DNA from: Chaetoderma sp. LZ-2023a | Lineage: Eukaryota; Mollusca; Caudofoveata; Chaetodermatida; Chaetodermatidae | DNA: 64,000 nt | Assembly: GCA_034401795.1 (NCBI GenBank) | Contig: CM067369.1 | Span: 88,959,312-89,023,311 of the forward strand | Direction: 5' to 3' | Program-made: the position numbers and the translations under genes | Notes under the pieces: model-generated | The model's input: only the letters and a program-made list of their open reading frames with translations | What the model was told of the DNA's origin: nothing | The model's database searches: none | Shown here: positions 1-64,000 of the stretch, one piece after another | Position numbering within the stretch: the stretch's first letter is position 1 | Layout: every line of letters begins with the position of its first letter

Positions 1-107
1 ATTTCATAATGACCCTTCAGCTTTAACTACCTTGCAGTGTCATGAATCAGGTGTGCATATACACCGTCCAAAACATATCTATTTGGATAACCATATGACC
101 ATTTCAG

Positions 108-229
108 CTATCGACTGGCTCCCGAACACGTGTTTCCAGCTGCTAATGATGACTCAGTCAAAGCTACAGTTCACTTCATTAAGAATGCCGAAAAATATGG
201 CGTTGATAAGAGCCGTGTAGCGGTATCAG
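108..229 (+). CDS. AADAC: AADAC-like esterase, penultimate exon
   Basis: Internal coding exon of an alpha/beta-hydrolase of the hormone-sensitive-lipase group, joined to the exon at 7883. It follows a TTTCAG acceptor (AG 106-107) and ends at a GTAAGG donor at 230. Read from base 109 it gives YRLAPEH, the signature after the central strand in arylacetamide deacetylases, then FPAANDDS and a helix ending RVAVSG. The last G is the first base of a split codon (phase 1) completed by GT at 7883-7884. Upstream exons, including the HGG oxyanion-hole motif, lie outside the window. The 5' exon boundary is inferred from the acceptor and the stop codon at 88-90. Confidence 0.8.
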
Positions 230-253
230 GTAAGGCTCCTGCTGTTTATATAT

Positions 254-495
254 TGTAGCCTCCAGGGGTACACGCTGCTCTGGAAAATCATCCTGTACAG
301 CGGTTGTACATGGTACATCGGTCCCATGCTGCTGGTTAGCTAACCTCGGGGATACAGAAGAATAAACACGTTTCTCTGGACTCCACAATGCAGTGGAGTC
401 GTGCGACCATTGTTGCGGAAGTTGAACCACACCGTCACGTCTCTACTGTTAGTGTCACCGGTGTGTCCGTTCATAATTAGAAATTTAGAAGTGAG

Positions 496-561
<66 letters not shown>

Positions 562-2439
562 GCCAAACAATCATACTCGTTGCTGCTAAATTAGATGAGT
601 ATGTAAGATCGGTATGGTGTTGTCTATTTTCATTCTTGCCGGAGGTACCTCATCGATCTCTGATCTGTATAATCTATGAGGTATCCATGTAAAGGAGGGT
701 CCTAGAGCAGCTAATTTAGCAGGTTTAATATAAACTATAATAATCTCAGGCCAGCCAAGCTTTTTAGTTGCGAGAGGAAAGTGCCTCGCATGGGCCTCCA
801 TCACAGGAAAATGCCTACAACGCCGAAGCGGAGGAGGAGAGATGGGAAAAAGGGCCACTCTACTATCCAAACAAAGCTAAGAGTGAGAAAATGAATCAAC
901 CTAGTGTAATTATAGGTTATTGGGATGCATGCTGGTTTACGTGAAGGTGGGGGTGAATGATTTCCGTAGAGTTCAACACCGTCACCCTATGTGAGTTAAA
1001 GATACTGATTTAGTAGATGCTGCTTTATTTCTGCGGGCCTTCTATGTAGAACCTACTCTAGCAGTTTGTTTCTAGTTCTAATAGTTCCAAGTTAGGCTGC
1101 AAGTGGATTTGTGTTTTCCTATCTTTAACGAGAGTCTGCCTGACGAGATTGCTCAGTGCTCACCACGGGCTTCATCATGGAGCATCCCCCTCAGACTGAC
1201 AGCATGCAAACATGGCGCCTGGTGGTAGTTTCAGAATCAAGTAACGATCCCTCCGCATACCACAGCACGACCATGAATAACAACACGGGGACAAGTCCCA
1301 TTACACAAGCATATTAGAAAGCACATTTCTATTTACGGTGGTGAGAAAGAAACAGATATCCAACTATGGTGACCTTGCTGTGAAGGCCTGAAGGGCCGCT
1401 GTGTTAGATGGCAATTTGTGTCTTCTTCCATCACCTAGCATTTCAAGAGCGGACCATGTGAGATCCGCTCTCTGAAGCAAAAGTTTATTTGCTTTAGGAT
1501 TAAGGAAGTTGCCCAAAAGAATGCACTGCTTGGTCAGGCTAACTTAATTATATTTTCGCAGTGATTCCTACTTTGGCAAAAAGGCGTATCAAATATGTAT
1601 CCGAAGATACAGAGGGGATGTATGTGGTCATCAACACTTTGATTCTGACCGTCAAGAAACTCCAATAGTTTCTTAAATCAATCCTAACCAACGTGGCGGA
1701 GGGAATCCAGACAATTAATAGGCCAGGTGGCCGGAGAAGCATAGGAAGAGACAACCACTCAATATATAGAATTTAGGAGGCCCTATGGTCAATGGCCAAT
1801 TTATACTAACTTGCCGGTGTGCAGGGTATGACGGATCCGAAGCTCCTGGAACAGGGGATTTACACAAACATGTCTCCTTCAGAGTAGTCGTCCCTCGCTA
1901 CTTTTAAACCTATCCTACCAAGCTATCAAAGTTAAATTTAGTGAACAGCGAACTTAGTGAAAAATGGTTGCTGTAGGGGAGGAAAGAAGGTGGTGTATAG
2001 TGTAACCTATTTTTGTAGAATATAAATAACAAAACAAAAAGTATTGACTTGTATGGCTACTGCCATATTACAAAACTATACAATACAGTACAATAACGAG
2101 GTCACAGCTGACAGTTTTGGAATCCTCGTTCGATTCTGCTAAGGATTCTTACCAAGAAAAGCGAGAATGGCATGTATCTAAGAAATTACGGACATAGGCC
2201 CAAAATATTCACAAGATGCCATTCTCTCCACATGCTAACGCACGTAAGTAGGCTATCTCTTATGGCCGCACATGCGCACCGGGCCATCTCACGGACTCTG
2301 TTATTCTAAGCCTCTCATATATCACTTATTTACGCTTATTGTCATACCCAGAGGGCGAGCTTGGCGCTACCCAGGTCCTGCCGTTCCTTACCCAGAAGAA
2401 CTGGGACGGTTCATACCTGACCGGTCGATCCATGCTACA
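254..2439 (-). repeat. 3' LTR of old element (left copy)
   Basis: A 2186-bp LTR bounded by TGTAGC and GCTACA. It contains a TA microsatellite at 500-557 that is nearly absent from the other LTR. Aligned blocks shared with the right copy include the region after 254, the AGCACATxTxTATTTAC block near 1320, and the end at 2340-2439. Confidence 0.8.
500..557. repeat. (TA)n microsatellite
   Basis: About 29 TA units inside the left LTR of the old element. Confidence 0.95.
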
Positions 2440-2451
2440 CCACCCCCTCCT
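2440..2451 (-). promoter_or_regulatory. Polypurine tract next to 3' LTR
   Basis: The - strand reads AGGAGGGGGTGG directly against the TGTAGC start of the 3' LTR, the expected place for the plus-strand primer of an LTR element. Confidence 0.65.
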
Positions 2452-2569
2452 AATTTGGCACCTAGGCTAAACGATACCGCACCGTAACAACAACGGGGTT
2501 GGTGCTCAGACAATCTATAAAGCATCTAAATCATACTCCTCACCTTTCGTTTTCAACCTTTCAAAAGCC

Positions 2570-3180
2570 ATGATGGACCGTCCCACCATAGACGTTCTGG
2601 ACAAGGGCCTAGGTTTCATCCCTACTGTCTCAGAACCAAACATTGGGAGCTTATACACGGATCTACAAGCATTCAGAAGAATGCGCTGGATCTACTTTTT
2701 CACACCAAACCCACACCCACCATATGCACTCCTCACAGAGAACCGCCAATTCCCTAACTGACTATACAATTCGAGCACAACCGCCACACTCCCCATTCTG
2801 TTCATACAATTCATCACAACCAGCAAAACCCCAAATTGCTCATGCAATTCGATCACAACCACCAAATTTCCAAGCTATCTTGAATAGGAAACTTGCTCCA
2901 AATAAAACCTCCATTCCTGTATCCACCATGGATGCGCCGTTTGAGGCTTTTTTCAAAGTTATCCGATATGAATACAGTGGACATATCCACCATAGGATTA
3001 AAATCAACAACCTCAACAATGCAGAACAAAAAGCGCTAAGTAACCTCAAAGACAATCACTCCATAGTGATAAAAAGGGCCGACAAGGGCCAAGCAACTGT
3101 CATCCAAGACAGGGTTGACTATGTAGCAGGGGCGCACCGCCAACTGTCAGACAAACATTTCTATGAGAAAACAAATAATG
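2570..3180 (+). pseudogene. Penelope-like element fragment (N-terminal RT region)
   Basis: Two overlapping frames carry the N-terminal part of a Penelope-like reverse transcriptase. The first (from 2570) has VLDKGLGFIPTVSEP followed by a DLQAFRRMRWIYFF helix, which corresponds to the conserved GLxFxPT...DLxxFxRRLRxKxxF block. The second (from 2643, after a frameshift near 2740) has ALSNLKDN, IVIKRADKGQATVI and a YVAGAHRQLSDKHFY stretch, the DKG motif preceding the fingers. No catalytic YxDD or GIY-YIG endonuclease is present. The fragment lies inside the old LTR element in the opposite orientation. Confidence 0.65.
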
Positions 3181-3498
3181 TTATTATGTTGGTTATTTCC
3201 TCTAACCGTTCATGAGTGTTCTGCCGGTTGCTGTTGTTGTGTTGGTTCCGGTGCTCTGTGGCATTATTGTGGCCTCTGCGATGGGACTGACCACGCCCTT
3301 TCCTCTAGGTGCGTTGTTGTGATTTGGGGAGGTGCGTCTTCTTGTGGTGCGGACTCGGCTGCTGTAGCTGAACCTGATGTGGTGTCTGTAGCAATTAAGA
3401 TATTCGTGTCATTTACCTCATTAATAGGGTGATTTTGTCGCCTACTATTCTTCTCTCTTTCTAAAAACTTATATCAACACCACAGTTGCTGTTAATGT

Positions 3499-4161
3499 TT
3501 ACAAACTGCCGTGCTCCATTAAGAAGGGGTTTTCTTTTAGGGCAGGCTCACCGCTTAATGTATCTTTAAACGTATCAAGTTGTAAATGAGTTACCCCTTC
3601 ATGGTTAGTGCTGGGATATGCTTGTATGACAAGGCGTCTGATACGGCTTGCTAGTTCTGGGAGAGTTTCTTCAGCCTGCCTCTGCAGGTTTTTCAACTGC
3701 AGCCAACTGGTTTCTCCCAGAGCCATGTCACATAATCTTTCGGACAGGGAATTCTCAGGTATTGTGTACATGGGCGTCATATGTGCCCACAAATCTGTCA
3801 GCACCTGTAATGCTTTGCCTGACAATTTGGCAGCCAAATACTCTCCCATCTGCTGATCCGTCCACTGGTTAGTCCTGCTAATTATCTCAACCTGGCACTT
3901 ATAATTGGCCCAGTCACCCTCCCCACTGAACTCAGACAGGAGGATCACTCAGCTGGCGTCATGGTATGGGGTGATAGGTGTAAATCCAGGTGGAGGTGCA
4001 GGAGAGACGGGTGTGTACGCTGATGAACGTCGTGGATGATATCTGTATTGCTGTGTGTGTGCATGCGTGTGTGCGTGCATGCGTGCGTGCATGCGTGCGT
4101 GCGGTGATGATCTGTCCCCAAGTCCTGGTGGCTTTGTGTTGGTATATGGGTTTCCTGTCAC
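3499..4161 (-). pseudogene. gag: Degenerate Ty3-type gag
   Basis: A single - strand frame with one in-frame stop (TGA at 3949-3951). The downstream part (3948-3499) reads FSGEGDWANY, then a W-containing helix with QQMGEYLAAKLSGKALQVL, later LQRQAEETLPELASRIRRL, and QAYPS. This is the layout of the retrotransposon gag capsid domain (PF03732 type). The upstream part is proline-rich and interrupted by a TGCG/TGCA microsatellite at about 4060-4102. It may extend further 5' in other frames (4360-4640). No zinc knuckle or protease is seen after the stop. A structural gag remnant, not functional as read. Confidence 0.65.
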
Positions 4162-4677
4162 ACGGGTTCTTGCCGAGGATGCTGTTCTGTATAATAGGTG
4201 GACACGGTCGATTCTATCAGTTCCCTAACCAGTATGGGGCGGTGCATTGGTGGGGGTGTATCATGCATCCGTCTGGACGGTTCCGTGCATCATTGGGCGA
4301 GTCTTCCCTCATATGGCAGTGGGCCAGGAGAGAATCGCGGATGATGGGTATTGGTCACCTATGGATTCCTTGGGCGAATGCATAGGGCATGATGGTTGGT
4401 AATGCCCGCTTGGGTGACTATCACGGATGACTGACAAATTAATATAGGAAATATCTGCATGCACTCTCTAAATGCTTCGTCGCTGATTGGCGAATACTCC
4501 TGTCTTATGGGTGCTAATGATCCCACACCGGGAAATTGAATATCGTTACTGGTGACAGCTCTAGCAGCCCTCCCATCCAAATACTCCATCTCTTGATTGG
4601 GGGAGTAAGTGTTAAAATGGAAGAGGGTTTGGAACATATAGGGGTTATAGTTGGGTGAGGGCTCGTTTCGTCTTCGG

Positions 4678-4695
4678 GGGCCACATTGGGCACCA
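4678..4695 (-). promoter_or_regulatory. tRNA-Lys-type primer-binding site
   Basis: On the - strand, two bases after the 5' LTR, the sequence is TGGTGCCCAATGTGGCCC. It matches the classical tRNA-Lys1,2 primer site (TGGCGCCCAACGTGGGGC) except for two C-to-T changes at former CpG positions and one late difference. This fixes the orientation of the element. Confidence 0.7.
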
Positions 4696-4697
4696 CT

Positions 4698-6807
4698 TGT
4701 AGCCTCTAGGGGTATGCACTGCTCTCGGAAATCATCCAGGTACAGGGTGCGTCGGTCCGATAATGCTGGTTAGCTAGCCTCGGGGATACAGAAGAATAAC
4801 CGCGTCTCTCTGGATGCCACACACAAAGACCGACCTCTAGAGTCAGTGGAATGATCATGTTCCAGTGGGGTCATGCGATCACTGGCGCGGAACTTGAACC
4901 ACACCGTCTCATCCCATCTGTTTGTGTCACTGGTGTCTCGGTTCATAATTAGAAATTTAGAAGTGAGACATAAAAATATATATATTAGAGCCAAACTAAA
5001 TTAGATGAGTATGTAAGATTGGTATGGTGTTCTCTATTTTGATCCTCGCCAGATGTACCTCACCAATCTCTGATCTGTATAATCTGTAAAGGATGGTCCT
5101 AGCATGGCTACTTTAGCAGGTTTAATATAAACTATAATAATCTCAGGCCGGCCAAGCTTTTTGTCTGCGACAGGAAAGTGCCTCGCGTGGGCCTCCATCA
5201 CAGGAAGATGCCTACAATGCTGAAGCGAAGGAGGACAGATGGGGAAAAGGGCCACTCTCCTATTCAAGCAATGCTAAGAGTGAGAAAATTAATCAACTTA
5301 GTGTAATTATAAGTTATTGGGATGCATGCTGGTTTATATGAAGGTGGGGTGGATGATTTCCATATAATTCAACGCCATCATCTTATGTGGGTTAAAGATA
5401 CTGATGCCGTTTTATTTCTGTGGGCCATCTATATATAACCTACTCCTAACAGTTTGTTTGTAGTCTTATTAGTTCCAAGTTAGGCCGCACGTGGCTTTGT
5501 GTTTTCCTATCTTTAATGAGAAGGTCTGCCTGGCGAGAATGCCCGGTGATCACCACTGCCACCACCACGGATCATCTCCCTCAGACCGACAGCGTGCAAA
5601 CATGTTGTCTGGTGGTAGTTTCAGAATCAAGTAACGATCCCTCCGCATACCGCAGCACCATGCGACCATGAATAACAATATGGGGACAAGTCACATTACA
5701 CAAGCATATTAGAAAGCACATATTTATTTACAGTGGGGAGAAATAAACATATATCCAACTATGGTGACCTTCCTGTGAAGGCGTGGAGGGCTCAAAGGTC
5801 GCACCCAGTCACAGTTGAGTTGGATGGCATTCTGTGTCTTTATCCATCACCTAGCATTTCGAGAGCGGACCATATGAGATCTGCTCCCTGGAGTTAACGT
5901 TTATCTGCTTTAGGATTGAGGAAGTTGCCCAAAAATTCACTGCTGGGTCAGGCTAACAATTATGTTTTCGCAGAGATTCCTATTTTGGCTGAAAGGCTTA
6001 GCTAACAGGTATCTGAAGATACAGAGCGGATGTATGTGATCATCGACACTTTGATTCTGACCGCAAAGAAACCCCTTTTAACGTAGATTTTGCCCACGGT
6101 GATATCTACTGTGAGCATATAAAAACCTAACTTGCAGTGCGGTACGTGTGCTCTGGAGACTAGAGCTCAACACCGAATAGCACTGTTGCTGGTTATGGTC
6201 CACCGGTGCTAACAGTAAGCGGTATTATGCGTCTTTCTTCTCTGGCAGTCACACCAGCAACTATCTGTCGATTGGGATTCTGGAGCTCCTTTTATACTAA
6301 ATGGTGATGTCACCATAGGAAGTCTCGACCAATCAGCATGCGCATCATGACAAGCTATGGTTACCCGACTACATGATCTGTTGGCCTTCACCATACCAAG
6401 CACGTGCGCTACGGCGATGTTTATTTTAGATGGGAGCTCAAAATATTGGATGAATATTCTCTGATTTCTCAGCCATTTCTGAACCGATTTTGATTCTGTA
6501 AACAGTGTTGGAATCCTCGTTCGATGCTGGTAACGATTCTTACCATGAAAGGCGAGGATGTCCTGTATCTAAGAAATTACGGATACGGGCCCGAAATAAT
6601 CAACAATAACCCATTCTCTTCGTTAACGCGAATATGTAATCTATCTCTTATGGCCATCTCATGGAGTCGGTTATTCTGAGCCTCTATATGGCTTATTTAC
6701 GCTTATCGTCCTACCCAGGGGGGCGAGCTTGGAGCATCCCAGGTCCAGCCATTCCGTACCCAGATGAACTGGGACGGTTCGTACCTGACCGGTCGATCCA
6801 TGCTACA
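4698..6807 (-). repeat. 5' LTR of old element (right copy)
   Basis: A 2110-bp partner of the left LTR with the same TG...CA ends. Just outside it, 6808-6885 repeats a stretch found inside the LTR (near 2217-2300), so a further LTR fragment or local duplication adjoins it. That may be why no target duplication is visible. Confidence 0.8.
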
Positions 6808-6885
6808 CATTCTCTCCGCATGCTAATGTGCGTATGCAGGCCATCTCTTATTGCCACGCATGTGCACTGGGCCATCGTATTCTTA

Positions 6886-7075
6886 GCTATTTAATAAACA
6901 TAGGCAGCAACAACACCCAGTCAAATTAGTTTCAAAATATTCACCAGCTTACCTGTATACTTTTCTGGAAATTTATAATCAGGGAGTTCAAAGATTGATC
7001 GATCCCAACACGAGCGGGGTGTTGCTGGAGCTTAGCTAGAGATGGGTGGGGCATAGCTAAAATGGAAAGATCCTT
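6886..7075 (+). repeat. Hairpin MITE family A, 5'-truncated
   Basis: Matches the right half of family A: GGCAGCAACA...CAAATTAGTTTCAAAATATTC, then TACCTGTATA, GATCGATCCCAACACGAGC, and GGAGCTTAGCTAGAGATGGG. The left stem is lost. It lies just downstream of the old LTR element in the AADAC-like intron. Confidence 0.7.
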
Positions 7076-7882
7076 TGTCTTGCCCAGTCTAACAGCGATC
7101 ACCTAGCACGATGTACATAGGGTTGTGGTAGTCATGTTATTATGCTAATAACAATTAGAACAGGTATCTAAGATTGTACCATTAAACGCTAACTTTCTTG
7201 CTCTTAGCACGCTTAATTAGTATATCAAACGCAGCATTAGTTTGTATGCTGTAATCAGATATAACAACACATTTCGTGAAACAATCTACAATAATCATAT
7301 GATATTATAGTTATACTAATATTTAGTGTACATGTGTACGTACGTGTGCGCGCGCGTGTGTGTTGCGCGTGCACCCATGAGCGCGTGTGCGTGTGTCTGT
7401 GTTGGTGTGTGAATCTGTATCTCAATGTCTCCTGGTCCGATGTGTAGCAAATTTTAACACAACGAAGCAACATGCCATGCAAGAGGATTTTCAGACGTTG
7501 GCTATGATTCGCATGAAAGAACACCGATCCGGATCGAATCAAATTCTGGAACTGTGGATATCTCTGAAAGTGTGTGACCATACACTATGATCCCACAACT
7601 TTCAGCATGATAAAAAAAGTTTCCGGATAATTAAAAAAACATCCAGAAAACGGAAAAATCCGGCTAATCCGAAAAAATTCAGGAAATATGAGACACCTTT
7701 AAAATATGACAAAACCAGGAAGGCGAGGATCTGCAATCTCTGGTTGCTCTTGTTTGAGGATGTGGTTCCAATGTTTGGAAGCGTTTGTGTTGATCTAATG
7801 GTAGGAATATTGAGTTGTGAAATATATGTAGACCTTTCTATAAAATATACACAATGATCTAAACGTTGTTCTTACATTGTAG
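7076..7882. other. Intron remainder without recognised gene
   Basis: Contains a GT/GC-rich stretch (7329-7400). A block at 7490-7760 resembles, with divergence, the sequence at 10790-10970 (shared GTGTGTGACCA and GGCGAGG-x-TCTGCAAT motifs). No coding signal is seen before the acceptor at 7881-7882. Confidence 0.5.
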
Positions 7883-8565
7883 GTGAGAGTTATGGGGCTA
7901 CTCTTGCAACCGTTGTTAGCATGGTCTTCAGGGACAAGCATCCTGAGTTTAAACTGAAATTACAAATTCTGATAAGCCCCATTACGCAGTGCGCTGACTT
8001 CAGCTTGCCGTCCTACCAACAGATCGAAAAACAGATCCAGTTCTTAAGTCTTAGGCTGACTAATATAGATTGTTGTCTACTCTATACTGTTGGTGATACA
8101 TACAAGCCAGAGTTAAGAGCAGCATTAGTGAACAATCGACCATCCAATTCCGTTCTGGCAGATGACAAATATAGAAACTATGTAAATCACAGCTTGATTC
8201 CAAAGTACTTGATTCCTACATGGTACAAAAGTTTTCCTGTTAGCAAAGACAATATTGATATCGATTTGGAGAAGAAATTTGCGGATCGAGTTAAAAATCC
8301 TTATATATCTCCTCTATTCTCTCCTAACCTGAAGTCTCTTCCTGAAGCATATGTGATGGTATCTGCATATGATGTACTTAGAGACGATGCGCTGCTGTAC
8401 ATCAGGCGATTACAAGATGCCAATGTTGCGGTGACTGAGGCTTATTACAAAACATTCCATAACAGTGCTGTTTTCGGATCACCCGCTCAGGGGATCATGC
8501 AGATTCGTGGGGAAGCAGAACAGGCATACTACAATCTGGTAGAATTTATCAAAAATAAACTCTAG
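7883..8565 (+). CDS. AADAC: AADAC-like serine esterase, terminal coding exon
   Basis: Last coding exon of a microsomal-type carboxylesterase or lipase that would hydrolyse acyl or arylacetyl esters. The acceptor is ATTGTAG (AG 7881-7882); the reading frame restored across the intron starts with the nucleophile elbow GESYGATLA, so the catalytic Ser is at codon 7888-7890. The second catalytic residue is the Asp of YDVLRDDALLY, the family's usual site near the C-terminus, and the third is the His of TFHNSAVFG. The stop is TAG at 8563-8565. The elbow is GESYG rather than the common GDSAG. No frameshift is seen in this exon. The intron in front (230-7882) is enlarged by an antisense LTR element and MITE copies. 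Substrate and exact orthology cannot be read from the sequence. Confidence 0.85.
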
Positions 8566-8861
8566 TATTGATTTGAAGGCTGGCGATATAGAGCTAATTG
8601 AGCATGTTTCTAGAATGCGCCTGCCATGTGTTCGAGAAGGGAATCGTTTCAAAACGTTTTGCACGTGTATTTCGGCTTGTTTCAGTCTTATGGTATACGT
8701 CGAAAATAGCAGATTATCATGGTTTTCAAAGTTAGCAAAAGTTTTTGAAACTTCCTTTCCGAAAGCAAGGCTGCTTTTCGTGGCAAAATCTAGTTGTTCT
8801 TTACGACATGCGGTCACTATAATAATTTACCATCGGTCTTCAGTGAGTAATTGCAAGATTC

Positions 8862-9066
8862 TAGCTATGCCCCGCCTATTTCAAAATAAGCCCCACTCAC
8901 TTTCTACGCGTGTTGATATCGAATTGATACTTTGAAATTTATACAGGCAAGCTGTTGAATATTTTGAAACTAATCTGACTGGGAGCTGTTGCTGCTCATA
9001 TCAGCAATAGTTCCAGGTCAAATTAGCCTCAACATATTCAACCGAGTGTTTATTAAATTGTAATTC
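8862..9066 (-). repeat. Hairpin MITE family A
   Basis: Reverse copy downstream of the AADAC-like stop: CTAGCTATGCCCCGCC..., then AGCTGTTGAATATTTTGAAAC with its imperfect complement ending TATTCAACCGAGTGTTTATTAAAT. Confidence 0.75.
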
Positions 9067-9747
9067 TATCGTACACATCATGAGAGACTTTTTGATTTTC
9101 GCGACGGATAACTTTACACGTCAAAAAATCATAATTGCGTCTTAATTGGCAGGTGGGGCAGTCTTCATACTCTCATATAATTTACAGAAATCTGTAACAG
9201 GACAGGCTTCACCGTGGATAAAAAAATAAATACTATGCGTTGCTAGGCTTCTTATATGAAACAGCGATGCTTGATTGGCCAGTCGTAACCGGTAATAACG
9301 ATACAGGTTTTCAAGTTCCAAATATTTTCATAAACCCATTGGATATTAAGATGCATCGATCGGATTTGAACATTACCATGACTGAGATATATCGTGATAA
9401 GGGTACTGTATTAATAGCATAAGCATTTGAAAACTCTTCTGTAGATATGTCAAATTGTGTTACCCTTTAACCTGGGATGATTGTCATATGCCCTACATAT
9501 AGGCCCTCATCCTGCTCAACATATGGCAAAGTATTAAGTATAATTTTAAAAGTATGCAGTTGAATATTCTGAAATCTGTGTGAATGGAATCTGTTCTTGT
9601 CGAAGTCAAATTACTTTAAAATTATTTGAAAATAAAACAATTTGAGATTGGAATACGTGGAATTTGTATGGTTTCGTGTCCATTGATCGTCACTTCAACG
9701 TATTTGTTTTAAATAACAGAGCCAGAAAACATTGCTGTAGACTGTGA

Positions 9748-9921
9748 TAATGAGAGGTTTATTTTCATATATCAGGTTTTACGATTATTTAAGCAAGTGT
9801 ATATGGAATATAACATGATTTAATGGATGAATCCGAGCTGTTGATCGTATGGCATCATAATCAAATACGTCACATGCAGGCTGAAGTCAATCAAAATGTT
9901 TACTGAATGGCGTATCTAAGT
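9748..9921. repeat. Diverged direct repeat, copy 1
   Basis: Shares many blocks with 10595-10772; both end near GGC(G/C)TATCTAAGT. A related tail (AATTACGTTACAGGTAAGCTGACG) occurs at about 12695-12765, so the sequence is dispersed. Confidence 0.65.
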
Positions 9922-10594
9922 AGTTTCCCTGATGGTGCGAACTGGTTGTAAATTTCCGACTTTAGGGGATGGGTAGAGAAAGGTGTGCCCCTCCCTCTAA
10001 AGGTTTTTACAAGAAAATATTGACGTTCAATTGCTTGTAAAGTTTATCTTTTTATTGTCTCGAAAAGGTCTACATTACAGTCTAGGAAAATCAGTAGATA
10101 TATATATTAATCCCAAAACCCTTGAACTTACAGCACTTGGCTTCAACCTCCTACCCAGTAGTTGGCTGATGCTCAGAGCTGAGATATAAGAGATTTGGCC
10201 TTACTCAGTCTCTCCAGCTGGCTGTGAAGAACCAGTGTATCTAATAGACACCCCCACCCACCACCACATACGCCAAAGCCGTTATAGAATATAAGATACA
10301 CTAGTTTTTCACAGCCAACTGCCAAAAACACGGAATTATTTCCAATTTGTCATAGAACTACAGGACAGGCAGAAAGCCATAGACGATTTTTTACCCGCAC
10401 CACGTAAAGGGAAGCGGATATTACAATTGGGCCTGTCTGCCTTCCTGTCCGCCCACCCATCATCCCGTCTGTTTATAAGTGTGTTTGAAGCTGTATCTAT
10501 AAAGACTATTGATTCGATTTCACTCAGATTTTAACAGAGCGAAGGAACTTGCTGTGCAAAAACGTTGACCATTATCAGTAATAGTAATACTGAT

Positions 10595-10772
10595 AATGAG
10601 AGGGTTTTTTTAATATATCAAGTTTTACGATATTTTAGCAAGTGTGTATAGAATAAAACATGGTCTAATGGATGAATCCGATCTGTTGATCAGGTGTATG
10701 ATGTCATAATCAATTACGTCACATGCAGGCTGAAGTCTCAGTCAAAATGCTCATTGAATGGCCTATCTAAGT
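10595..10772. repeat. Diverged direct repeat, copy 2
   Basis: Second copy of the block at 9748, with small indels. Confidence 0.65.
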
Positions 10773-11254
10773 CCAACAGGTGGTAAAAGAAACTGAATGC
10801 GAATCAAATACTGCATCTGTGTATATCTCAGAAATTACTGTTACGTTTTAGCTCAAATTTTAACATAGCAAAGGGTGTGACCACGCACTAGGAGTCCACA
10901 TCTTTGGGAGTAATCCGTAAAATTCATGACAAAAACCGGAGGGCGAGGGTCTGCAATATATGATTACTCATGTTTATTTAACAGAATAGACAGCAGCAAA
11001 ACTTGGACCATAAAACAGAGTAGTATAACTATCTACTGTTTGTCTCATAGATATGCACGCGTGTCCACCATTTTCTATATCGTGACTTAACTGTACCGGT
11101 ATCATCAGACTAAACTGAAATTTAGCAACATGAAAAATGGTGACACGCTAGACGTGTCTGCCAAATTTTAGTCACCTACCGAATTGGTCTCACTGATGAT
11201 CGCCTCGTAAATATAGAAAATCACTGTGCTTTCTTATATTAAAGCCATGCTAAT

Positions 11255-11740
11255 CTCCTCTCAAATGTTGTATTACACTGACAGATTATTGTTTATAGAT
11301 TCCATCTCATTCATATCCTTTCAGATTTCCTTATCCGTATCACAACTACCTGCTTTGTAATATCGCCTAAACGCTGAACTGTGCCGCCACCATTTTGTCT
11401 CCAGCGTTAGTGTGTGATGTCATATAAGTGCCAGTATATTACATTCTTTATTATATAATAAACATCTTGTAAATTATTTTGAAACTAATTTAACTGGAAG
11501 TTGTTTCTGTCTATGGCAGCAACAACTTCCAGTCCAATTAGTTTTAAAATATTCGACAATTTACCTGTATGCTTACTTTAACACCGCCCGGCCAAACTAT
11601 AGATGTCACCTCCATGACTGAGAGTATATACCAAGGCAGACACGCTAGGTTTTTCTGATTGGTTAAAAAGTAAATCATGACAGGCACCATAGGCTGTAGT
11701 AATGTATTAACATTTACCTACTAAAGCCAGAACATCTTTC
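11255..11740 (+). repeat. Hairpin MITE family B, copy 1
   Basis: Has a central hairpin like family A (GAAGTTGTTTCTG / GGCAGCAACAACTTCC) but unique flanks: AGATTCCATCTCATTCATATCC on the left, and on the right ACTGAGAGTATATACC with TTTCTGATTGGTTAAAAAGT. The whole 0.5-kb unit recurs inverted at 55960-56400, so it is a separate dispersed element and not a chance hairpin. Confidence 0.75.
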
Positions 11741-12067
11741 GTTGTCGGCATGATAAAACGCTAAGATGACGTAGATGTATTATGGGTGGCACTGTTTATC
11801 ACCTGAATGGTTAGTATAAGATAAGGTGAGGTTTCCTTTAAATATCTTCTTTGGTAAAAAGTAGGCCTACATAGCTGAAATTTGGCTATTGGTCGCTTTA
11901 CAGTCAACATTTTCCGAGTCAGAAAGTCGGAGATTCCATAGAACAACGGAAAATAATAGGAAGATAAAATGTTTTACAGCTGGTCTTAAATTTCCGACCA
12001 GCCAATATAATTTGTGCCTGATGGGGCAGTCGCCCCTAGGCCACAACCACGCTACGCCACTGTCAGC

Positions 12068-12350
12068 TGTACGAATTATTTGTCTTTACTATTTAATAAA
12101 CAAACTGTTGATTCTTTTGAAACTAATTTGAACAGGCAGCAACATGACAGCAACAGCACCCAGTCAAATTAGTTTCAAAATATTCAACAGGTTATCTCTA
12201 TAGTTACCATGAAATTGGGATTCTGGGAATTCAGGATTCACAGTATATAAATCGATACTAACACACTCAAAGCATGGGCGGAACTTAGCTAGAGATGGGC
12301 GTGGAATAGCTAGAGATGGCGTGGAATAGCTAGAGATGGGCGTAGAATAG
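12068..12350 (+). repeat. Hairpin MITE family A
   Basis: Runs from TACGAATTATTTGTC through TTTAATAAACAAACTGTTGA and the hairpin to the GGGCGGAACTTAGCTAGAG end. The end is followed by two extra partial copies of AGCTAGAGATGG, a small tandem expansion. Confidence 0.75.
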
Positions 12351-12787
12351 CTAGAAATTTATCCCTCTATAATGATGTAAAATAGAAACGGTGAAACAAA
12401 GCATTAGTAAACCAAAGATATAGCAGTCGAGTAGCATATAACGCCATTCGTCTTGGACAAGAATAGATCTTGGTCTGTTCAACTACAACTTTGTAAATAA
12501 ATAAATAATAACTAAATAAAATATTGTTCTGAGAACATTAGATGCATGAAGCATTTACAAAAAGATGTCCAAAAGAAATTGACGGCATGTTTGCCTTGAG
12601 CAGACTGAAATACTCGGGACATGCCAGTGCCATGTGTTTAGTAATGCAAGTGGGGTGGGGGAGACCCGATCTATGGCTCAAGTTATATAATGTCATAATC
12701 AATTACGTTACAGGTAAGCTGACGTCTAATCAGAATGCGCAATGAACGACGTATCTAGCTACGCCATTTACATTGAACTCTGCCAAG

Positions 12788-12896
12788 TGTATGAATTGTA
12801 AGTCTTTGATGGATTGATTATTTAATAACTATGCTGTTGAATATTTTGAAACTAATTTGACTGGGCGATGTTATTGCCATAGGCACACAATCCTAC
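12788..12896 (+). repeat. Family A, left half only
   Basis: Contains TGTATGAATTGTAAGTC, a TTTAATAACTATGCTGTTGAA stretch and the left hairpin arm, then stops at CCATAGGCAC. The right arm is absent. Confidence 0.65.
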
Positions 12897-15349
12897 ATGT
12901 ATGGATCAAAAGGTGGATACTGCGAGAAGAAAAGTAAACAAAGATAGATTTAAATCAAAATTAATTCATTCATTCTTTGCACTTTGTTGAAAATTTGAAA
13001 TGAACAAGCAATATTAATTTATAAATTTTGGAATTCATATAATATTATCTGAATAGTTTGACACTTCTCCGGACTGTAATACTTTATATTTTGATAGGAT
13101 TTTAGTCGATCATTAATAATTTGAAAAATGATCCGGCAACTCTATTCAAGGTTGAATCCTTGACGACACAAAGCCAGTCGTTGACATGAGAAATAAGAAG
13201 AAATATGTCGCCTGTTAAATAACTCAAAATCTACAAAACTTTGAGTCTGAACAAACGGTATAAATCCCCATCTACGTCTCAAGACAGTTTTCTGACTGAT
13301 TGACCCCAAGGATCCAACCTTAACTTTGAAATGTGCAGGTTTTTACATCCATCTGATTTCAATTTGATATGGCTGATCTAAATGTAAAACTGAAAGAACC
13401 AATATCGAAAAATTACCTGAATCAAATGCCAATTGAAATAACAATAACGAGTGGACGACTGGCTACAGCTGCTTCAACCTCTGTTCATTCATGAACAAAC
13501 AAGATCTGGCAAAACAAAATAATTAATTGTCCTGATTTAACATCATATATCACTAGTTAAAGTATAACCTGCGTAATAATGCTGACTATTGGGACATGTG
13601 GGTCTCATATTAAATCGACGTCATTTTATGTTTAACAATGCATTCTTGGCGCTAGAAACAATACATGCGATTTTTAAGTTCCAAGAAACTCGAAATTAGT
13701 AGGTCTTGTTTCTACCTATGCCATTCTTAAGAGTTGTTAGAAATTGAAGCGATCTGACTGATGGCGTTGATATGAAAGTTCAGTTGGTCTTAATGACCAC
13801 GACGGAAATATAATGAGCACGAATATTTAATGAACTTTGTGGGTGCACCCTAGCGACCGCACGAAAAGTGAGATCCCGATCCGAAAGAGGTGACTGCTGA
13901 ATATATCTAGGTGGAATCAGGAAACAGTCCTTAAAAGGCCACTTGCCGCCAGTAGCTAGAACTGCAGCTGGTAACGGACGTAGTCTCCAGATACTAACGA
14001 ACTGGTCACGGGCCACCAGGCTCTAATATTCAAAACAAACTGGTTGTAGGCTGCCAGAAGCTGCAACCTCGAAGCAATCTGGCCACAGACGGCCAGGAGC
14101 CGAAGATTCTAATGAGCTGACCACAGGTTCGCTAAGAGCAGATATTATGACTGGAACGGTTATGGCTACATGCCAGTTTCTTAAACAGATGATGGATAAA
14201 GCGTTTACTTCATATGATGATGATGATGATGATGATAATCTTCTCATGGGACTGGGTTTAGCTTGTCATGAATACAAGATACAAATGCGAATGGTCATAA
14301 TATGGAATGTTCAAACTGATGACATTGATGTTTTAAAACGGATAACGATATAGTATGATCTACTTCAAACTGTAAATGCAGGCATTTTGATGACGGGTAG
14401 GCCTACACAATCCGAAGAAAAGTTCACCCATTCCTCATTCATGCTGCTACACCGGTGTATGCGGCCAGTGTAGAAACTATGTACAAAGTGAAACGGCAAC
14501 CAACTACATTCTCACTATTACGTCGCTACGCGATTTGAAGAAATCGTGCAAGAATGAATACTAATCTGTCTATAGATGTGCAGCGGAATTTGAGCATTGC
14601 GATATTGGTGATGGCATAAACTATGGTGTTTAAAAGGAAATACGATTGCTATCTATGATCTCGCGAGCATATGCTAGCAGTAGTCCTCACACTATCCATG
14701 GCAAGATTCGGGTTTCTATCATCTGTGACATGCATATGCAACAGGCTTAGGCTTGTGTTATGTTCAATATCATCTTAACCAATTAGAAAATAACATATGT
14801 CGTCACAAGTATGCACGTGTAATACAAACACGCCTATTGTTCTAGATTCCCAAACACCAATAAACAGAGCGTGTGTAAATGGCAGACGGCGTCGTGATTA
14901 TAGTTATTTCTCGAACTGCTGTACCTGTCAGTAGGACCTCGTGGGGATGGGAGTGGGTGGGGGGATGGTGTGTGTTGGAGATAACAATACCTCATCCCAT
15001 GGATCGCCATCAGCAATACCTCATATCAACAGCGGAAGTTGATCTTGGGCTGACTATGAGTGATATGGATGAGAACCTCAATGACACACACAACACATTT
15101 CAAACTGGATCTCAATAATGTATATGATACAGGTCCAGCTCATTGTATATTCATTTGCTCCCTAGAAGTATTGAAAGCCCGTCATTGATTATTCTGAGAA
15201 TAATTTGATAAAGTTACCTCATCCTTATTCAGCGATGAGTGAGCGATATAATGATTGCGCGGCTATCTTCGGTGCTTTTCACCTGTTACCTTGCTGCTGC
15301 ATTGAAATCTGTGCGGGAAAAATCCACAAAACCAAACCCCACCCCACCA
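12897..15349. other. Intergenic; no gene recognised
   Basis: AT-rich sequence with a short GAT run (14214-14234) and no coding family recognised on either strand. Open stretches at 13780-14016, 14023-14247 and 14879-15118 look like chance or low-complexity frames. Confidence 0.5.
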
Positions 15350-16137
15350 CAGTGTTAATACTGAGTATGCCTCTAGAGATGGAATATGCTGACGATGTGG
15401 ACTTTATAGGTGAGGAAAAGAAACCCCTTGACGAACCTCTCTCAATAGCTGCTAGCAAACAAAAAATTGAGAATCTCTATGAATGAATCCAAAACAGAGT
15501 TCACCCACATATACCAATCTACAAACCATGAACCTAAAGAAAATGACGATCCACTCCATGGCGGCGAACCATGGAGGAAAAGTAAAATCCTGGGCTCACT
15601 GCATTGCAGTACCGCTGACATTTCTGCACACTGCGTCATGGGGAACATAGCTTTCTAGTCCATCTGGAAGCTATGGATTCGTAGATCAAAGATGCCCTTG
15701 ATAAAACGACTACGTTTATACAATGCAACCTGCTTGATGATGTATAACTGTAACAGCTGGGCAGCTCCAAAGGCAGCTCTAGATAACCTTGACGCCTGCC
15801 ACCGCAAAGACCTATGCACCATCTCTGGACACCGATGGCCAGACAGCATACTTTCCAAAGATGCACTATACAAGATGTGTAATACGTCGTCCAGCAAAGA
15901 TGGTCCATGTTTGGCCATGTGATAAGGATCCCAGAAGAGACACCAGCACAAAGAGATTTAGAATTCGCCCTACTCGGAGCCAGCAAATACACAGCCCGGA
16001 GAGGACATCATTGCATAAATCTTCTAAGCGACCTCAAGAAAGCAGGATTAGAGACACTCAAGTCAAGAATGGACCTGAACAAGCTAATGATCTTGGCTGA
16101 GGGCAAGTCACAGTGGGCAAAATCGAAGAAGGACTGA
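15350..16137 (+). pseudogene. Non-LTR reverse transcriptase fragment
   Basis: C-terminal part of a LINE-type reverse transcriptase, read in shifting frames. First comes MEYADDVDFIGEEKK with the catalytic YADD (to about 15450), then MNESKTEFTHIY and EPWRKSKILGSL (15467-15658). Next are IKRLRLYNATC...YNCNSWA and LDACHRKDL...GHRWPDSI...LYKMCNT (15692-15922), then MFGHVIRIPEETPAQR and GLETLKSR (15907-16137). This is the RT palm end, thumb and connection region. At least two frameshifts and stops make it dead. The 5' part of the element, including any endonuclease, is not seen. Confidence 0.75.
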
Positions 16138-16202
16138 TTGCAGCTGTATGATGTTTCTACTACTACAACCGCAGAATACAGTAATCATACATACTTTTAA
16201 TA

Positions 16203-16440
16203 GTCCGTCAAGTTGTACGAATTGTATGGCGTTTCTATGTAATAAACAGTATGTTGAATATTCTAAAATTAATTTGACTAGGCAGCAACAGCTCCCGGTC
16301 AAATTAGTTTCAAAATATTCAACAGCTTAACTTGTTGGAAATTGAGATTCAGACAGTGCAGGGATCGATTGATCACAATACGGGCAAAGCATGGGTGGAG
16401 TTTTGCTAGAGATTGGCGGGCATAGCTAGAACTGGATTCA
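16203..16440 (+). repeat. Hairpin MITE family A
   Basis: Begins TAGTCCGTCAAGTTGTACGAA and ends ATAGCTAGAACTGGATTCATC. The internal loop is shortened to TTTGACTAGGCAGCAACAGC. Confidence 0.75.
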
Positions 16441-16731
16441 TCAACAGCTTCAAATAATATGGCGCTGACTATAATGGCGTAACTAGTTTGTTACAGTGTC
16501 CAAAACTAACAAATAGTTCCAAAAACATTTTGCGATATAATAATCTTTATTAACTTACGAAAACTTTAACCATCGAGTCATGTTCGTGGCGCAGTGCTGG
16601 GCTGTCTCCCTGTCGCAGTAAACATAAGACAATTCCATTGACTCCTCGTTGCCCCTCCACCCAGGAGGATGGGTAACCGTGTAGAAACTAAGAAGATGTG
16701 TCAGAAGTTACCAAATATCTCGCCTTCTTAT
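16441..16731. other. Flank of the provirus, no gene recognised
   Basis: Unique-looking sequence ending in TTAT (16728-16731), which is repeated immediately after the 3' LTR as the target-site duplication. Confidence 0.5.
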
Positions 16732-18323
16732 TGTAGATATCGGATTGTCTTATGGGAAGTCATGACCCCGGTAGACGTCTTATATGTGCAAGTAAGACCT
16801 CAGTGAACTTCTCATATTTGAAAATACCAGGGAATAGTAGCAGTAGCAATTAGAGACGGAGTAGGATGCACTGGTTGACTTTGACCAGTGCTAGTAGTGA
16901 TACAGTTTCGCGGAAATAGGATAGGTTTCACAGAAATAGAATAGGAACCAGATTGAAACTGTAGTAGTATATTCATCATGGTAAGTTAGAAAATAGAATA
17001 GATTGGAATAAGACCAACGGTTCTGAGTTGATGGTGTCTGTCAATAGTTGAAGATAAAAGTGGTTGCTGTGGGATCGGCATACACTTTTATAAATTCAGC
17101 AGTCATTTAGGCCGTTAGTTTAGTAAATAATAGAGTGAGAAGAATAGATACGAAATGATGGGAATCGAGAGAATTATAGGAAACAGACTGACATGTAGTT
17201 GTTGACGATCGGCATTCCGAATCCATTAAGCAAGTACAACAACACCAGCTGGCAATGAGATCATACAGCTCATGTGCTTATTAACGTTCGTTTCCTACAG
17301 GCTTATCCACGATAGGCAAGGGACAGAACAGAGGCATTGTAGCGTCCTGTAGGAATTAATAACACAATCGAAATTTGTATATCAACTATATGTCTATCAA
17401 AGGGAGGCAGGCAACAACAACACATTCCGTAATGTTGTTGGTTAGCTGACAGATCGCATCAAATCAGAACCAGCCAACACCGCTTTGACCCTGTTTTAAG
17501 TTAGCTCCATAGAAGAGAAGCCCAGAGTTTGATTGGCCGAGATGACGTCATAATCAATGAGCATCTAGCCAAACTCTGTGGCAGAGAAACAAAAAGAACT
17601 AAGTTTCAGAGTGGAATCGAAAGATAGGCGAACAGGGATTGGTCAGAACGACCAACAGAAATAGGTACGAACTTCTAGGAAGAGATAAGCAGATGTTGAT
17701 TGGGGGACAAGAGTGTGTGGACCAATCAAGCTGTGGTTATAGCTACCTAGAAGGATGAAAGAAACAGAAGCTATGTATTACGATATATATAGATCTATGT
17801 ATCGTAATATGTATAGAAGTTAGGAAAATGTAAATTGTATATAATAGGCACTTTGTCTATTATGGATAATCTTTTACCATCAGTGATTCGAGTAGGTATC
17901 CGTCTACCTCTGTGAGTTCGCAGCGAAATATAAGCAGTAGTTTAGAATAGCAGTTGCTAGAAATCGTGTAAATTATTCTTAAAATATATACAGTTTAGCC
18001 TTTTATATTCGGCAGCAAAAGTCGAAATTGTTATAAGTATATTAGTAATAAATAGTCATCATAATATAAAGTAGTGAGTCGAAGTTGTATTTTACTCCAG
18101 GAGCACGAAACATCATCGTGCCTTACCTGAATCATTCTGATAAATCAGATAGGCCCGTATTGCTAACAAAATATCTTCACAAAATCGGAAGAGGCGAGCC
18201 AGCAATAAGCACCGCTACAGCGTCGGAAAGATAGATTGTCGCAGCAATCTATTAACCATCATAAGTCTTTCCGTGTCGTAGTGGTCGTCATAATCCTGTG
18301 TAATCGGAGACCGAAAATCTTCA
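16732..18323 (+). repeat. 5' LTR of env-bearing provirus
   Basis: Starts TGTAGATATCGG and ends AATCTTCA. It contains TGACGTCA, several CCAAT-type motifs, a TATATATAG box and AATAAA at 18047-18052. The last two suggest U3 up to about 17810, R to about 18070, then U5. Confidence 0.95.
17531..17792 (+). promoter_or_regulatory. Candidate LTR promoter (CCAAT/CRE/TATA)
   Basis: GATTGG (reverse CCAAT) at 17531, TGACGTCA at 17543-17550, further ATTGG/CCAAT motifs near 17638, 17699 and 17732, then TATATATAG at 17784-17792. The TATA-like box lies in the loop and stem of a hairpin whose arms TATTACGATA and TATCGTAATA (about 17777-17809) are perfect complements. The same array recurs in the 3' LTR. Function is inferred from motif order only. 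Confidence 0.45.
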
Positions 18324-18325
18324 TT

Positions 18326-18343
18326 GGCTTCGTCTGCCAGGAT
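18326..18343 (+). promoter_or_regulatory. Primer-binding-site position
   Basis: Two bases after the 5' LTR the sequence becomes TGGCTTCGTCTGCCAGGA. Its TGG start, complementary to CCA, and its location fit a primer site. I could not match it to a tRNA. Confidence 0.4.
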
Positions 18344-18375
18344 AGGAGTAAAATAAACGCAAACTGTAAGTACTA

Positions 18376-18588
18376 ATGGCCCAAGTAGATCGGCCAGCTA
18401 ATATTGTACTGAAAGACATTGCCGACCGTGTACAGGTATTCGTAGAACTAGCGAAACAATCCGAATCTGCCAAAGTAACTCAGCATAGAGAATACGGTGA
18501 CGATTCATTGATAAAAATAATAACTGACATTAATTGCCCTGAACAACCCCGACTTCAACGAGTAGTAGTGTGTCTGTACTACCGGTAG
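18376..18588 (+). CDS. Short leader ORF upstream of gag
   Basis: A 70-codon frame starting at ATG 18376 and ending TAG 18586-18588, 11 bases before the gag ATG. It begins MAQVDRPANIVLKDIADRVQ and has no recognised domain. A GTAAGT, which fits a splice donor, sits at 18366-18371 just before it. Gag's frame is -1 relative to this one and is open from 18543, so the two overlap by about 45 bases. It could be a real leader peptide, an extra gag N-terminus reached by frameshift, or chance. Confidence 0.4.
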   Translation: MAQVDRPANIVLKDIADRVQVFVELAKQSESAKVTQHREYGDDSLIKIITDINCPEQPRLQRVVVCLYYR

Positions 18589-18599
18589 ACATCTATAAA

Positions 18600-20228
18600 A
18601 TGGCGTCTCCACGTAGACCAACCGTACCAGCCGACCTAGGACCACCTCCAGTAGAGATACCCCAACGAACTGAATTACGACCAGAAACGGTAGCAGCCAT
18701 GCAGACTATGGGGACGGCGATGGCCACTACTATTGTGGATAGCAGTAATAGACGTGAGAACGACCGGGTACATCGACAGGAGATTAGGGAAACCATCCAG
18801 CGAATTCAACCCTGTGATGGTTTATTGCCGGAACAAGTGCGTGCCTTTTTGGAAGACACAAGAAGGGCGTGGGTAGCAAATGCGGGATTATTAGAGGGAG
18901 TACCCGCCTACATAGTCACTAGGGCTGCCCGTGGTCAACTGGCACGAGCGGTAGATGATTTCCTGGTGGGGAAAATAAGGGATGAAGTAACGTTTGAAGA
19001 GTTGAGGGATTATATTACTTCGAATTTCGTGTCATCCAACGAGCAGGAGAGAATAAAGTATGACCTAGAAGGGGTAAGGCAAAGACGAAATGAAACTATA
19101 ATAACCTTTAATAGAAGATATCGAGAATTAGCCAACCGAGCGTACCCGATAGAGAATGTGGACAACAGAAGAACAGTGCTCGGTATATATTTGAAAGCAG
19201 TAAACGACAAGGGACTAAGTAAAAGGATTGTACGCAAGAGGGCGGGAACGTTGGCACGAGCAATAGAAATCGCGGAAGAAGAGGAGACTTACAACGATCT
19301 CCTGAAAGCAATGAGAATAGACGGGAGGTCGGAAGAAAGAATGGAGATCGATGCTTTAGAGCCTGCAGACGAACAAAGCATATGGCAAGTAGTTAATTCG
19401 TTGAAACGTCAAATCACACAGCAAAATAAGATGATCGAAAAACTATGTGGTATAATTGGCGAGATGAAGGTGGACAGTGAAAAACCGCGACAAAGAAATC
19501 AGAGCGAAGTGAAACCAAAGCGACCAACACAACCAGTGCAGAGAGCCGCCCCACACGCACCGCGACAGACGCCCGGGAACAAAAATGCCAATCACATAAC
19601 GTGTTATAATTGTGGACGAATAGGGCACTATAAGAGTGAGTGTAACCAGCCTGCGCAACCACCACGACAAACTCTGTGGCAGAAGAGAGCGCAGAAGCCA
19701 CAACAAAGGGGACAAAGACCGCCCCTAACGTGCTTTACCTGTGGTAAAGAGGGCCACATGGCAAGGGACTGTGTTAGCACTCGGGGGTTGTTTACCGAAG
19801 GAAGTAACCGACCCAAGACAATTACGTGCTTCCGGTGTGGGAAAGATGGACATTTCCTACGCGATTGTCCCAATGCCGGTCCACCAAGGATGGCCAAGCC
19901 ACTACCCCAGAGGGCAAGCAAACGTCCCCGATTAGAAGAATGGGACCTGGACATGCAAGTGGATGAAGTCGGAAATGGTGATAGGCAGTCGAGACCAGAG
20001 ACCACACCGAGGGACTGTTCGCGCAACGTACGGCGCGACATAGCAAATCGAATGAGGGACCCCGACGAATACGAGGACAGGGACGGGTTCATTCTGACGA
20101 GTGAGAACACTGACGAGTATGGAAGATATGGTACTGAACGCGATTCGTCTGGAAGAAGGAATTCGTATGCGGAAGTTGTGAGCGGACGAAGGAGTCCGGT
20201 AAATGGAGACGGAGGAAACCGTTGGTGA
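18600..20228 (+). CDS. gag: Gag polyprotein with three zinc knuckles
   Basis: A 542-residue structural protein. I chose ATG at 18600 (context ATAAAATGG) because the frame upstream holds no ATG before a stop at 18540. The N-terminal part is followed by a capsid-like helical region (about 75-240) with the TFEELRDYI, NRRYRELANRAYP and LGIYLKAV motifs of retrotransposon gag. Three CCHC knuckles follow: CYNCGRIGHYKSEC (about 335-348), CFTCGKEGHMARDC (378-391) and CFRCGKDGHFLRDC (410-423). These bind genomic RNA. Basic and acidic low-complexity sequence ends the protein. Three knuckles is more than most Ty3 elements carry. No internal stop. Confidence 0.93.
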   Translation: MASPRRPTVPADLGPPPVEIPQRTELRPETVAAMQTMGTAMATTIVDSSNRRENDRVHRQEIRETIQRIQPCDGLLPEQVRAFLEDTRRAWVANAGLLEGVPAYIVTRAARGQLARAVDDFLVGKIRDEVTFEELRDYITSNFVSSNEQERIKYDLEGVRQRRNETIITFNRRYRELANRAYPIENVDNRRTVLGIYLKAVNDKGLSKRIVRKRAGTLARAIEIAEEEETYNDLLKAMRIDGRSEERMEIDALEPADEQSIWQVVNSLKRQITQQNKMIEKLCGIIGEMKVDSEKPRQRNQSEVKPKRPTQPVQRAAPHAPRQTPGNKNANHITCYNCGRIGHYKSECNQPAQPPRQTLWQKRAQKPQQRGQRPPLTCFTCGKEGHMARDCVSTRGLFTEGSNRPKTITCFRCGKDGHFLRDCPNAGPPRMAKPLPQRASKRPRLEEWDLDMQVDEVGNGDRQSRPETTPRDCSRNVRRDIANRMRDPDEYEDRDGFILTSENTDEYGRYGTERDSSGRRNSYAEVVSGRRSPVNGDGGNRW

Positions 20229-23200
20229 GGGCACCGACCGAACGGTTTCTGATCCGTCTTAGATTAGAAAGAAACGGTCTTGTGAATAAGGGTGAGTACC
20301 TGCATGCTTTAGTAGATACGGGTGCTAGCACATCCTTAATTCGTAAGGATATTTGGCATAGCATGCTAGATGCTAGGCCGCTAAAACGAGCAAGAACGCT
20401 TTTAGCAGTAAATGGTGCCCCGATAGAACTTTTGGGCGAAACGCAAATCAAATTTGAAAATGCCCGGCCTATTCCCAGTACGGTAGTGGCAAGTATGAGG
20501 CATGAGTGTTTGATTGGAGCGGATGCTTTGCACTTGGGAAATGCAAAGATTGACTATCGGACCAAAGTAGTAGTATGGTTTGGTCAGGTATATCCTTTTA
20601 GGTATCCCTATAGAGAACAATTGCGATATGTGAATGCGAGTTGTAAGGAAACGACCGGATATAAGGATATCGACAAAGTTATAGATGACTTTGCGGATAT
20701 CTTTGATACGGCTCGTCCAAACACTTTAGGATTGGTCCCCAAAGTGAAATGTACGGTACCAACAGGAGATGCTTATCCTATAAGGCAGAAGGCCTACCGT
20801 CTACCGCTAACCAAGCAATATGTGGTCAAGAACCAGGTAAAAGAAATGCTTGACGCGGGCGTCATAAGACCATCGTCATCCCCGTGGGCGTCGCCCATCA
20901 CTTTAGTTCCTAAGAAGGACGGTGACACACGGTTTTGTATTGACTATAGGAAATTGAATTCGGTATGCCGTAAGGACAGTTACCCGCTACCGAATATCTC
21001 TGATATTTTTGATTCGATGCGAGGCGCGACGATCTTTTCTACTATGGACTTGAAGTCTGGATATTGGCAGATACCAATGGCCAGCCAAGACATAGAGAAG
21101 ACGGCGTTCGTCTGCAGCGAAGGTTTGTACGAATGGATTCGTATGCCGTTCGGTTTTTGCAACTCAGGTGCCGTATTTCAAAGGGCGATGAATGACATTT
21201 TCCGGGAATTTGTAGGAAAATGGGTGCATGTGTTCGTAGACGATATAGTCGTATATTCACGAAATCCAACGGAACATGCACAACACTTGCGTAAGGTCAT
21301 GCGCAAGATTCGAGAGTATAATTTGCAAGTGAAAAAGAAGAAATGTGATTTCGCCAGTAAGTCAGTAGACTTGTTAGGATATCGCATTTCAGCACAAGGT
21401 GTAGCTCCTCAGGCTCAGAAGGTCAAGGTCATTAGAGAAATGTCTCCACCCCGAGATGTAGGTGAAGTGAGAAGCTTTCTCGGAGCTACGGGTTATTACC
21501 GATCGTGTGTACAAGGCTACGCCGAAATTGCAAAGCCTCTGATAGAATTGACCAAGAAGTATAAACGTTTTGAGTGGGGTAAGGATGAACAGCAAGCGTT
21601 CAAGAAATTGCAGAACTTGCTGTGTAGTGAGACGGTTCTCACATATCCGAATTTAAATGCCCCTTATAAATTATACACTGACGCGTCTAGTTATGCTATT
21701 GGTGCTATACTGGTACAAGACGATGATAAGGGTATAGAGCGGGTAATTCAGTATGTGAGCTCTACTCTTAAAGATAGTCAGCTTAATTGGCCCGTAATAG
21801 AGGAGGCTTACGCTGTGATCTATGCGTTGAAGAAGCTCCGCCCATATCTATTTGGCGCGCAGTTTACCGTGTACACCGACCACAAACCCCTCAAGAGTTT
21901 GTTTGTGGGTGAGGTGAAGAACACGAAGGTGCAGCGCTGGGCAGTTCTGATTGCTGAGTACGGATGTAAGATTGAGTACATCCAGGGATCGAAGAATATT
22001 CGAGCGGACATGTTGTCCAGGTTGCGTCGTCCTGTGGAGGTCGCCACGTTAGACACGGGCGATTATGTCATACCAGAGGTGGACGAAGGTGTGTTACCAC
22101 ACGTCCCTCTGGAGGTGTATGACGTACCCTACGACGAATTACGTACCGAACAGACCAAGGAATACCCGGAGTTGTTCAAGAACACACCGGAGGAGTATAT
22201 GGTCAAAAACGGTATTTTGTATTCCTTAGTGACACCTTCAGCGTTGGACGCTGAGTACCCCAGAATCGTATTACCTGCCCTGTTCCGTGAGAAAGTGCTC
22301 CGGAAGGCTCATGAGAGAGCCGGTCACCAAGGTCTGAAGAAGACCATCGGCATGGTAAGGGATTCTTTTGTGTGGACGTCTTTAAGGAAAGATGTGGTTC
22401 ATATGATTGAAACGTGTACAACGTGCCAGGTCAACCGACCCGTCACTACACGACCCCAATACAGTGAGATGCCCATGGCTAATTATCCGAGTCAGATAAT
22501 TGGTATGGATTTGATCGGTCCACTGTTGGAGTCAAGCAGAGGTAATGTGTACATCATGACGATAATTGATCACTGTTCTGCATGGGCAGAAGCATACCCA
22601 ATTGCTGCCAAGACATCTCAGAATGTGGAAGACAAGTTCTTTAATGAGTATGTCGCTCGTCATGGTGTCCCTGAAATCTTAATAACGGATCAGGGTAAAG
22701 AATTTTGTTCAAACAATCTGGAAGAACGATTTAAGGAACACGGTATCGATCATAGAAGATCGAGTCCATACCATCCGCAAACGAATGGACGGACCGAGAG
22801 GTTCAATCGTACGCTCAAGGAGCTAATCCAGAAAGGTGTGAATAATGAATCCCGTGCATGGGAGGACGAACTGGGCGCGGCTTTAACAGCATACCGCAGC
22901 TCTCGTCACTCCACGACTGGATATACGCCATTTTATCTGACGTATGGTCGTCGTGCAAGGCTTCCGTTAACTGTCCCACTGGATGCCACGCAGGATCTGG
23001 GTGAAAGACTTACGTGTCTTAATAATGCCTTGCTGCGAGCTCGTGGAGAAACGGCTAAGTCTCGGGAAGTGCACCGAGAACAAATTAACAAGCGTGCACA
23101 CGCTGGTGAATTCAAGGTGGGCGATTCAGTGGTCGTAAAAGCTGAGGAGAGGATGAAATTGACCTCTCGCAGTGACCCTGAGTACGAAATCTTCAAGATC

Positions 23201-23782
23201 AATGGTCCCGTGGCTCATGTCCGACATCAAAGATCTGGGAAAGTGCGCGTACTTAATATATCCAAGATACGTGTAGTGGACTCAGAAATGTGTTGGGACA
23301 AGGTCCGACCACGCCCTATTCGTAACCCTGCTAAAGGTACGAAAGCTAGCCATCACCCTCGAGTGATAGTACCCGAGTCCAAACCATTGCCGGTAAACGA
23401 CTCCAGTGCGACATCGAGTAAGCGAGCTCGTAGGAAGCGACCAGCTTCTGATGAAGAGCCAAGGGTGCGCAGGGGTGGTAAGGGGGTTGATGTAAATATA
23501 GATCAACCTCGTACGAGTCAGATTCGAAACCATGAGTCACCAATGGAAACCCAAGTGACTCCTCGTACTATAATGATGGACACCTCGGAGGATGTACCCG
23601 AGCCTGCCAATGAGCCAATGGAAACGCTTCCAGCTCATCCCTACTTTCTGCGCAAGCGCAGTCTCGCTCATGATGTCTACTCGGACCCTAAGAGACTCAG
23701 GATTGGCGCGTTTGGCCGTGCTCGATATGATGATTTCATCGGTCGTATCGAAGCAGTTATAAGGCGACGTGGCCAGAGATAA
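20138..23782 (+). CDS. pol: Pol: protease-RT-RNase H-integrase
   Basis: Open without stops from 20138 to the TAA at 23780-23782. It is in the -1 frame relative to gag with about 90 bases of overlap, so a -1 ribosomal frameshift is the likely mode of expression. Numbering residues from 20222: protease LVDTGAS (Asp32); RT about 165-395 with PKKDG, MDLKSGYWQIP, and FVDD 338-341; RNase H with YTDAS (Asp487) and YTDHKPL; integrase zinc finger H697, H702, C732, C735; catalytic Asp763, Asp823 and Glu859 with 35-residue spacing (DD35E). A long C-terminal region follows, including a beta-rich KVGDSVVVK segment. No chromodomain is recognised. All catalytic residues are present. Confidence 0.95.
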   Translation, partial: TRFVWKKEFVCGSCERTKESGKWRRRKPLVRAPTERFLIRLRLERNGLVNKGEYLHALVDTGASTSLIRKDIWHSMLDARPLKRARTLLAVNGAPIELLGETQIKFENARPIPSTVVASMRHECLIGADALHLGNAKIDYRTKVVVWFGQVYPFRYPYREQLRYVNASCKETTGYKDIDKVIDDFADIFDTARPNTLGLVPKVKCTVPTGDAYPIRQKAYRLPLTKQYVVKNQVKEMLDAGVIRPSSSPWASPITLVPKKDGDTRFCIDYRKLNSVCRKDSYPLPNISDIFDSMRGATIFSTMDLKSGYWQIPMASQDIEKTAFVCSEGLYEWIRMPFGFCNSGAVFQRAMNDIFREFVGKWVHVFVDDIVVYSRNPTEHAQHLRKVMRKIREYNLQVKKKKCDFASKSVDLLGYRISAQGVAPQAQKVKVIREMSPPRDVGEVRSFLGATGYYRSCVQGYAEIAKPLIELTKKYKRFEWGKDEQQAFKKLQNLLCSETVLTYPNLNAPYKLYTDASSYAIGAILVQDDDKGIERVIQYVSSTLKDSQLNWPVIEEAYAVIYALKKLRPYLFGAQFTVYTDHKPLKSLFVGEVKNTKVQRWAVLIAEYGCKIEYIQGSKNIRADMLSRLRRPVEVATLDTGDYVIPEVDEGVLPHVPLEVYDVPYDELRTEQTKEYPELFKNTPEEYMVKNGILYSLVTPSALDAEYPRIVLPALFREKVLRKAHERAGHQGLKKTIGMVRDSFVWTSLRKDVVHMIETCTTCQVNRPVTTRPQYSEMPMANYPSQIIGMDLIGPLLESSRGNVYIMTIIDHCSAWAEAYPIAAKTSQNVEDKFFNEYVARHGVPEILITDQGKEFCSNNLEERFKEHGIDHRRSSPYHPQTNGRTERFNRTLKELIQKGVNNESRAWEDELGAALTAYRSSRHSTTGYTPFYLTYGRRARLPLTVPLDATQDLGERLTCLNNALLRARGETAKSREVHREQINKRAHAGEFKVGDSVVVKAEERMKLTSRSDPEYEIFKINGPVAHVRHQRSGKVRVLNISKIRVVDSEMCWDKVRPRPIRNPAKGTKASHHPRVIVPESKPLPVNDSSATSSKRARRKRPASDEEPRVRRGGKGVDVNIDQPRTSQIRNHESPMETQVTPRTIMMDTSEDVPEPANEPMETLPAHPYFLRKRSLAHDVYSDPKRLRIGAFGRARYDDFIGRIEAVIRRRGQR
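20214..20220 (+). promoter_or_regulatory. Candidate gag-pol frameshift region
   Basis: In the gag frame the codons GGA AAC precede CGT TGG TGA. With the preceding A the heptamer is A-GGA-AAC, one base from the classical G-GGA-AAC slippery site, and lies just before the gag stop. Pairing in the P site would be imperfect, and I did not establish a downstream structure. Confidence 0.3.
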
Positions 23783-23834
23783 TTTTAATCTCTTCATCAT
23801 CGCTGTACGAGTAGCATAGCATAAGTCTAGCATC

Positions 23835-25718
23835 ATGTATACATTACAGTGGGGTGTGATAGTGATGGTAGTAGGTATAGTACATAGCGTCTGCCGGAAG
23901 TCTAGTATTCATAAGTTACCAAATGGTGTTATGATAACCGATCACCAGGAAATATCATTAATACGGGCGGAATGGACGGTAGTGGTGTCCATAGACCATC
24001 CATATTTGCCTACCGAATTTCTTTACCAAATGATAAAAATTCGTGCGCTCGTGGCGGATATCGGTCTGAAGACTTCTTTAAGCACCAACGACATTATAGG
24101 ACTCCAACGCCGAAGTGATGGCATCAGGAAGATTGCCGTAGGTACACAACAAACAATGCAGAAGCGTAATCTTAGGCGAAGGAAACGGGGACTATTTAAT
24201 TTTGTGGGTGACATAGCGTCATCCTTATTCGGAACTGCTACATCCGGCGACATAGAAGCAATCCGGGATGTAGTGAAGGAGGCGATGAGGAATGTAAACA
24301 GACTGGTCCATTTCTCTAGCAAGTTGGCGTCACACGTGAAACTTGCTTTTAAGGCGATAGACGCCAATATGGATAGAATTAACGACGTAGCGGATAGTTT
24401 GGTGGAGTTAACCGGAAATGTTAGCCGACTGTTCAAGGTACAGGCAACGCGTCAGGCGGAACTGTATGCATTAGTACGTCTCGGGAACCTCATCGATGCA
24501 GCCGAGGATGTGGTAACAAGTTACCAGAAGGCTGCTGCCCAGTTTCATAGGCAAACGGCCTCACTCGAGCTGGGTAGATTGACGGAGGAGTTATTCAGCC
24601 CTAAGGACCTGGCCGAAGTGGCTAAGCAGGTCAGAGTAGGCAACCGTTTAATCCGTCCATACCAATGGTACTACCGAAACGTAGTAGCATATCCCCTGTG
24701 GAGGGACGACGAAAGACTGCATTATATAGCTACATTACCCTTAATCGACGGAGGACAGTATATAGAGTATGGGCTGCATTCATGGCCCGAACCATTGGTC
24801 ACGAGGGGTTACTATATGCAGGTATTAATAGCTAGAACCAGTATTGGACTTGACACTAAGACGGGTTGGTATTTTACGCCATCTGAGTGCCAAGGAAGTA
24901 AGCCCCGAGTATGTCACGGGCAATTAAGGGTCGATAAGACCCACGTGCCGTGCATAGTGAGTCTACTCACTAACACCACCGATAGTACCTGCAATATTAG
25001 ATTGACTGAGTCCAACGAAACGTCTAGTAAAGTATTTGCCCATAAGAAAATAGGTGTGGTTTTGCAAACGTTTGGAGAAACGGTTGAGGTGCACTGCAGC
25101 GGACGACTGACAGACCGGTGTGTGGTGAAGAATGGTGTGTTTGCTTTAATGTCTAGTGAATGTGATTATAGTGGCAAGGGTTGGCGATTTGAGCCAGTAC
25201 AGTCTTATAGTAGGACTTACACTCGAGTCAGTCTGGCCATTGATATGCCACGGTTGGATGTGGCCGGGGTACTAAACCAATCAATGATAGTTGAGCAGTT
25301 AAGTATGCAAAAATGGGACCATTTACAGAAGTCTAAGTACGTGCAGCTAGCACCCTTGTCTGCGGTCGACCCAGCGATGGTCGATGGCATGGGGGTACGG
25401 TCGTTTGTGTCGTATTCGACCGGCTCCTTCGTCGTAGTGATCGTAGTGGTGGTGATATTATGGAAGTGTGGAATAATTTCACGCATGTGGATATGGATTA
25501 AATGCAAGCCACATGCGGCCCAAAGAAGTGCGCCACGGACTATTCGCCCTCTAGGACCCCGGAGACCTGCAGCCCTACCGGAGCCTATGAGGATGTCAGC
25601 CGGGTCGTCGCCTAATGCTGTAGCCAGGACTGAGATCGACCCGACGGCTGACGACTGGATGGACGTGGCAATTGACAATCCTAACATTCGTACATCGTAC
25701 GAGGATTTATCTTTGTAG
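23835..25718 (+). CDS. env: Envelope-like glycoprotein (F-type fusion protein)
   Basis: A 627-residue type I membrane protein predicted to mediate fusion. A hydrophobic N-terminal segment (about residues 5-19) fits a signal peptide. A furin-type site RRKR ends at residue 118 and is followed by GLFNFVGDIASSLFGT, the fusion-peptide layout of errantivirus Env and baculovirus F proteins. Long helices follow (about 135-270), then a Cys-containing ectodomain with several N-x-S/T sites. A membrane anchor lies at about 530-547 (VVVIVVVVILW), with a tail of about 80 residues. It starts 52 bases after the pol stop, so it would need a spliced mRNA. GTAAGT at 18366 and a CTAG just before the ATG are possible donor and acceptor. 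No internal stops. Confidence 0.88.
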   Translation: MYTLQWGVIVMVVGIVHSVCRKSSIHKLPNGVMITDHQEISLIRAEWTVVVSIDHPYLPTEFLYQMIKIRALVADIGLKTSLSTNDIIGLQRRSDGIRKIAVGTQQTMQKRNLRRRKRGLFNFVGDIASSLFGTATSGDIEAIRDVVKEAMRNVNRLVHFSSKLASHVKLAFKAIDANMDRINDVADSLVELTGNVSRLFKVQATRQAELYALVRLGNLIDAAEDVVTSYQKAAAQFHRQTASLELGRLTEELFSPKDLAEVAKQVRVGNRLIRPYQWYYRNVVAYPLWRDDERLHYIATLPLIDGGQYIEYGLHSWPEPLVTRGYYMQVLIARTSIGLDTKTGWYFTPSECQGSKPRVCHGQLRVDKTHVPCIVSLLTNTTDSTCNIRLTESNETSSKVFAHKKIGVVLQTFGETVEVHCSGRLTDRCVVKNGVFALMSSECDYSGKGWRFEPVQSYSRTYTRVSLAIDMPRLDVAGVLNQSMIVEQLSMQKWDHLQKSKYVQLAPLSAVDPAMVDGMGVRSFVSYSTGSFVVVIVVVVILWKCGIISRMWIWIKCKPHAAQRSAPRTIRPLGPRRPAALPEPMRMSAGSSPNAVARTEIDPTADDWMDVAIDNPNIRTSYEDLSL

Positions 25719-25778
25719 CACGAACTTTATTATTGTGCCACGTATTAATTGTTATGAGCATGTATTGTGGATGTCATT

Positions 25779-25997
25779 ATGACCGTTGATATGACCTGTA
25801 ATGATTTAACTGTAGGATTAGGGTTTGTAGCTAGTTATGTATCGTTTAACATGGTATTTTTCGTTAAATATGTTTTATCATTATTATTGATTTTCGCTAT
25901 TGCAGTGTTAACGGAGGACTCCGTTAGCTTGTGGACGTCAGTTATGGGTAGCCCTGGTATAGTGTGGTTTAGTTGTTGGTGGTGCACAACGAGTTAA
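25779..25997 (+). CDS. Small membrane ORF between env and 3' LTR
   Basis: A 72-codon frame from ATG 25779 to TAA 25995-25997, with a hydrophobic stretch (FFVKYVLSLLLIFAIAVL) that could span a membrane. No family recognised. It sits where complex retroviruses place accessory genes, but the length is compatible with chance. Confidence 0.3.
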   Translation: MTVDMTCNDLTVGLGFVASYVSFNMVFFVKYVLSLLLIFAIAVLTEDSVSLWTSVMGSPGIVWFSCWWCTTS

Positions 25998-26036
25998 TTA
26001 TCAATATCTTAAGGCCTTAAGAGATGGTTAATTAAC
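25993..26036. repeat. 44-bp palindrome before the 3' LTR
   Basis: An imperfect palindrome bounded by GTTAATTA and TAATTAAC with the perfect core CTTAAGGCCTTAAG centred near 26014. It lies immediately upstream of the purine-rich GAGGGG (26044-26049) that precedes the LTR. Confidence 0.7.
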
Positions 26037-26053
26037 TTCGGTTGAGGGGCATG

Positions 26054-27645
26054 TGTAGATATCGGATTGTCTTATGGGAAGTCATGACCCCGGTAGACGT
26101 CTTATATGTGCAAGTAAGACCTCAGTGAAATTCTCATATTTGAAAATACCAGGGAATAGTAGCAGTAGCAATTAGAGACGGAGTAGGATGCACTGGTTGA
26201 CTTTGACCAGTGCTAGTAGTGATACAGTTTCGCGGAAATAGGATAGGTTTCACAGAAATAGAATAGGAACCAGATTGAAACTGTAGTAGTATATTCATCA
26301 TGGTAAGTTAGAAAATAGAATAGATTGGAATAAGACCAACGGTTCTGAGTTGATGGTGTCTGTCAATAGTTGAAGATAAAAGTGGTTGCTGTGGGATCGG
26401 CATACACTTTTATAAATTCAGCAGTCATTTAGGCCGTTAGTTTAGTAAATAATAGAGTGAGAAGAATAGATACGAAATGATGGGAATCGAGAGAATTATA
26501 GGAAACAGACTGACATGTAGTTGTTGACGATCGGCATTCCGAATCCCTTAAGCAAGTACAACAACACCAGCTGGCAATGAGATCATACAGCTCATGTGCT
26601 TATTAACGTTCGTTTCCTACAGGCTTATCCACGATAGGCAAGGGACAGAACAGAGGCATTGTAGCGTCCTGTAGGAATTAATAACACAATCGAAATTTGT
26701 ATATCAACTATATGTCTATCAAAGGGAGGCAGGCAACAACAACACATTCCGTAATGTTGTTGGTTAGCTGACAGATCGCATCAAATCAGAACCAGCCAAC
26801 ACCGCTTTGACCCTGTTTTAAGTTAGCTCCATAGAAGAGAAGCCCAGAGTTTGATTGGCCGAGATGACGTCATAATCAATGAGCATCTAGCCAAACTCTG
26901 TGGCAGAGAAACAAAAAGAACTAAGTTTCAGAGTGGAATCGAAAGATAGGCGAACAGGGATTGGTCAGAACGACCAACAGAAATAGGTACGAACTTCTAG
27001 GAAGAGATAAGCAGATGTTGATTGGGGGACAAGAGTGTGTGGACCAATCAAGCTGTGGTTATAGCTACCTAGAAGGATGAAAGAAACAGAAGCTATGTAT
27101 TACGATATATATAGATCTATGTATCGTAATATGTATAGAAGTTAGGAAAATGTAAATTGTATATAATAGGCACTTTGTCTATTATGGATAATCTTTTACC
27201 ATCAGTGATTCGAGTAGGTATCCGTCTACCTCTGTGAGTTCGCAGCGAAATATAAGCAGTAGTTTAGAATAGCAGTTGCTAGAAATCGTGTAAATTATTC
27301 TTAAAATATATACAGTTTAGCCTTTTATATTCGGCAGCAAAAGTCGAAATTGTTATAAGTATATTAGTAATAAATAGTCATCATAATATAAAGTAGTGAG
27401 TCGAAGTTGTATTTTACTCCAGGAGCACGAAACATCATCGTGCCTTACCTGAATCATTCTGATAAATCAGATAGGCCCGTATTGCTAACAAAATATCTTC
27501 ACAAAATCGGAAGAGGCGAGCCAGCAATAAGCACCGCTACAGCGTCGGAAAGATAGATTGTCGCAGCAATCTATTAACCATCATAAGTCTTTCCGTGTCG
27601 TAGTGGTCGTCATAATCCTGTGTAATCGGAGACCGAAAATCTTCA
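26054..27645 (+). repeat. 3' LTR of env-bearing provirus
   Basis: Same length as the 5' LTR, offset 9322 bp. It differs at 26130 and 26547 by my reading. The poly(A) signal AATAAA is at 27369-27374. It is followed by the TTAT target duplication. Confidence 0.95.
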
Positions 27646-30130
27646 TTATGTTGCCACAAGACCCGGCTTGCCCTGGATAAATATTCTGTGAAAGAATAAT
27701 GCCCAAGCCATGCACATATATAGAGCAAGAGCTATCAGAAGATAGCAAATAGCTTACTTGTATATATTAATTGTACAAGGCATGATATCATTGACCACCG
27801 GATACAGTCTCATTTTGAAATGACAATCTACCTTCCGAATGTCAAATGATCCAAACATGAGCAAAATTCAAACTTATGCATAATAATATAATGCAGATTA
27901 CATTTAGACAGCTTATAGAGCAAAACGAAACATTTGATCTAAATCGGATAAGTATTTGCTGATTAAATTGTCATTTGAAAAAATCTTAGCCACAGCATAA
28001 GAGGAAGAAGCGGGGTTAAAATTAGTACTAAATAATCACCGTTCAAATGCTGTAAAAGCAGGCTAGTCCAAAGAATACTACATAAAAATCGGTGACGTTT
28101 TATTGGAATGGGATAACCACCTGTTAAATGTAAATGTTGTTTAACAAAACTTAACGGCAGCACAAACCTTACCCTGGCCCGGGAAAATAGTTCAAACTGC
28201 GTAAAAGTAAGGAAAATCCCGAAAATGTAAATAATTTGGATGCAGTGTATTTCTAAACTTCGAAATCTATGAAGCTTTCTTGAAATCGAATAGCCCCTAG
28301 TTAATGTAAATGTTGTTTGAAAAAGCTTAGCTAGAGCTGACATCGACGCACACACCAAAGCCGACGCCAGGGCTGATGCCGACGCCGGCATTGTTCCACA
28401 CACCACACATATATCACCTCTTCGTGAAGGCAAGATAAAAACGAGAACAGATACCTACCAGTAATGAACACGGGGATGCCGGAAGCAAATGTGATGGGTG
28501 GGGGCAGGTTCCACAATAGGGCACGCTGGATGGCATTGTTTGGACGAAGATATTAAATGGGTGCCCCACCCCTCCCTCCCAGCCCTGTTCGAGGATACCC
28601 ACCTACCTAACCACCGCGAGAAAAAACATTGAAAGGGGCAGGCTAAATTTCCTGCATTCTGAGTTTCTTATGATTAATGTTAATCGAAGAACTTATGTAT
28701 TCTTTGGTCAATTGAATCTATTCACAATTCACAATGTGAGCGATCGGGCAGGCGGGTTGTGTTAGATGCACACGTTGATTGTGCGTGCATTCGTGCATGT
28801 GTCTGCATGGTGGACCTGCACAGTTTGCCTCGAAAATATTTAATAGGACCTTAGTTCGTAATTATATTTCCAATCAGCAGCATTCAGAGGAAACGTGGTT
28901 TTTGGGAAAACTAGGTTATCCAAAACAAATCTACCAATCATGCTGAACATGCGAGAAAGGTTTGTTCAGTTCTTGCCGTAGATGAAGACCATGAGGTTTC
29001 TTGAGTTTCATGTCCAGCAGTTTCACAGGTCTTTAAATGTAAATAGAACAAAATCCAAGATGGCCACCAACAAAATCGATCAAGCAGCTTTCCGAGGCCA
29101 AGCCTGGATGTGACCTTATGGATCCTTCCTGCCCAGCAGTTCTTAAGGACTCGCTTAAAGAATACGATGGACATATGCTGGATGAATAGACAGATGAGGT
29201 AGCAACACAATTACGTCAAATTAGTAACACACTATTCAATAGCTAGTGTGTATGGAATAAGTAATGCAAATTATGATTTCGCAGCCTCTTACTTAGCCAT
29301 ATTGACGTGTGGGTGCCAGATGCACATTTGGCCCGGGCTATTCAAAGGTGACCTTCAAATGTCAGATTTTGTTTACGTGTGGATGGTGCTATCATCTTTT
29401 ATGGTTAGAACTCAAAGGGGTGGCTATGGCTAAACATGTGTATCATTAGCGAGTTGGTAGGTGTTGGGGCTGCGGGGGGGGGGGGCGTGAACTCATACTC
29501 ATATAACTAGCACAGTATTAAAAATCCAAGAAGATGATATTTATTACTTAGAGGTGCGTGCGTGCGTGCGTGTGGGTGGGGGGGGGGGGTGAACAACAAA
29601 TGTTAGACACATTGCTCAAATACACCCATCGACAATGCACTTCGGCCATGTGTATACAAATTATTTCTACCGTTGCGTCCGCTTCACACGTCAATTAAAA
29701 ATTTGAGTTTAAGAGTTGCTGTTAATTCTAATATCCCCTAGTGTGTCCGCATTGCTGCACCCGACCGGCCATCATTGCACATATATTCGATTCTACTTAC
29801 TAAGCAATGCATTAGCGGAGCGTGGACCAGTATCAATTCAAAAATTCAAATAGCCTATGACTGTATCTTACCTTTACTTGCAAAGATACATGCAATGTTT
29901 ACATATAAAAAGTCAATATGTCACATGTAACTGCCACTACATAAATAGCGTTTGCGTTTGCGTTGATGATTTAATTCAGCCTAGAAGCACTCCCATACAG
30001 AGCTGGATTTACGCAAGGGCTGGCGGGGCTGAAGCCCTGGGGCCCCCACTGTTTGGGGCCCCCTAAAATGTGCACTAAATTTTTTTTGTCCATTGTAATT
30101 ATTTTATAATAACAATGTGTAACTTTAAAG
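27646..30130. other. Intergenic; no gene recognised
   Basis: Starts with the TTAT duplication. A diverged short duplication shares GTTAATGTAAATGTTGTTT-like blocks (near 28120 and 28300). Low-complexity G runs and GCGT units occur at 29470-29590. No protein family recognised. Confidence 0.5.
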
Positions 30131-30132
30131 AC

Positions 30133-30133
<1 letters not shown>

Positions 30134-30197
<64 letters not shown>

Positions 30198-30205
30198 AGT
30201 AGTAA

Positions 30206-30298
<93 letters not shown>

Positions 30299-30304
30299 TA
30301 GTAG
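30134..30304. repeat. (AGT)n trinucleotide array
   Basis: About 170 bp of AGT repeats with a few interruptions near 30197. The long Tyr or Thr frames across it are artefacts. Confidence 0.95.
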
Positions 30305-30916
30305 CCATTGCCACTCAGTATCTTAGACCATCCAACCATTGCTCCACAACTGTGATCTAAGTGTGGATGAACGATGGCGCACCAGAAAGTTAATAGCCCC
30401 GGGCCCCTAGTAGGCTTAATCCGGCTCTGCTCCCATATTACTTTATGGACTTGTGTTAATGTCAAAACAACCGAACTTTAATACAACTGCTCAGTCTGCT
30501 CTGAATATTCTAAAAATCTTGTTTAAAGTTCTAAAGTAAAGCTTACTAATTTTTCGCAGAGAAATGTGTAAAGGACACAGCTGGTGCCCCCTCCCCGCCC
30601 AAAAGGCTACGGGGGGCGGGGGGGGGGGCAGCTGCCGCCCCTGCCCCCGTGCTTCCGGCGTCCCTGTACGAACACTTTGATAGAAACGTAGACGTGGTAT
30701 CCCCGAGATCCAGAAAAATAATGAATCGATAAATGTAAACTATCATCACACCTTCATCACACCTTCAGTTGTTTGCAATGAACAAATATTTCTAACGTAA
30801 TAAATTATTTATTTGCTTGATTTTAAAATTGTTGTCATTCGAAATTATTCGAACTCAAGTCCATGATATATAACTTAAGTGGACGAGACATAGCTCACAA
30901 AACGCTATGTATTATC

Positions 30917-31640
30917 TAGGGCTGTAACAAACATTCGTTGGTTCGTAAAATCGCAAACCAAGGGAAGACGAACCATGGTTCAGTTCGCTTGCTTGGGGTT
31001 CGCGTAGTTCGTGAACCATACATAATTTCACCAATGAATTCCCATATCTAATTTTAGGAAAACCATTCAGAAAAACTGTTAAATATTTTGAAATTAATTT
31101 AACTAGAAGCTGTTGCTGCCTTGCTGCCAGTCAAATTAATTCCAAAATATTTAACTGAGTAAGTTTTATATCATAAAGAATGGAATTTTTCAGGGATTTG
31201 TCTGTGAAAGAGCTAATAGACAATCATCTCTGAACGTCCTACTCTAAGTGTGATTTATAAATATGGCCATGAATGGAACTTAGCTGGCTAGGAATCCTAT
31301 ATTATTTTCTAACATTTGTTGTCAGAACTTGTCATTTGTGTTTCTCTACCATTTAGCCACTAAAACCATCTGCCTTTAAATGTTATTTTCTGTTAGGAGT
31401 AATTTCTCGCATACAATAGCGTATTAAAAGGGTTCGTGAACCAGTTCGTATTTCAGACATCTGTATCGTGAACCAGTTCGTATTTCAGACATCTGTATCG
31501 TGAACCAGTTCGTATTTCAGACATCTGTATCGTGAACCAGTTCGTATTTCAGACATCTGTATCGTGAACCAGTTCGTATTTCAGACATCTGTATCGTGAA
31601 CCGGTTCGGCTCATGAAAATCCTCACGAACCTCAACCCTA
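30917..31640. mobile_element. hAT-like non-autonomous transposon
   Basis: Ends are TAGGGCTG...CAACCCTA, flanked by 8-bp near-duplications GTATTATC (30909-30916) and GTATTAAC (31641-31648), a hAT hallmark. Inside are a TTCGTGAACC-rich region, a nested family A-like hairpin (31072-31155) and a 32-bp tandem array. No transposase is present. Confidence 0.6.
31436..31595. repeat. 32-bp tandem repeat, five copies
   Basis: Five essentially identical 32-bp units, each starting GTGAACCAGTTCG, at 31436, 31468, 31500, 31532 and 31564, plus a partial sixth. The array is inside the hAT-like element and amplifies its subterminal motif. Confidence 0.95.
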
Positions 31641-31654
31641 GTATTAACCCTTTA

Positions 31655-31800
31655 GTGATCTTGAGAAATGTCTACGTGAATACCAAGAGAAGAAATATTC
31701 TTTGAAAATTCACCATTGGCATGGCTAGTTATATATCTGTGATAATCATTCCATTCCTCAATTTTCAATAACACCATTCTCTTGGACTACAAATGGACAC
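31655..31800. repeat. Palindromic MITE family C (diverged)
   Basis: Contains CCAAGAGAAGAAATATTCT, GAAAATTCACCATTGGCATG and a weak complementary right arm ending CTCTTGGACTACAAATGGACA. It overlaps the sulfatase 3' flank. Confidence 0.55.
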
Positions 31801-31887
31801 TCACTAATTAAGCAAAAATGTAGATTTACTTCATCAATCTTGCCCATTTAAGGATTACAATATAAGTTATCTTGAACTTTTCACAAT

Positions 31888-32156
31888 CTATAACCATGGC
31901 TCCCAAACACCTCCATGGAGGGCCGGGTTAGATCTCGGATCATCGGGTGGTGTTTGTGGAGGAACAGCAGAGGAGTTGTAATAGTGTAGTCTGTCGAGTA
32001 GGTATTTAACTATGTTCGGATATTTGTCAGATAAGTCAACGCGCTCTACAGGATCATGTTCTATATTAAACAGTCCATGTGTTTTAACGTGGTTCTGGTT
32101 TTCGTTAATGCTGTCCAAGTTAGCATAGCTTGTCTCACGCCCGAATCGGATCATAT
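31888..32156 (-). CDS. ARSB: Sulfatase coding exon 9 (terminal)
   Basis: Acceptor TTGTTTTAG; stop TAG at 31890-31888. Encodes [20 protein letters not shown] and the C-terminal [19 protein letters not shown] 0.5-kb ACT array begins about 40 bases upstream of the acceptor. Confidence 0.93.
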
Positions 32157-32194
32157 CTAAAACAAAAACGATGGACACGGTACTATAGCCAACA

Positions 32195-32279
<85 letters not shown>

Positions 32280-32286
32280 GCTGCCG

Positions 32287-32360
<74 letters not shown>

Positions 32361-32369
32361 GCCACTGCC

Positions 32370-32459
<90 letters not shown>

Positions 32460-32484
32460 GCCGCTGCCCTTGCCACTACCACCA

Positions 32485-32554
<70 letters not shown>

Positions 32555-32562
32555 TACTACTG

Positions 32563-32605
<43 letters not shown>

Positions 32606-32628
32606 CACTACTACTGCTACTACTACTG

Positions 32629-32688
<60 letters not shown>

Positions 32689-35600
32689 TGACCGCAACAC
32701 ACTGCTGGTATTATCAGTGTTAATTCACTCGTTGTTGGTGCTCTTCGCTATTTACTTGTCATAATTTGATATCGTTTGCTTGACTAGATTTGATTGACTT
32801 TGCTCAGGGACCAAACATCCTCCTACTCTCACCACAACCACAACCCGCACCATCCTCATCCGTCTTCTTCTTTTTCTTCTTCTTTGTACTCCCTGACAGT
32901 TGTCTTCAAATGTGCAGACACATTTCTTCTATATATGCCGTGATACAGGTTGGATCTTTCAGCGTCCTGTGAAGTTTTGGATGCAGTTTTGAGTTCGGAT
33001 TCCAAACATTTGCTTCTATGGTTGCATAAAGCGGGTGATACTGTCGGGAATTCTGTGCATTTCCTGGTCCTTATTGGCAAGGGCAGCGCGCGGAATCTCA
33101 TAATCAGAATTTACTGAATAAACGGTGTCTTAATCTGCTAAAACCAGTTCACAATCTGAAGATGGTTATACACTCCTTACCATTAAGTTAGTAGGAATCC
33201 TCTGGGCTATAGTTTGGATGTGCCAAATACCAAATACCACTCTTTAGTGATAGCAGACTTGACGGTGGTTGCATCTGTCTAGATCAAACCAGTCTCTGAT
33301 TGTGCACTGTCCCATCCTTCCTTGGTCACGGTATCAGATTGGCCATGTACATGTTTTGCAGTCGCCTGGGATCAATTGCAAATCTGTTTCCTTTTGTGTT
33401 CTGTCCTAGTTGAAGGAGATATGCCATTACTGTGTCCTGTTGTACGGATTTCTGGTTTAGACGTGCCTGTAATGGAGATTTTCCATCAGTTTAGGACTAT
33501 GCTCCTGTTATAAAATTCCCTATCTGCAGCATTTCCGTTGCTTCTTCTAGAGCTGTTGTCCCGGCTTTATATTTTGCGGAATACTTTTTCAGTAGAAATA
33601 GACTGTTCACAGTTTTCCATTTTGTTCCATCCGTTTGTCCATCTCTAATAACATCTTTCACCGATCAGTCTGTATAGACTTGTAACCATTTTACTTTGGG
33701 ATATTTAGTTTCAATCATCACTAAGGCAAGTTCTGTTCTGGGGGAGGCGGGTGGGGGTGGGGGGGGGGGGGGGGGTGGGGTGGGTGGGTGGGTGCGGGTT
33801 GACATTTCAAGTTTATCACGTGACGTCATCATGAATGACGTGGATATGACGTAGATAAGTTCGCTTAATTGATGGCGGACTAAGCGTTGTACGAATTCTA
33901 TGTCTACTATTTAATACGCATTCTGTTGAATATTTTGAAATCATAGCTATAGGCAGCAACAACGCCAAGTCAAATTAGTTTGAAATTATTCAACAGCTTA
34001 CCCGTGTAGGTTTCTGGGAATTGATAGTTAGGGAGTTCAGAGATCTATCGAACGATGGGTGGAGCTTAGCTAGAGGTGGACGGAGCATAGTTAGAACTGG
34101 GTTCCTCCATTCAGAGTGTGTGGTAAGTGGTTCAGTAACCAGAGAGGTGTGCGTTTAGGCTTGATTCAACTTGTTTTGCTGACTGAAGAAAGCATGGCCT
34201 TCTTAGTGTGTCCCATGCAGACATCTTGTCTCTTTGATGCATAGCGTGACTGTGAAGCATGTAGAGCTGTGAGAACTATGAGAGCATCTTTGTCTTCTTT
34301 CTATCTTCCATAGATTTTATGCCCATTAAAGTTTCCACTCCATTGATATGTGGTTTCTGAAGAGCATCTTCATTATCATCATCATCATTATCACCAATCG
34401 TCGTCGTGGTCGTCGCCGCCGTCATCGTCGTCAATCATCATCATCATCATCATCGTTACCATCATCATACCTGACTCAATGCCAGTGACGAGCTTCCAAG
34501 CGCCAACACGTATAGCCGCCTGCACACGTGTGTCAAACGCATGATCCATCCATGCTCTGACTGGTACCCGAGTTAATGGGTCTATGTTATGCAGAATCTC
34601 TGCTCTAGGGCTCGGTAGACCTTTGCTATCAAACATAAATGAAGAGCAAACATAGTGTTTAGCCTCCTGCATTATATAGACAATAACAGCCATATGTATG
34701 GTTAATACTGCTGCGGTAGCCGTATGCGTTAACAACCTTAATATTATGTCTCAAGGAAGACGGAAATATTTATCAATACTTCAAAATTTTCTTATGCTCG
34801 GCGTACACCTTAATACTCAACTAGTTGGCGACTAGTTGTGCAAAAAGTCTTAAGGTGTACGCCGCGAATTAGAATATCAACTGAATACAATTAGGACTTG
34901 GAAAACTCGCAATAAACCCACACTATAAGATGTGATTATACCTGGGCAAACTGATCAAGAAACATATGCTAATGGAGAATGCGGGAGATGCACGGCCTCC
35001 AATCTGAAATTAAAACCCATAACTTAAAAAAACCCCAATTTCTAAGGAGATAGTCTTTCTGGGAACGCGTCCCTCTGTCCGCCACTTCAAATAGTGGCAT
35101 TGGCTAGCCTGGGTAAGCGGGTTACAGCTACATCGACTAAAACGTGGACTCGAGGAATACTTCGAAGGTAAAATACGACACGGATAATAATATTCTTGAA
35201 AATTTACGCGACAAAAGGTTGTTAACAGAACGGCTACTAGAGTGTAGAACGCAAGCGTATACAGCTTGACCTGGTTGACCAACCAGAACCTGGCACTAAG
35301 GTAACCGAATCTGTGACTACATGCCACTAACACGCACAATATGTAATATGTAAACATTGTTTTCACGCTCTACATATGCATATTCAGCAGAAATTACAAA
35401 TTAAGAATATATTTTTTCTTAAATGTGTGACTAAATGGTCTGCCACTCAATTATCTGACGTCATAATTAAATATCGTAACACAAACATTGAAACGTCTGT
35501 CACGAAGGTGTATGAATTCAACTTTCCAGAGTATCCATCTATCATCTGGCGTCATATGACGTCATATTCAGGTAAGCGGCGTGTAGGATGACGTCATAAC

Positions 35601-38600
35601 CATTATGTCAAATGATTCTATCTGGCCCGTCTTTAACTCCTAATAGTCCGACACGTTGTTAGAATTGTATGTCTCTACTATTTAATAAACTTGCTGTTGA
35701 ATATTTTGAAACTAATTTGACTGGACGATGTTGCTGCCATAGGCAGCAACAGCGCCCAGTCAAATTAGTTCCAAAATATCCAATAGCTTACCTCTATAGT
35801 TTTCTGGAAATTGATAGTCAGAGAGTTCAGAGATCGATCGCTCCTAACACGAGCGAGGTTTGGCAGTGGAGCTTAGCTAGAGATGAGCGGGGCATAGCTA
35901 CAAATGGAGACGTCCATTATCTAACGTCATAATTAAATATCTTAGCTAAAAAAATCGAAAAGTATGTCACGAAGGCGTACGAAGTGTATGTTGCCGTGGA
36001 ATGCACAACGTAATAAACATTCTGTTTTATATTTTGAAAATGATTTGACTCAGAGCAGCTGTTACCACCTATAGGCAACACCCCCCCCCCCAGCCATTCA
36101 ACGTAGTTTCAAAATATTCAACAGATTTCCCATAAAGTTACTTTGGAAATTTAGATCCTGGGAATTCGAGTTTCAAAGTTTCAAATCCATTCAAATATGC
36201 ATAAAAGTAGAGGCGGAGCTTATTTAGAAATGGGCGGAGAATAGCTAGAAATGTATCCCTCTATTATCAGTTCTGTTTCTATGTCCCGTGACGTGAAATA
36301 TTCCTACAGCAATTATTACCTGATTGTTTGCCATTGATCATATCCATCCAGGTGCTTAGTGCCATTCAGGTCACCTCCTACAAGCTTGATAACGGTCGGG
36401 AACCAATCCGAGATGTGTATCAGTTCCTGGTGCAATCTGCCTTGAGCAATGGGAGGGTAATGCACAAAGGCTGGCACACGAATTCCACCCTCGAATAAAT
36501 TACTTTTTCCACCTCTTAGTGGAAAATTGCTTCCTCCAAATTCGGGATCGGCGCCATTATCTGCCATAANNNNNNNNNNNNNNNNNNNNNNNNNNNNNNN
36601 NNNNNNNNNNNNNNNNNNNNNNNNNNNNNNNNNNNNNNNNNNNNNNNNNNNNNNNNNNNNNNNNNNNNNNNNNNNNNNNNNNNNNNNNNNNNNNNNNNNN
36701 NNNNNNNNNNNNNNNNNNNNNNNNNNNNNNNNNNNNNNNNNNNNNNNNNNNNNNNNNNNNNNNNNNNNNNNNNNNNNNNNNNNNNNNNNNNNNNNNNNNN
36801 NNNNNNNNNNNNNNNNNNNNNNNNNNNNNNNNNNNNNNNNNNNNNNNNNNNNNNNNNNNNNNNNNNNNNNNNNNNNNNNNNNNNNNNNNNNNNNNNNNNN
36901 NNNNNNNNNNNNNNNNNNNNNNNNNNNNNNNNNNNNNNNNNNNNNNNNNNNNNNNNNNNNNNNNNNNNNNNNNNNNNNNNNNNNNNNNNNNNNNNNNNNN
37001 NNNNNNNNNNNNNNNNNNNNNNNNNNNNNNNNNNNNNNNNNNNNNNNNNNNNNNNNNNNNNNNNNNNNNACGACACGACGATGTTCATTGAAACGTCTGT
37101 CACGAAGGTGTATGAATTCAACTTTCCAGAGTATCCATCTATCATCTGGCGTCATATGACGTCATATTCAGGTAAGCGGCGTGTAGGATGACGTCATAAC
37201 CATTATGTCAAATGATTCTATCTGGCCCGTCTTTAACTCCTAATAGTCCGACACGTTGTTAGAATTGTATGTCTCTACTATTTAATAAACTTGCTGTTGA
37301 ATATTTTGAAACTAATTTGACTGGACGATGTTGCTGCCATAGGCAGCAACAGCGCCCAGTCAAATTAGTTCCAAAATATCCAATAGCTTACCTCTATAGT
37401 TTTCTGGAAATTGATAGTCAGAGAGTTCAGAGATCGATCGCTCCTAACACGAGCGAGGTTTGGCAGTGGAGCTTAGCTAGAGATGAGCGGGGCATAGCTA
37501 CAAATGGAGACGTCCATTATCTAACGTCATAATTAAATATCTTAGCTAAAAAAATCGAAAAGTATGTCACGAAGGCGTACGAAGTGTATGTTGCCGTGGA
37601 ATGCACAACGTAATAAACATTCTGTTTTATATTTTGAAAATGATTTGACTCAGAGCAGCTGTTACCACCTATAGGCAACACCCCCCCCCCCAGCCATTCA
37701 ACGTAGTTTCAAAATATTCAACAGATTTCCCATAAAGTTACTTTGGAAATTTAGATCCTGGGAATTCGAGTTTCAAAGTTTCAAATCCATTCAAATATGC
37801 ATAAAAGTAGAGGCGGAGCTTATTTAGAAATGGGCGGAGAATAGCTAGAAATGTATCCCTCTATTATCAGTTCTGTTTCTATGTCCCGTGACGTGAAATA
37901 TTCCTACAGCAATTATTACCTGATTGTTGCCATTGATCATATCCATCCAGGTGCTTAGTGCCATTCAGGTCACCTCCTACAAGCTTGATAACGGTCGGGA
38001 ACCAATCCGAGATGTGTATCAGTTCCTGGTGCAATCTGCCTTGAGCAATGGGAGGGTAATGCACAAAGGCTGGCACACGAATTCCACCCTCGAATAAATT
38101 ACTTTTTCCACCTCTTAGTGGAAAATTGCTTCCTCCAATTCGGGATCGGCGCCATTATCTGCCATAAAAATACAAATACATGGACCTGATCTGGCAAAGA
38201 AAGTATGCCATTTCTGATGGTTTTGTCGCCGGAAATGATGCCATGTACCCAAGATTTGTCAGAGTGATCCGATGAAACAGAAATGTAGTTCCTTGATTGA
38301 AAGGGTATTAGCATGTTGGGAGTCTATGACTTTGAATTCAGAAATTCATATGTTCCGGCAGATTATTGCGAGTGATACTCGCCATTGAATATTAAATATG
38401 AAATCCGTATACTTGCGTATAATTTGTCCAAGTCGTGTCTGATTTAAAGCCAACCACCGGTTAATAAATATGCATAATTATTATTAGGTAAGTATATTTC
38501 TCAGAAAATTTCGATGACAATAGATGCTCTGAAAACTGATTTCATGCATTCTGAGAAGGAAACCAATATATGATTATTAGCTCACCACCTCGGATTAGCC

Positions 38601-41122
38601 AAGTGAGCTGATGCTGTGGAGGCCGTCCGCTGTCCGTCATCTGTCCTTCCGTCTGTAACTTTTTCTTTAAACGACTTCTACTCAAGAACCTCTAGGCCGA
38701 TTTCAATTATATTTGGCGGGAAGTATTCTTATAGCATGGATGAGCTCAATTTGCTAAAAGGAAGCCGATTGGCCAATTCGGCCGGCGGCCATCTTGGATT
38801 TTGGCCGCGCTTTAGTAATGTCTATTTTTTCTTCTCCAAAATCGTTTCGGGGGATCAAATCAAAACTCGAGAAAATGACCTCTCCAGAACCGTTGCACAG
38901 ATCGGACCGACATCTGGGAGATATGATTAGGGACTAAGACCCAATAAGGTTTGTTCAAGGAAGTTGATATGTCAAAAAACATGGTCGCCATAGACCAATC
39001 AAAATGTAGCGTGTATGGCCGCCATGTTTTGATTTTTATTTGATGAATCTTAAAGCCGAAATAAGTTTTATATTGGTTTTTGGGTATGCTGATTTCAAAT
39101 TTCTACTTTCGAAATTGTTGGATTAGCGGTTTGGCGGAAATCTTGTATCTTTATCCCACCACACACTCCTATACTAAAGCAATAGGAAATGTAAATTGTC
39201 TTCTCGAGAACCACTGTTCTGACTTCTATTATATTTTCCAGAAAGTATCCTTTTGTCATAGAGATTCGAGCGTGCTGTAAGGAAGCCGGTCGTCCAATTT
39301 GGCCGGCGACAATCTTGGATTTGGCCGACCTTTTTAACGTCTTTAATAATCTTCTCCGAAACCACTTAGAGGATTGATTAAAACTCATGAAATACAATCT
39401 AGGGCAATGGCTGAACCACGTTTGTTCAAGGGAATTTGATTGGCTGAATGGATGACCTGTTTTCGCGAAAATGACTTATCCAGAAACGCTTAATGTATTG
39501 GGCCGAAATTTGGGAGATATGATTAGGTACTAAAGGTCATTAAAGTTTGTTCAAGGGAGGTTGATAGGTAAGAAAACATTTCCAGCGTGGATGAATTTAA
39601 GATATTGTGTGTGACAGCCATATTGGATGTTTTATTTGATGGATCTTGAACCTGACATTAGTTTTATGTAGGTTTTTGGGTATGCTGACTTCAAATTTCC
39701 ACTTTTCAAACTGTCGGATAAATGGTTGGCGGCCATCTTGGATCTTTTCCTGCCAAAAACACCCACACTAAAGCAATATGTAATTTCAGATGTCTTCTCG
39801 GGAACCACTCTGTCGATTTCAATTATATTTTCCAGAAAGCAACCTTATGTCATAGAGATCCAAGTTCACTCAAAAGAAGCAGTTCAGCGAGGTCGGCCAG
39901 CAGCCATCTTGGATTTTGGCAAATTTTTAGAAACGTCTTCAAAGTCTTCTCCGAAACCGCTTGGGTGATCAATCCAAAACTCATGAAACGCCATCTGGGT
40001 CAACAGCTGAACCAAGTTTGTTCAAGGGAACTTGATTGGCCAAATGTTTCGACGCCCATCTTGGATGACCTAGTTTTCGTGAAAAAGACTATTTCTCCAG
40101 TACCACAGATCAGGCTGAAATTTTGGATATATGATTTAGGGACTAAGGACCATTACGATTTGTCTATAGAAAGTTGATACGTAAAAAAATGGCAGCCATG
40201 GATCAATCAAGTTATATCGTGTTTGGCGGCCATCATGGATTTTCTAAAATTTCTAAGAAAATCACATAGAAGACTACCTGATATATTTTAATAAAAGATA
40301 ATTTAATAAAACTTGACTAAACGGTCTTTACAGAAATTAGATTGGTAAATTTTTCCAGTAGTCAACTCGTTATGTTCGGTTGTGTCAGTGGCCAATAATT
40401 CCAACTGAGCAATACAGGCCCCTTGGTCCTCTCTTGCTATATCAAAATTTCATCATAGATACGTTAGGAAGCGGTTGTGGTGGGGATGGGGATGAACACC
40501 ATTTCATCGTCGGAAACATGATACCACTGCTTAATATGGAACCAACTTTTGGATTTTAAACGTTTTATAATCTGTAATTTGTGTTCTCCTCTCTTCCTCA
40601 ACTAGACTAGTAATACAATGAAACGCCTGCCATTCTTCGTCGCATTACGCAGACAAAACATCTCACATCCTATTTTGATTGTGATGTCAGTTGAATACAT
40701 AAAGCAAGCTTGACGACTTATTGACAAATCAATATTATTGAGCGTCATTGCTTGGGCCCAGACAGCAAACTTGTTTGTACGCAATAGCCTTATTACATAC
40801 CTGAAATGAATATCATAAGGGTATCCTGCCAGAAACCATATTTCTTAAACGCATCGGTGACGTTGCCAATAGCTTCATCCATACACGTAACCATGCCTGT
40901 TGAAGTAAACACTAGATTGTAACTTGCTCTTTCCACATCCTTCCATCCACCCCCTCCCTCCCCTCCACCCCCTCTCTTCCTCACGCTCTCTATCTCTCCC
41001 TCCTCCCTCCCTCCCCCTACCCTCCCTCCTTCCCCTCCCCTCCCTCCCTCTCCCCCCCCCTCCCCCTCCATCCCTCCCACCCACCCTCCCTCCCTCCCTC
41101 CCTCCCTCTCTCCTCTCCTCTC

Positions 41123-41191
<69 letters not shown>

Positions 41192-43155
41192 CAAGTATGT
41201 CTATGCGTAACTTCATCTCAGGAGAAAATGGCGTGCACATAGCGTACATGTGTGCGTGCGTGCTTGCGTGCGCGCGCGCGCGCGCGTGCGTGCGTGCGTG
41301 CGTGCGCGCGTGCGTGCGCGCGTGCGTGCGTGCGTGCGTGCGTGCGTGTCCTTGTGCAAGTATAGTCTATGCTTTGAGAGATTAACCTGAAAATTTACTT
41401 TGCCTACCTGCATATGTTCTCCGATTCTGATCCTGAATGAACTGATACTGCTGTACATATGACTTGGGAACAATGAGTGGTTTGTGGCCCGCCTGGAAAG
41501 CTAATTGTAGGTAAAGAGGCTGGAAAGCAAAATAGCGATTTAATAAAATATTTTATATACATTGAAGGAAAGACAGTTAACAAGCGATACGCCAAAGATG
41601 GCTTTTTCCAGCGACGTCTGTGTCGATTTCGGAAGCACATTACAGCACAGTTGTTTCACGTCTCGTTGTAGTTATTTGTTTGTCATTTAACGTATTCCTG
41701 TTTTCCAGATATGTCAGGCCTGCATTTTATTATTTGCCTACTTATTAGTGGTAGGCAACTACCCCGGTGATTACATTGGTAGCAATTTATGCTCCAGTGC
41801 TGATAGAGAGAACGAGTGAAGGAGATTTCTCATGTTTTGAACCACAGCACGATAGTCCGGACGCGCCGGAACACGAAGATGCACATATTACAATAAACTA
41901 AATGTTTTGTTCCATAAGTCTTCATGATGAAAAACCATTCACAGATGGCGGACGATGGAGATGTCTCCTCAGCTGGAAGTATTCTCATCTTTCATTAGGC
42001 TGAATTTATCTAATCATTCAATGTTCTTTTAAGATTCCTGGGTGATAATGAAGCGGAAATGGAAAGATACGACAGAGATGTCACTTTCCAGTTACGCCTG
42101 TGTCAAAAGATCGCCCCAACCCCCTTGATTATTTAACGCAGATGCTATTTATTCATAACTTGATTGATACAAACGTCCAGTTTTCTTTATCTTATTGTTT
42201 CCGGTATCGATCCTAATATCCGACTTTAATTCTGTAAGGTCTATTTTATTATTGAGTTTTCACAGGAACCTTCATTTATGATTAACTTGAAAAATTCATC
42301 TGCTCTCATATAGACCGAAATCATATTACTCATATGATAAGATATGTCAATCTTTTTGCGCATGTTTACCTCCCCCATGCAGGCACTTTGTAAGTAGCCT
42401 CCATCTTTCAGAGCGGCGATGCTCTCCATTGTCTTTAGCTACGTTTAAACGGAAAACTATCAGTCGCACTGTATATCCTTCAGGATATACGCGGGGTTTC
42501 TACCACAGCTACTGCACAAACGAGGCCCTGATTACAGCGTTAACACGCATTCATTCATACATAACTCTTTAACCGTCGAATTTGTCCAAGAAAATTCCAA
42601 TTTTCCCATAGAAAATGCCCTTTTGCAGACCAAGAGAAGACTATTTCTGAAAATTTACCACTGGAATGACTGACTGTTATTGAGCCAGTCATTCAAGTGG
42701 TAAATTTTCAAAAATAGTCTTCTCTTGGTCCGCAAATGGGCATTTCTCGAGGACACTGCAGAAGCCGTTTTTGGCTGATATGAGTGTCAAAGTGTTAATG
42801 CAGAATCGTGCTGTTTAGTGTTTGGCGGCAAAACATGTGATTAACAAGACTATTAGATGACAACATGCGCCTAGGCAACAACGTAACATATAGGCCTATA
42901 TATACCTTATCGGGGTTATGATTTGACACAATTCTTTCGGCCTCTTCAGCGAACAGAAATGTAGAGTACTTTCCTAAAGCTCCCCAATTGACATCTGTGT
43001 TATTCCGGAAGTCATACCCGCAAGGGATGCCGGGTTCAGTTTGCTTTTTATGTCGATTTATAAAATGCAATTCAGAAGACTCTACGTCGCATGTATTATG
43101 ACCATAGTAACCTTGTCGACCAACATAGAATCCTATGAAAAACAATGGCAATTGA

Positions 43156-43197
<42 letters not shown>

Positions 43198-44096
43198 GTT
43201 ATTATTATCATTCGCGTTAGTGTACGCGCGTGCGTGACTGCCCGCGTGCGTGTATGCGTGTCTGTGAGTGCTAGCACCAATAAACACCGTAGAATGAGTC
43301 ATATCCTCTGTATGTTGGTGTGAACTTCTCCTTGTAGAAACCCAGGTGCCATTTGCCAACCAGATGGGTGGTGTATCCAGCGTCACGCAGCTTCTCGGGT
43401 AATAATGGACTATCTGTGGGCAAGGCTTCGGCTTTCTGGTTCTCAAACGTATAATGTTGCATTCCATTGTGAATCTGTAAATATATCACTTTCAAGCACG
43501 AGGTCTAAACATCTCAATTTGATAGCAGTATTCTAACTAAGTCTGATGTCATACAAATGCCATGGACTCGGAAGTGTAGTATCTTCATTTTATGACGGCA
43601 GATTTGTATGATTATGACGTCATCATTAATTCTTGACCAACAACATTGGAGTATTTTCATTTAGCAATCGCTTATCCCTTTAACACTTAAAGACCAAAAT
43701 GACAAATCTTTATGATGTAAGGAATATTCTGCTGAATATATTGAAACAAATATGATTGGGAGCTATTCCTGCAGCAGGTTCCAGGCGAGTTAGTTTCAAA
43801 ACATTCAACGGCTTTGCTATATAGGTGTCTTGAAACGGAAATACTGGGATTCAGTAGTTGAAGGGTTAACAAACAGGTGGAGACGCAAGTACGTCATCAT
43901 TTAACAAGCCTATGAAACACCAACCTAAAAATAGGGGTGTGGCTTTGTACCGAGAATACGTCTCTAACGTAATAACCGGCCATCTTGTTACGTCATCACA
44001 ACGACTAGACTATTACAAACTCCACCTCCGAGACAAGACAGGTCCATACTGTAAACGTACCACTATATATCGTGTTGATTTGGTATCATCTTAACA

Positions 44097-44165
<69 letters not shown>

Positions 44166-45812
44166 GGCAGTGGCAGTGGCAGCATCACCGCCATCACCAC
44201 CAGCAGCACCAGCAGCACCAGCAGCACCATCACCACCATCACTACCATTACCACCATCACCGCCACCACCACCGCCATCGCCATTACCAATCACAGTCGT
44301 GTCAATATACCAAGCAAATATATTTAGTATGCAGTAAATGTCCGTATCTTATATGGATTAAGATGTTTACTAACTGGGTATCTTCCTGTCAGCAGGGCAG
44401 ACCTGGATGGTGAGCAATATTGCTGTACATAATAATTTTCCAGACGCACACCTGATTCAGAGAGCTTGTCTATGATTGGTGTACGGATCTCAGAACCATG
44501 ATAACCAACGTCATTCCAGCCCAGATCATCGGCTATCACGAGCAAAATATGAGGCGTACGGGGAGAGGTGTGAACGTTAGGCTTATCTGAAAGAAAGAAA
44601 GAATATTACTAGCACCAGAGCACAAGCAATTCAAGAACATTGTCGGCTAACTCAGACATATTTTCCAACTAATTTCGGTCGGTAAATTTATTTCCCCGAA
44701 GGATCAGAAGGATTGGCACATAAACTCTATGGGTGGTAGGATTATCCCCAAGGTGCGCATATCAGCCATATTATTTGCTTTCTAAAGGTGTGTTATCCCT
44801 TTAACTCTAAATCTTTTTCATTATTTTTGAAGATTTACCACTGGAATGTCTGGCTCCGCTTTCGAGTCAATCATTTTAGTGGTAATTTTTTTTAAATAGT
44901 CATCTTTTGGTCTGCAAATGGACATATCTCAAGACGACTGCAGAATCAGTATTTTTGTCAGCTTGAGTGTTAAAGGGTTAATATTGGTTATTCTTCTTTC
45001 GGAGATTCTGCATGGTGTATGGGCACCGTGGCGAATGCTCTAAAATCTTGTTTCTCGCAGCATATAGGGATGTATACCTAGTTACGTCTTCACAAGCAAT
45101 GAATTAGTCCGATTTGGCATTCAAGTATCGACCTTATGTTCAATGAACATTTCGAGTTTTAGCTATGCCCCTTCCACCGCTAGCTAAGCTCCAACCACAC
45201 GCCGCCCTTTTGGGATTGATCGATCCCCGGGTGCCCTAACTATCAATCTCCTGAAAACTATACAGATAAGCTGTTGAATAGTTTGCAACTAATTTGACTG
45301 GTTGCTGTTGCTGCCTATTTATTAAATAGTAAATACATACACTTTGTACAACAACGCATAGTCCGTCTTCAAATATGCGCTCGTGACGTACGTATCTATG
45401 CCATTCATGACATCATATGATGGATGGATAAAGTGGCCATTACGTCACTAGATAGCTGATGTCACATTCATAGTGACATATTTAGCTCAGTCATGAACAT
45501 TGAAAAGTCCATTAAGTATACAGATTGTATGTCCTTGATGGATCTACAATTTAATAAACATTCTGTTGAATATATTGAACCTAATTTGACTGCGAGCTGT
45601 CAAATTAGTTTCAGAATATTCAACTACGTACCCGTATAGTTACCTTGAAATTGGGATTCCGTTAATTCAATACACGTATAAAGTGGGCGGAGCTTAGGTA
45701 GAAATGAGCCCCTTTATAACATATTAGTCGCTTACTGGCAGCTGGTTGAGAAGTTGTCGGAACAAACAGGATGATTGTGACGAACGCTATCCACATCCGC
45801 GTGAACTCCATT
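31888..45812 (-). CDS. ARSB: Arylsulfatase B-like sulfatase, nine coding exons
   Basis: A lysosomal or secreted sulfatase of the N-acetylgalactosamine-4-sulfatase group, cutting sulfate esters from glycosaminoglycans. Coding exons in order: 45812-45737, 44586-44375, 43474-43288, 43132-42906, 41519-41408, 40896-40801, 36560-36320, 34625-34471, 32156-31888. All junctions are GT/AG and every phase agrees. The sum is 1575 bases, 524 residues, close to human ARSB. Residues 1 to about 24 are a signal peptide. Metal ligands are Asp45 and Asp46 (IADDLGWND), the formylglycine cysteine is Cys83 in CSPSR, then GKWHLG (Lys137, His139) and DNG (Asp304, Asn305). The protein ends [19 protein letters not shown] just before the ATG suggests a 5' UTR intron. 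ARSI/ARSJ-type relatives cannot be excluded. Exon 7 borders an assembly gap. Confidence 0.93.
32195..32688. repeat. (ACT)n array, about 0.5 kb
   Basis: Near-perfect ACT/TAC repeats with a few CCA, GCC and GCT interruptions. It lies in the last intron of the sulfatase gene. All long Ser, Val, Leu or Thr frames here are artefacts. Confidence 0.97.
32880..33735 (-). pseudogene. LINE remnant: RNase H and C-terminal region
   Basis: The - strand starts with [17 protein letters not shown], then a stop where the Gly of VYTDGS is expected. It continues with [23 protein letters not shown] (compare ADxLAKEG), TIFRLxTG, then SARCPC and PLYAT. These match in order an RNase H domain and the Cys-rich C-terminus found in RNase-H-bearing non-LTR elements. 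Several stops and shifts make it dead. It sits in intron 8 of the sulfatase gene, same orientation, with a TTC-rich tail at 32861-32885. Confidence 0.6.
33742..33800 (+). repeat. G-rich low-complexity tract
   Basis: Long G runs separated by single T or C on the + strand, a sequence able to form G-quadruplexes. It lies in sulfatase intron 8. Confidence 0.8.
33892..34105 (+). repeat. Hairpin MITE family A
   Basis: Carries GTACGAATTCTATGTCTAC, a TTTAATACGCATTCTG stretch, a shortened hairpin and the GGAGCTTAGCTAGAGGTGG end. Upstream lies CACGTGACGTCATCATGA. Confidence 0.75.
34471..34625 (-). CDS. ARSB: Sulfatase coding exon 8
   Basis: Acceptor TTTGATAG, donor GTATGATG. Encodes [16 protein letters not shown] and [17 protein letters not shown]. 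The donor runs straight into an ATC/CAT-rich microsatellite (34375-34470). Confidence 0.9.
34798..34864. repeat. Short perfect-stem inverted repeat
   Basis: CGGCGTACACCTTAA and TTAAGGTGTACGCCG are perfect complements separated by about 36 bases that include AACTAGTTGGCGACTAGTT. In sulfatase intron 7. Confidence 0.85.
35450..35910 (+). repeat. Hairpin MITE family A, near-complete copy
   Basis: The best full-length copy: a left region with three TGACGTCA motifs (35456-35595), GTATGTCTCTACTATTTAAT, then a hairpin whose arms pair over about 50 bases across GCCATAGGC, then GATCGATCG and GGAGCTTAGCTAGAGATGAG. A second tandem start (TAACGTCATAATTAAATATC) follows at 35917. Confidence 0.85.
36005..36265 (+). 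repeat. Family A, diverged adjacent copy
   Basis: Head-to-tail with the previous copy; has a C run at 36080-36090 in the loop and the ATGGGCGGAGAATAGCTAG end. Confidence 0.7.
36320..36560 (-). CDS. ARSB: Sulfatase coding exon 7 (copy with open frame)
   Basis: The acceptor TTATGGCAG lies only a few bases from the N gap; donor GTAATA. Encodes [48 protein letters not shown] and [13 protein letters not shown] took this copy as the exon because it alone keeps the frame (compare 37920-38158). Confidence 0.88.
36570..37069. other. Assembly gap of 500 N
   Basis: Exactly 500 N, a placeholder length. The 1.08 kb directly before it (35486-36569) recurs directly after it (37086-38167). Confidence 0.99.
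37086..38167. repeat. Second copy of 35486-36569 (probable contig overlap)
   Basis: Base-for-base repeat of the sequence before the gap except two single-base homopolymer deletions (TTT to TT near 37926; AAA to AA near 38138). It includes the same two family A copies and exon 7 of the sulfatase. Most likely the unmerged end of the neighbouring contig. Confidence 0.85.
37920..38158 (-). pseudogene. ARSB: Frame-broken second copy of sulfatase exon 7
   Basis: Same exon as 36320-36560 with the same acceptor and donor, but two 1-base losses break the frame between PE and WQ. The intron flank upstream (38167-38400) continues uniquely, so this may be the true genomic position with uncorrected homopolymer errors. 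Confidence 0.8.
38580..40260. repeat. Diverged tandem repeat, about 0.6-kb unit
   Basis: Starts AGCTCACC...CCAAGTGAGCTGATGCTG followed by a GTCCG-rich stretch. Roughly three units then share CTCxAGAACCxCT, ATTATATTT, GGCGGCCATCTTGGATTTTGG, TTGTTCAAGG and GGGAGATATGATTAGG (units near 38600, 39120 and 39720). Lies in sulfatase intron 6. No conserved frame. Confidence 0.65.
40801..40896 (-). CDS. ARSB: Sulfatase coding exon 6
   Basis: Acceptor ACTTCAACAG, donor GTATGT. Encodes [20 protein letters not shown] followed by LMIFIS, leading into the metal-binding DNG of the next exon. Confidence 0.9.
40934..41188. repeat. Polypyrimidine (CCCT/CT)n tract
   Basis: About 255 bp of almost pure C and T, ending in a long CT run. 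Lies in sulfatase intron 5, between the exon 6 acceptor and exon 5. Confidence 0.95.
41250..41350. repeat. (GCGT)n/(CG)n alternating tract
   Basis: Alternating purine-pyrimidine GCGTGCGT and CGCGCG, a Z-DNA-prone sequence about 60 bases from the exon 5 donor. Confidence 0.9.
41408..41519 (-). CDS. ARSB: Sulfatase coding exon 5
   Basis: Acceptor TGCTTTCCAG, donor GTAGGC. Encodes [18 protein letters not shown] and [12 protein letters not shown], the sulfatase segment with the conserved His and Pro. Confidence 0.9.
42605..42750. repeat. Palindromic MITE family C, best copy
   Basis: The left arm has GACCAAGAGAAGACTATTTC and AAATTTACCACTGGAATGAC; the right arm carries the near-perfect complement (stem about 60 bp) around TGTTATTGAGCCAG. 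Flanked by AAATGCCC/GGGCATTT. Confidence 0.85.
42906..43132 (-). CDS. ARSB: Sulfatase coding exon 4
   Basis: Acceptor TTTTTCATAG, donor GTATAT. Encodes [14 protein letters not shown], then GYDFRNN and [11 protein letters not shown], aligning with the YYSHERC to NHPPEK part of human ARSB. Confidence 0.9.
43157..43210. repeat. (ATT)n microsatellite
   Basis: About 17 ATT units close to the exon 4 acceptor, followed by a CGCG/TGCG-rich stretch to 43265. Confidence 0.9.
43288..43474 (-). CDS. ARSB: Sulfatase coding exon 3
   Basis: Acceptor ATTTACAG, donor GTGTTT. Encodes IHNGMQH, a [19 protein letters not shown] segment with the catalytic Lys and His, and RGYDSFYG. Confidence 0.92.
44101..44290. 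repeat. (CAG)n and CAC/CAG-rich array
   Basis: About 21 pure CAG units (44101-44163), then GTGGCA and CACCAT/CAGCAC units. Intron 2 of the sulfatase gene, where the transcript would carry CUG repeats. Long Gln, Ala, Leu or Val frames are artefacts. Confidence 0.95.
44375..44586 (-). CDS. ARSB: Sulfatase coding exon 2 (active-site Cys)
   Basis: Acceptor TTTCTTTCAG, donor GTTAGT. Encodes [14 protein letters not shown] and [15 protein letters not shown]; the Cys would be converted to formylglycine. Confidence 0.93.
44815..44960. repeat. Palindromic MITE family C
   Basis: Contains AGATTTACCACTGGAATGTC, GTCAATCATTTTAGTGGTAA and CTTTTGGTCTGCAAATGGAC. Diverged; in sulfatase intron 1. Confidence 0.65.
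45160..45360 (-). repeat. Hairpin MITE family A
   Basis: Reverse copy beginning TTAGCTATGCCCC. The hairpin's second arm is missing: after GGTTGCTGTTGCTGCC the sequence jumps to TATTTATTAAATAGTAAATA. Confidence 0.7.
45530..45725 (+). repeat. Hairpin MITE family A, short loop
   Basis: The forward copy nearest the sulfatase start codon. The hairpin is reduced to AATTTGACTGCGAGCTGTCA / AAATTAG, and it ends GGAGCTTAGGTAGAAATGAG, 12 bases before the exon 1 donor. Confidence 0.7.
45737..45812 (-). CDS. ARSB: Sulfatase coding exon 1 (signal peptide)
   Basis: Starts [18 protein letters not shown], a signal peptide. It ends in phase 1 at donor GTAAGC. An acceptor-like TTTCAG at 45828-45823 precedes the ATG. 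Confidence 0.85.
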
Positions 45813-46129
45813 ATACATCAGCTGAAACAGGAATTATATATATAAGAAAGTGTGATATTTATTCCGCATTAACTAGACTATTTATGCGTGTCTTGCTTTG
45901 GTGTTTTGAATAATGATACACCACCAAGGCAAGACAGACAAAATATGCTGAACACATTATGAGACATAGTCTACAGTAGTGAATGGCAGAGAACCATTCC
46001 GGCCTACATTCAACCAGGAGAGGAGCGCATGTACAACGCCGACTATTTATCTATTTCATCTACACTTAAGTTCAAGTTCAAGTTTATTTTCTCCTTGACC
46101 ACCATATGGCATGAGAAGTTACAATGTAT

Positions 46130-46790
46130 GGACACTATGTACACTCCTTTGCAGAACAAGAGATTATTTCAGAAAAGTTGCCACTAGATTAACTGGCTCG
46201 ATTATCGAACACATCATTCAAGTGGTGCACAATAGCGTAGCCAGGGGGTGGGGAGCAGGGGGGGCGGGGAAGCGCCCCACCCCGGACCAATCTTCTCAAA
46301 TGTGGTGCCTAAACCATGTCCGTAACACATATAAGTTTCTGGACGCTCCAACTCCCAAGCCACCTTTAACAAGTTAATCTGCATTGAAAATTAGAACTAT
46401 TTGAATTTACAACGTTGTTAATGTCTTCTTGTTATGCATGTTCATTGCTATGTTGAGACTTTTTGTTTTAATTACTCGACATCAAGACCAAGTCTAATAG
46501 CATACACACTACGTTCTCCCTAGAATAAAATAATTGCCGGCGCTGGGATGCTATTTTCGCTTTATTAAAGAAGGTTAAGCAGATTCCGACGCCTAATTGG
46601 TATACGGGGTGGCGCCTTTTAAGTCCTCGCTCAAATGGGGTGGTGCCTCCCCCCCCCCCCCCACCCCTGTGAAAACCTGGCTACGCCACTGGTGATGCAT
46701 TTTCAGAAATAGGCTACTCTTGGGCTGCAAATGGACATTTATCAATACCACCTGCGCCGTCAGCTTGGGTGATAAAGCGTTAACATCGGC
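46130..46790. repeat. Family C palindrome split by an insertion
   Basis: The left arm (46135-46229: AACAAGAGATTATTTCAGAA, CATTCAAGTGGTGCA) and right arm (46692-46760: CATTTTCAGAAATAGGCTAC, GCTGCAAATGGACATT) are interrupted by the hAT-like element at 46230-46691. Confidence 0.65.
46230..46691. mobile_element. hAT-like non-autonomous element, 462 bp
   Basis: Terminal inverted repeats contain TAGCGTAGCCAGG (left) and CCTGGCTACGCCACTG (right), of the CAGTGGCGTA hAT type. Flanks GTGGTGCA (46222-46229) and GTGATGCA (46692-46699) are an 8-bp target duplication with one difference. Subterminal GC-rich blocks are also inverted. No coding capacity. Confidence 0.7.
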
Positions 46791-47079
46791 CTTTTTAATA
46801 TGCAGAAACCTAACCATTTGACTCAATTACAATTTAATAACCAATTTTTTGCGTATTTTGCAACTAATTTCACTCGGAGCGGTTGTTACCTATTGCGGTG
46901 ACAAGTTTCAGTCAAATTATTTCCCAGTTATCCAACTGCTTACTCGAATAGCTACCTTAAATACGATTTTGGATATTCAGGATTCAAATGGTCAAGGTTT
47001 TCTAGACTTATGACGTCACTGTTACAAATGCGACTTGAAATTAATGTATCTGACAAAGAGAGAAAAGAATGAGGGAATC

Positions 47080-47323
47080 CAGTTTATCCATCGATCATAT
47101 GACGTCATAATCAACTACGTGGCGTGTAGGATGACGTCATAATGAATAACTGATTTAGTCCGTAGTAAATGTTTAATAGTCCGTCAGCTTGTACGAATTG
47201 TATGCATTTGCTATTTAATAAACATTCTGTTGAATATTTTGAAACTAATTTGACTTAGGCGCTCTTGCTGCCATAGGCAGCAACTGCACCCAGTAAAATT
47301 AGTTCCAAAATATTCAACAGCTT

Positions 47324-47378
<55 letters not shown>

Positions 47379-47470
47379 GAGAGAGAGAGAGAGTTTCGAT
47401 CGATCCCAACATGGGCAAAGCGTGGGTTGAGCCTAGCTAGAGATGGGCGAGACATAGCTAAATCTGGATT
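47080..47470 (+). repeat. Hairpin MITE family A with (GA)n insertion
   Basis: Left part with two TGACGTCA motifs, then GTCCGTCAGCTTGTACGAAT, then the hairpin; a 65-bp GA repeat (47326-47393) replaces the segment after the right arm. Ends GCCTAGCTAGAGATGGGCG. Confidence 0.8.
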
Positions 47471-47888
47471 CATCCATTGAATAGAATCATTGCAAATCTA
47501 CTAGTGAACTTGTACCATCTCCATCCTTTTTGCGAATTGACTGTGATCGACGTCAAATCCGTAATACTGTTTAGAAAGTGTATTGATTTCTCATTTTTTA
47601 TTTTATTCGATATTAATTCATGCTTAATTTAAGAAACAGTGTATCGATTATCACCACCCTAAATTATTCTTTAAGCGCAATAAATGTAGTAAATTAATAG
47701 GTGAACGGCCTAATGCATCTAAAATAAATCGATACAAATGACCCAAATGGTTGTACGCGCATACAATCTGATATATTTGTTTATTTGGATAGATTTATGA
47801 AATACCTGTTTGATTTTCTTTCAATTCCAATGAATTGTGTGAACAATATTCTTCATTGTATGATGACTATATAGAGAATCTGGAACGA

Positions 47889-48008
47889 GGTCACTTTTCA
47901 TATCACTATTATGGACCGAGTTGAAAATTATCAATTTGCACGCGCTTTAGCGAATGCAAAATTGATAATTTTCAACGAGGTGCATAATAGTGATATGAAA
48001 AGTGACCG
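47889..48008. repeat. Fold-back inverted repeat, about 50-bp arms
   Basis: GGTCACTTTTCATATCACTA and TAGTGATATGAAAAGTGACC, with matched TTGAAAATTATCAATTT inside, surround a small GCGC-TTTA-GCG loop. A CpG-richer stretch follows to about 48420. Confidence 0.85.
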
Positions 48009-48429
48009 AGTTTGAGATTTTATTTGTCATATAAACTGTAATTTTGAAATATTTGCCAATAGTTGCTGATGTGACTTTTATCTGATTAATCATTGTTGAT
48101 TTTCATGAAATCGATACCGCCGCTGTGACGCAGCGCTACTTGATAACAGATACTGAATGCGCAGCAAAATATAGCGACAAACACAAAATCTGGCGATGTC
48201 AGCCGTTAAATTAGCCACGGCCATCAATCGTTACTTCGCTGCCGACTGATAAAATGTCAAACGATTACATTTTGCGATGACGTTTCATGAATAACAAATC
48301 GTACGCGTCACGCTCACATCAATCGATGTTTTAATTGGTCGATTTAAATGGGTTGCGCACCCAACAGCCAATGAAATTACTCTGTTGAATATGGCACGTG
48401 TGCTCATATCGAAAAATATGGAACACGCT

Positions 48430-50635
48430 AGAAGGCTTGTTTATATGGTAAATAGTTTTATCCAGCAGTGCACTGTGCTCAAAAGTGGATGTATAGTTGT
48501 ATAGTTTTAAGTGTTCTAAATATCCATATCGTGCTATACCGTTTCGTTGGTATTTATGCCTAATACATGTTATAGGTATGCCTCAGTTTGGAACATATAT
48601 TGACATTGGCTTTTTAAATTGGTATTGTAATAGAAAGCGTACGTGTGTTCTATATAGTTTCCATCATAACACGCTCATCTATCTACACGCAGACCAGAAC
48701 TGAGTTAAGCTTTAATAGCACAGTCATAGTCTTCCAGTTCACTATATGTACTATTGTAGTAGAGACAGATTACATATATGCGTAGGAACGGGGTGGGGTG
48801 GGGGGAGGGGCGGGGTGGGGGGGATCGTGTGGTTGCAAAGGGACCGATAGCCACCAGGTGTTTCCTCCATTTAAAAAATCTCCATAGCGCCACCCTAGGT
48901 GTTTGATCCACTCATAGTTTAGCCGCACCCACCCGAGGTCAAATTAAGTTCCTACACCCCTGCGTTATGTTGCTTAATAATTCAATAAGATATGTATTGA
49001 AATACTACTATTTACCGCTGCACAAATTGGCCTGACTGCACACCACACGAGCTTTGAACACGGTGTCAACTGAGAGCAATACTTTAAGCAAGTTACAACA
49101 TCGACTCGTTATTGTTGCCATATAGGCGACTTTGTCGGAAACAGATATGCATGCGGGCAAACAGACCGACTTATCTACCGGCAGACAGACATACTGACCG
49201 GCAGATCGACCTATACTAGGTGCATAGCAGCTAATGATTATGACACTATAATAGACATCAATACTTCAAGTAGATTATCGACCATAAAGTAGCTAGTGCC
49301 TGCTACTTGTGTTAATTATGGTTCAGAGAGACATGGGCTTCTAGGCTTCTATCCAATGTCTCAGACACTGATATAGACCTAGCCGCCCCTGGTTATTGAC
49401 CGTTTCTCTATAGAAGACTGATACGATACGACGAGAAAACTGGATCTAGAAATGACATCTATGTATCTAGAGACATCTTTAAGATGACTTTGAAATGGTT
49501 CCGTCGTCATGCAATATTACGATCCTTATCAGCAATAGGACACAGTTTTGGCCCACATCGTCCCTTTGCATACTGTGCACAGATAAATGAACGCTGATAT
49601 TATAATATTCTACATCATTTATTTCAGCAATAAGCTGTTTTCATGTCACATGCACAGATTATTTTATCATTTATGGTGCAGAGAGACATACGGACAGACA
49701 GCGAGACAGACAGACAGACAGACAGACATGCAGGCAGGCAGGCAGGCGTTAGCCGTGAGTCATGACAAAATACGGATAGTACAATAGACCTATTGATTGC
49801 TCGAACATCGATATTGTATTCGTGTTTATCATATTATGAAGGAAATCATGTGAAGTCTCAGCCTAACATGGCATAATCTAATCTTTATGCAGCAGTTTAG
49901 TTTATTCGTTAACTTCTTCTGAAGTACATGAAGAACATATATACATGAAACACATACATACAATGGTGGTTACATGAATATACATACACGGCTGGTATCT
50001 AATTACGATGTTGGGGCTGGCGGTGTCGATGATGATGATGATGATGATGATGATGTGATGATGATGATGATGTGCTGTTGGATACGTTGGATATAATTGT
50101 AATTTTAATGTGAATTTAATACAATATTTTCGGATTTTCCAGATTTTTCAAATGCTTACATATACATTGTTTTCAAAATAAAAACAAATTACCATCCATC
50201 CATCCATTAAGAAGCTTTGCCAAGTGGCTACATGATGATGGGTGATGATGGTGACAATGTTCTGTCGAATATTTTGGATGTAATTGTCTTAATAATATTA
50301 ATATTAATTTAAAAGCTGCTTACATATAGATTGTTTTCAAAATAAAACAAAAACAAATTAACCACTCATCCATTAAGAGGGTCTGCCAAGTGGCCAATTG
50401 AATGCTCTTCGTTGTTGAAACCAATTTACAACAATCCAATTGAATATAAAAACCCAACAAATAACGAACAGCCAGCCACAAATAGCTGAACAATCTCAAT
50501 TTCCAGAGAACCATACATGTAAGCCGTAAGGTGTTCCAATAGAATATATAAAACCCAACAGATAACGAACAAACAGCCACAAATGGCTGAAAAATTTAGA
50601 ATCTAAGTTCCAAATTACGAGTATCAACAGAATGG
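48430..50635. other. Intergenic; simple repeats only
   Basis: G-rich run (48789-48826), CAGA/CAGG units (49670-49750), GAT repeats (50025-50075), and a diverged pair of blocks near 50160-50240 and 50320-50400 sharing TTGTTTTCAAAATAAAA. No gene recognised. Confidence 0.5.
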
Positions 50636-50639
50636 AGTG

Positions 50640-50815
50640 GTTCATTTCAAGCCAAGCCCCGCCCACTTTACAGACGTATTAGTATCGACTTTAACGCTTT
50701 GAGCCATGAATTCTCAGAGTTCAAACTTCAAGGTGACCGTTGAGGTAAATTGTTGAATATTTTGGAACGGACCCGACTGAGTGTCGCTGCTGCCTATGGT
50801 GGCAACAGCTCTCTG
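50640..50815 (-). repeat. Family A remnant
   Basis: Reverse copy with AAGCCCCGCCCAC, then TTGTTGAATATTTTGGAAC and GCTGCTGCCTATGG-TGGCAACAGC. Strongly diverged. Confidence 0.55.
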
Positions 50816-53684
50816 CCAAACCAGACACAAACCACCAAACAGAAATTGCAATCAAATTGTAGATTCACCAAAGACCTATAATTCGTGCATGAAATACCAG
50901 ACTGTCCAATGTATGGTGGAGTATTTATGTCATTTTGTTTATGATGTCATCAAACATGTGACCAAATTGATTATGGCGTCATTCATTCATCTTTATTCCG
51001 ATACTATATTTATGATGCGTATTTGTCTATTAACCAGTAAAATGGCTTAATTTCTACCCCCTTAACAGTCCAAGAGAAGGTGTTATTGCACTCTAAAATT
51101 GTTATTGGACTCTAAATAAATAGTGCTTTTGGACTCTGTCTTCAATCTGAAGCGCTACTTCGTGCGTGCCTGCGTGCGTGAGTGCGTGCGTGCGTGCGTG
51201 CGTGTGTGTATAATAAATAGGTCATTTAAAGGGAATCACAAGAAGGGTCACCATTGTTTGCATAAATCACGCAGTTCTGTCGTAGAGCCCATATTTAAGC
51301 TACTGTGTAAAACTTTACAGCGACAATTATATATAAATCCGACTAAAATGGTGTTAAAAACGCCATGTTCCTATAATTTTCTGCGAGTTAATTGAAGCTA
51401 TGACGTCATACGTTGAATCCCATCCGACAAGAACCATGATAACGGAATTCTGAAGACAGAAGTGCATGCATTTGGATGGTGATATCTCTATCGGTGATAA
51501 TGCTATCGACATCATTTATATATGTACAGATTGAAGAGATTAAGATGTTTATCAACTATCGCAAATTTATGGAATATATTTGTTATTTTCAAAGATTAGT
51601 TGCCGAAACTTAAGATGGCCATTTTCTATGACGATACCTGCCGAATTACATGAATATTACAATATCTCAGGAAGTTTTGAGGCTAGTATGAAAACATAAG
51701 TACGTACAGATGGACTGGATGTATATACAAACTATTTAAACTCTCATATAAATAGATGAAACTTTAATACATTATCTGCCGTAGCCCCAGTCAGAGTGTT
51801 GATTCAAAAGTGGCAATTATATTGATATGCCTATGCTTTCGCGTCATTAATTTATCTCAAGATCAAAACTTCATGTAAAAATTGGCACCATCAGAGAAAT
51901 CAGACAAAGGACTGTTTTTATATAGACCTATTCGTCAACATTTCCGCAAATACAGTTTATATGTTCCTAAAACCGTTGAAGAGAACCCTCTTATAAAAAC
52001 GCAATTCGCAATTGTATTGCTATAGCGTTGGATGACAGCGAGAAAAACGTTCAACTTATGACGTCATACGCCTTATCCGGGAATAGAAATTTAACTAATG
52101 TATCACATATTTAAATAACGAAGATATATATTTCTAATTTGAGCACAGAGCCTACAATTATATTTTTTTAAACGTTACGGTCTGTAGATTCATTTTATAC
52201 AAAGTAGTATAGAGGGTCTGGTGTTTCCCTTTAACACCTCTGAGCACAACCCGGATCCTCACCTCACTCGTCCACTTTGTCTTCAAAAATCCGTATTGAA
52301 CTCGACATCTTCGTCATCTCGTCCAATACTGGTTCTAAACACATCCCGGACTCGTTCAATAAATATCCACCTTGTACCAGGGAATGTTAAATACGCTAAT
52401 AAGATACTCATGATACAAAAATAGTATGGTGGCTACAAAACAGTATTATGCAAGTTATACAAATTTGTATACTGTTGTTGTTGTTTTCGATGTTGATCTA
52501 GGCATAGTACCGAAGACGAACACAGAGATAGTATACAGAAATGGAGATCGTTATAACGATTATGTGAAGCGCAAGCATAATGATATTCATGAATATACAG
52601 AGTGAAACTATTTTATTATGGTTTTGATTATTGAATAGTTGTTTCATTTTAATTATATTGAGTCGTACTCTATAATATTTGCCCAGATGCGATTTCCTCC
52701 CTGCAGATATGGCAGAATAGGTAATGGAACTCATCGCCTGATGAATTTGAGCTGCAGATGGAACACTGTCGTTCGTTTCTCGGGGTGACATTATTATATC
52801 TACCCTTTCCACTGGCAAAATGTGGTTACTAGTTCTAAACTTACCTAGCATTTATGAAAATCTTTGCGGAAGTGAAATTAAATATTGTTTGAATGTAAAT
52901 TATTCTTTGAAAATTCTATACGATATGCACAGACCGAAGTTAAAAATACCGCCTCTATTTCTGTCTGAACTGGTCACAGAGACGCTGTTGTATCGTTAGC
53001 TTTAACCATCCTGTGTGACCTGGATTCTGATTGGACCAAACATCTGTGAGGCCCAGTATTATTTACCGGGTTCTTTACACGGGCTATCCATGCCGATTGC
53101 AGCGCTTTGGTCGTATGTAATTAAAATAATGATTTATATATTTTGTAGTATAGTTTGAAATCTTTGCCAGTGATTAATTTCCCCCAGTATCTCACCACTC
53201 TGGTATTTATCTTAATACCAAGGGAAAATTATAAGATATAATATATAAGATAGAAGCTAAATATTTTGAAAGTAAATTGAGTAAGCCTTTGTTTCCCTAT
53301 GCCATATTGGTTTCGATATATTCACAGAATATGCCTTACATTATATAGAATTAGTCAGGTGTATTATATAGGGCTAGAACGATGAATCATTAAGAAGGAA
53401 CTAAATACTGTATACATTGTCGTGTTTTCAAATCACTCACATGTATTTATAGTTTCATCTGTGTCAAGAACAACGTATACTCATTATCACATACTGTGGA
53501 AACTAATTAAAATTCTTTTGCTGGTTTCCAAGGTGAGCGCATAGATGTGTATAGCATAGTTCTTTCCCAGTTGTGTATATTTCTTATGGTGCAAGTGACA
53601 ACAAATATATTTATAACAAGTTTACTGAAAACTGAAAACTAACGCCTATAGCAGCAACAACTTTCAGTCAATTATTGTCAATAT
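50816..53684. other. Intergenic; no gene recognised
   Basis: AT-rich, with a GCGT microsatellite (51163-51208) and isolated TGACGTCA motifs at about 51400 and 52062. Open stretches at 52221-52424 and 52498-52851 show no family. Confidence 0.5.
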
Positions 53685-54245
53685 AATCACCTAATAATAC
53701 AATTGTCACTAGATAAGGATTTGATAACAATTTCGCTGAAATTCGTTGACGCAACAACTTTCAATCGAATTGTTCACAAAATAATCAGCAGTGCAGGCAA
53801 CGTTGCAAGGGTTGCTGAAGATATTTTTCTCAACTTTATTGACATTAGTTTCTGAATATGGCAGTAACAGCGTTGTCAATTCTTTCTCAGAATAATCAGC
53901 GGACTTCCTGTTTTGTTTACGAGCAAGTGCATACGCAATTAGTTAGGCCTCGGAGACTGGATCTCGATTCTGTATATCATATAGGCCTAACTTATTGTGT
54001 ATGCATTTGTTAGCTAACAAAAAAGAATGCCCGCTGATTATTCTGAGAGCAATTTGACAACGCTGTTGCTGCCTGAGTAAGAAATGGCTGTCAATAAAGT
54101 TGCTCGAAATATCTCCAGCAGGTCTTGCAACATTGACTGCCCTGCTGATTATTTTGAGAACAATTTGCTTGAAAGTTGGTTCATCAACGATTTTCAGCCA
54201 AATTGTTATCACAATTTTGCCTAGTGACAATTGAATTATCAGCTG
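53685..54245. repeat. Long fold-back element, arms about 250 bp
   Basis: CACTAGATAAGGATTTGATAA near 53706 pairs with TTATCACAATTTTGCCTAGTG near 54206. AATAATCAGC-GGACTTCC pairs with GGCCGCTGATTATT-like sequence near 54030, and TGCATACGCAATTAG-TTAGGCCT with AGGCCTAACTTATTGTGTATGCA. Centre near 53960. Arms are imperfect, with several CAACAACTTTCA-type submotifs. No coding content. Confidence 0.75.
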
Positions 54246-54370
54246 GTAATATCAAATAGTAGAGACATACAATTCGTACAACGTGTCGGACTATTAAGAG
54301 TTAAAGGCAGGCCGTAGAATCATTTATGACGTAATGATTTTGTTGCGATCCTACACGCCATTTTGACAAC
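54245..54370 (-). repeat. Family A terminal fragment
   Basis: Starts AAATAGTAGAGACATACAAT and contains ACGTGTCGGACTATTAAGAG and GCGATCCTACACGCC. This is the left end of the family without its hairpin, abutting the fold-back element. Confidence 0.65.
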
Positions 54371-55314
54371 AATTTGACGGAAAGCTGTTGCTGCTATAGG
54401 TAGCAACATCATTCTGGCTGCTATGGGTAGCAACAGCATTCAGCAAACTTGTTATAGACATATTTGTTTTTATTTGCACCATAGGAAATATAGAACTAGT
54501 ATTGTACTATGTTATGCTCACTATGCGTTCACCTTGGAAGCCAGCGAAAGAATTCCCAGCATTAGCATTACGAGAATGGTTTTATACGAACAAGTGCTCA
54601 CCAGCGAAGACAATAGAAGCTGAAAGAATGGCGCCAGCAAATATCTATCTAAAATGGTTGCTACAGTCCAAGATAGTTTTCATAGAAGAAGTATCCATAA
54701 AGTAACAAATAGTCTTAAATTTAGCTAGGATATCTATCGTTTATGAATAGATGAGAACTTTAATACAGGTAAGATGATGAAAACTGTAAAACTAATTTGA
54801 CTAATTAATTGTGTCGTTACGCCGGTCGACCGGTCGAGCGGTCCGTTACTCGGTCGATCGTTTAGTGAGTTGGTGGGTGGATGGGTGGGTGAATCTGCCG
54901 GTCTGTGGGTCGGTCATTACATTTCCCAATGAAATTGATCAAAAATATTCGACAGAATGTTTATTAAATTGTAAATCCGCCAAAGACACGCAATTCGAAC
55001 ACTTTCGCGATGATCTTTTCCATTTTTCTGACGGACATAGGCCATTTTGATTGTGACGTCAGCTAACAAGTGGCCTATTTTAATTATGACGTCAGATACT
55101 TGAGTGACAAATCTGATCCCTTCATTGTTCAGCCAGTAAGACAACTTAGCACATCATTCTAATCTAGTGAAGCAGTAATCCGTAACGCGACGTTATTATC
55201 ATCTCATTAGTTAGGCAGAGTAAGACCCGAAACAACATTCTATCATTATCATATATATGCAAGGAGCGGCGGAAAGCTCATTAACATCTGACACCTCAAT
55301 GAGACGATGGACCT

Positions 55315-55690
55315 TTCCAGTGTTAACTATGCCCAGCCCATCTCTAGCTAAGCTACACCTACACCTCGCTCATGTTGGGATCGATCGATCTCTGAACCCC
55401 GTGACTCAATTTCCAAAAAACTATACAAGTAAGTTGATGAATAGTTTTAAACAAATTTGACAGGGTGCTGTTACTGCCTATGGGAGCAACATCGCCCAGT
55501 CAAATTAGTTTTAAAATATTCAACAGCATGTTTATTAAATAGTAGAGACATACAATTCGTACAACGTGTCGGACTATTAAGAGTTAAAGACAGGCTTCAT
55601 AGCATTATTTATGACGTAAGGATTATGACGCGATCCTACACGCCTCTTAGCTGATTATGACGTCATATGACGTCATTAACCTGGAAAGGT
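55315..55690 (-). repeat. Hairpin MITE family A, near-complete
   Basis: From TTAACTATGCCCAGCCCATC to a doubled ATGACGTCAT-ATGACGTCAT at 55660-55677. All family landmarks are present in reverse order. Confidence 0.8.
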
Positions 55691-55959
55691 CTATCTAGTT
55701 CTTCACTACAGTTGGATTGGGATTATGGTAAATATATAAACTCACTGAAACCCGAGAACCAAGTTGTGATTACGATTCTATAGACATGGATATTCCTGTC
55801 ACCAGATCCGGCCTCGCTACGTAAGGTGACATTATTATTGTAAATTTGAATTCCTTTAAGGATAACTAATCCCATCTCTTGATAGTTATTCGGGTGATCT
55901 AACACGCTGGTCATAAATTATCCAGGTAATTTTAAGCTTTTTATCACGCCGCTGAGGAA

Positions 55960-56400
55960 AGATATTCAGGATTTAGTAGTTAAATGTTGGTACATTTCTA
56001 CACACTACGATGGCTGTCATGATTTACTTTTCAACCAATCAGAAAAACCCTAGTGTGGTTGCCTTGGTATATACGCTCAGTCATAGAGGCGCCAGCTATA
56101 GTTTGACAATGTGGTATAAAAGCAAGCCATAGGCAGCAACAACTTCCAGTCAAATTAGTTTCAAAATATTCAATTGTATGAGCATTACATAATAAAGAAC
56201 GTGATGCATTGCAGCTTACATGACATTACACACAATAGCTTGAGGAGACAAAATGGTGTCCATCACTGTTCAACATTTACTCGATATTACAAAACAGATA
56301 ATTGCGATACAGATCAGGGAATGTGACAGGATATGAATGATAAGGAATCTATAAACCATATTCTATGGGTGCAATGCAACATTTGAGATGCGATTAACAT
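55960..56400 (-). repeat. Hairpin MITE family B, copy 2
   Basis: Inverted relative to 11255-11740: GATTTACTTTTCAACCAATC, GGTATATACGCTCAGTCAT, GCAGCAACAACTTCCAGTC and AAGGAATCTATAAACCAT. One hairpin arm is lost here. Confidence 0.75.
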
Positions 56401-56704
56401 CGCTTTCAGTAAATCCACACTCGACATATATGGACGGATCAAATATTGGAATTCGAACCATTTGTTTAATATTATGGATTATTTGTGTTTAAATTGTGTT
56501 TGTAATATTTTATGAAATTAATAAAAATATAATGCTCCTTTAACTAATTTAATAAAAGACAATTTTAATATATATAATACTTTATCCGAGACAGTAGTAA
56601 TAAAATCAGCTGTAGTATGACCCATACATTGCACGGCTCAGTAAATAATTCTGAAAATATAATCAGCGTAATACATGACAATGCACGTTAAAGGTAATAA
56701 AATA

Positions 56705-57075
56705 GAGTTTTCCAGCTTGAGCTATGCCCCGCCCATCGCTAGCTAAGCTCCACCCACACCTCGCTCGTGTTGGAATCGATCGTCCCCCCGAACTCCTTGG
56801 CTATCAATTAATTCAAATTCCAGAAAACTATACATTATAGCTGTTTACTATTTTGAAACTAATCTGACTGGATGCCTATGGCAGCAACCGCGCCCGCCTA
56901 GTAAGATTAGTTTCAAAATATTCGACGTAGTTTTTGTTAAATAGTACCGACATACAATTCGTACAACGTGTCGGACTATTAACCGTTTAAGACGGACTAA
57001 ATCGAGTCATTTCTTAATTGATCGTGACGTCATGCTACAGGTCACATATTTGATTATGACGTCATATCATTGATG
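56705..57075 (-). repeat. Hairpin MITE family A, near-complete
   Basis: TTGAGCTATGCCCCGCCCATC at the start, two TGACGTCA motifs (57025, 57058) at the end. Confidence 0.8.
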
Positions 57076-57297
57076 GATAAAATTGAACGGTCCATTGTCC
57101 GTTAGAAAATTTACGTTTTCATGACTGTTTAATTAATGCAATTTTGCGTTTCTGTCAGTGCAAGCTATTTTCTTCATAGAGGCTGTCGCATACCCTCTGA
57201 AACCGTTCGAGCAAAATCATCTTCAATCGATTTGGAGAAGTTTGTGATTCCGATGCAAAGCAGAATGCTGATAACTTGATAACAATGCAATGGATTA

Positions 57298-57655
57298 ATC
57301 CAGTTTTATCTATGCCCCACAGTACCAATCTCTAACTAAGCTCCACCCACGCTTTGCCCGTGTTTGGATATATCGAACCCTGAACTCTATGAATCTCAAT
57401 TTAAAACAAAACTATACACGTACACTGTTGAATATTTTGAAATTATTACAGCAACAGCGCCCAGTCGATTTAGTTTCAAAATAGTCAACACCATGTTTAT
57501 TAAAATGTAGACATACAATAATTATTCGGCCATCAAACGCTTAGTCCGTCATCAAGTAAGCGTTTGTGACGAACTGAGCTACATCATTCTTACGCAATTG
57601 GTTATGACGTCATCCTACATGTGGCGTAGCTGATTATGACGTCATGGAGAAACTG
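57298..57655 (-). repeat. Hairpin MITE family A
   Basis: Reverse copy with TGACGTCA at about 57606 and 57639. The first hairpin arm is largely deleted (TTTTGAAATTATTACAGCAA). Confidence 0.75.
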
Positions 57656-58094
57656 GATTCATCAATTGGGATTATGTGAATTCATCACCGCATGAAGGAT
57701 TAACATTAACTCAAACGAGCGTGTAATGTGGGCGGAGCTTAGCTAGAAATATGTGTGGCATAGCTAGAAATCGATTTCTCATTAAATGAAAAGAGCAGTA
57801 CAATCTACTGGTGCCAATCGTCAAAGCACAAAGGAATAATATGTGAACCATAACAAATATCACAAATGTAGCCTATGTTGCTGGGTCACTTTCCATAGTT
57901 CACATATCAACATTAGTCACAGCCTATTCGCGATGACATCCTATAACTGTTTCAATAAACAATAATGAAATGATAAGTGAAACAGCAGATGATGAAAGAA
58001 ACGAAACAAATGTGAGAACACTCAGATAGAAAACATGTGACATTGTCTATGCTATAACAGCACAATAATCCACTTAGCACGCATATGGATCTTT

Positions 58095-58260
58095 CCATTT
58101 TTAGCTATGCCCCGCCCATAGCTAGCTAAGCTCCACCCACACTTCGCCGTGTTGAGATTGATCGATCCCAGAATGCTCTGCCTACCAATTTCCTGAAAAC
58201 TCTACGGTTAAGTTGGTGAATATTTTGTAACTAATTTGACTGGGCGCTGTTGCTGCCTAT
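58095..58260 (-). repeat. Family A, half copy
   Basis: TTTAGCTATGCCCCGCCCATA to CTGTTGCTGCCTATG, ending at the hairpin apex. Confidence 0.7.
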
Positions 58261-58309
58261 GTTCACATGTAGGCTGATGTCACAATCAATAATCATGAAT
58301 GACGCGATA

Positions 58310-58510
58310 TAGTCCATCAAGTTGAACGAATTATATGTCTATTTAATGAACATTCTGTTGAATATAAAAATATTCAACAACTTACCTGTATAGTTCTCTT
58401 GAAATTGAGGTTCAGGGAGTACAAGGATAGATCGATCGATCCCAATACGGGCAATGCGTAGGTGGAGCTTATCTAAAGATATTCGGGGAATAGCTAAAAC
58501 TGGATTTCTC
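58310..58510 (+). repeat. Family A, hairpin nearly deleted
   Basis: Opposite orientation to its neighbour: TAGTCCATCAAGTTGAACGA, then CTGTTGAATATAAAAATATTCAACA, then GATCGATCGATCCCAATAC. Confidence 0.65.
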
Positions 58511-58764
58511 CATTAGGTTATGACCACCATCACTGCGAGGATGGATCGCACTAAAACCAATTTCAAATCTATTTATTCATAGTTTCATACAGCATGCTTA
58601 TGATCATGTCGATAGTCACTTTAGGATCAGCGAACGAAAAGAAGAAGATACAGCATGCTAAATGTTGAAGCTATTTGTCTGAATTACGCGGTCCAGATAA
58701 TTTATTATGCAAATTAACGCTTTAACCTCATATCAGCCAAAACGACGGCATCTGCAGTGGTCTT

Positions 58765-58910
58765 GAGAAATGTCAATTTGCAGACGAAGAGAAGACTATT
58801 TTTGAAAATTTGCCACTGGATTTACTGGCTCGATAACAGAGCCAGTCATTCCATTGGTAAATTAAAGAAAATATTCGTCTCTTGGTCTGCAAGTGGACAT
58901 TTTCTATGAG
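58765..58910. repeat. Palindromic MITE family C
   Basis: GAAGAGAAGACTATTTTTGA and GCCACTGGATTTACTGGCTC pair with GAGCCAGTCATTCCATTGG and CTTGGTCTGCAAG. Confidence 0.75.
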
Positions 58911-59264
58911 AAAATTGAAAAGCTCTTGAACAAATTTGAAGGTTAAAGGGGTAATAATGACAGCTCTGAAGCTGACGTGGAGAAATTGAATTGTTATGAC
59001 GCGAATCTATAGATCTCTACAGTCCGTTAGAATCAAGCAGTATTTTATAGCATCGCTGCCATTCTATGACAAATATTTGTCAGAATAAAAGCTACCAGCG
59101 CACCACAATACTCTGGATCTGTCCCTGAAACATCTGGATCTCAGAATCGTCTGAGGCCTGATGCCCAGACCCTCTATCTCAGATAGAGGTACGGGAGGGG
59201 TGTCATATTGTCAGATCTCCCATGCCACCATTAGACATTAATTACAACGGTCATGATTCGAGAT

Positions 59265-59480
59265 AACTATACGTGCAAGCTGTTGGCTATTTTGAAACTA
59301 ATTTGACCGCATCTGTATGGCAGCAACAGCGTCCAGTCAAATTAGATTCAAAATATTCAACATAATATTAAAGACATACAATTCGTTCAAGTTGACGGAC
59401 TACTAAGCGGTCACGACGGACTTAGATACGCAATTCATTACGTATTTTGATTGTGATGTAATTAATTATGACGTCAATAC
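59265..59480 (-). repeat. Hairpin MITE family A, partial
   Basis: Starts AACTATACGTGCAAGCTGTTG at the hairpin and ends with TATGACGTCAATAC. The outer right part is absent. Confidence 0.65.
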
Positions 59481-60073
59481 TTGATCGACAGATTAAATTC
59501 CTCTATTTTATATCCAGCAGTTTGACCCTGGTTTTCATAGAAACTACCGGTTCTATGCACATGCGTATGCGTCATGACCGTGCTGACGCACTCTGCCTTT
59601 GGTGAATTGACAACGTAATAACCTTCTGGTGAATATTTAAGAAAACTTATGATTTGCAGCTGATGCTTTCACGTGAAATTGAAATTCAGAGAATTCGGCG
59701 TTCAATGTGTTAAAGTGGATTCAAACCTACGTACGCTGTGGACGGAACTTAGTAATAACTGATCCGGGCATAGCTAGTCACATCTAGTACACATCATCTA
59801 CTCAAGCTAGTTTTTATTCATAGATAGAGGAAGTAAAAATAATGTCGGTTTATAGGACCTAAGGCTCCTAATAAACGATAGGTTTCCACCATAGAGCTAT
59901 ACTTACATGCCCGGAGCGGGGACTGGGTCGATATAGAACACATCCTGGATGTTTCTCCACATAAGAGTATCGTCGTTAAAAAGAAATTAATGTTCTACTC
60001 GCTTGTTTCCTTTGTGAACACGTTGTAACAAACATTACGAAAAGTCTGATAAAACAAAGTAATTTTTATAATT

Positions 60074-60144
60074 GAATCGAACCCGCAACCGACGAAAGCG
60101 TCAAGCATCATAGCCCGCAAACGTTTCCACCACGCCAACGCTGG
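60074..60144 (-). other. tRNA-like sequence in an inverted repeat
   Basis: On the - strand TGGCGTGGTGG (A-box-like) is followed about 45 bases later by GGTTGCGGGTTCGATTC (B box GTTCGATTC). The 3' T-stem and acceptor cannot form, so it is not an intact tRNA. The B-box arm (60074-60100) is inverted at 60145-60170. A SINE head or tRNA pseudogene is possible. Confidence 0.35.
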
Positions 60145-60523
60145 CGCTTTCGTCGGTTGTGGGTTCGATTGCCTGTCAATGGCAAATACGACTACTTGTA
60201 TAACTTATAATTGCTAGAATTATTAAGAAATTTGTCAACATCGCCACCACAATTAGTTCTCTTACGTGCATTAAGGTTACTTAAAATATGAGATCACTAG
60301 TGGCTTATTTTATTATACAGCACAACTCATAAATAGGTTAAAATATTTCCAAAACAAAAACCGAAATATGTTAGTATGTACAATAATTATTTTGAACACG
60401 ATATAAGAAATGTTCTGTTGAATATTCTTGGACTTGATTTGATTGGAGGCTATTGCTACCTATTGCTACCTTAGGTAGCAATGGCTTCCAACTAAATTAA
60501 GTTCAAAATATTCAAAGCTAAGT

Positions 60524-60529
60524 TTTATT
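60524..60529 (-). terminator. Poly(A) signal of the GPCR
   Basis: AATAAA on the - strand, about 58 bases after the GPCR stop codon. Confidence 0.5.
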
Positions 60530-60586
60530 TTGCTTTGGAATGATCCTATGTTATTTCTGAGCTGCACTGTAGCTATCTGCGCGCTA

Positions 60587-61190
60587 TCAGGCCGCTTTCC
60601 TCACCCGTTTGTTGCGCGAAATCATTGTGAAGACGTCTCGTCTAACAGAGCCAGCGCAGAACACATAAATAAACGGATTCAATGCTGAGTTCATGAACAC
60701 CATATTCAGTGAAATCGCTTCTATAGTTTGATGGTAGGATAATTTTTCTAACAAGAAAACATCATGAATATAAGTATGCACAAATTGTGGCATAGAAGAT
60801 ATACAGAAAGCCAGGATGACCAATGTGACTGCTCGTGCATCCGTCGTTTGTCGACTACTTTTCGTTTCCTTTGATTCAGATACTGATTTCTTCCCTTGTT
60901 GACGAACTAGAATATGCTTTATTATGTGAAATGTGGCTATTAGTATATTCGGAACAAGAAGGTACGTGTTCTCAATAAGTAAATGTCTCTGTGCCATTTC
61001 TATATCAAACTCGCAGACACTGATTGATTGTCCTTTGTAAGGGAACGACGCTGATTTGATGTACGGGTCAACGACAACTACGATGAAACTGAATGATACC
61101 AAGATTGGCCACATTACTGCGCAAATCTTGACGATAAAACTAACGGTGACCCTAGCAAGCGCCGCGAGTGGAAATACAAGCTGGTAAAAT
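60587..61190 (-). CDS. Class A GPCR, terminal exon (TM4-TM7)
   Basis: C-terminal part of a rhodopsin-like receptor. The acceptor TTACTTTCAG precedes base 61190; the frame runs to TGA at 60589-60587. It opens with FYQLVFPLAALARVTVSF, the intracellular loop 2 that would follow a DRY motif, then TM4 (ILVSFSFIVVVV). An extracellular loop with one Cys follows (SVCEFD), then TM5 (LLVPNILIATFHIIKHIL), a basic loop 3, and TM6 (AVTLVILAFCISSMPQFV), where the usual CWxP reads CISSMP. TM7 ends SALNPFIYVF (NPxxY), followed by helix 8 and a basic tail. A peptide-type receptor is plausible but the ligand cannot be told. TM1-TM3 lie beyond the repeat region, outside the window. Confidence 0.85.
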
Positions 61191-61269
61191 CTGAAAGTAA
61201 AAGACGAGTAGTTAAATACTGACTATAACTATGTTATGAGAAGGACGTCAGACTAATTCTCATTCAATA

Positions 61270-61510
61270 TTACTATGGATGAATCCAGTTTTATCTATGC
61301 CTGCGCATCTCTAGCTAAGCCCAATTTCCAGAAAACCATGTAGGTAAGATGTTGAATATTTTGGAATTACTTTGACTAGCGCCCAGTCAAATTAGTTTGA
61401 CAATATTCAAAGCATGATTATTAGACGTTAAATACATACAATACGTACACAGGCGGACGATTAGGCATTCATGACGGACTTGGATACGTTATTCATTACG
61501 TATTATGACG
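61270..61510 (-). repeat. Hairpin MITE family A
   Basis: Reverse copy just upstream of the GPCR exon; TTTATCTATGCCTGCGCATC to TATGACGTCATCCTACAT. The GATCGATC segment is deleted. Confidence 0.7.
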
Positions 61511-61541
61511 TCATCCTACATCTGGGGTTGAGGTGTGTGTA

Positions 61542-61719
<178 letters not shown>

Positions 61720-61796
61720 TACACACACCTCGTGAAATTCGGAGAGGAACATTGGGTTTTGTTGGATGACATTTAGTCGGGGTTGAGGTGTGTGTA

Positions 61797-62098
<302 letters not shown>

Positions 62099-62227
62099 TA
62101 CACACACCTCAACCCCGACTAAATGTCATCCAACAAAACCCAATGTTCCTCTCCGAATTTCACGAGGTGTGTGTAGTATATATATATATTATATATATTT
62201 ATATATATATATATATATATGACCGTA

Positions 62228-62440
62228 TTGCTAACAGGACGCCACTTCCACCCGATATAAGTTTATCTTTTCTGTGGACATTAACGCCCAAATGAAAGAT
62301 TTCTGCTGAGTTTATATCAGAATTAATCCACGTTTCTGTGCCAATGACTATCTGGTTTAGTACTATCTCCAGGAGGTTAGAAAGTCTACACTGTTTCATC
62401 TTGATTGGCTGGAAGTTCACAATCAGAATACGGAGAGGAA
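62228..62440 (-). pseudogene. CR1-like LINE endonuclease fragment (inverted copy)
   Basis: The - strand encodes [29 protein letters not shown] (Glu of the AP-endonuclease active site) and [11 protein letters not shown]. Nearly identical to 63077-63290 on the opposite strand. Truncated at the TA array. Confidence 0.8.
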
Positions 62441-62637
62441 CATTGGGTTTTGTTGGATGACATTTAGTCGGGGTTGAGGTGTGTGTAGTATATATATATA
62501 TATATACTACACACACCTCAACCCCGACTAAATGTCATCCACTGTTTCATCTTGATTGGCTGGAAGTTCACAATCAGAATACGGAGAGGAACATTGGTTT
62601 TGTTGGATGACATTTAGTCGGGGTTGAGGTGTGTGTA

Positions 62638-63009
<372 letters not shown>

Positions 63010-63019
63010 TACACACACC

Positions 63020-64000
63020 TCAACCCCGACTAAATGTCATCCAACAAAACCCAATGTTCCTCTCCGTATTCTGATTGTGAACTTCCAGCCAATCAAGATG
63101 AAACAGTGTAGACTTTCTAACCTCCTGGAGATAGTACTAAACCAGATAGTCATTGGCACAGAAACGTGGATTAATTCTGATATAAACTCAGCAGAAATCT
63201 TTCATTTGGGCGTTAATGTCCAGAGAAAAGATAAACTTATATCGGGTGGAAGTGGCGTCCTGTTAGCAATACGGTCACAGTTGAACAGTGAGGAGGTCCT
63301 TGAATCTGACAGCAATTGTGAAATAGTATGGGCCAAAGCAAAGGTTATTGGTAACAACACAGTCTATAGTCGGCTCGTACTACCGCAATAAAGTCTCAAA
63401 TGAAGAGGGCCCCATCATTCCCGATAGCTCACTCAGCAGGGCATGTGCAATTAAATTATCAAACATAAGCGCAAAGATCATGGTGGGATTCCTTCAATGA
63501 AACTGGATGGTATGATCCACTCTAACTCTGTGGATAAGACCAATATCCTTACCAATCAATTCCATGATGCACTCTGAAAAGATGGCCCAGCTAACCCTGA
63601 CAGCCGGAACAACTCTGACTTCACATCGTCCAGTTCTAACCATCCCATTCTCAAGAACATTGACATCACAGCGAATGTTGTGGAGAAGTTCCTAAGCAAC
63701 CTTAATGCATATAAGGCCTGTGGTCCGGATCAGATATCCCCAGTATGCTCAAGTCACTGGCCCCTTAAATAGCACCTATACTAACCATGATCTATCATAA
63801 AAGCATGCAAACTGGCGAGGTTCCAGAAGACTGGTGTATTGCTCTGGTTTCTCCAGTATGTAAGACACGCTCAAAATACTTACCCGAAAACTACAGACCA
63901 ATCTCTCTGACAAGTGTTTGCTGTAAGGTACTGGAACACATCATTACCAGTAAGTCCATGAATCACGGCGAGTCAAACAATGTATTCTACCCATTACAGC
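63020..64000 (+). pseudogene. CR1-like non-LTR retrotransposon (5' part of ORF2)
   Basis: Read with frameshifts. AP-type endonuclease NFQPIKMKQ...[12 protein letters not shown]...GGSGVLLAI...[10 protein letters not shown] (63077-63391), then a linker, then RT N-terminal motifs VVEKFLSNLNAYKACGPDQIS (about 63670-63745) and a NYRPISLTSVCCKVLEHII-like stretch (about 63890-63950). The motif order matches CR1/L2-group elements. Stops and shifts show decay. It continues past the end of the window. Confidence 0.8.

What the first reader, a model, noticed from the sequence alone, without database searches (positions are those of the whole stretch)
16732..27645. Recently inserted, coding-complete env-bearing Ty3/gypsy provirus
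Both LTRs are 1592 bp with only two differences found by eye, there is a 4-bp TTAT duplication, and gag, pol and env have no internal stops; every catalytic residue I looked for is present. Outside insects, intact Ty3-group elements with an env gene are rarely reported, so a young one in a probable mollusc may be an active and possibly infectious lineage.
Basis: partly seen in the sequence, partly recalled or inferred. Interest (0 to 1): 0.88.

Follow-up and report, generated by a model that had tools for sequence, protein, structure and literature searches.

The report
Young errantivirus-like provirus with hidden gene
This is a recently inserted copy of a many-copy, retrovirus-like jumping element that carries capsid, enzyme and baculovirus-F-like entry genes plus a small extra gene that selection has preserved across copies; the family likely still moves between cells, although this particular copy has lost one codon in its RNase H and is likely impaired.

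Summary
Two 1592-bp LTRs differ at 2 sites, flanked by a TTAT duplication, with open gag, pol and env. Env is F-type (Baculo_F just above cut-off; furin-type site, fusion-peptide-like segment, membrane anchor). The host genome (2.44 Gb, species not identified) holds a large family: 34 of 70 scored env matches are near full length without a stop, and 4 of 19 other dated copies have identical LTRs. Across 20 copies env dN/dS is 0.16, which favours a lineage that needs Env, though the copies were ranked by Env similarity.

(1) A 70-codon ORF between the primer-binding site and gag (18376-18588) is under strong purifying selection: 33 of 50 changes are synonymous (null mean 14). It has no Pfam relative and is not sORF2/FAST-like. 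(2) This copy lacks one RNase H codon beside an invariant glutamate, present in 120 of 120 homologs and 11 of 11 sister copies examined, so open frames do not mean functional.

Insertions fit the YRYRYR rule of gypsy in 12 of 14 copies; the window copy is one of the two exceptions. Env-bearing Ty3/gypsy elements outside insects are reported as widespread. Infectivity, expression and insertion polymorphism were not tested.

The parts
16728..16731 (.). target-site duplication TTAT, 5' side
   Evidence: read from sequence
16732..18323 (+). 5' LTR, 1592 bp, TG...CA
18325..18342 (+). presumed primer-binding site (TGG... one base after the LTR); primer tRNA not assigned
   Evidence: sequence; assignment inferred
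18366..18371 (+). candidate splice donor GTAAGT, 10 nt before the leader-ORF ATG
   Evidence: same context in 29 of 39 other copies' 5' pieces, GTRAGT with changed context printed for 3 more, not seen in 7
18600..20228 (+). gag from its first ATG, 542 aa, Retrotrans_gag-like core (below Pfam cut-off), three CCHC zinc knuckles
20138..23782 (+). pol frame (-1 relative to gag, 91-nt overlap): protease, RT, RNase H, integrase
21780..21830 (+). RNase H segment in which this copy lacks one codon beside an invariant glutamate
   Evidence: 120 of 120 homologs have a residue there; 11 of 11 sister copies examined have it
23835..25718 (+). env, 627 aa, F-type: N-terminal hydrophobic leader, furin-type site before GLFNFVG, six family-invariant cysteines, membrane anchor about residues 524-549
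26044..26049 (+). short purine run (GAGGGG) before the 3' LTR, presumed polypurine tract
   Evidence: sequence; function inferred
26054..27645 (+). 3' LTR, 1592 bp, 2 mismatches to the 5' LTR
27646..27649 (.). target-site duplication TTAT, 3' side

Best explanation
This is a recently inserted member of a many-copy, errantivirus-like Ty3/gypsy family whose baculovirus-F-like Env and whose small leader gene are both preserved by selection, so the family likely spreads as an enveloped particle, while this copy, one RNase H codon short, is likely impaired. Proposed cycle, with each step marked. The LTR is predicted to drive one full-length RNA. On it the leader ORF comes first, and Gag would be reached by leaky scanning or re-initiation (inferred: leader AUG in a weaker context with C at -3, gag AUG in a strong one, 9-11 nt between the leader stop and the gag AUG). 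Pol would be made by -1 frameshifting in the 91-nt overlap (inferred; no canonical slippery heptamer found). Env would be made from a spliced RNA whose donor just before the leader AUG removes both the leader ORF and gag, so the env AUG comes first (inferred from the conserved donor). Env would be cut by furin and drive membrane fusion (inferred from motifs and homology). New copies integrate with a 4-bp duplication at YRYRYR-type sites, commonly CAYRTG (shown from copies). The role of the leader protein is unknown; I judge an accessory protein made from the genomic RNA most likely, acting before or beside Gag.
For: LTR, TSD and ORF anatomy. Pol domains, with Ty3 as best solved relative (E 3.9e-114). 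Env: Baculo_F 24.3 bits against a cut-off of 24.1; 6 homologs, all pre-annotated PF12259; the Env profile hits the solved 'fusion protein' 9w4d at E 2.4e-11. Family: 70 scored env matches, 34 near full length without stop. LTR ages: 0 differences in 4 of 19 other copies, at most 3 mismatches in 9 of 19. dN/dS: env 0.163 over 190 pairs of 20 copies, pol tail 0.130 over 120 pairs of 16 copies. Leader ORF: pN/pS 0.129 in frame against 0.78 and 2.49 in the other frames, 21 copies; 33 of 50 changes synonymous, null maximum 27 in 5000; open in 16 of 16 joined leaders; 56-64% protein identity in 8 of 11 further, more divergent matches and 75-95% in the other 3. Target site: C before the duplication in 38 of 38 genomic 5' flanks, YRYRYR in 12 of 14 complete targets.
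Against: No RNA, protein or particle evidence. The 20 env copies were ranked by protein score, which favours low dN, so the env ratio is biased low, and it is higher (0.214) among the 63 close pairs with dS under 0.1; the leader ORF was not part of that ranking. The Env model is poor (mean pLDDT 53). The Baculo_F hit barely passes its cut-off. The window copy's own target, CTTATG, breaks YRYRYR at one base. Strict CAYRTG holds in only 9 of 14 complete targets. Pol was not placed in a tree with named references. 36 of 70 env matches are incomplete or carry stops, so many copies are decaying. One old copy has a stop in the leader ORF and another a frameshift.
Confidence: 0.8

Rival explanations
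1. A retrotransposon family that moves only within the germline cell and carries env as a passenger.
For: 36 of 70 env matches are truncated or carry stops. Insect lineages are known to have lost env and gone on as retroelements (PMC12992720, section 7 read).
Against: Env dN/dS 0.16 across 20 copies, close to the pol tail's 0.13. The RRRKR cleavage motif is unchanged in 19 of 20 copies.
Confidence: 0.12
2. The leader ORF is not a separate protein but the first exon of Env, spliced in frame from inside it, as in the ZAM and Beagle groups of insects.
For: Codons 1-20 are the most constrained part (pN/pS 0.025). Some AGs just upstream of the env ATG could accept in frame (read from the sequence printed).
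Against: Codons 21-50 and 51-70 are also constrained (0.179 and 0.152, 15 copies). The best donor, GTRAGT, lies before the leader ATG and is widely conserved. An in-frame stop lies 4 or 6 codons before the env ATG in 20 of 20 copies, so only the nearest acceptors would work.
Confidence: 0.2
3. An ordinary dead fossil that only looks intact.
For: Private one-codon loss in RNase H.
Against: Two LTR differences in 1592 bp and all frames open. The family has copies with identical LTRs.
Confidence: 0.1

Closest known systems
Insect errantiviruses / iERVs (gypsy, ZAM groups; PMC12992720, section 7 and passages read)
   Same: gag, pol and F-type env order; furin site, fusion peptide, conserved cysteines and membrane anchor in Env; YRYRYR-type target as reported for gypsy (PMC9427105, passage read)
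   Different: 70-codon leader ORF conserved along its whole length; Pol placement not tested; host not identified; PMC9427105 speaks of a six-nucleotide duplication for gypsy, here it is four
Metazoan env-carrying gypsy elements (Chary and Hayashi 2025, eLife 108449; paper not held, known only through passages of PMC13172572 and PMC12859917)
   Same: env-bearing Ty3/gypsy, reported as widespread across animal phyla
   Different: I could not compare sequences or check whether they list this family or its leader ORF
MDG1-group retrotransposons with sORF1 and sORF2 (PMC11952523, abstract and passages read)
   Same: small accessory ORFs upstream of gag, reported there with low non-synonymous rates; sORF2 about 70 aa
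   Different: here there is one ORF, with no transmembrane segment or N-myristoylation motif, and the element has an env
Baculovirus F / Baculo_F family (PF12259)
   Same: Env family match, cleavage site and fusion-peptide-like motif
   Different: weak direct match; carried by a retroelement
Ty3 (7q5b)
   Same: best solved relative of Pol, E 3.9e-114
   Different: no env (recalled)

Membership tests
Errantivirus-like env-bearing Ty3/gypsy | Ty3/gypsy domain order PR-RT-RNase H-integrase | tested here: met
Errantivirus-like env-bearing Ty3/gypsy | F-type Env with furin site, fusion peptide, membrane anchor, conserved cysteines | tested here: met
Errantivirus-like env-bearing Ty3/gypsy | short duplication at a YRYRYR-type target | tested here: met
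   4-bp TSD in the window copy and 13 of 19 other copies; YRYRYR in 12 of these 14 targets; the window's own target CTTATG is one of the two exceptions
Errantivirus-like env-bearing Ty3/gypsy | Env from a spliced subgenomic RNA | not testable with these tools
   only a conserved donor was seen; no transcripts
Errantivirus-like env-bearing Ty3/gypsy | Pol falls in the gypsy/gypsy clade | not tested
   none of the 120 listed Pol homologs carried an informative name
Errantivirus-like env-bearing Ty3/gypsy | infectious particles | not testable with these tools
   no experiment possible
MDG1-type sORF2/FAST-like protein | transmembrane segment and N-myristoylation motif | tested here: not met
   maximum hydropathy 0.83 over 19 residues, second residue not glycine
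ZAM/Beagle-type Env leader exon | short peptide exon spliced in frame to env | tested here: inconclusive
   in-frame joins look possible by eye, but constraint covers the whole ORF; no transcripts

The most novel reading that the evidence does not exclude
An env-bearing animal metavirus family carries an unrecognised fourth gene. It encodes a 70-residue helix-plus-sheet leader protein, unlike any Pfam family, that the virus needs in every cycle and that is switched off in the env message by splicing just upstream of its start codon.
Probability: 0.5. Interest if true: 0.72.

Novelty: new variant of a known kind. Interest (0 to 1): 0.52.

Why it matters
Env-bearing Ty3/gypsy elements are the animal parallel to retroviruses. 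A family with many young copies, with Env and a tiny leader protein both under selection, offers a natural case for asking how such elements pass between cells. A conserved gene hidden in the leader suggests that small accessory proteins upstream of gag may be more common in these viruses than the env-less MDG1 group alone shows. It also cautions that 'no stops' is not the same as functional.

Tried and rejected
Clade placement by named relatives: none of the 120 Pol homologs listed had an informative name, so no tree was made. Viral-contig scans with Pol, its nearest relative and a Pol alignment confirmed no relative; the Env alignment had no stretch conserved enough to scan with. The Env structure model was too poor to rely on (mean pLDDT 53); its BFVD matches include baculovirus fusion proteins but at TM-scores of about 0.2, so I give them no weight. 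The leader-ORF model (single sequence, mean pLDDT 72) has no significant fold match (best E 0.19). dsRNA-binding-like topology was considered and not adopted for lack of support. An FAST-like fusogen was rejected. The primer tRNA was not assigned; the likeness of some copies' primer-binding sites to an arginine tRNA is recalled, not tested. No canonical slippery heptamer was found in the gag-pol overlap. No empty allele of this locus was seen: its left flank matches in full only itself. The right-flank search, a cox1 search for the host, the empty-site test for a copy on an unplaced contig, and a genome count of the leader ORF did not complete. Passages of PMC8905726 and the abstract of PMC12440569 were seen and gave nothing on env-bearing elements.

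Full report
Observation. The two LTRs (16732-18323, 26054-27645) are 1592 bp each and differ at two positions without gaps; the element is flanked by TTAT on both sides and begins and ends TG...CA. At assumed neutral rates of 1e-9 to 1e-8 per site per year (my assumption, no rate for this host) two differences correspond to roughly 60,000-600,000 years. Gag, pol and env are open. Pol is in the -1 frame relative to gag, with a 91-nt overlap.

What the proteins are. Gag has three CCHC knuckles and a below-cut-off Retrotrans_gag match. Pol carries protease, RT, RNase H and integrase (protease below Pfam's cut-off); its best solved relative is Ty3. Of 7976 scored candidates 4560 match it at E <= 1e-10, the best at 63% identity (only 120 are listed). 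Of 193 columns that are at least 90% conserved in those 120, this Pol departs at 9, one of them in the RT motif, where 8 of 120 homologs have the same residue as here. Env matches Baculo_F at 24.3 bits against a cut-off of 24.1. All six database relatives found (7998 candidates scored) carry PF12259. With them this Env shares an arginine at the cleavage site, the LFG-A-T motif and six cysteines without exception, and their joint profile matches two solved 'fusion protein' sequences (E 2.4e-11 and 9.9e-10; organism not given by the tool).

A lesion in this copy. In the RNase H domain the window copy is one codon short, directly beside a glutamate invariant in 120 of 120 homologs; all 120 have a residue at the missing position. 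Eleven of 11 sister copies examined (of 19 others held; 11 fetched) lack this loss. It is thus private to this copy among those seen. That it impairs the enzyme is inferred from its place next to what I recall as an active-site glutamate. An assembly error cannot be excluded without reads.

The family in its own genome. Env finds 70 scored matches among 4742 first-look candidates, a lower bound; 42 of 70 have no stop, and 34 of 70 are also near full length (counted from the table). For 19 other copies I compared LTR pairs: 4 of 19 show no difference and 9 of 19 at most three mismatches. Thirteen of 19 have a 4-bp duplication. Of the other six, two are the halves of a tandem sharing an LTR, two more have internal sequence after the 3' LTR, one has an LTR end that does not align, and one, with identical LTRs, has unlike flanks. 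For copies 21-40 only the 5' pieces were fetched; their LTR pairs were not compared.

Selection on Env and Pol. Among the 20 best copies (18 of 20 stop-free) the env dN/dS, as a ratio of sums, is 0.163 over 190 pairs, 0.214 over the 63 pairs with dS under 0.1, and 0.09-0.22 for each of 19 copies against the window copy. The last 481 codons of pol give 0.130 over 120 pairs of 16 copies; four were dropped because the tail did not align without gaps. The copies were ranked by Env protein score, which lowers dN, so the env figure is a lower estimate.

A hidden gene in the leader. Between the primer-binding site and gag lies an ORF of 70 codons, 18376-18588. With the start motif it was found in 26 of 40 copies, and by protein match in 11 of the other 14, 37 of 40 in all; in the three without a match the leader may lie outside the fetched piece. 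Over codons 1-50 in 21 copies (five of 26 dropped: four short, one frameshifted) pN/pS is 0.129, against 0.78 and 2.49 in the other two frames. Of 50 inferred changes 33 are synonymous; 5000 random draws gave a mean of 14.2 and a maximum of 27. In 16 of 16 copies whose leader was read to the end (15 of 19 others fetched) the ORF is open over 70 codons (73 in one), and its stop lies 9-11 nt before the gag ATG in the 14 of 16 where that ATG was recognised by its motif. Among the 11 further matches 8 are 56-64% identical in protein and 3 are 75-95%; dN/dS is 0.09-0.32 in the 7 of 11 where dS (0.8-3.2) could be computed; one old copy has a stop. No Pfam or PADLOC relative and no significant PDB profile or fold match was found. 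A single-sequence model suggests a helix followed by three strands (mean pLDDT 72).

How Env is likely made. A donor GTAAGT at 18366 lies 10 nt before the leader ATG. Its context is found exactly in the 5' pieces of 29 of 39 other copies, GTRAGT with a changed context is printed for three more, and it was not seen in seven. Splicing from it would remove the leader ORF and gag and bring the env ATG first. This is inferred. In insects the env exon is joined to different upstream exons by subclade, including a short-peptide exon upstream of gag (PMC12992720, section 7), so an in-frame join from inside the leader ORF is a live rival.

Target choice. Of 39 copies with a readable 5' flank one is tandem-internal; in the other 38 the base before the duplication is C in 38 of 38, and the next four read AYRT in 27 of 38. 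In the 14 copies with a full duplication, the window's included, G follows it in 14 of 14; the six-base target is YRYRYR in 12 of 14 and CAYRTG in 9 of 14. YRYRYR is the reported target of gypsy (PMC9427105, passage). The window copy's target, CTTATG, breaks the pattern at one base.

What is known. [quoted passage not shown] The kind is therefore known. Small ORFs upstream of gag with low non-synonymous rates are known in the env-less MDG1 group (PMC11952523); there sORF2 is a membrane protein, which this one does not look like. My searches for a comparable ORF in env-bearing elements (listings, of which I opened only PMC12992720 and PMC11952523) showed me none beyond the insect Env leader exons. 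That is not proof of absence.

Verdict. A genuine, young, errantivirus-like provirus of a successful family; the copy itself is likely impaired; the most interesting part is the conserved leader gene.

Noticed in passing
window 35486-38167: A 1,084-bp repeat, 99.8% identical, on either side of a 500-N gap (36570-37069): probably a false duplication at an assembly gap.
   Followed up: no
window about 36300-44600, minus strand: Exon-like ORFs resembling an arylsulfatase (judged by eye from the translation, no search made).
   Followed up: no
L006 and L008 (G000 C10); also L015 and L018: Tandem elements sharing an LTR, with one duplication around the whole tandem in the first case: LTR recombination between copies.
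   Followed up: partly
L016 with its 5' piece L035: Leader belongs to a divergent subfamily while env is 91% identical to the window's: a likely recombinant between subfamilies.
   Followed up: partly
5' pieces L021-L039: At least two kinds of primer-binding site within one family, one resembling an arginine tRNA end (recalled), the window's kind unassigned.
   Followed up: partly
window 61543-63008: Long TA dinucleotide arrays within a region of inverted repeats.
   Followed up: no
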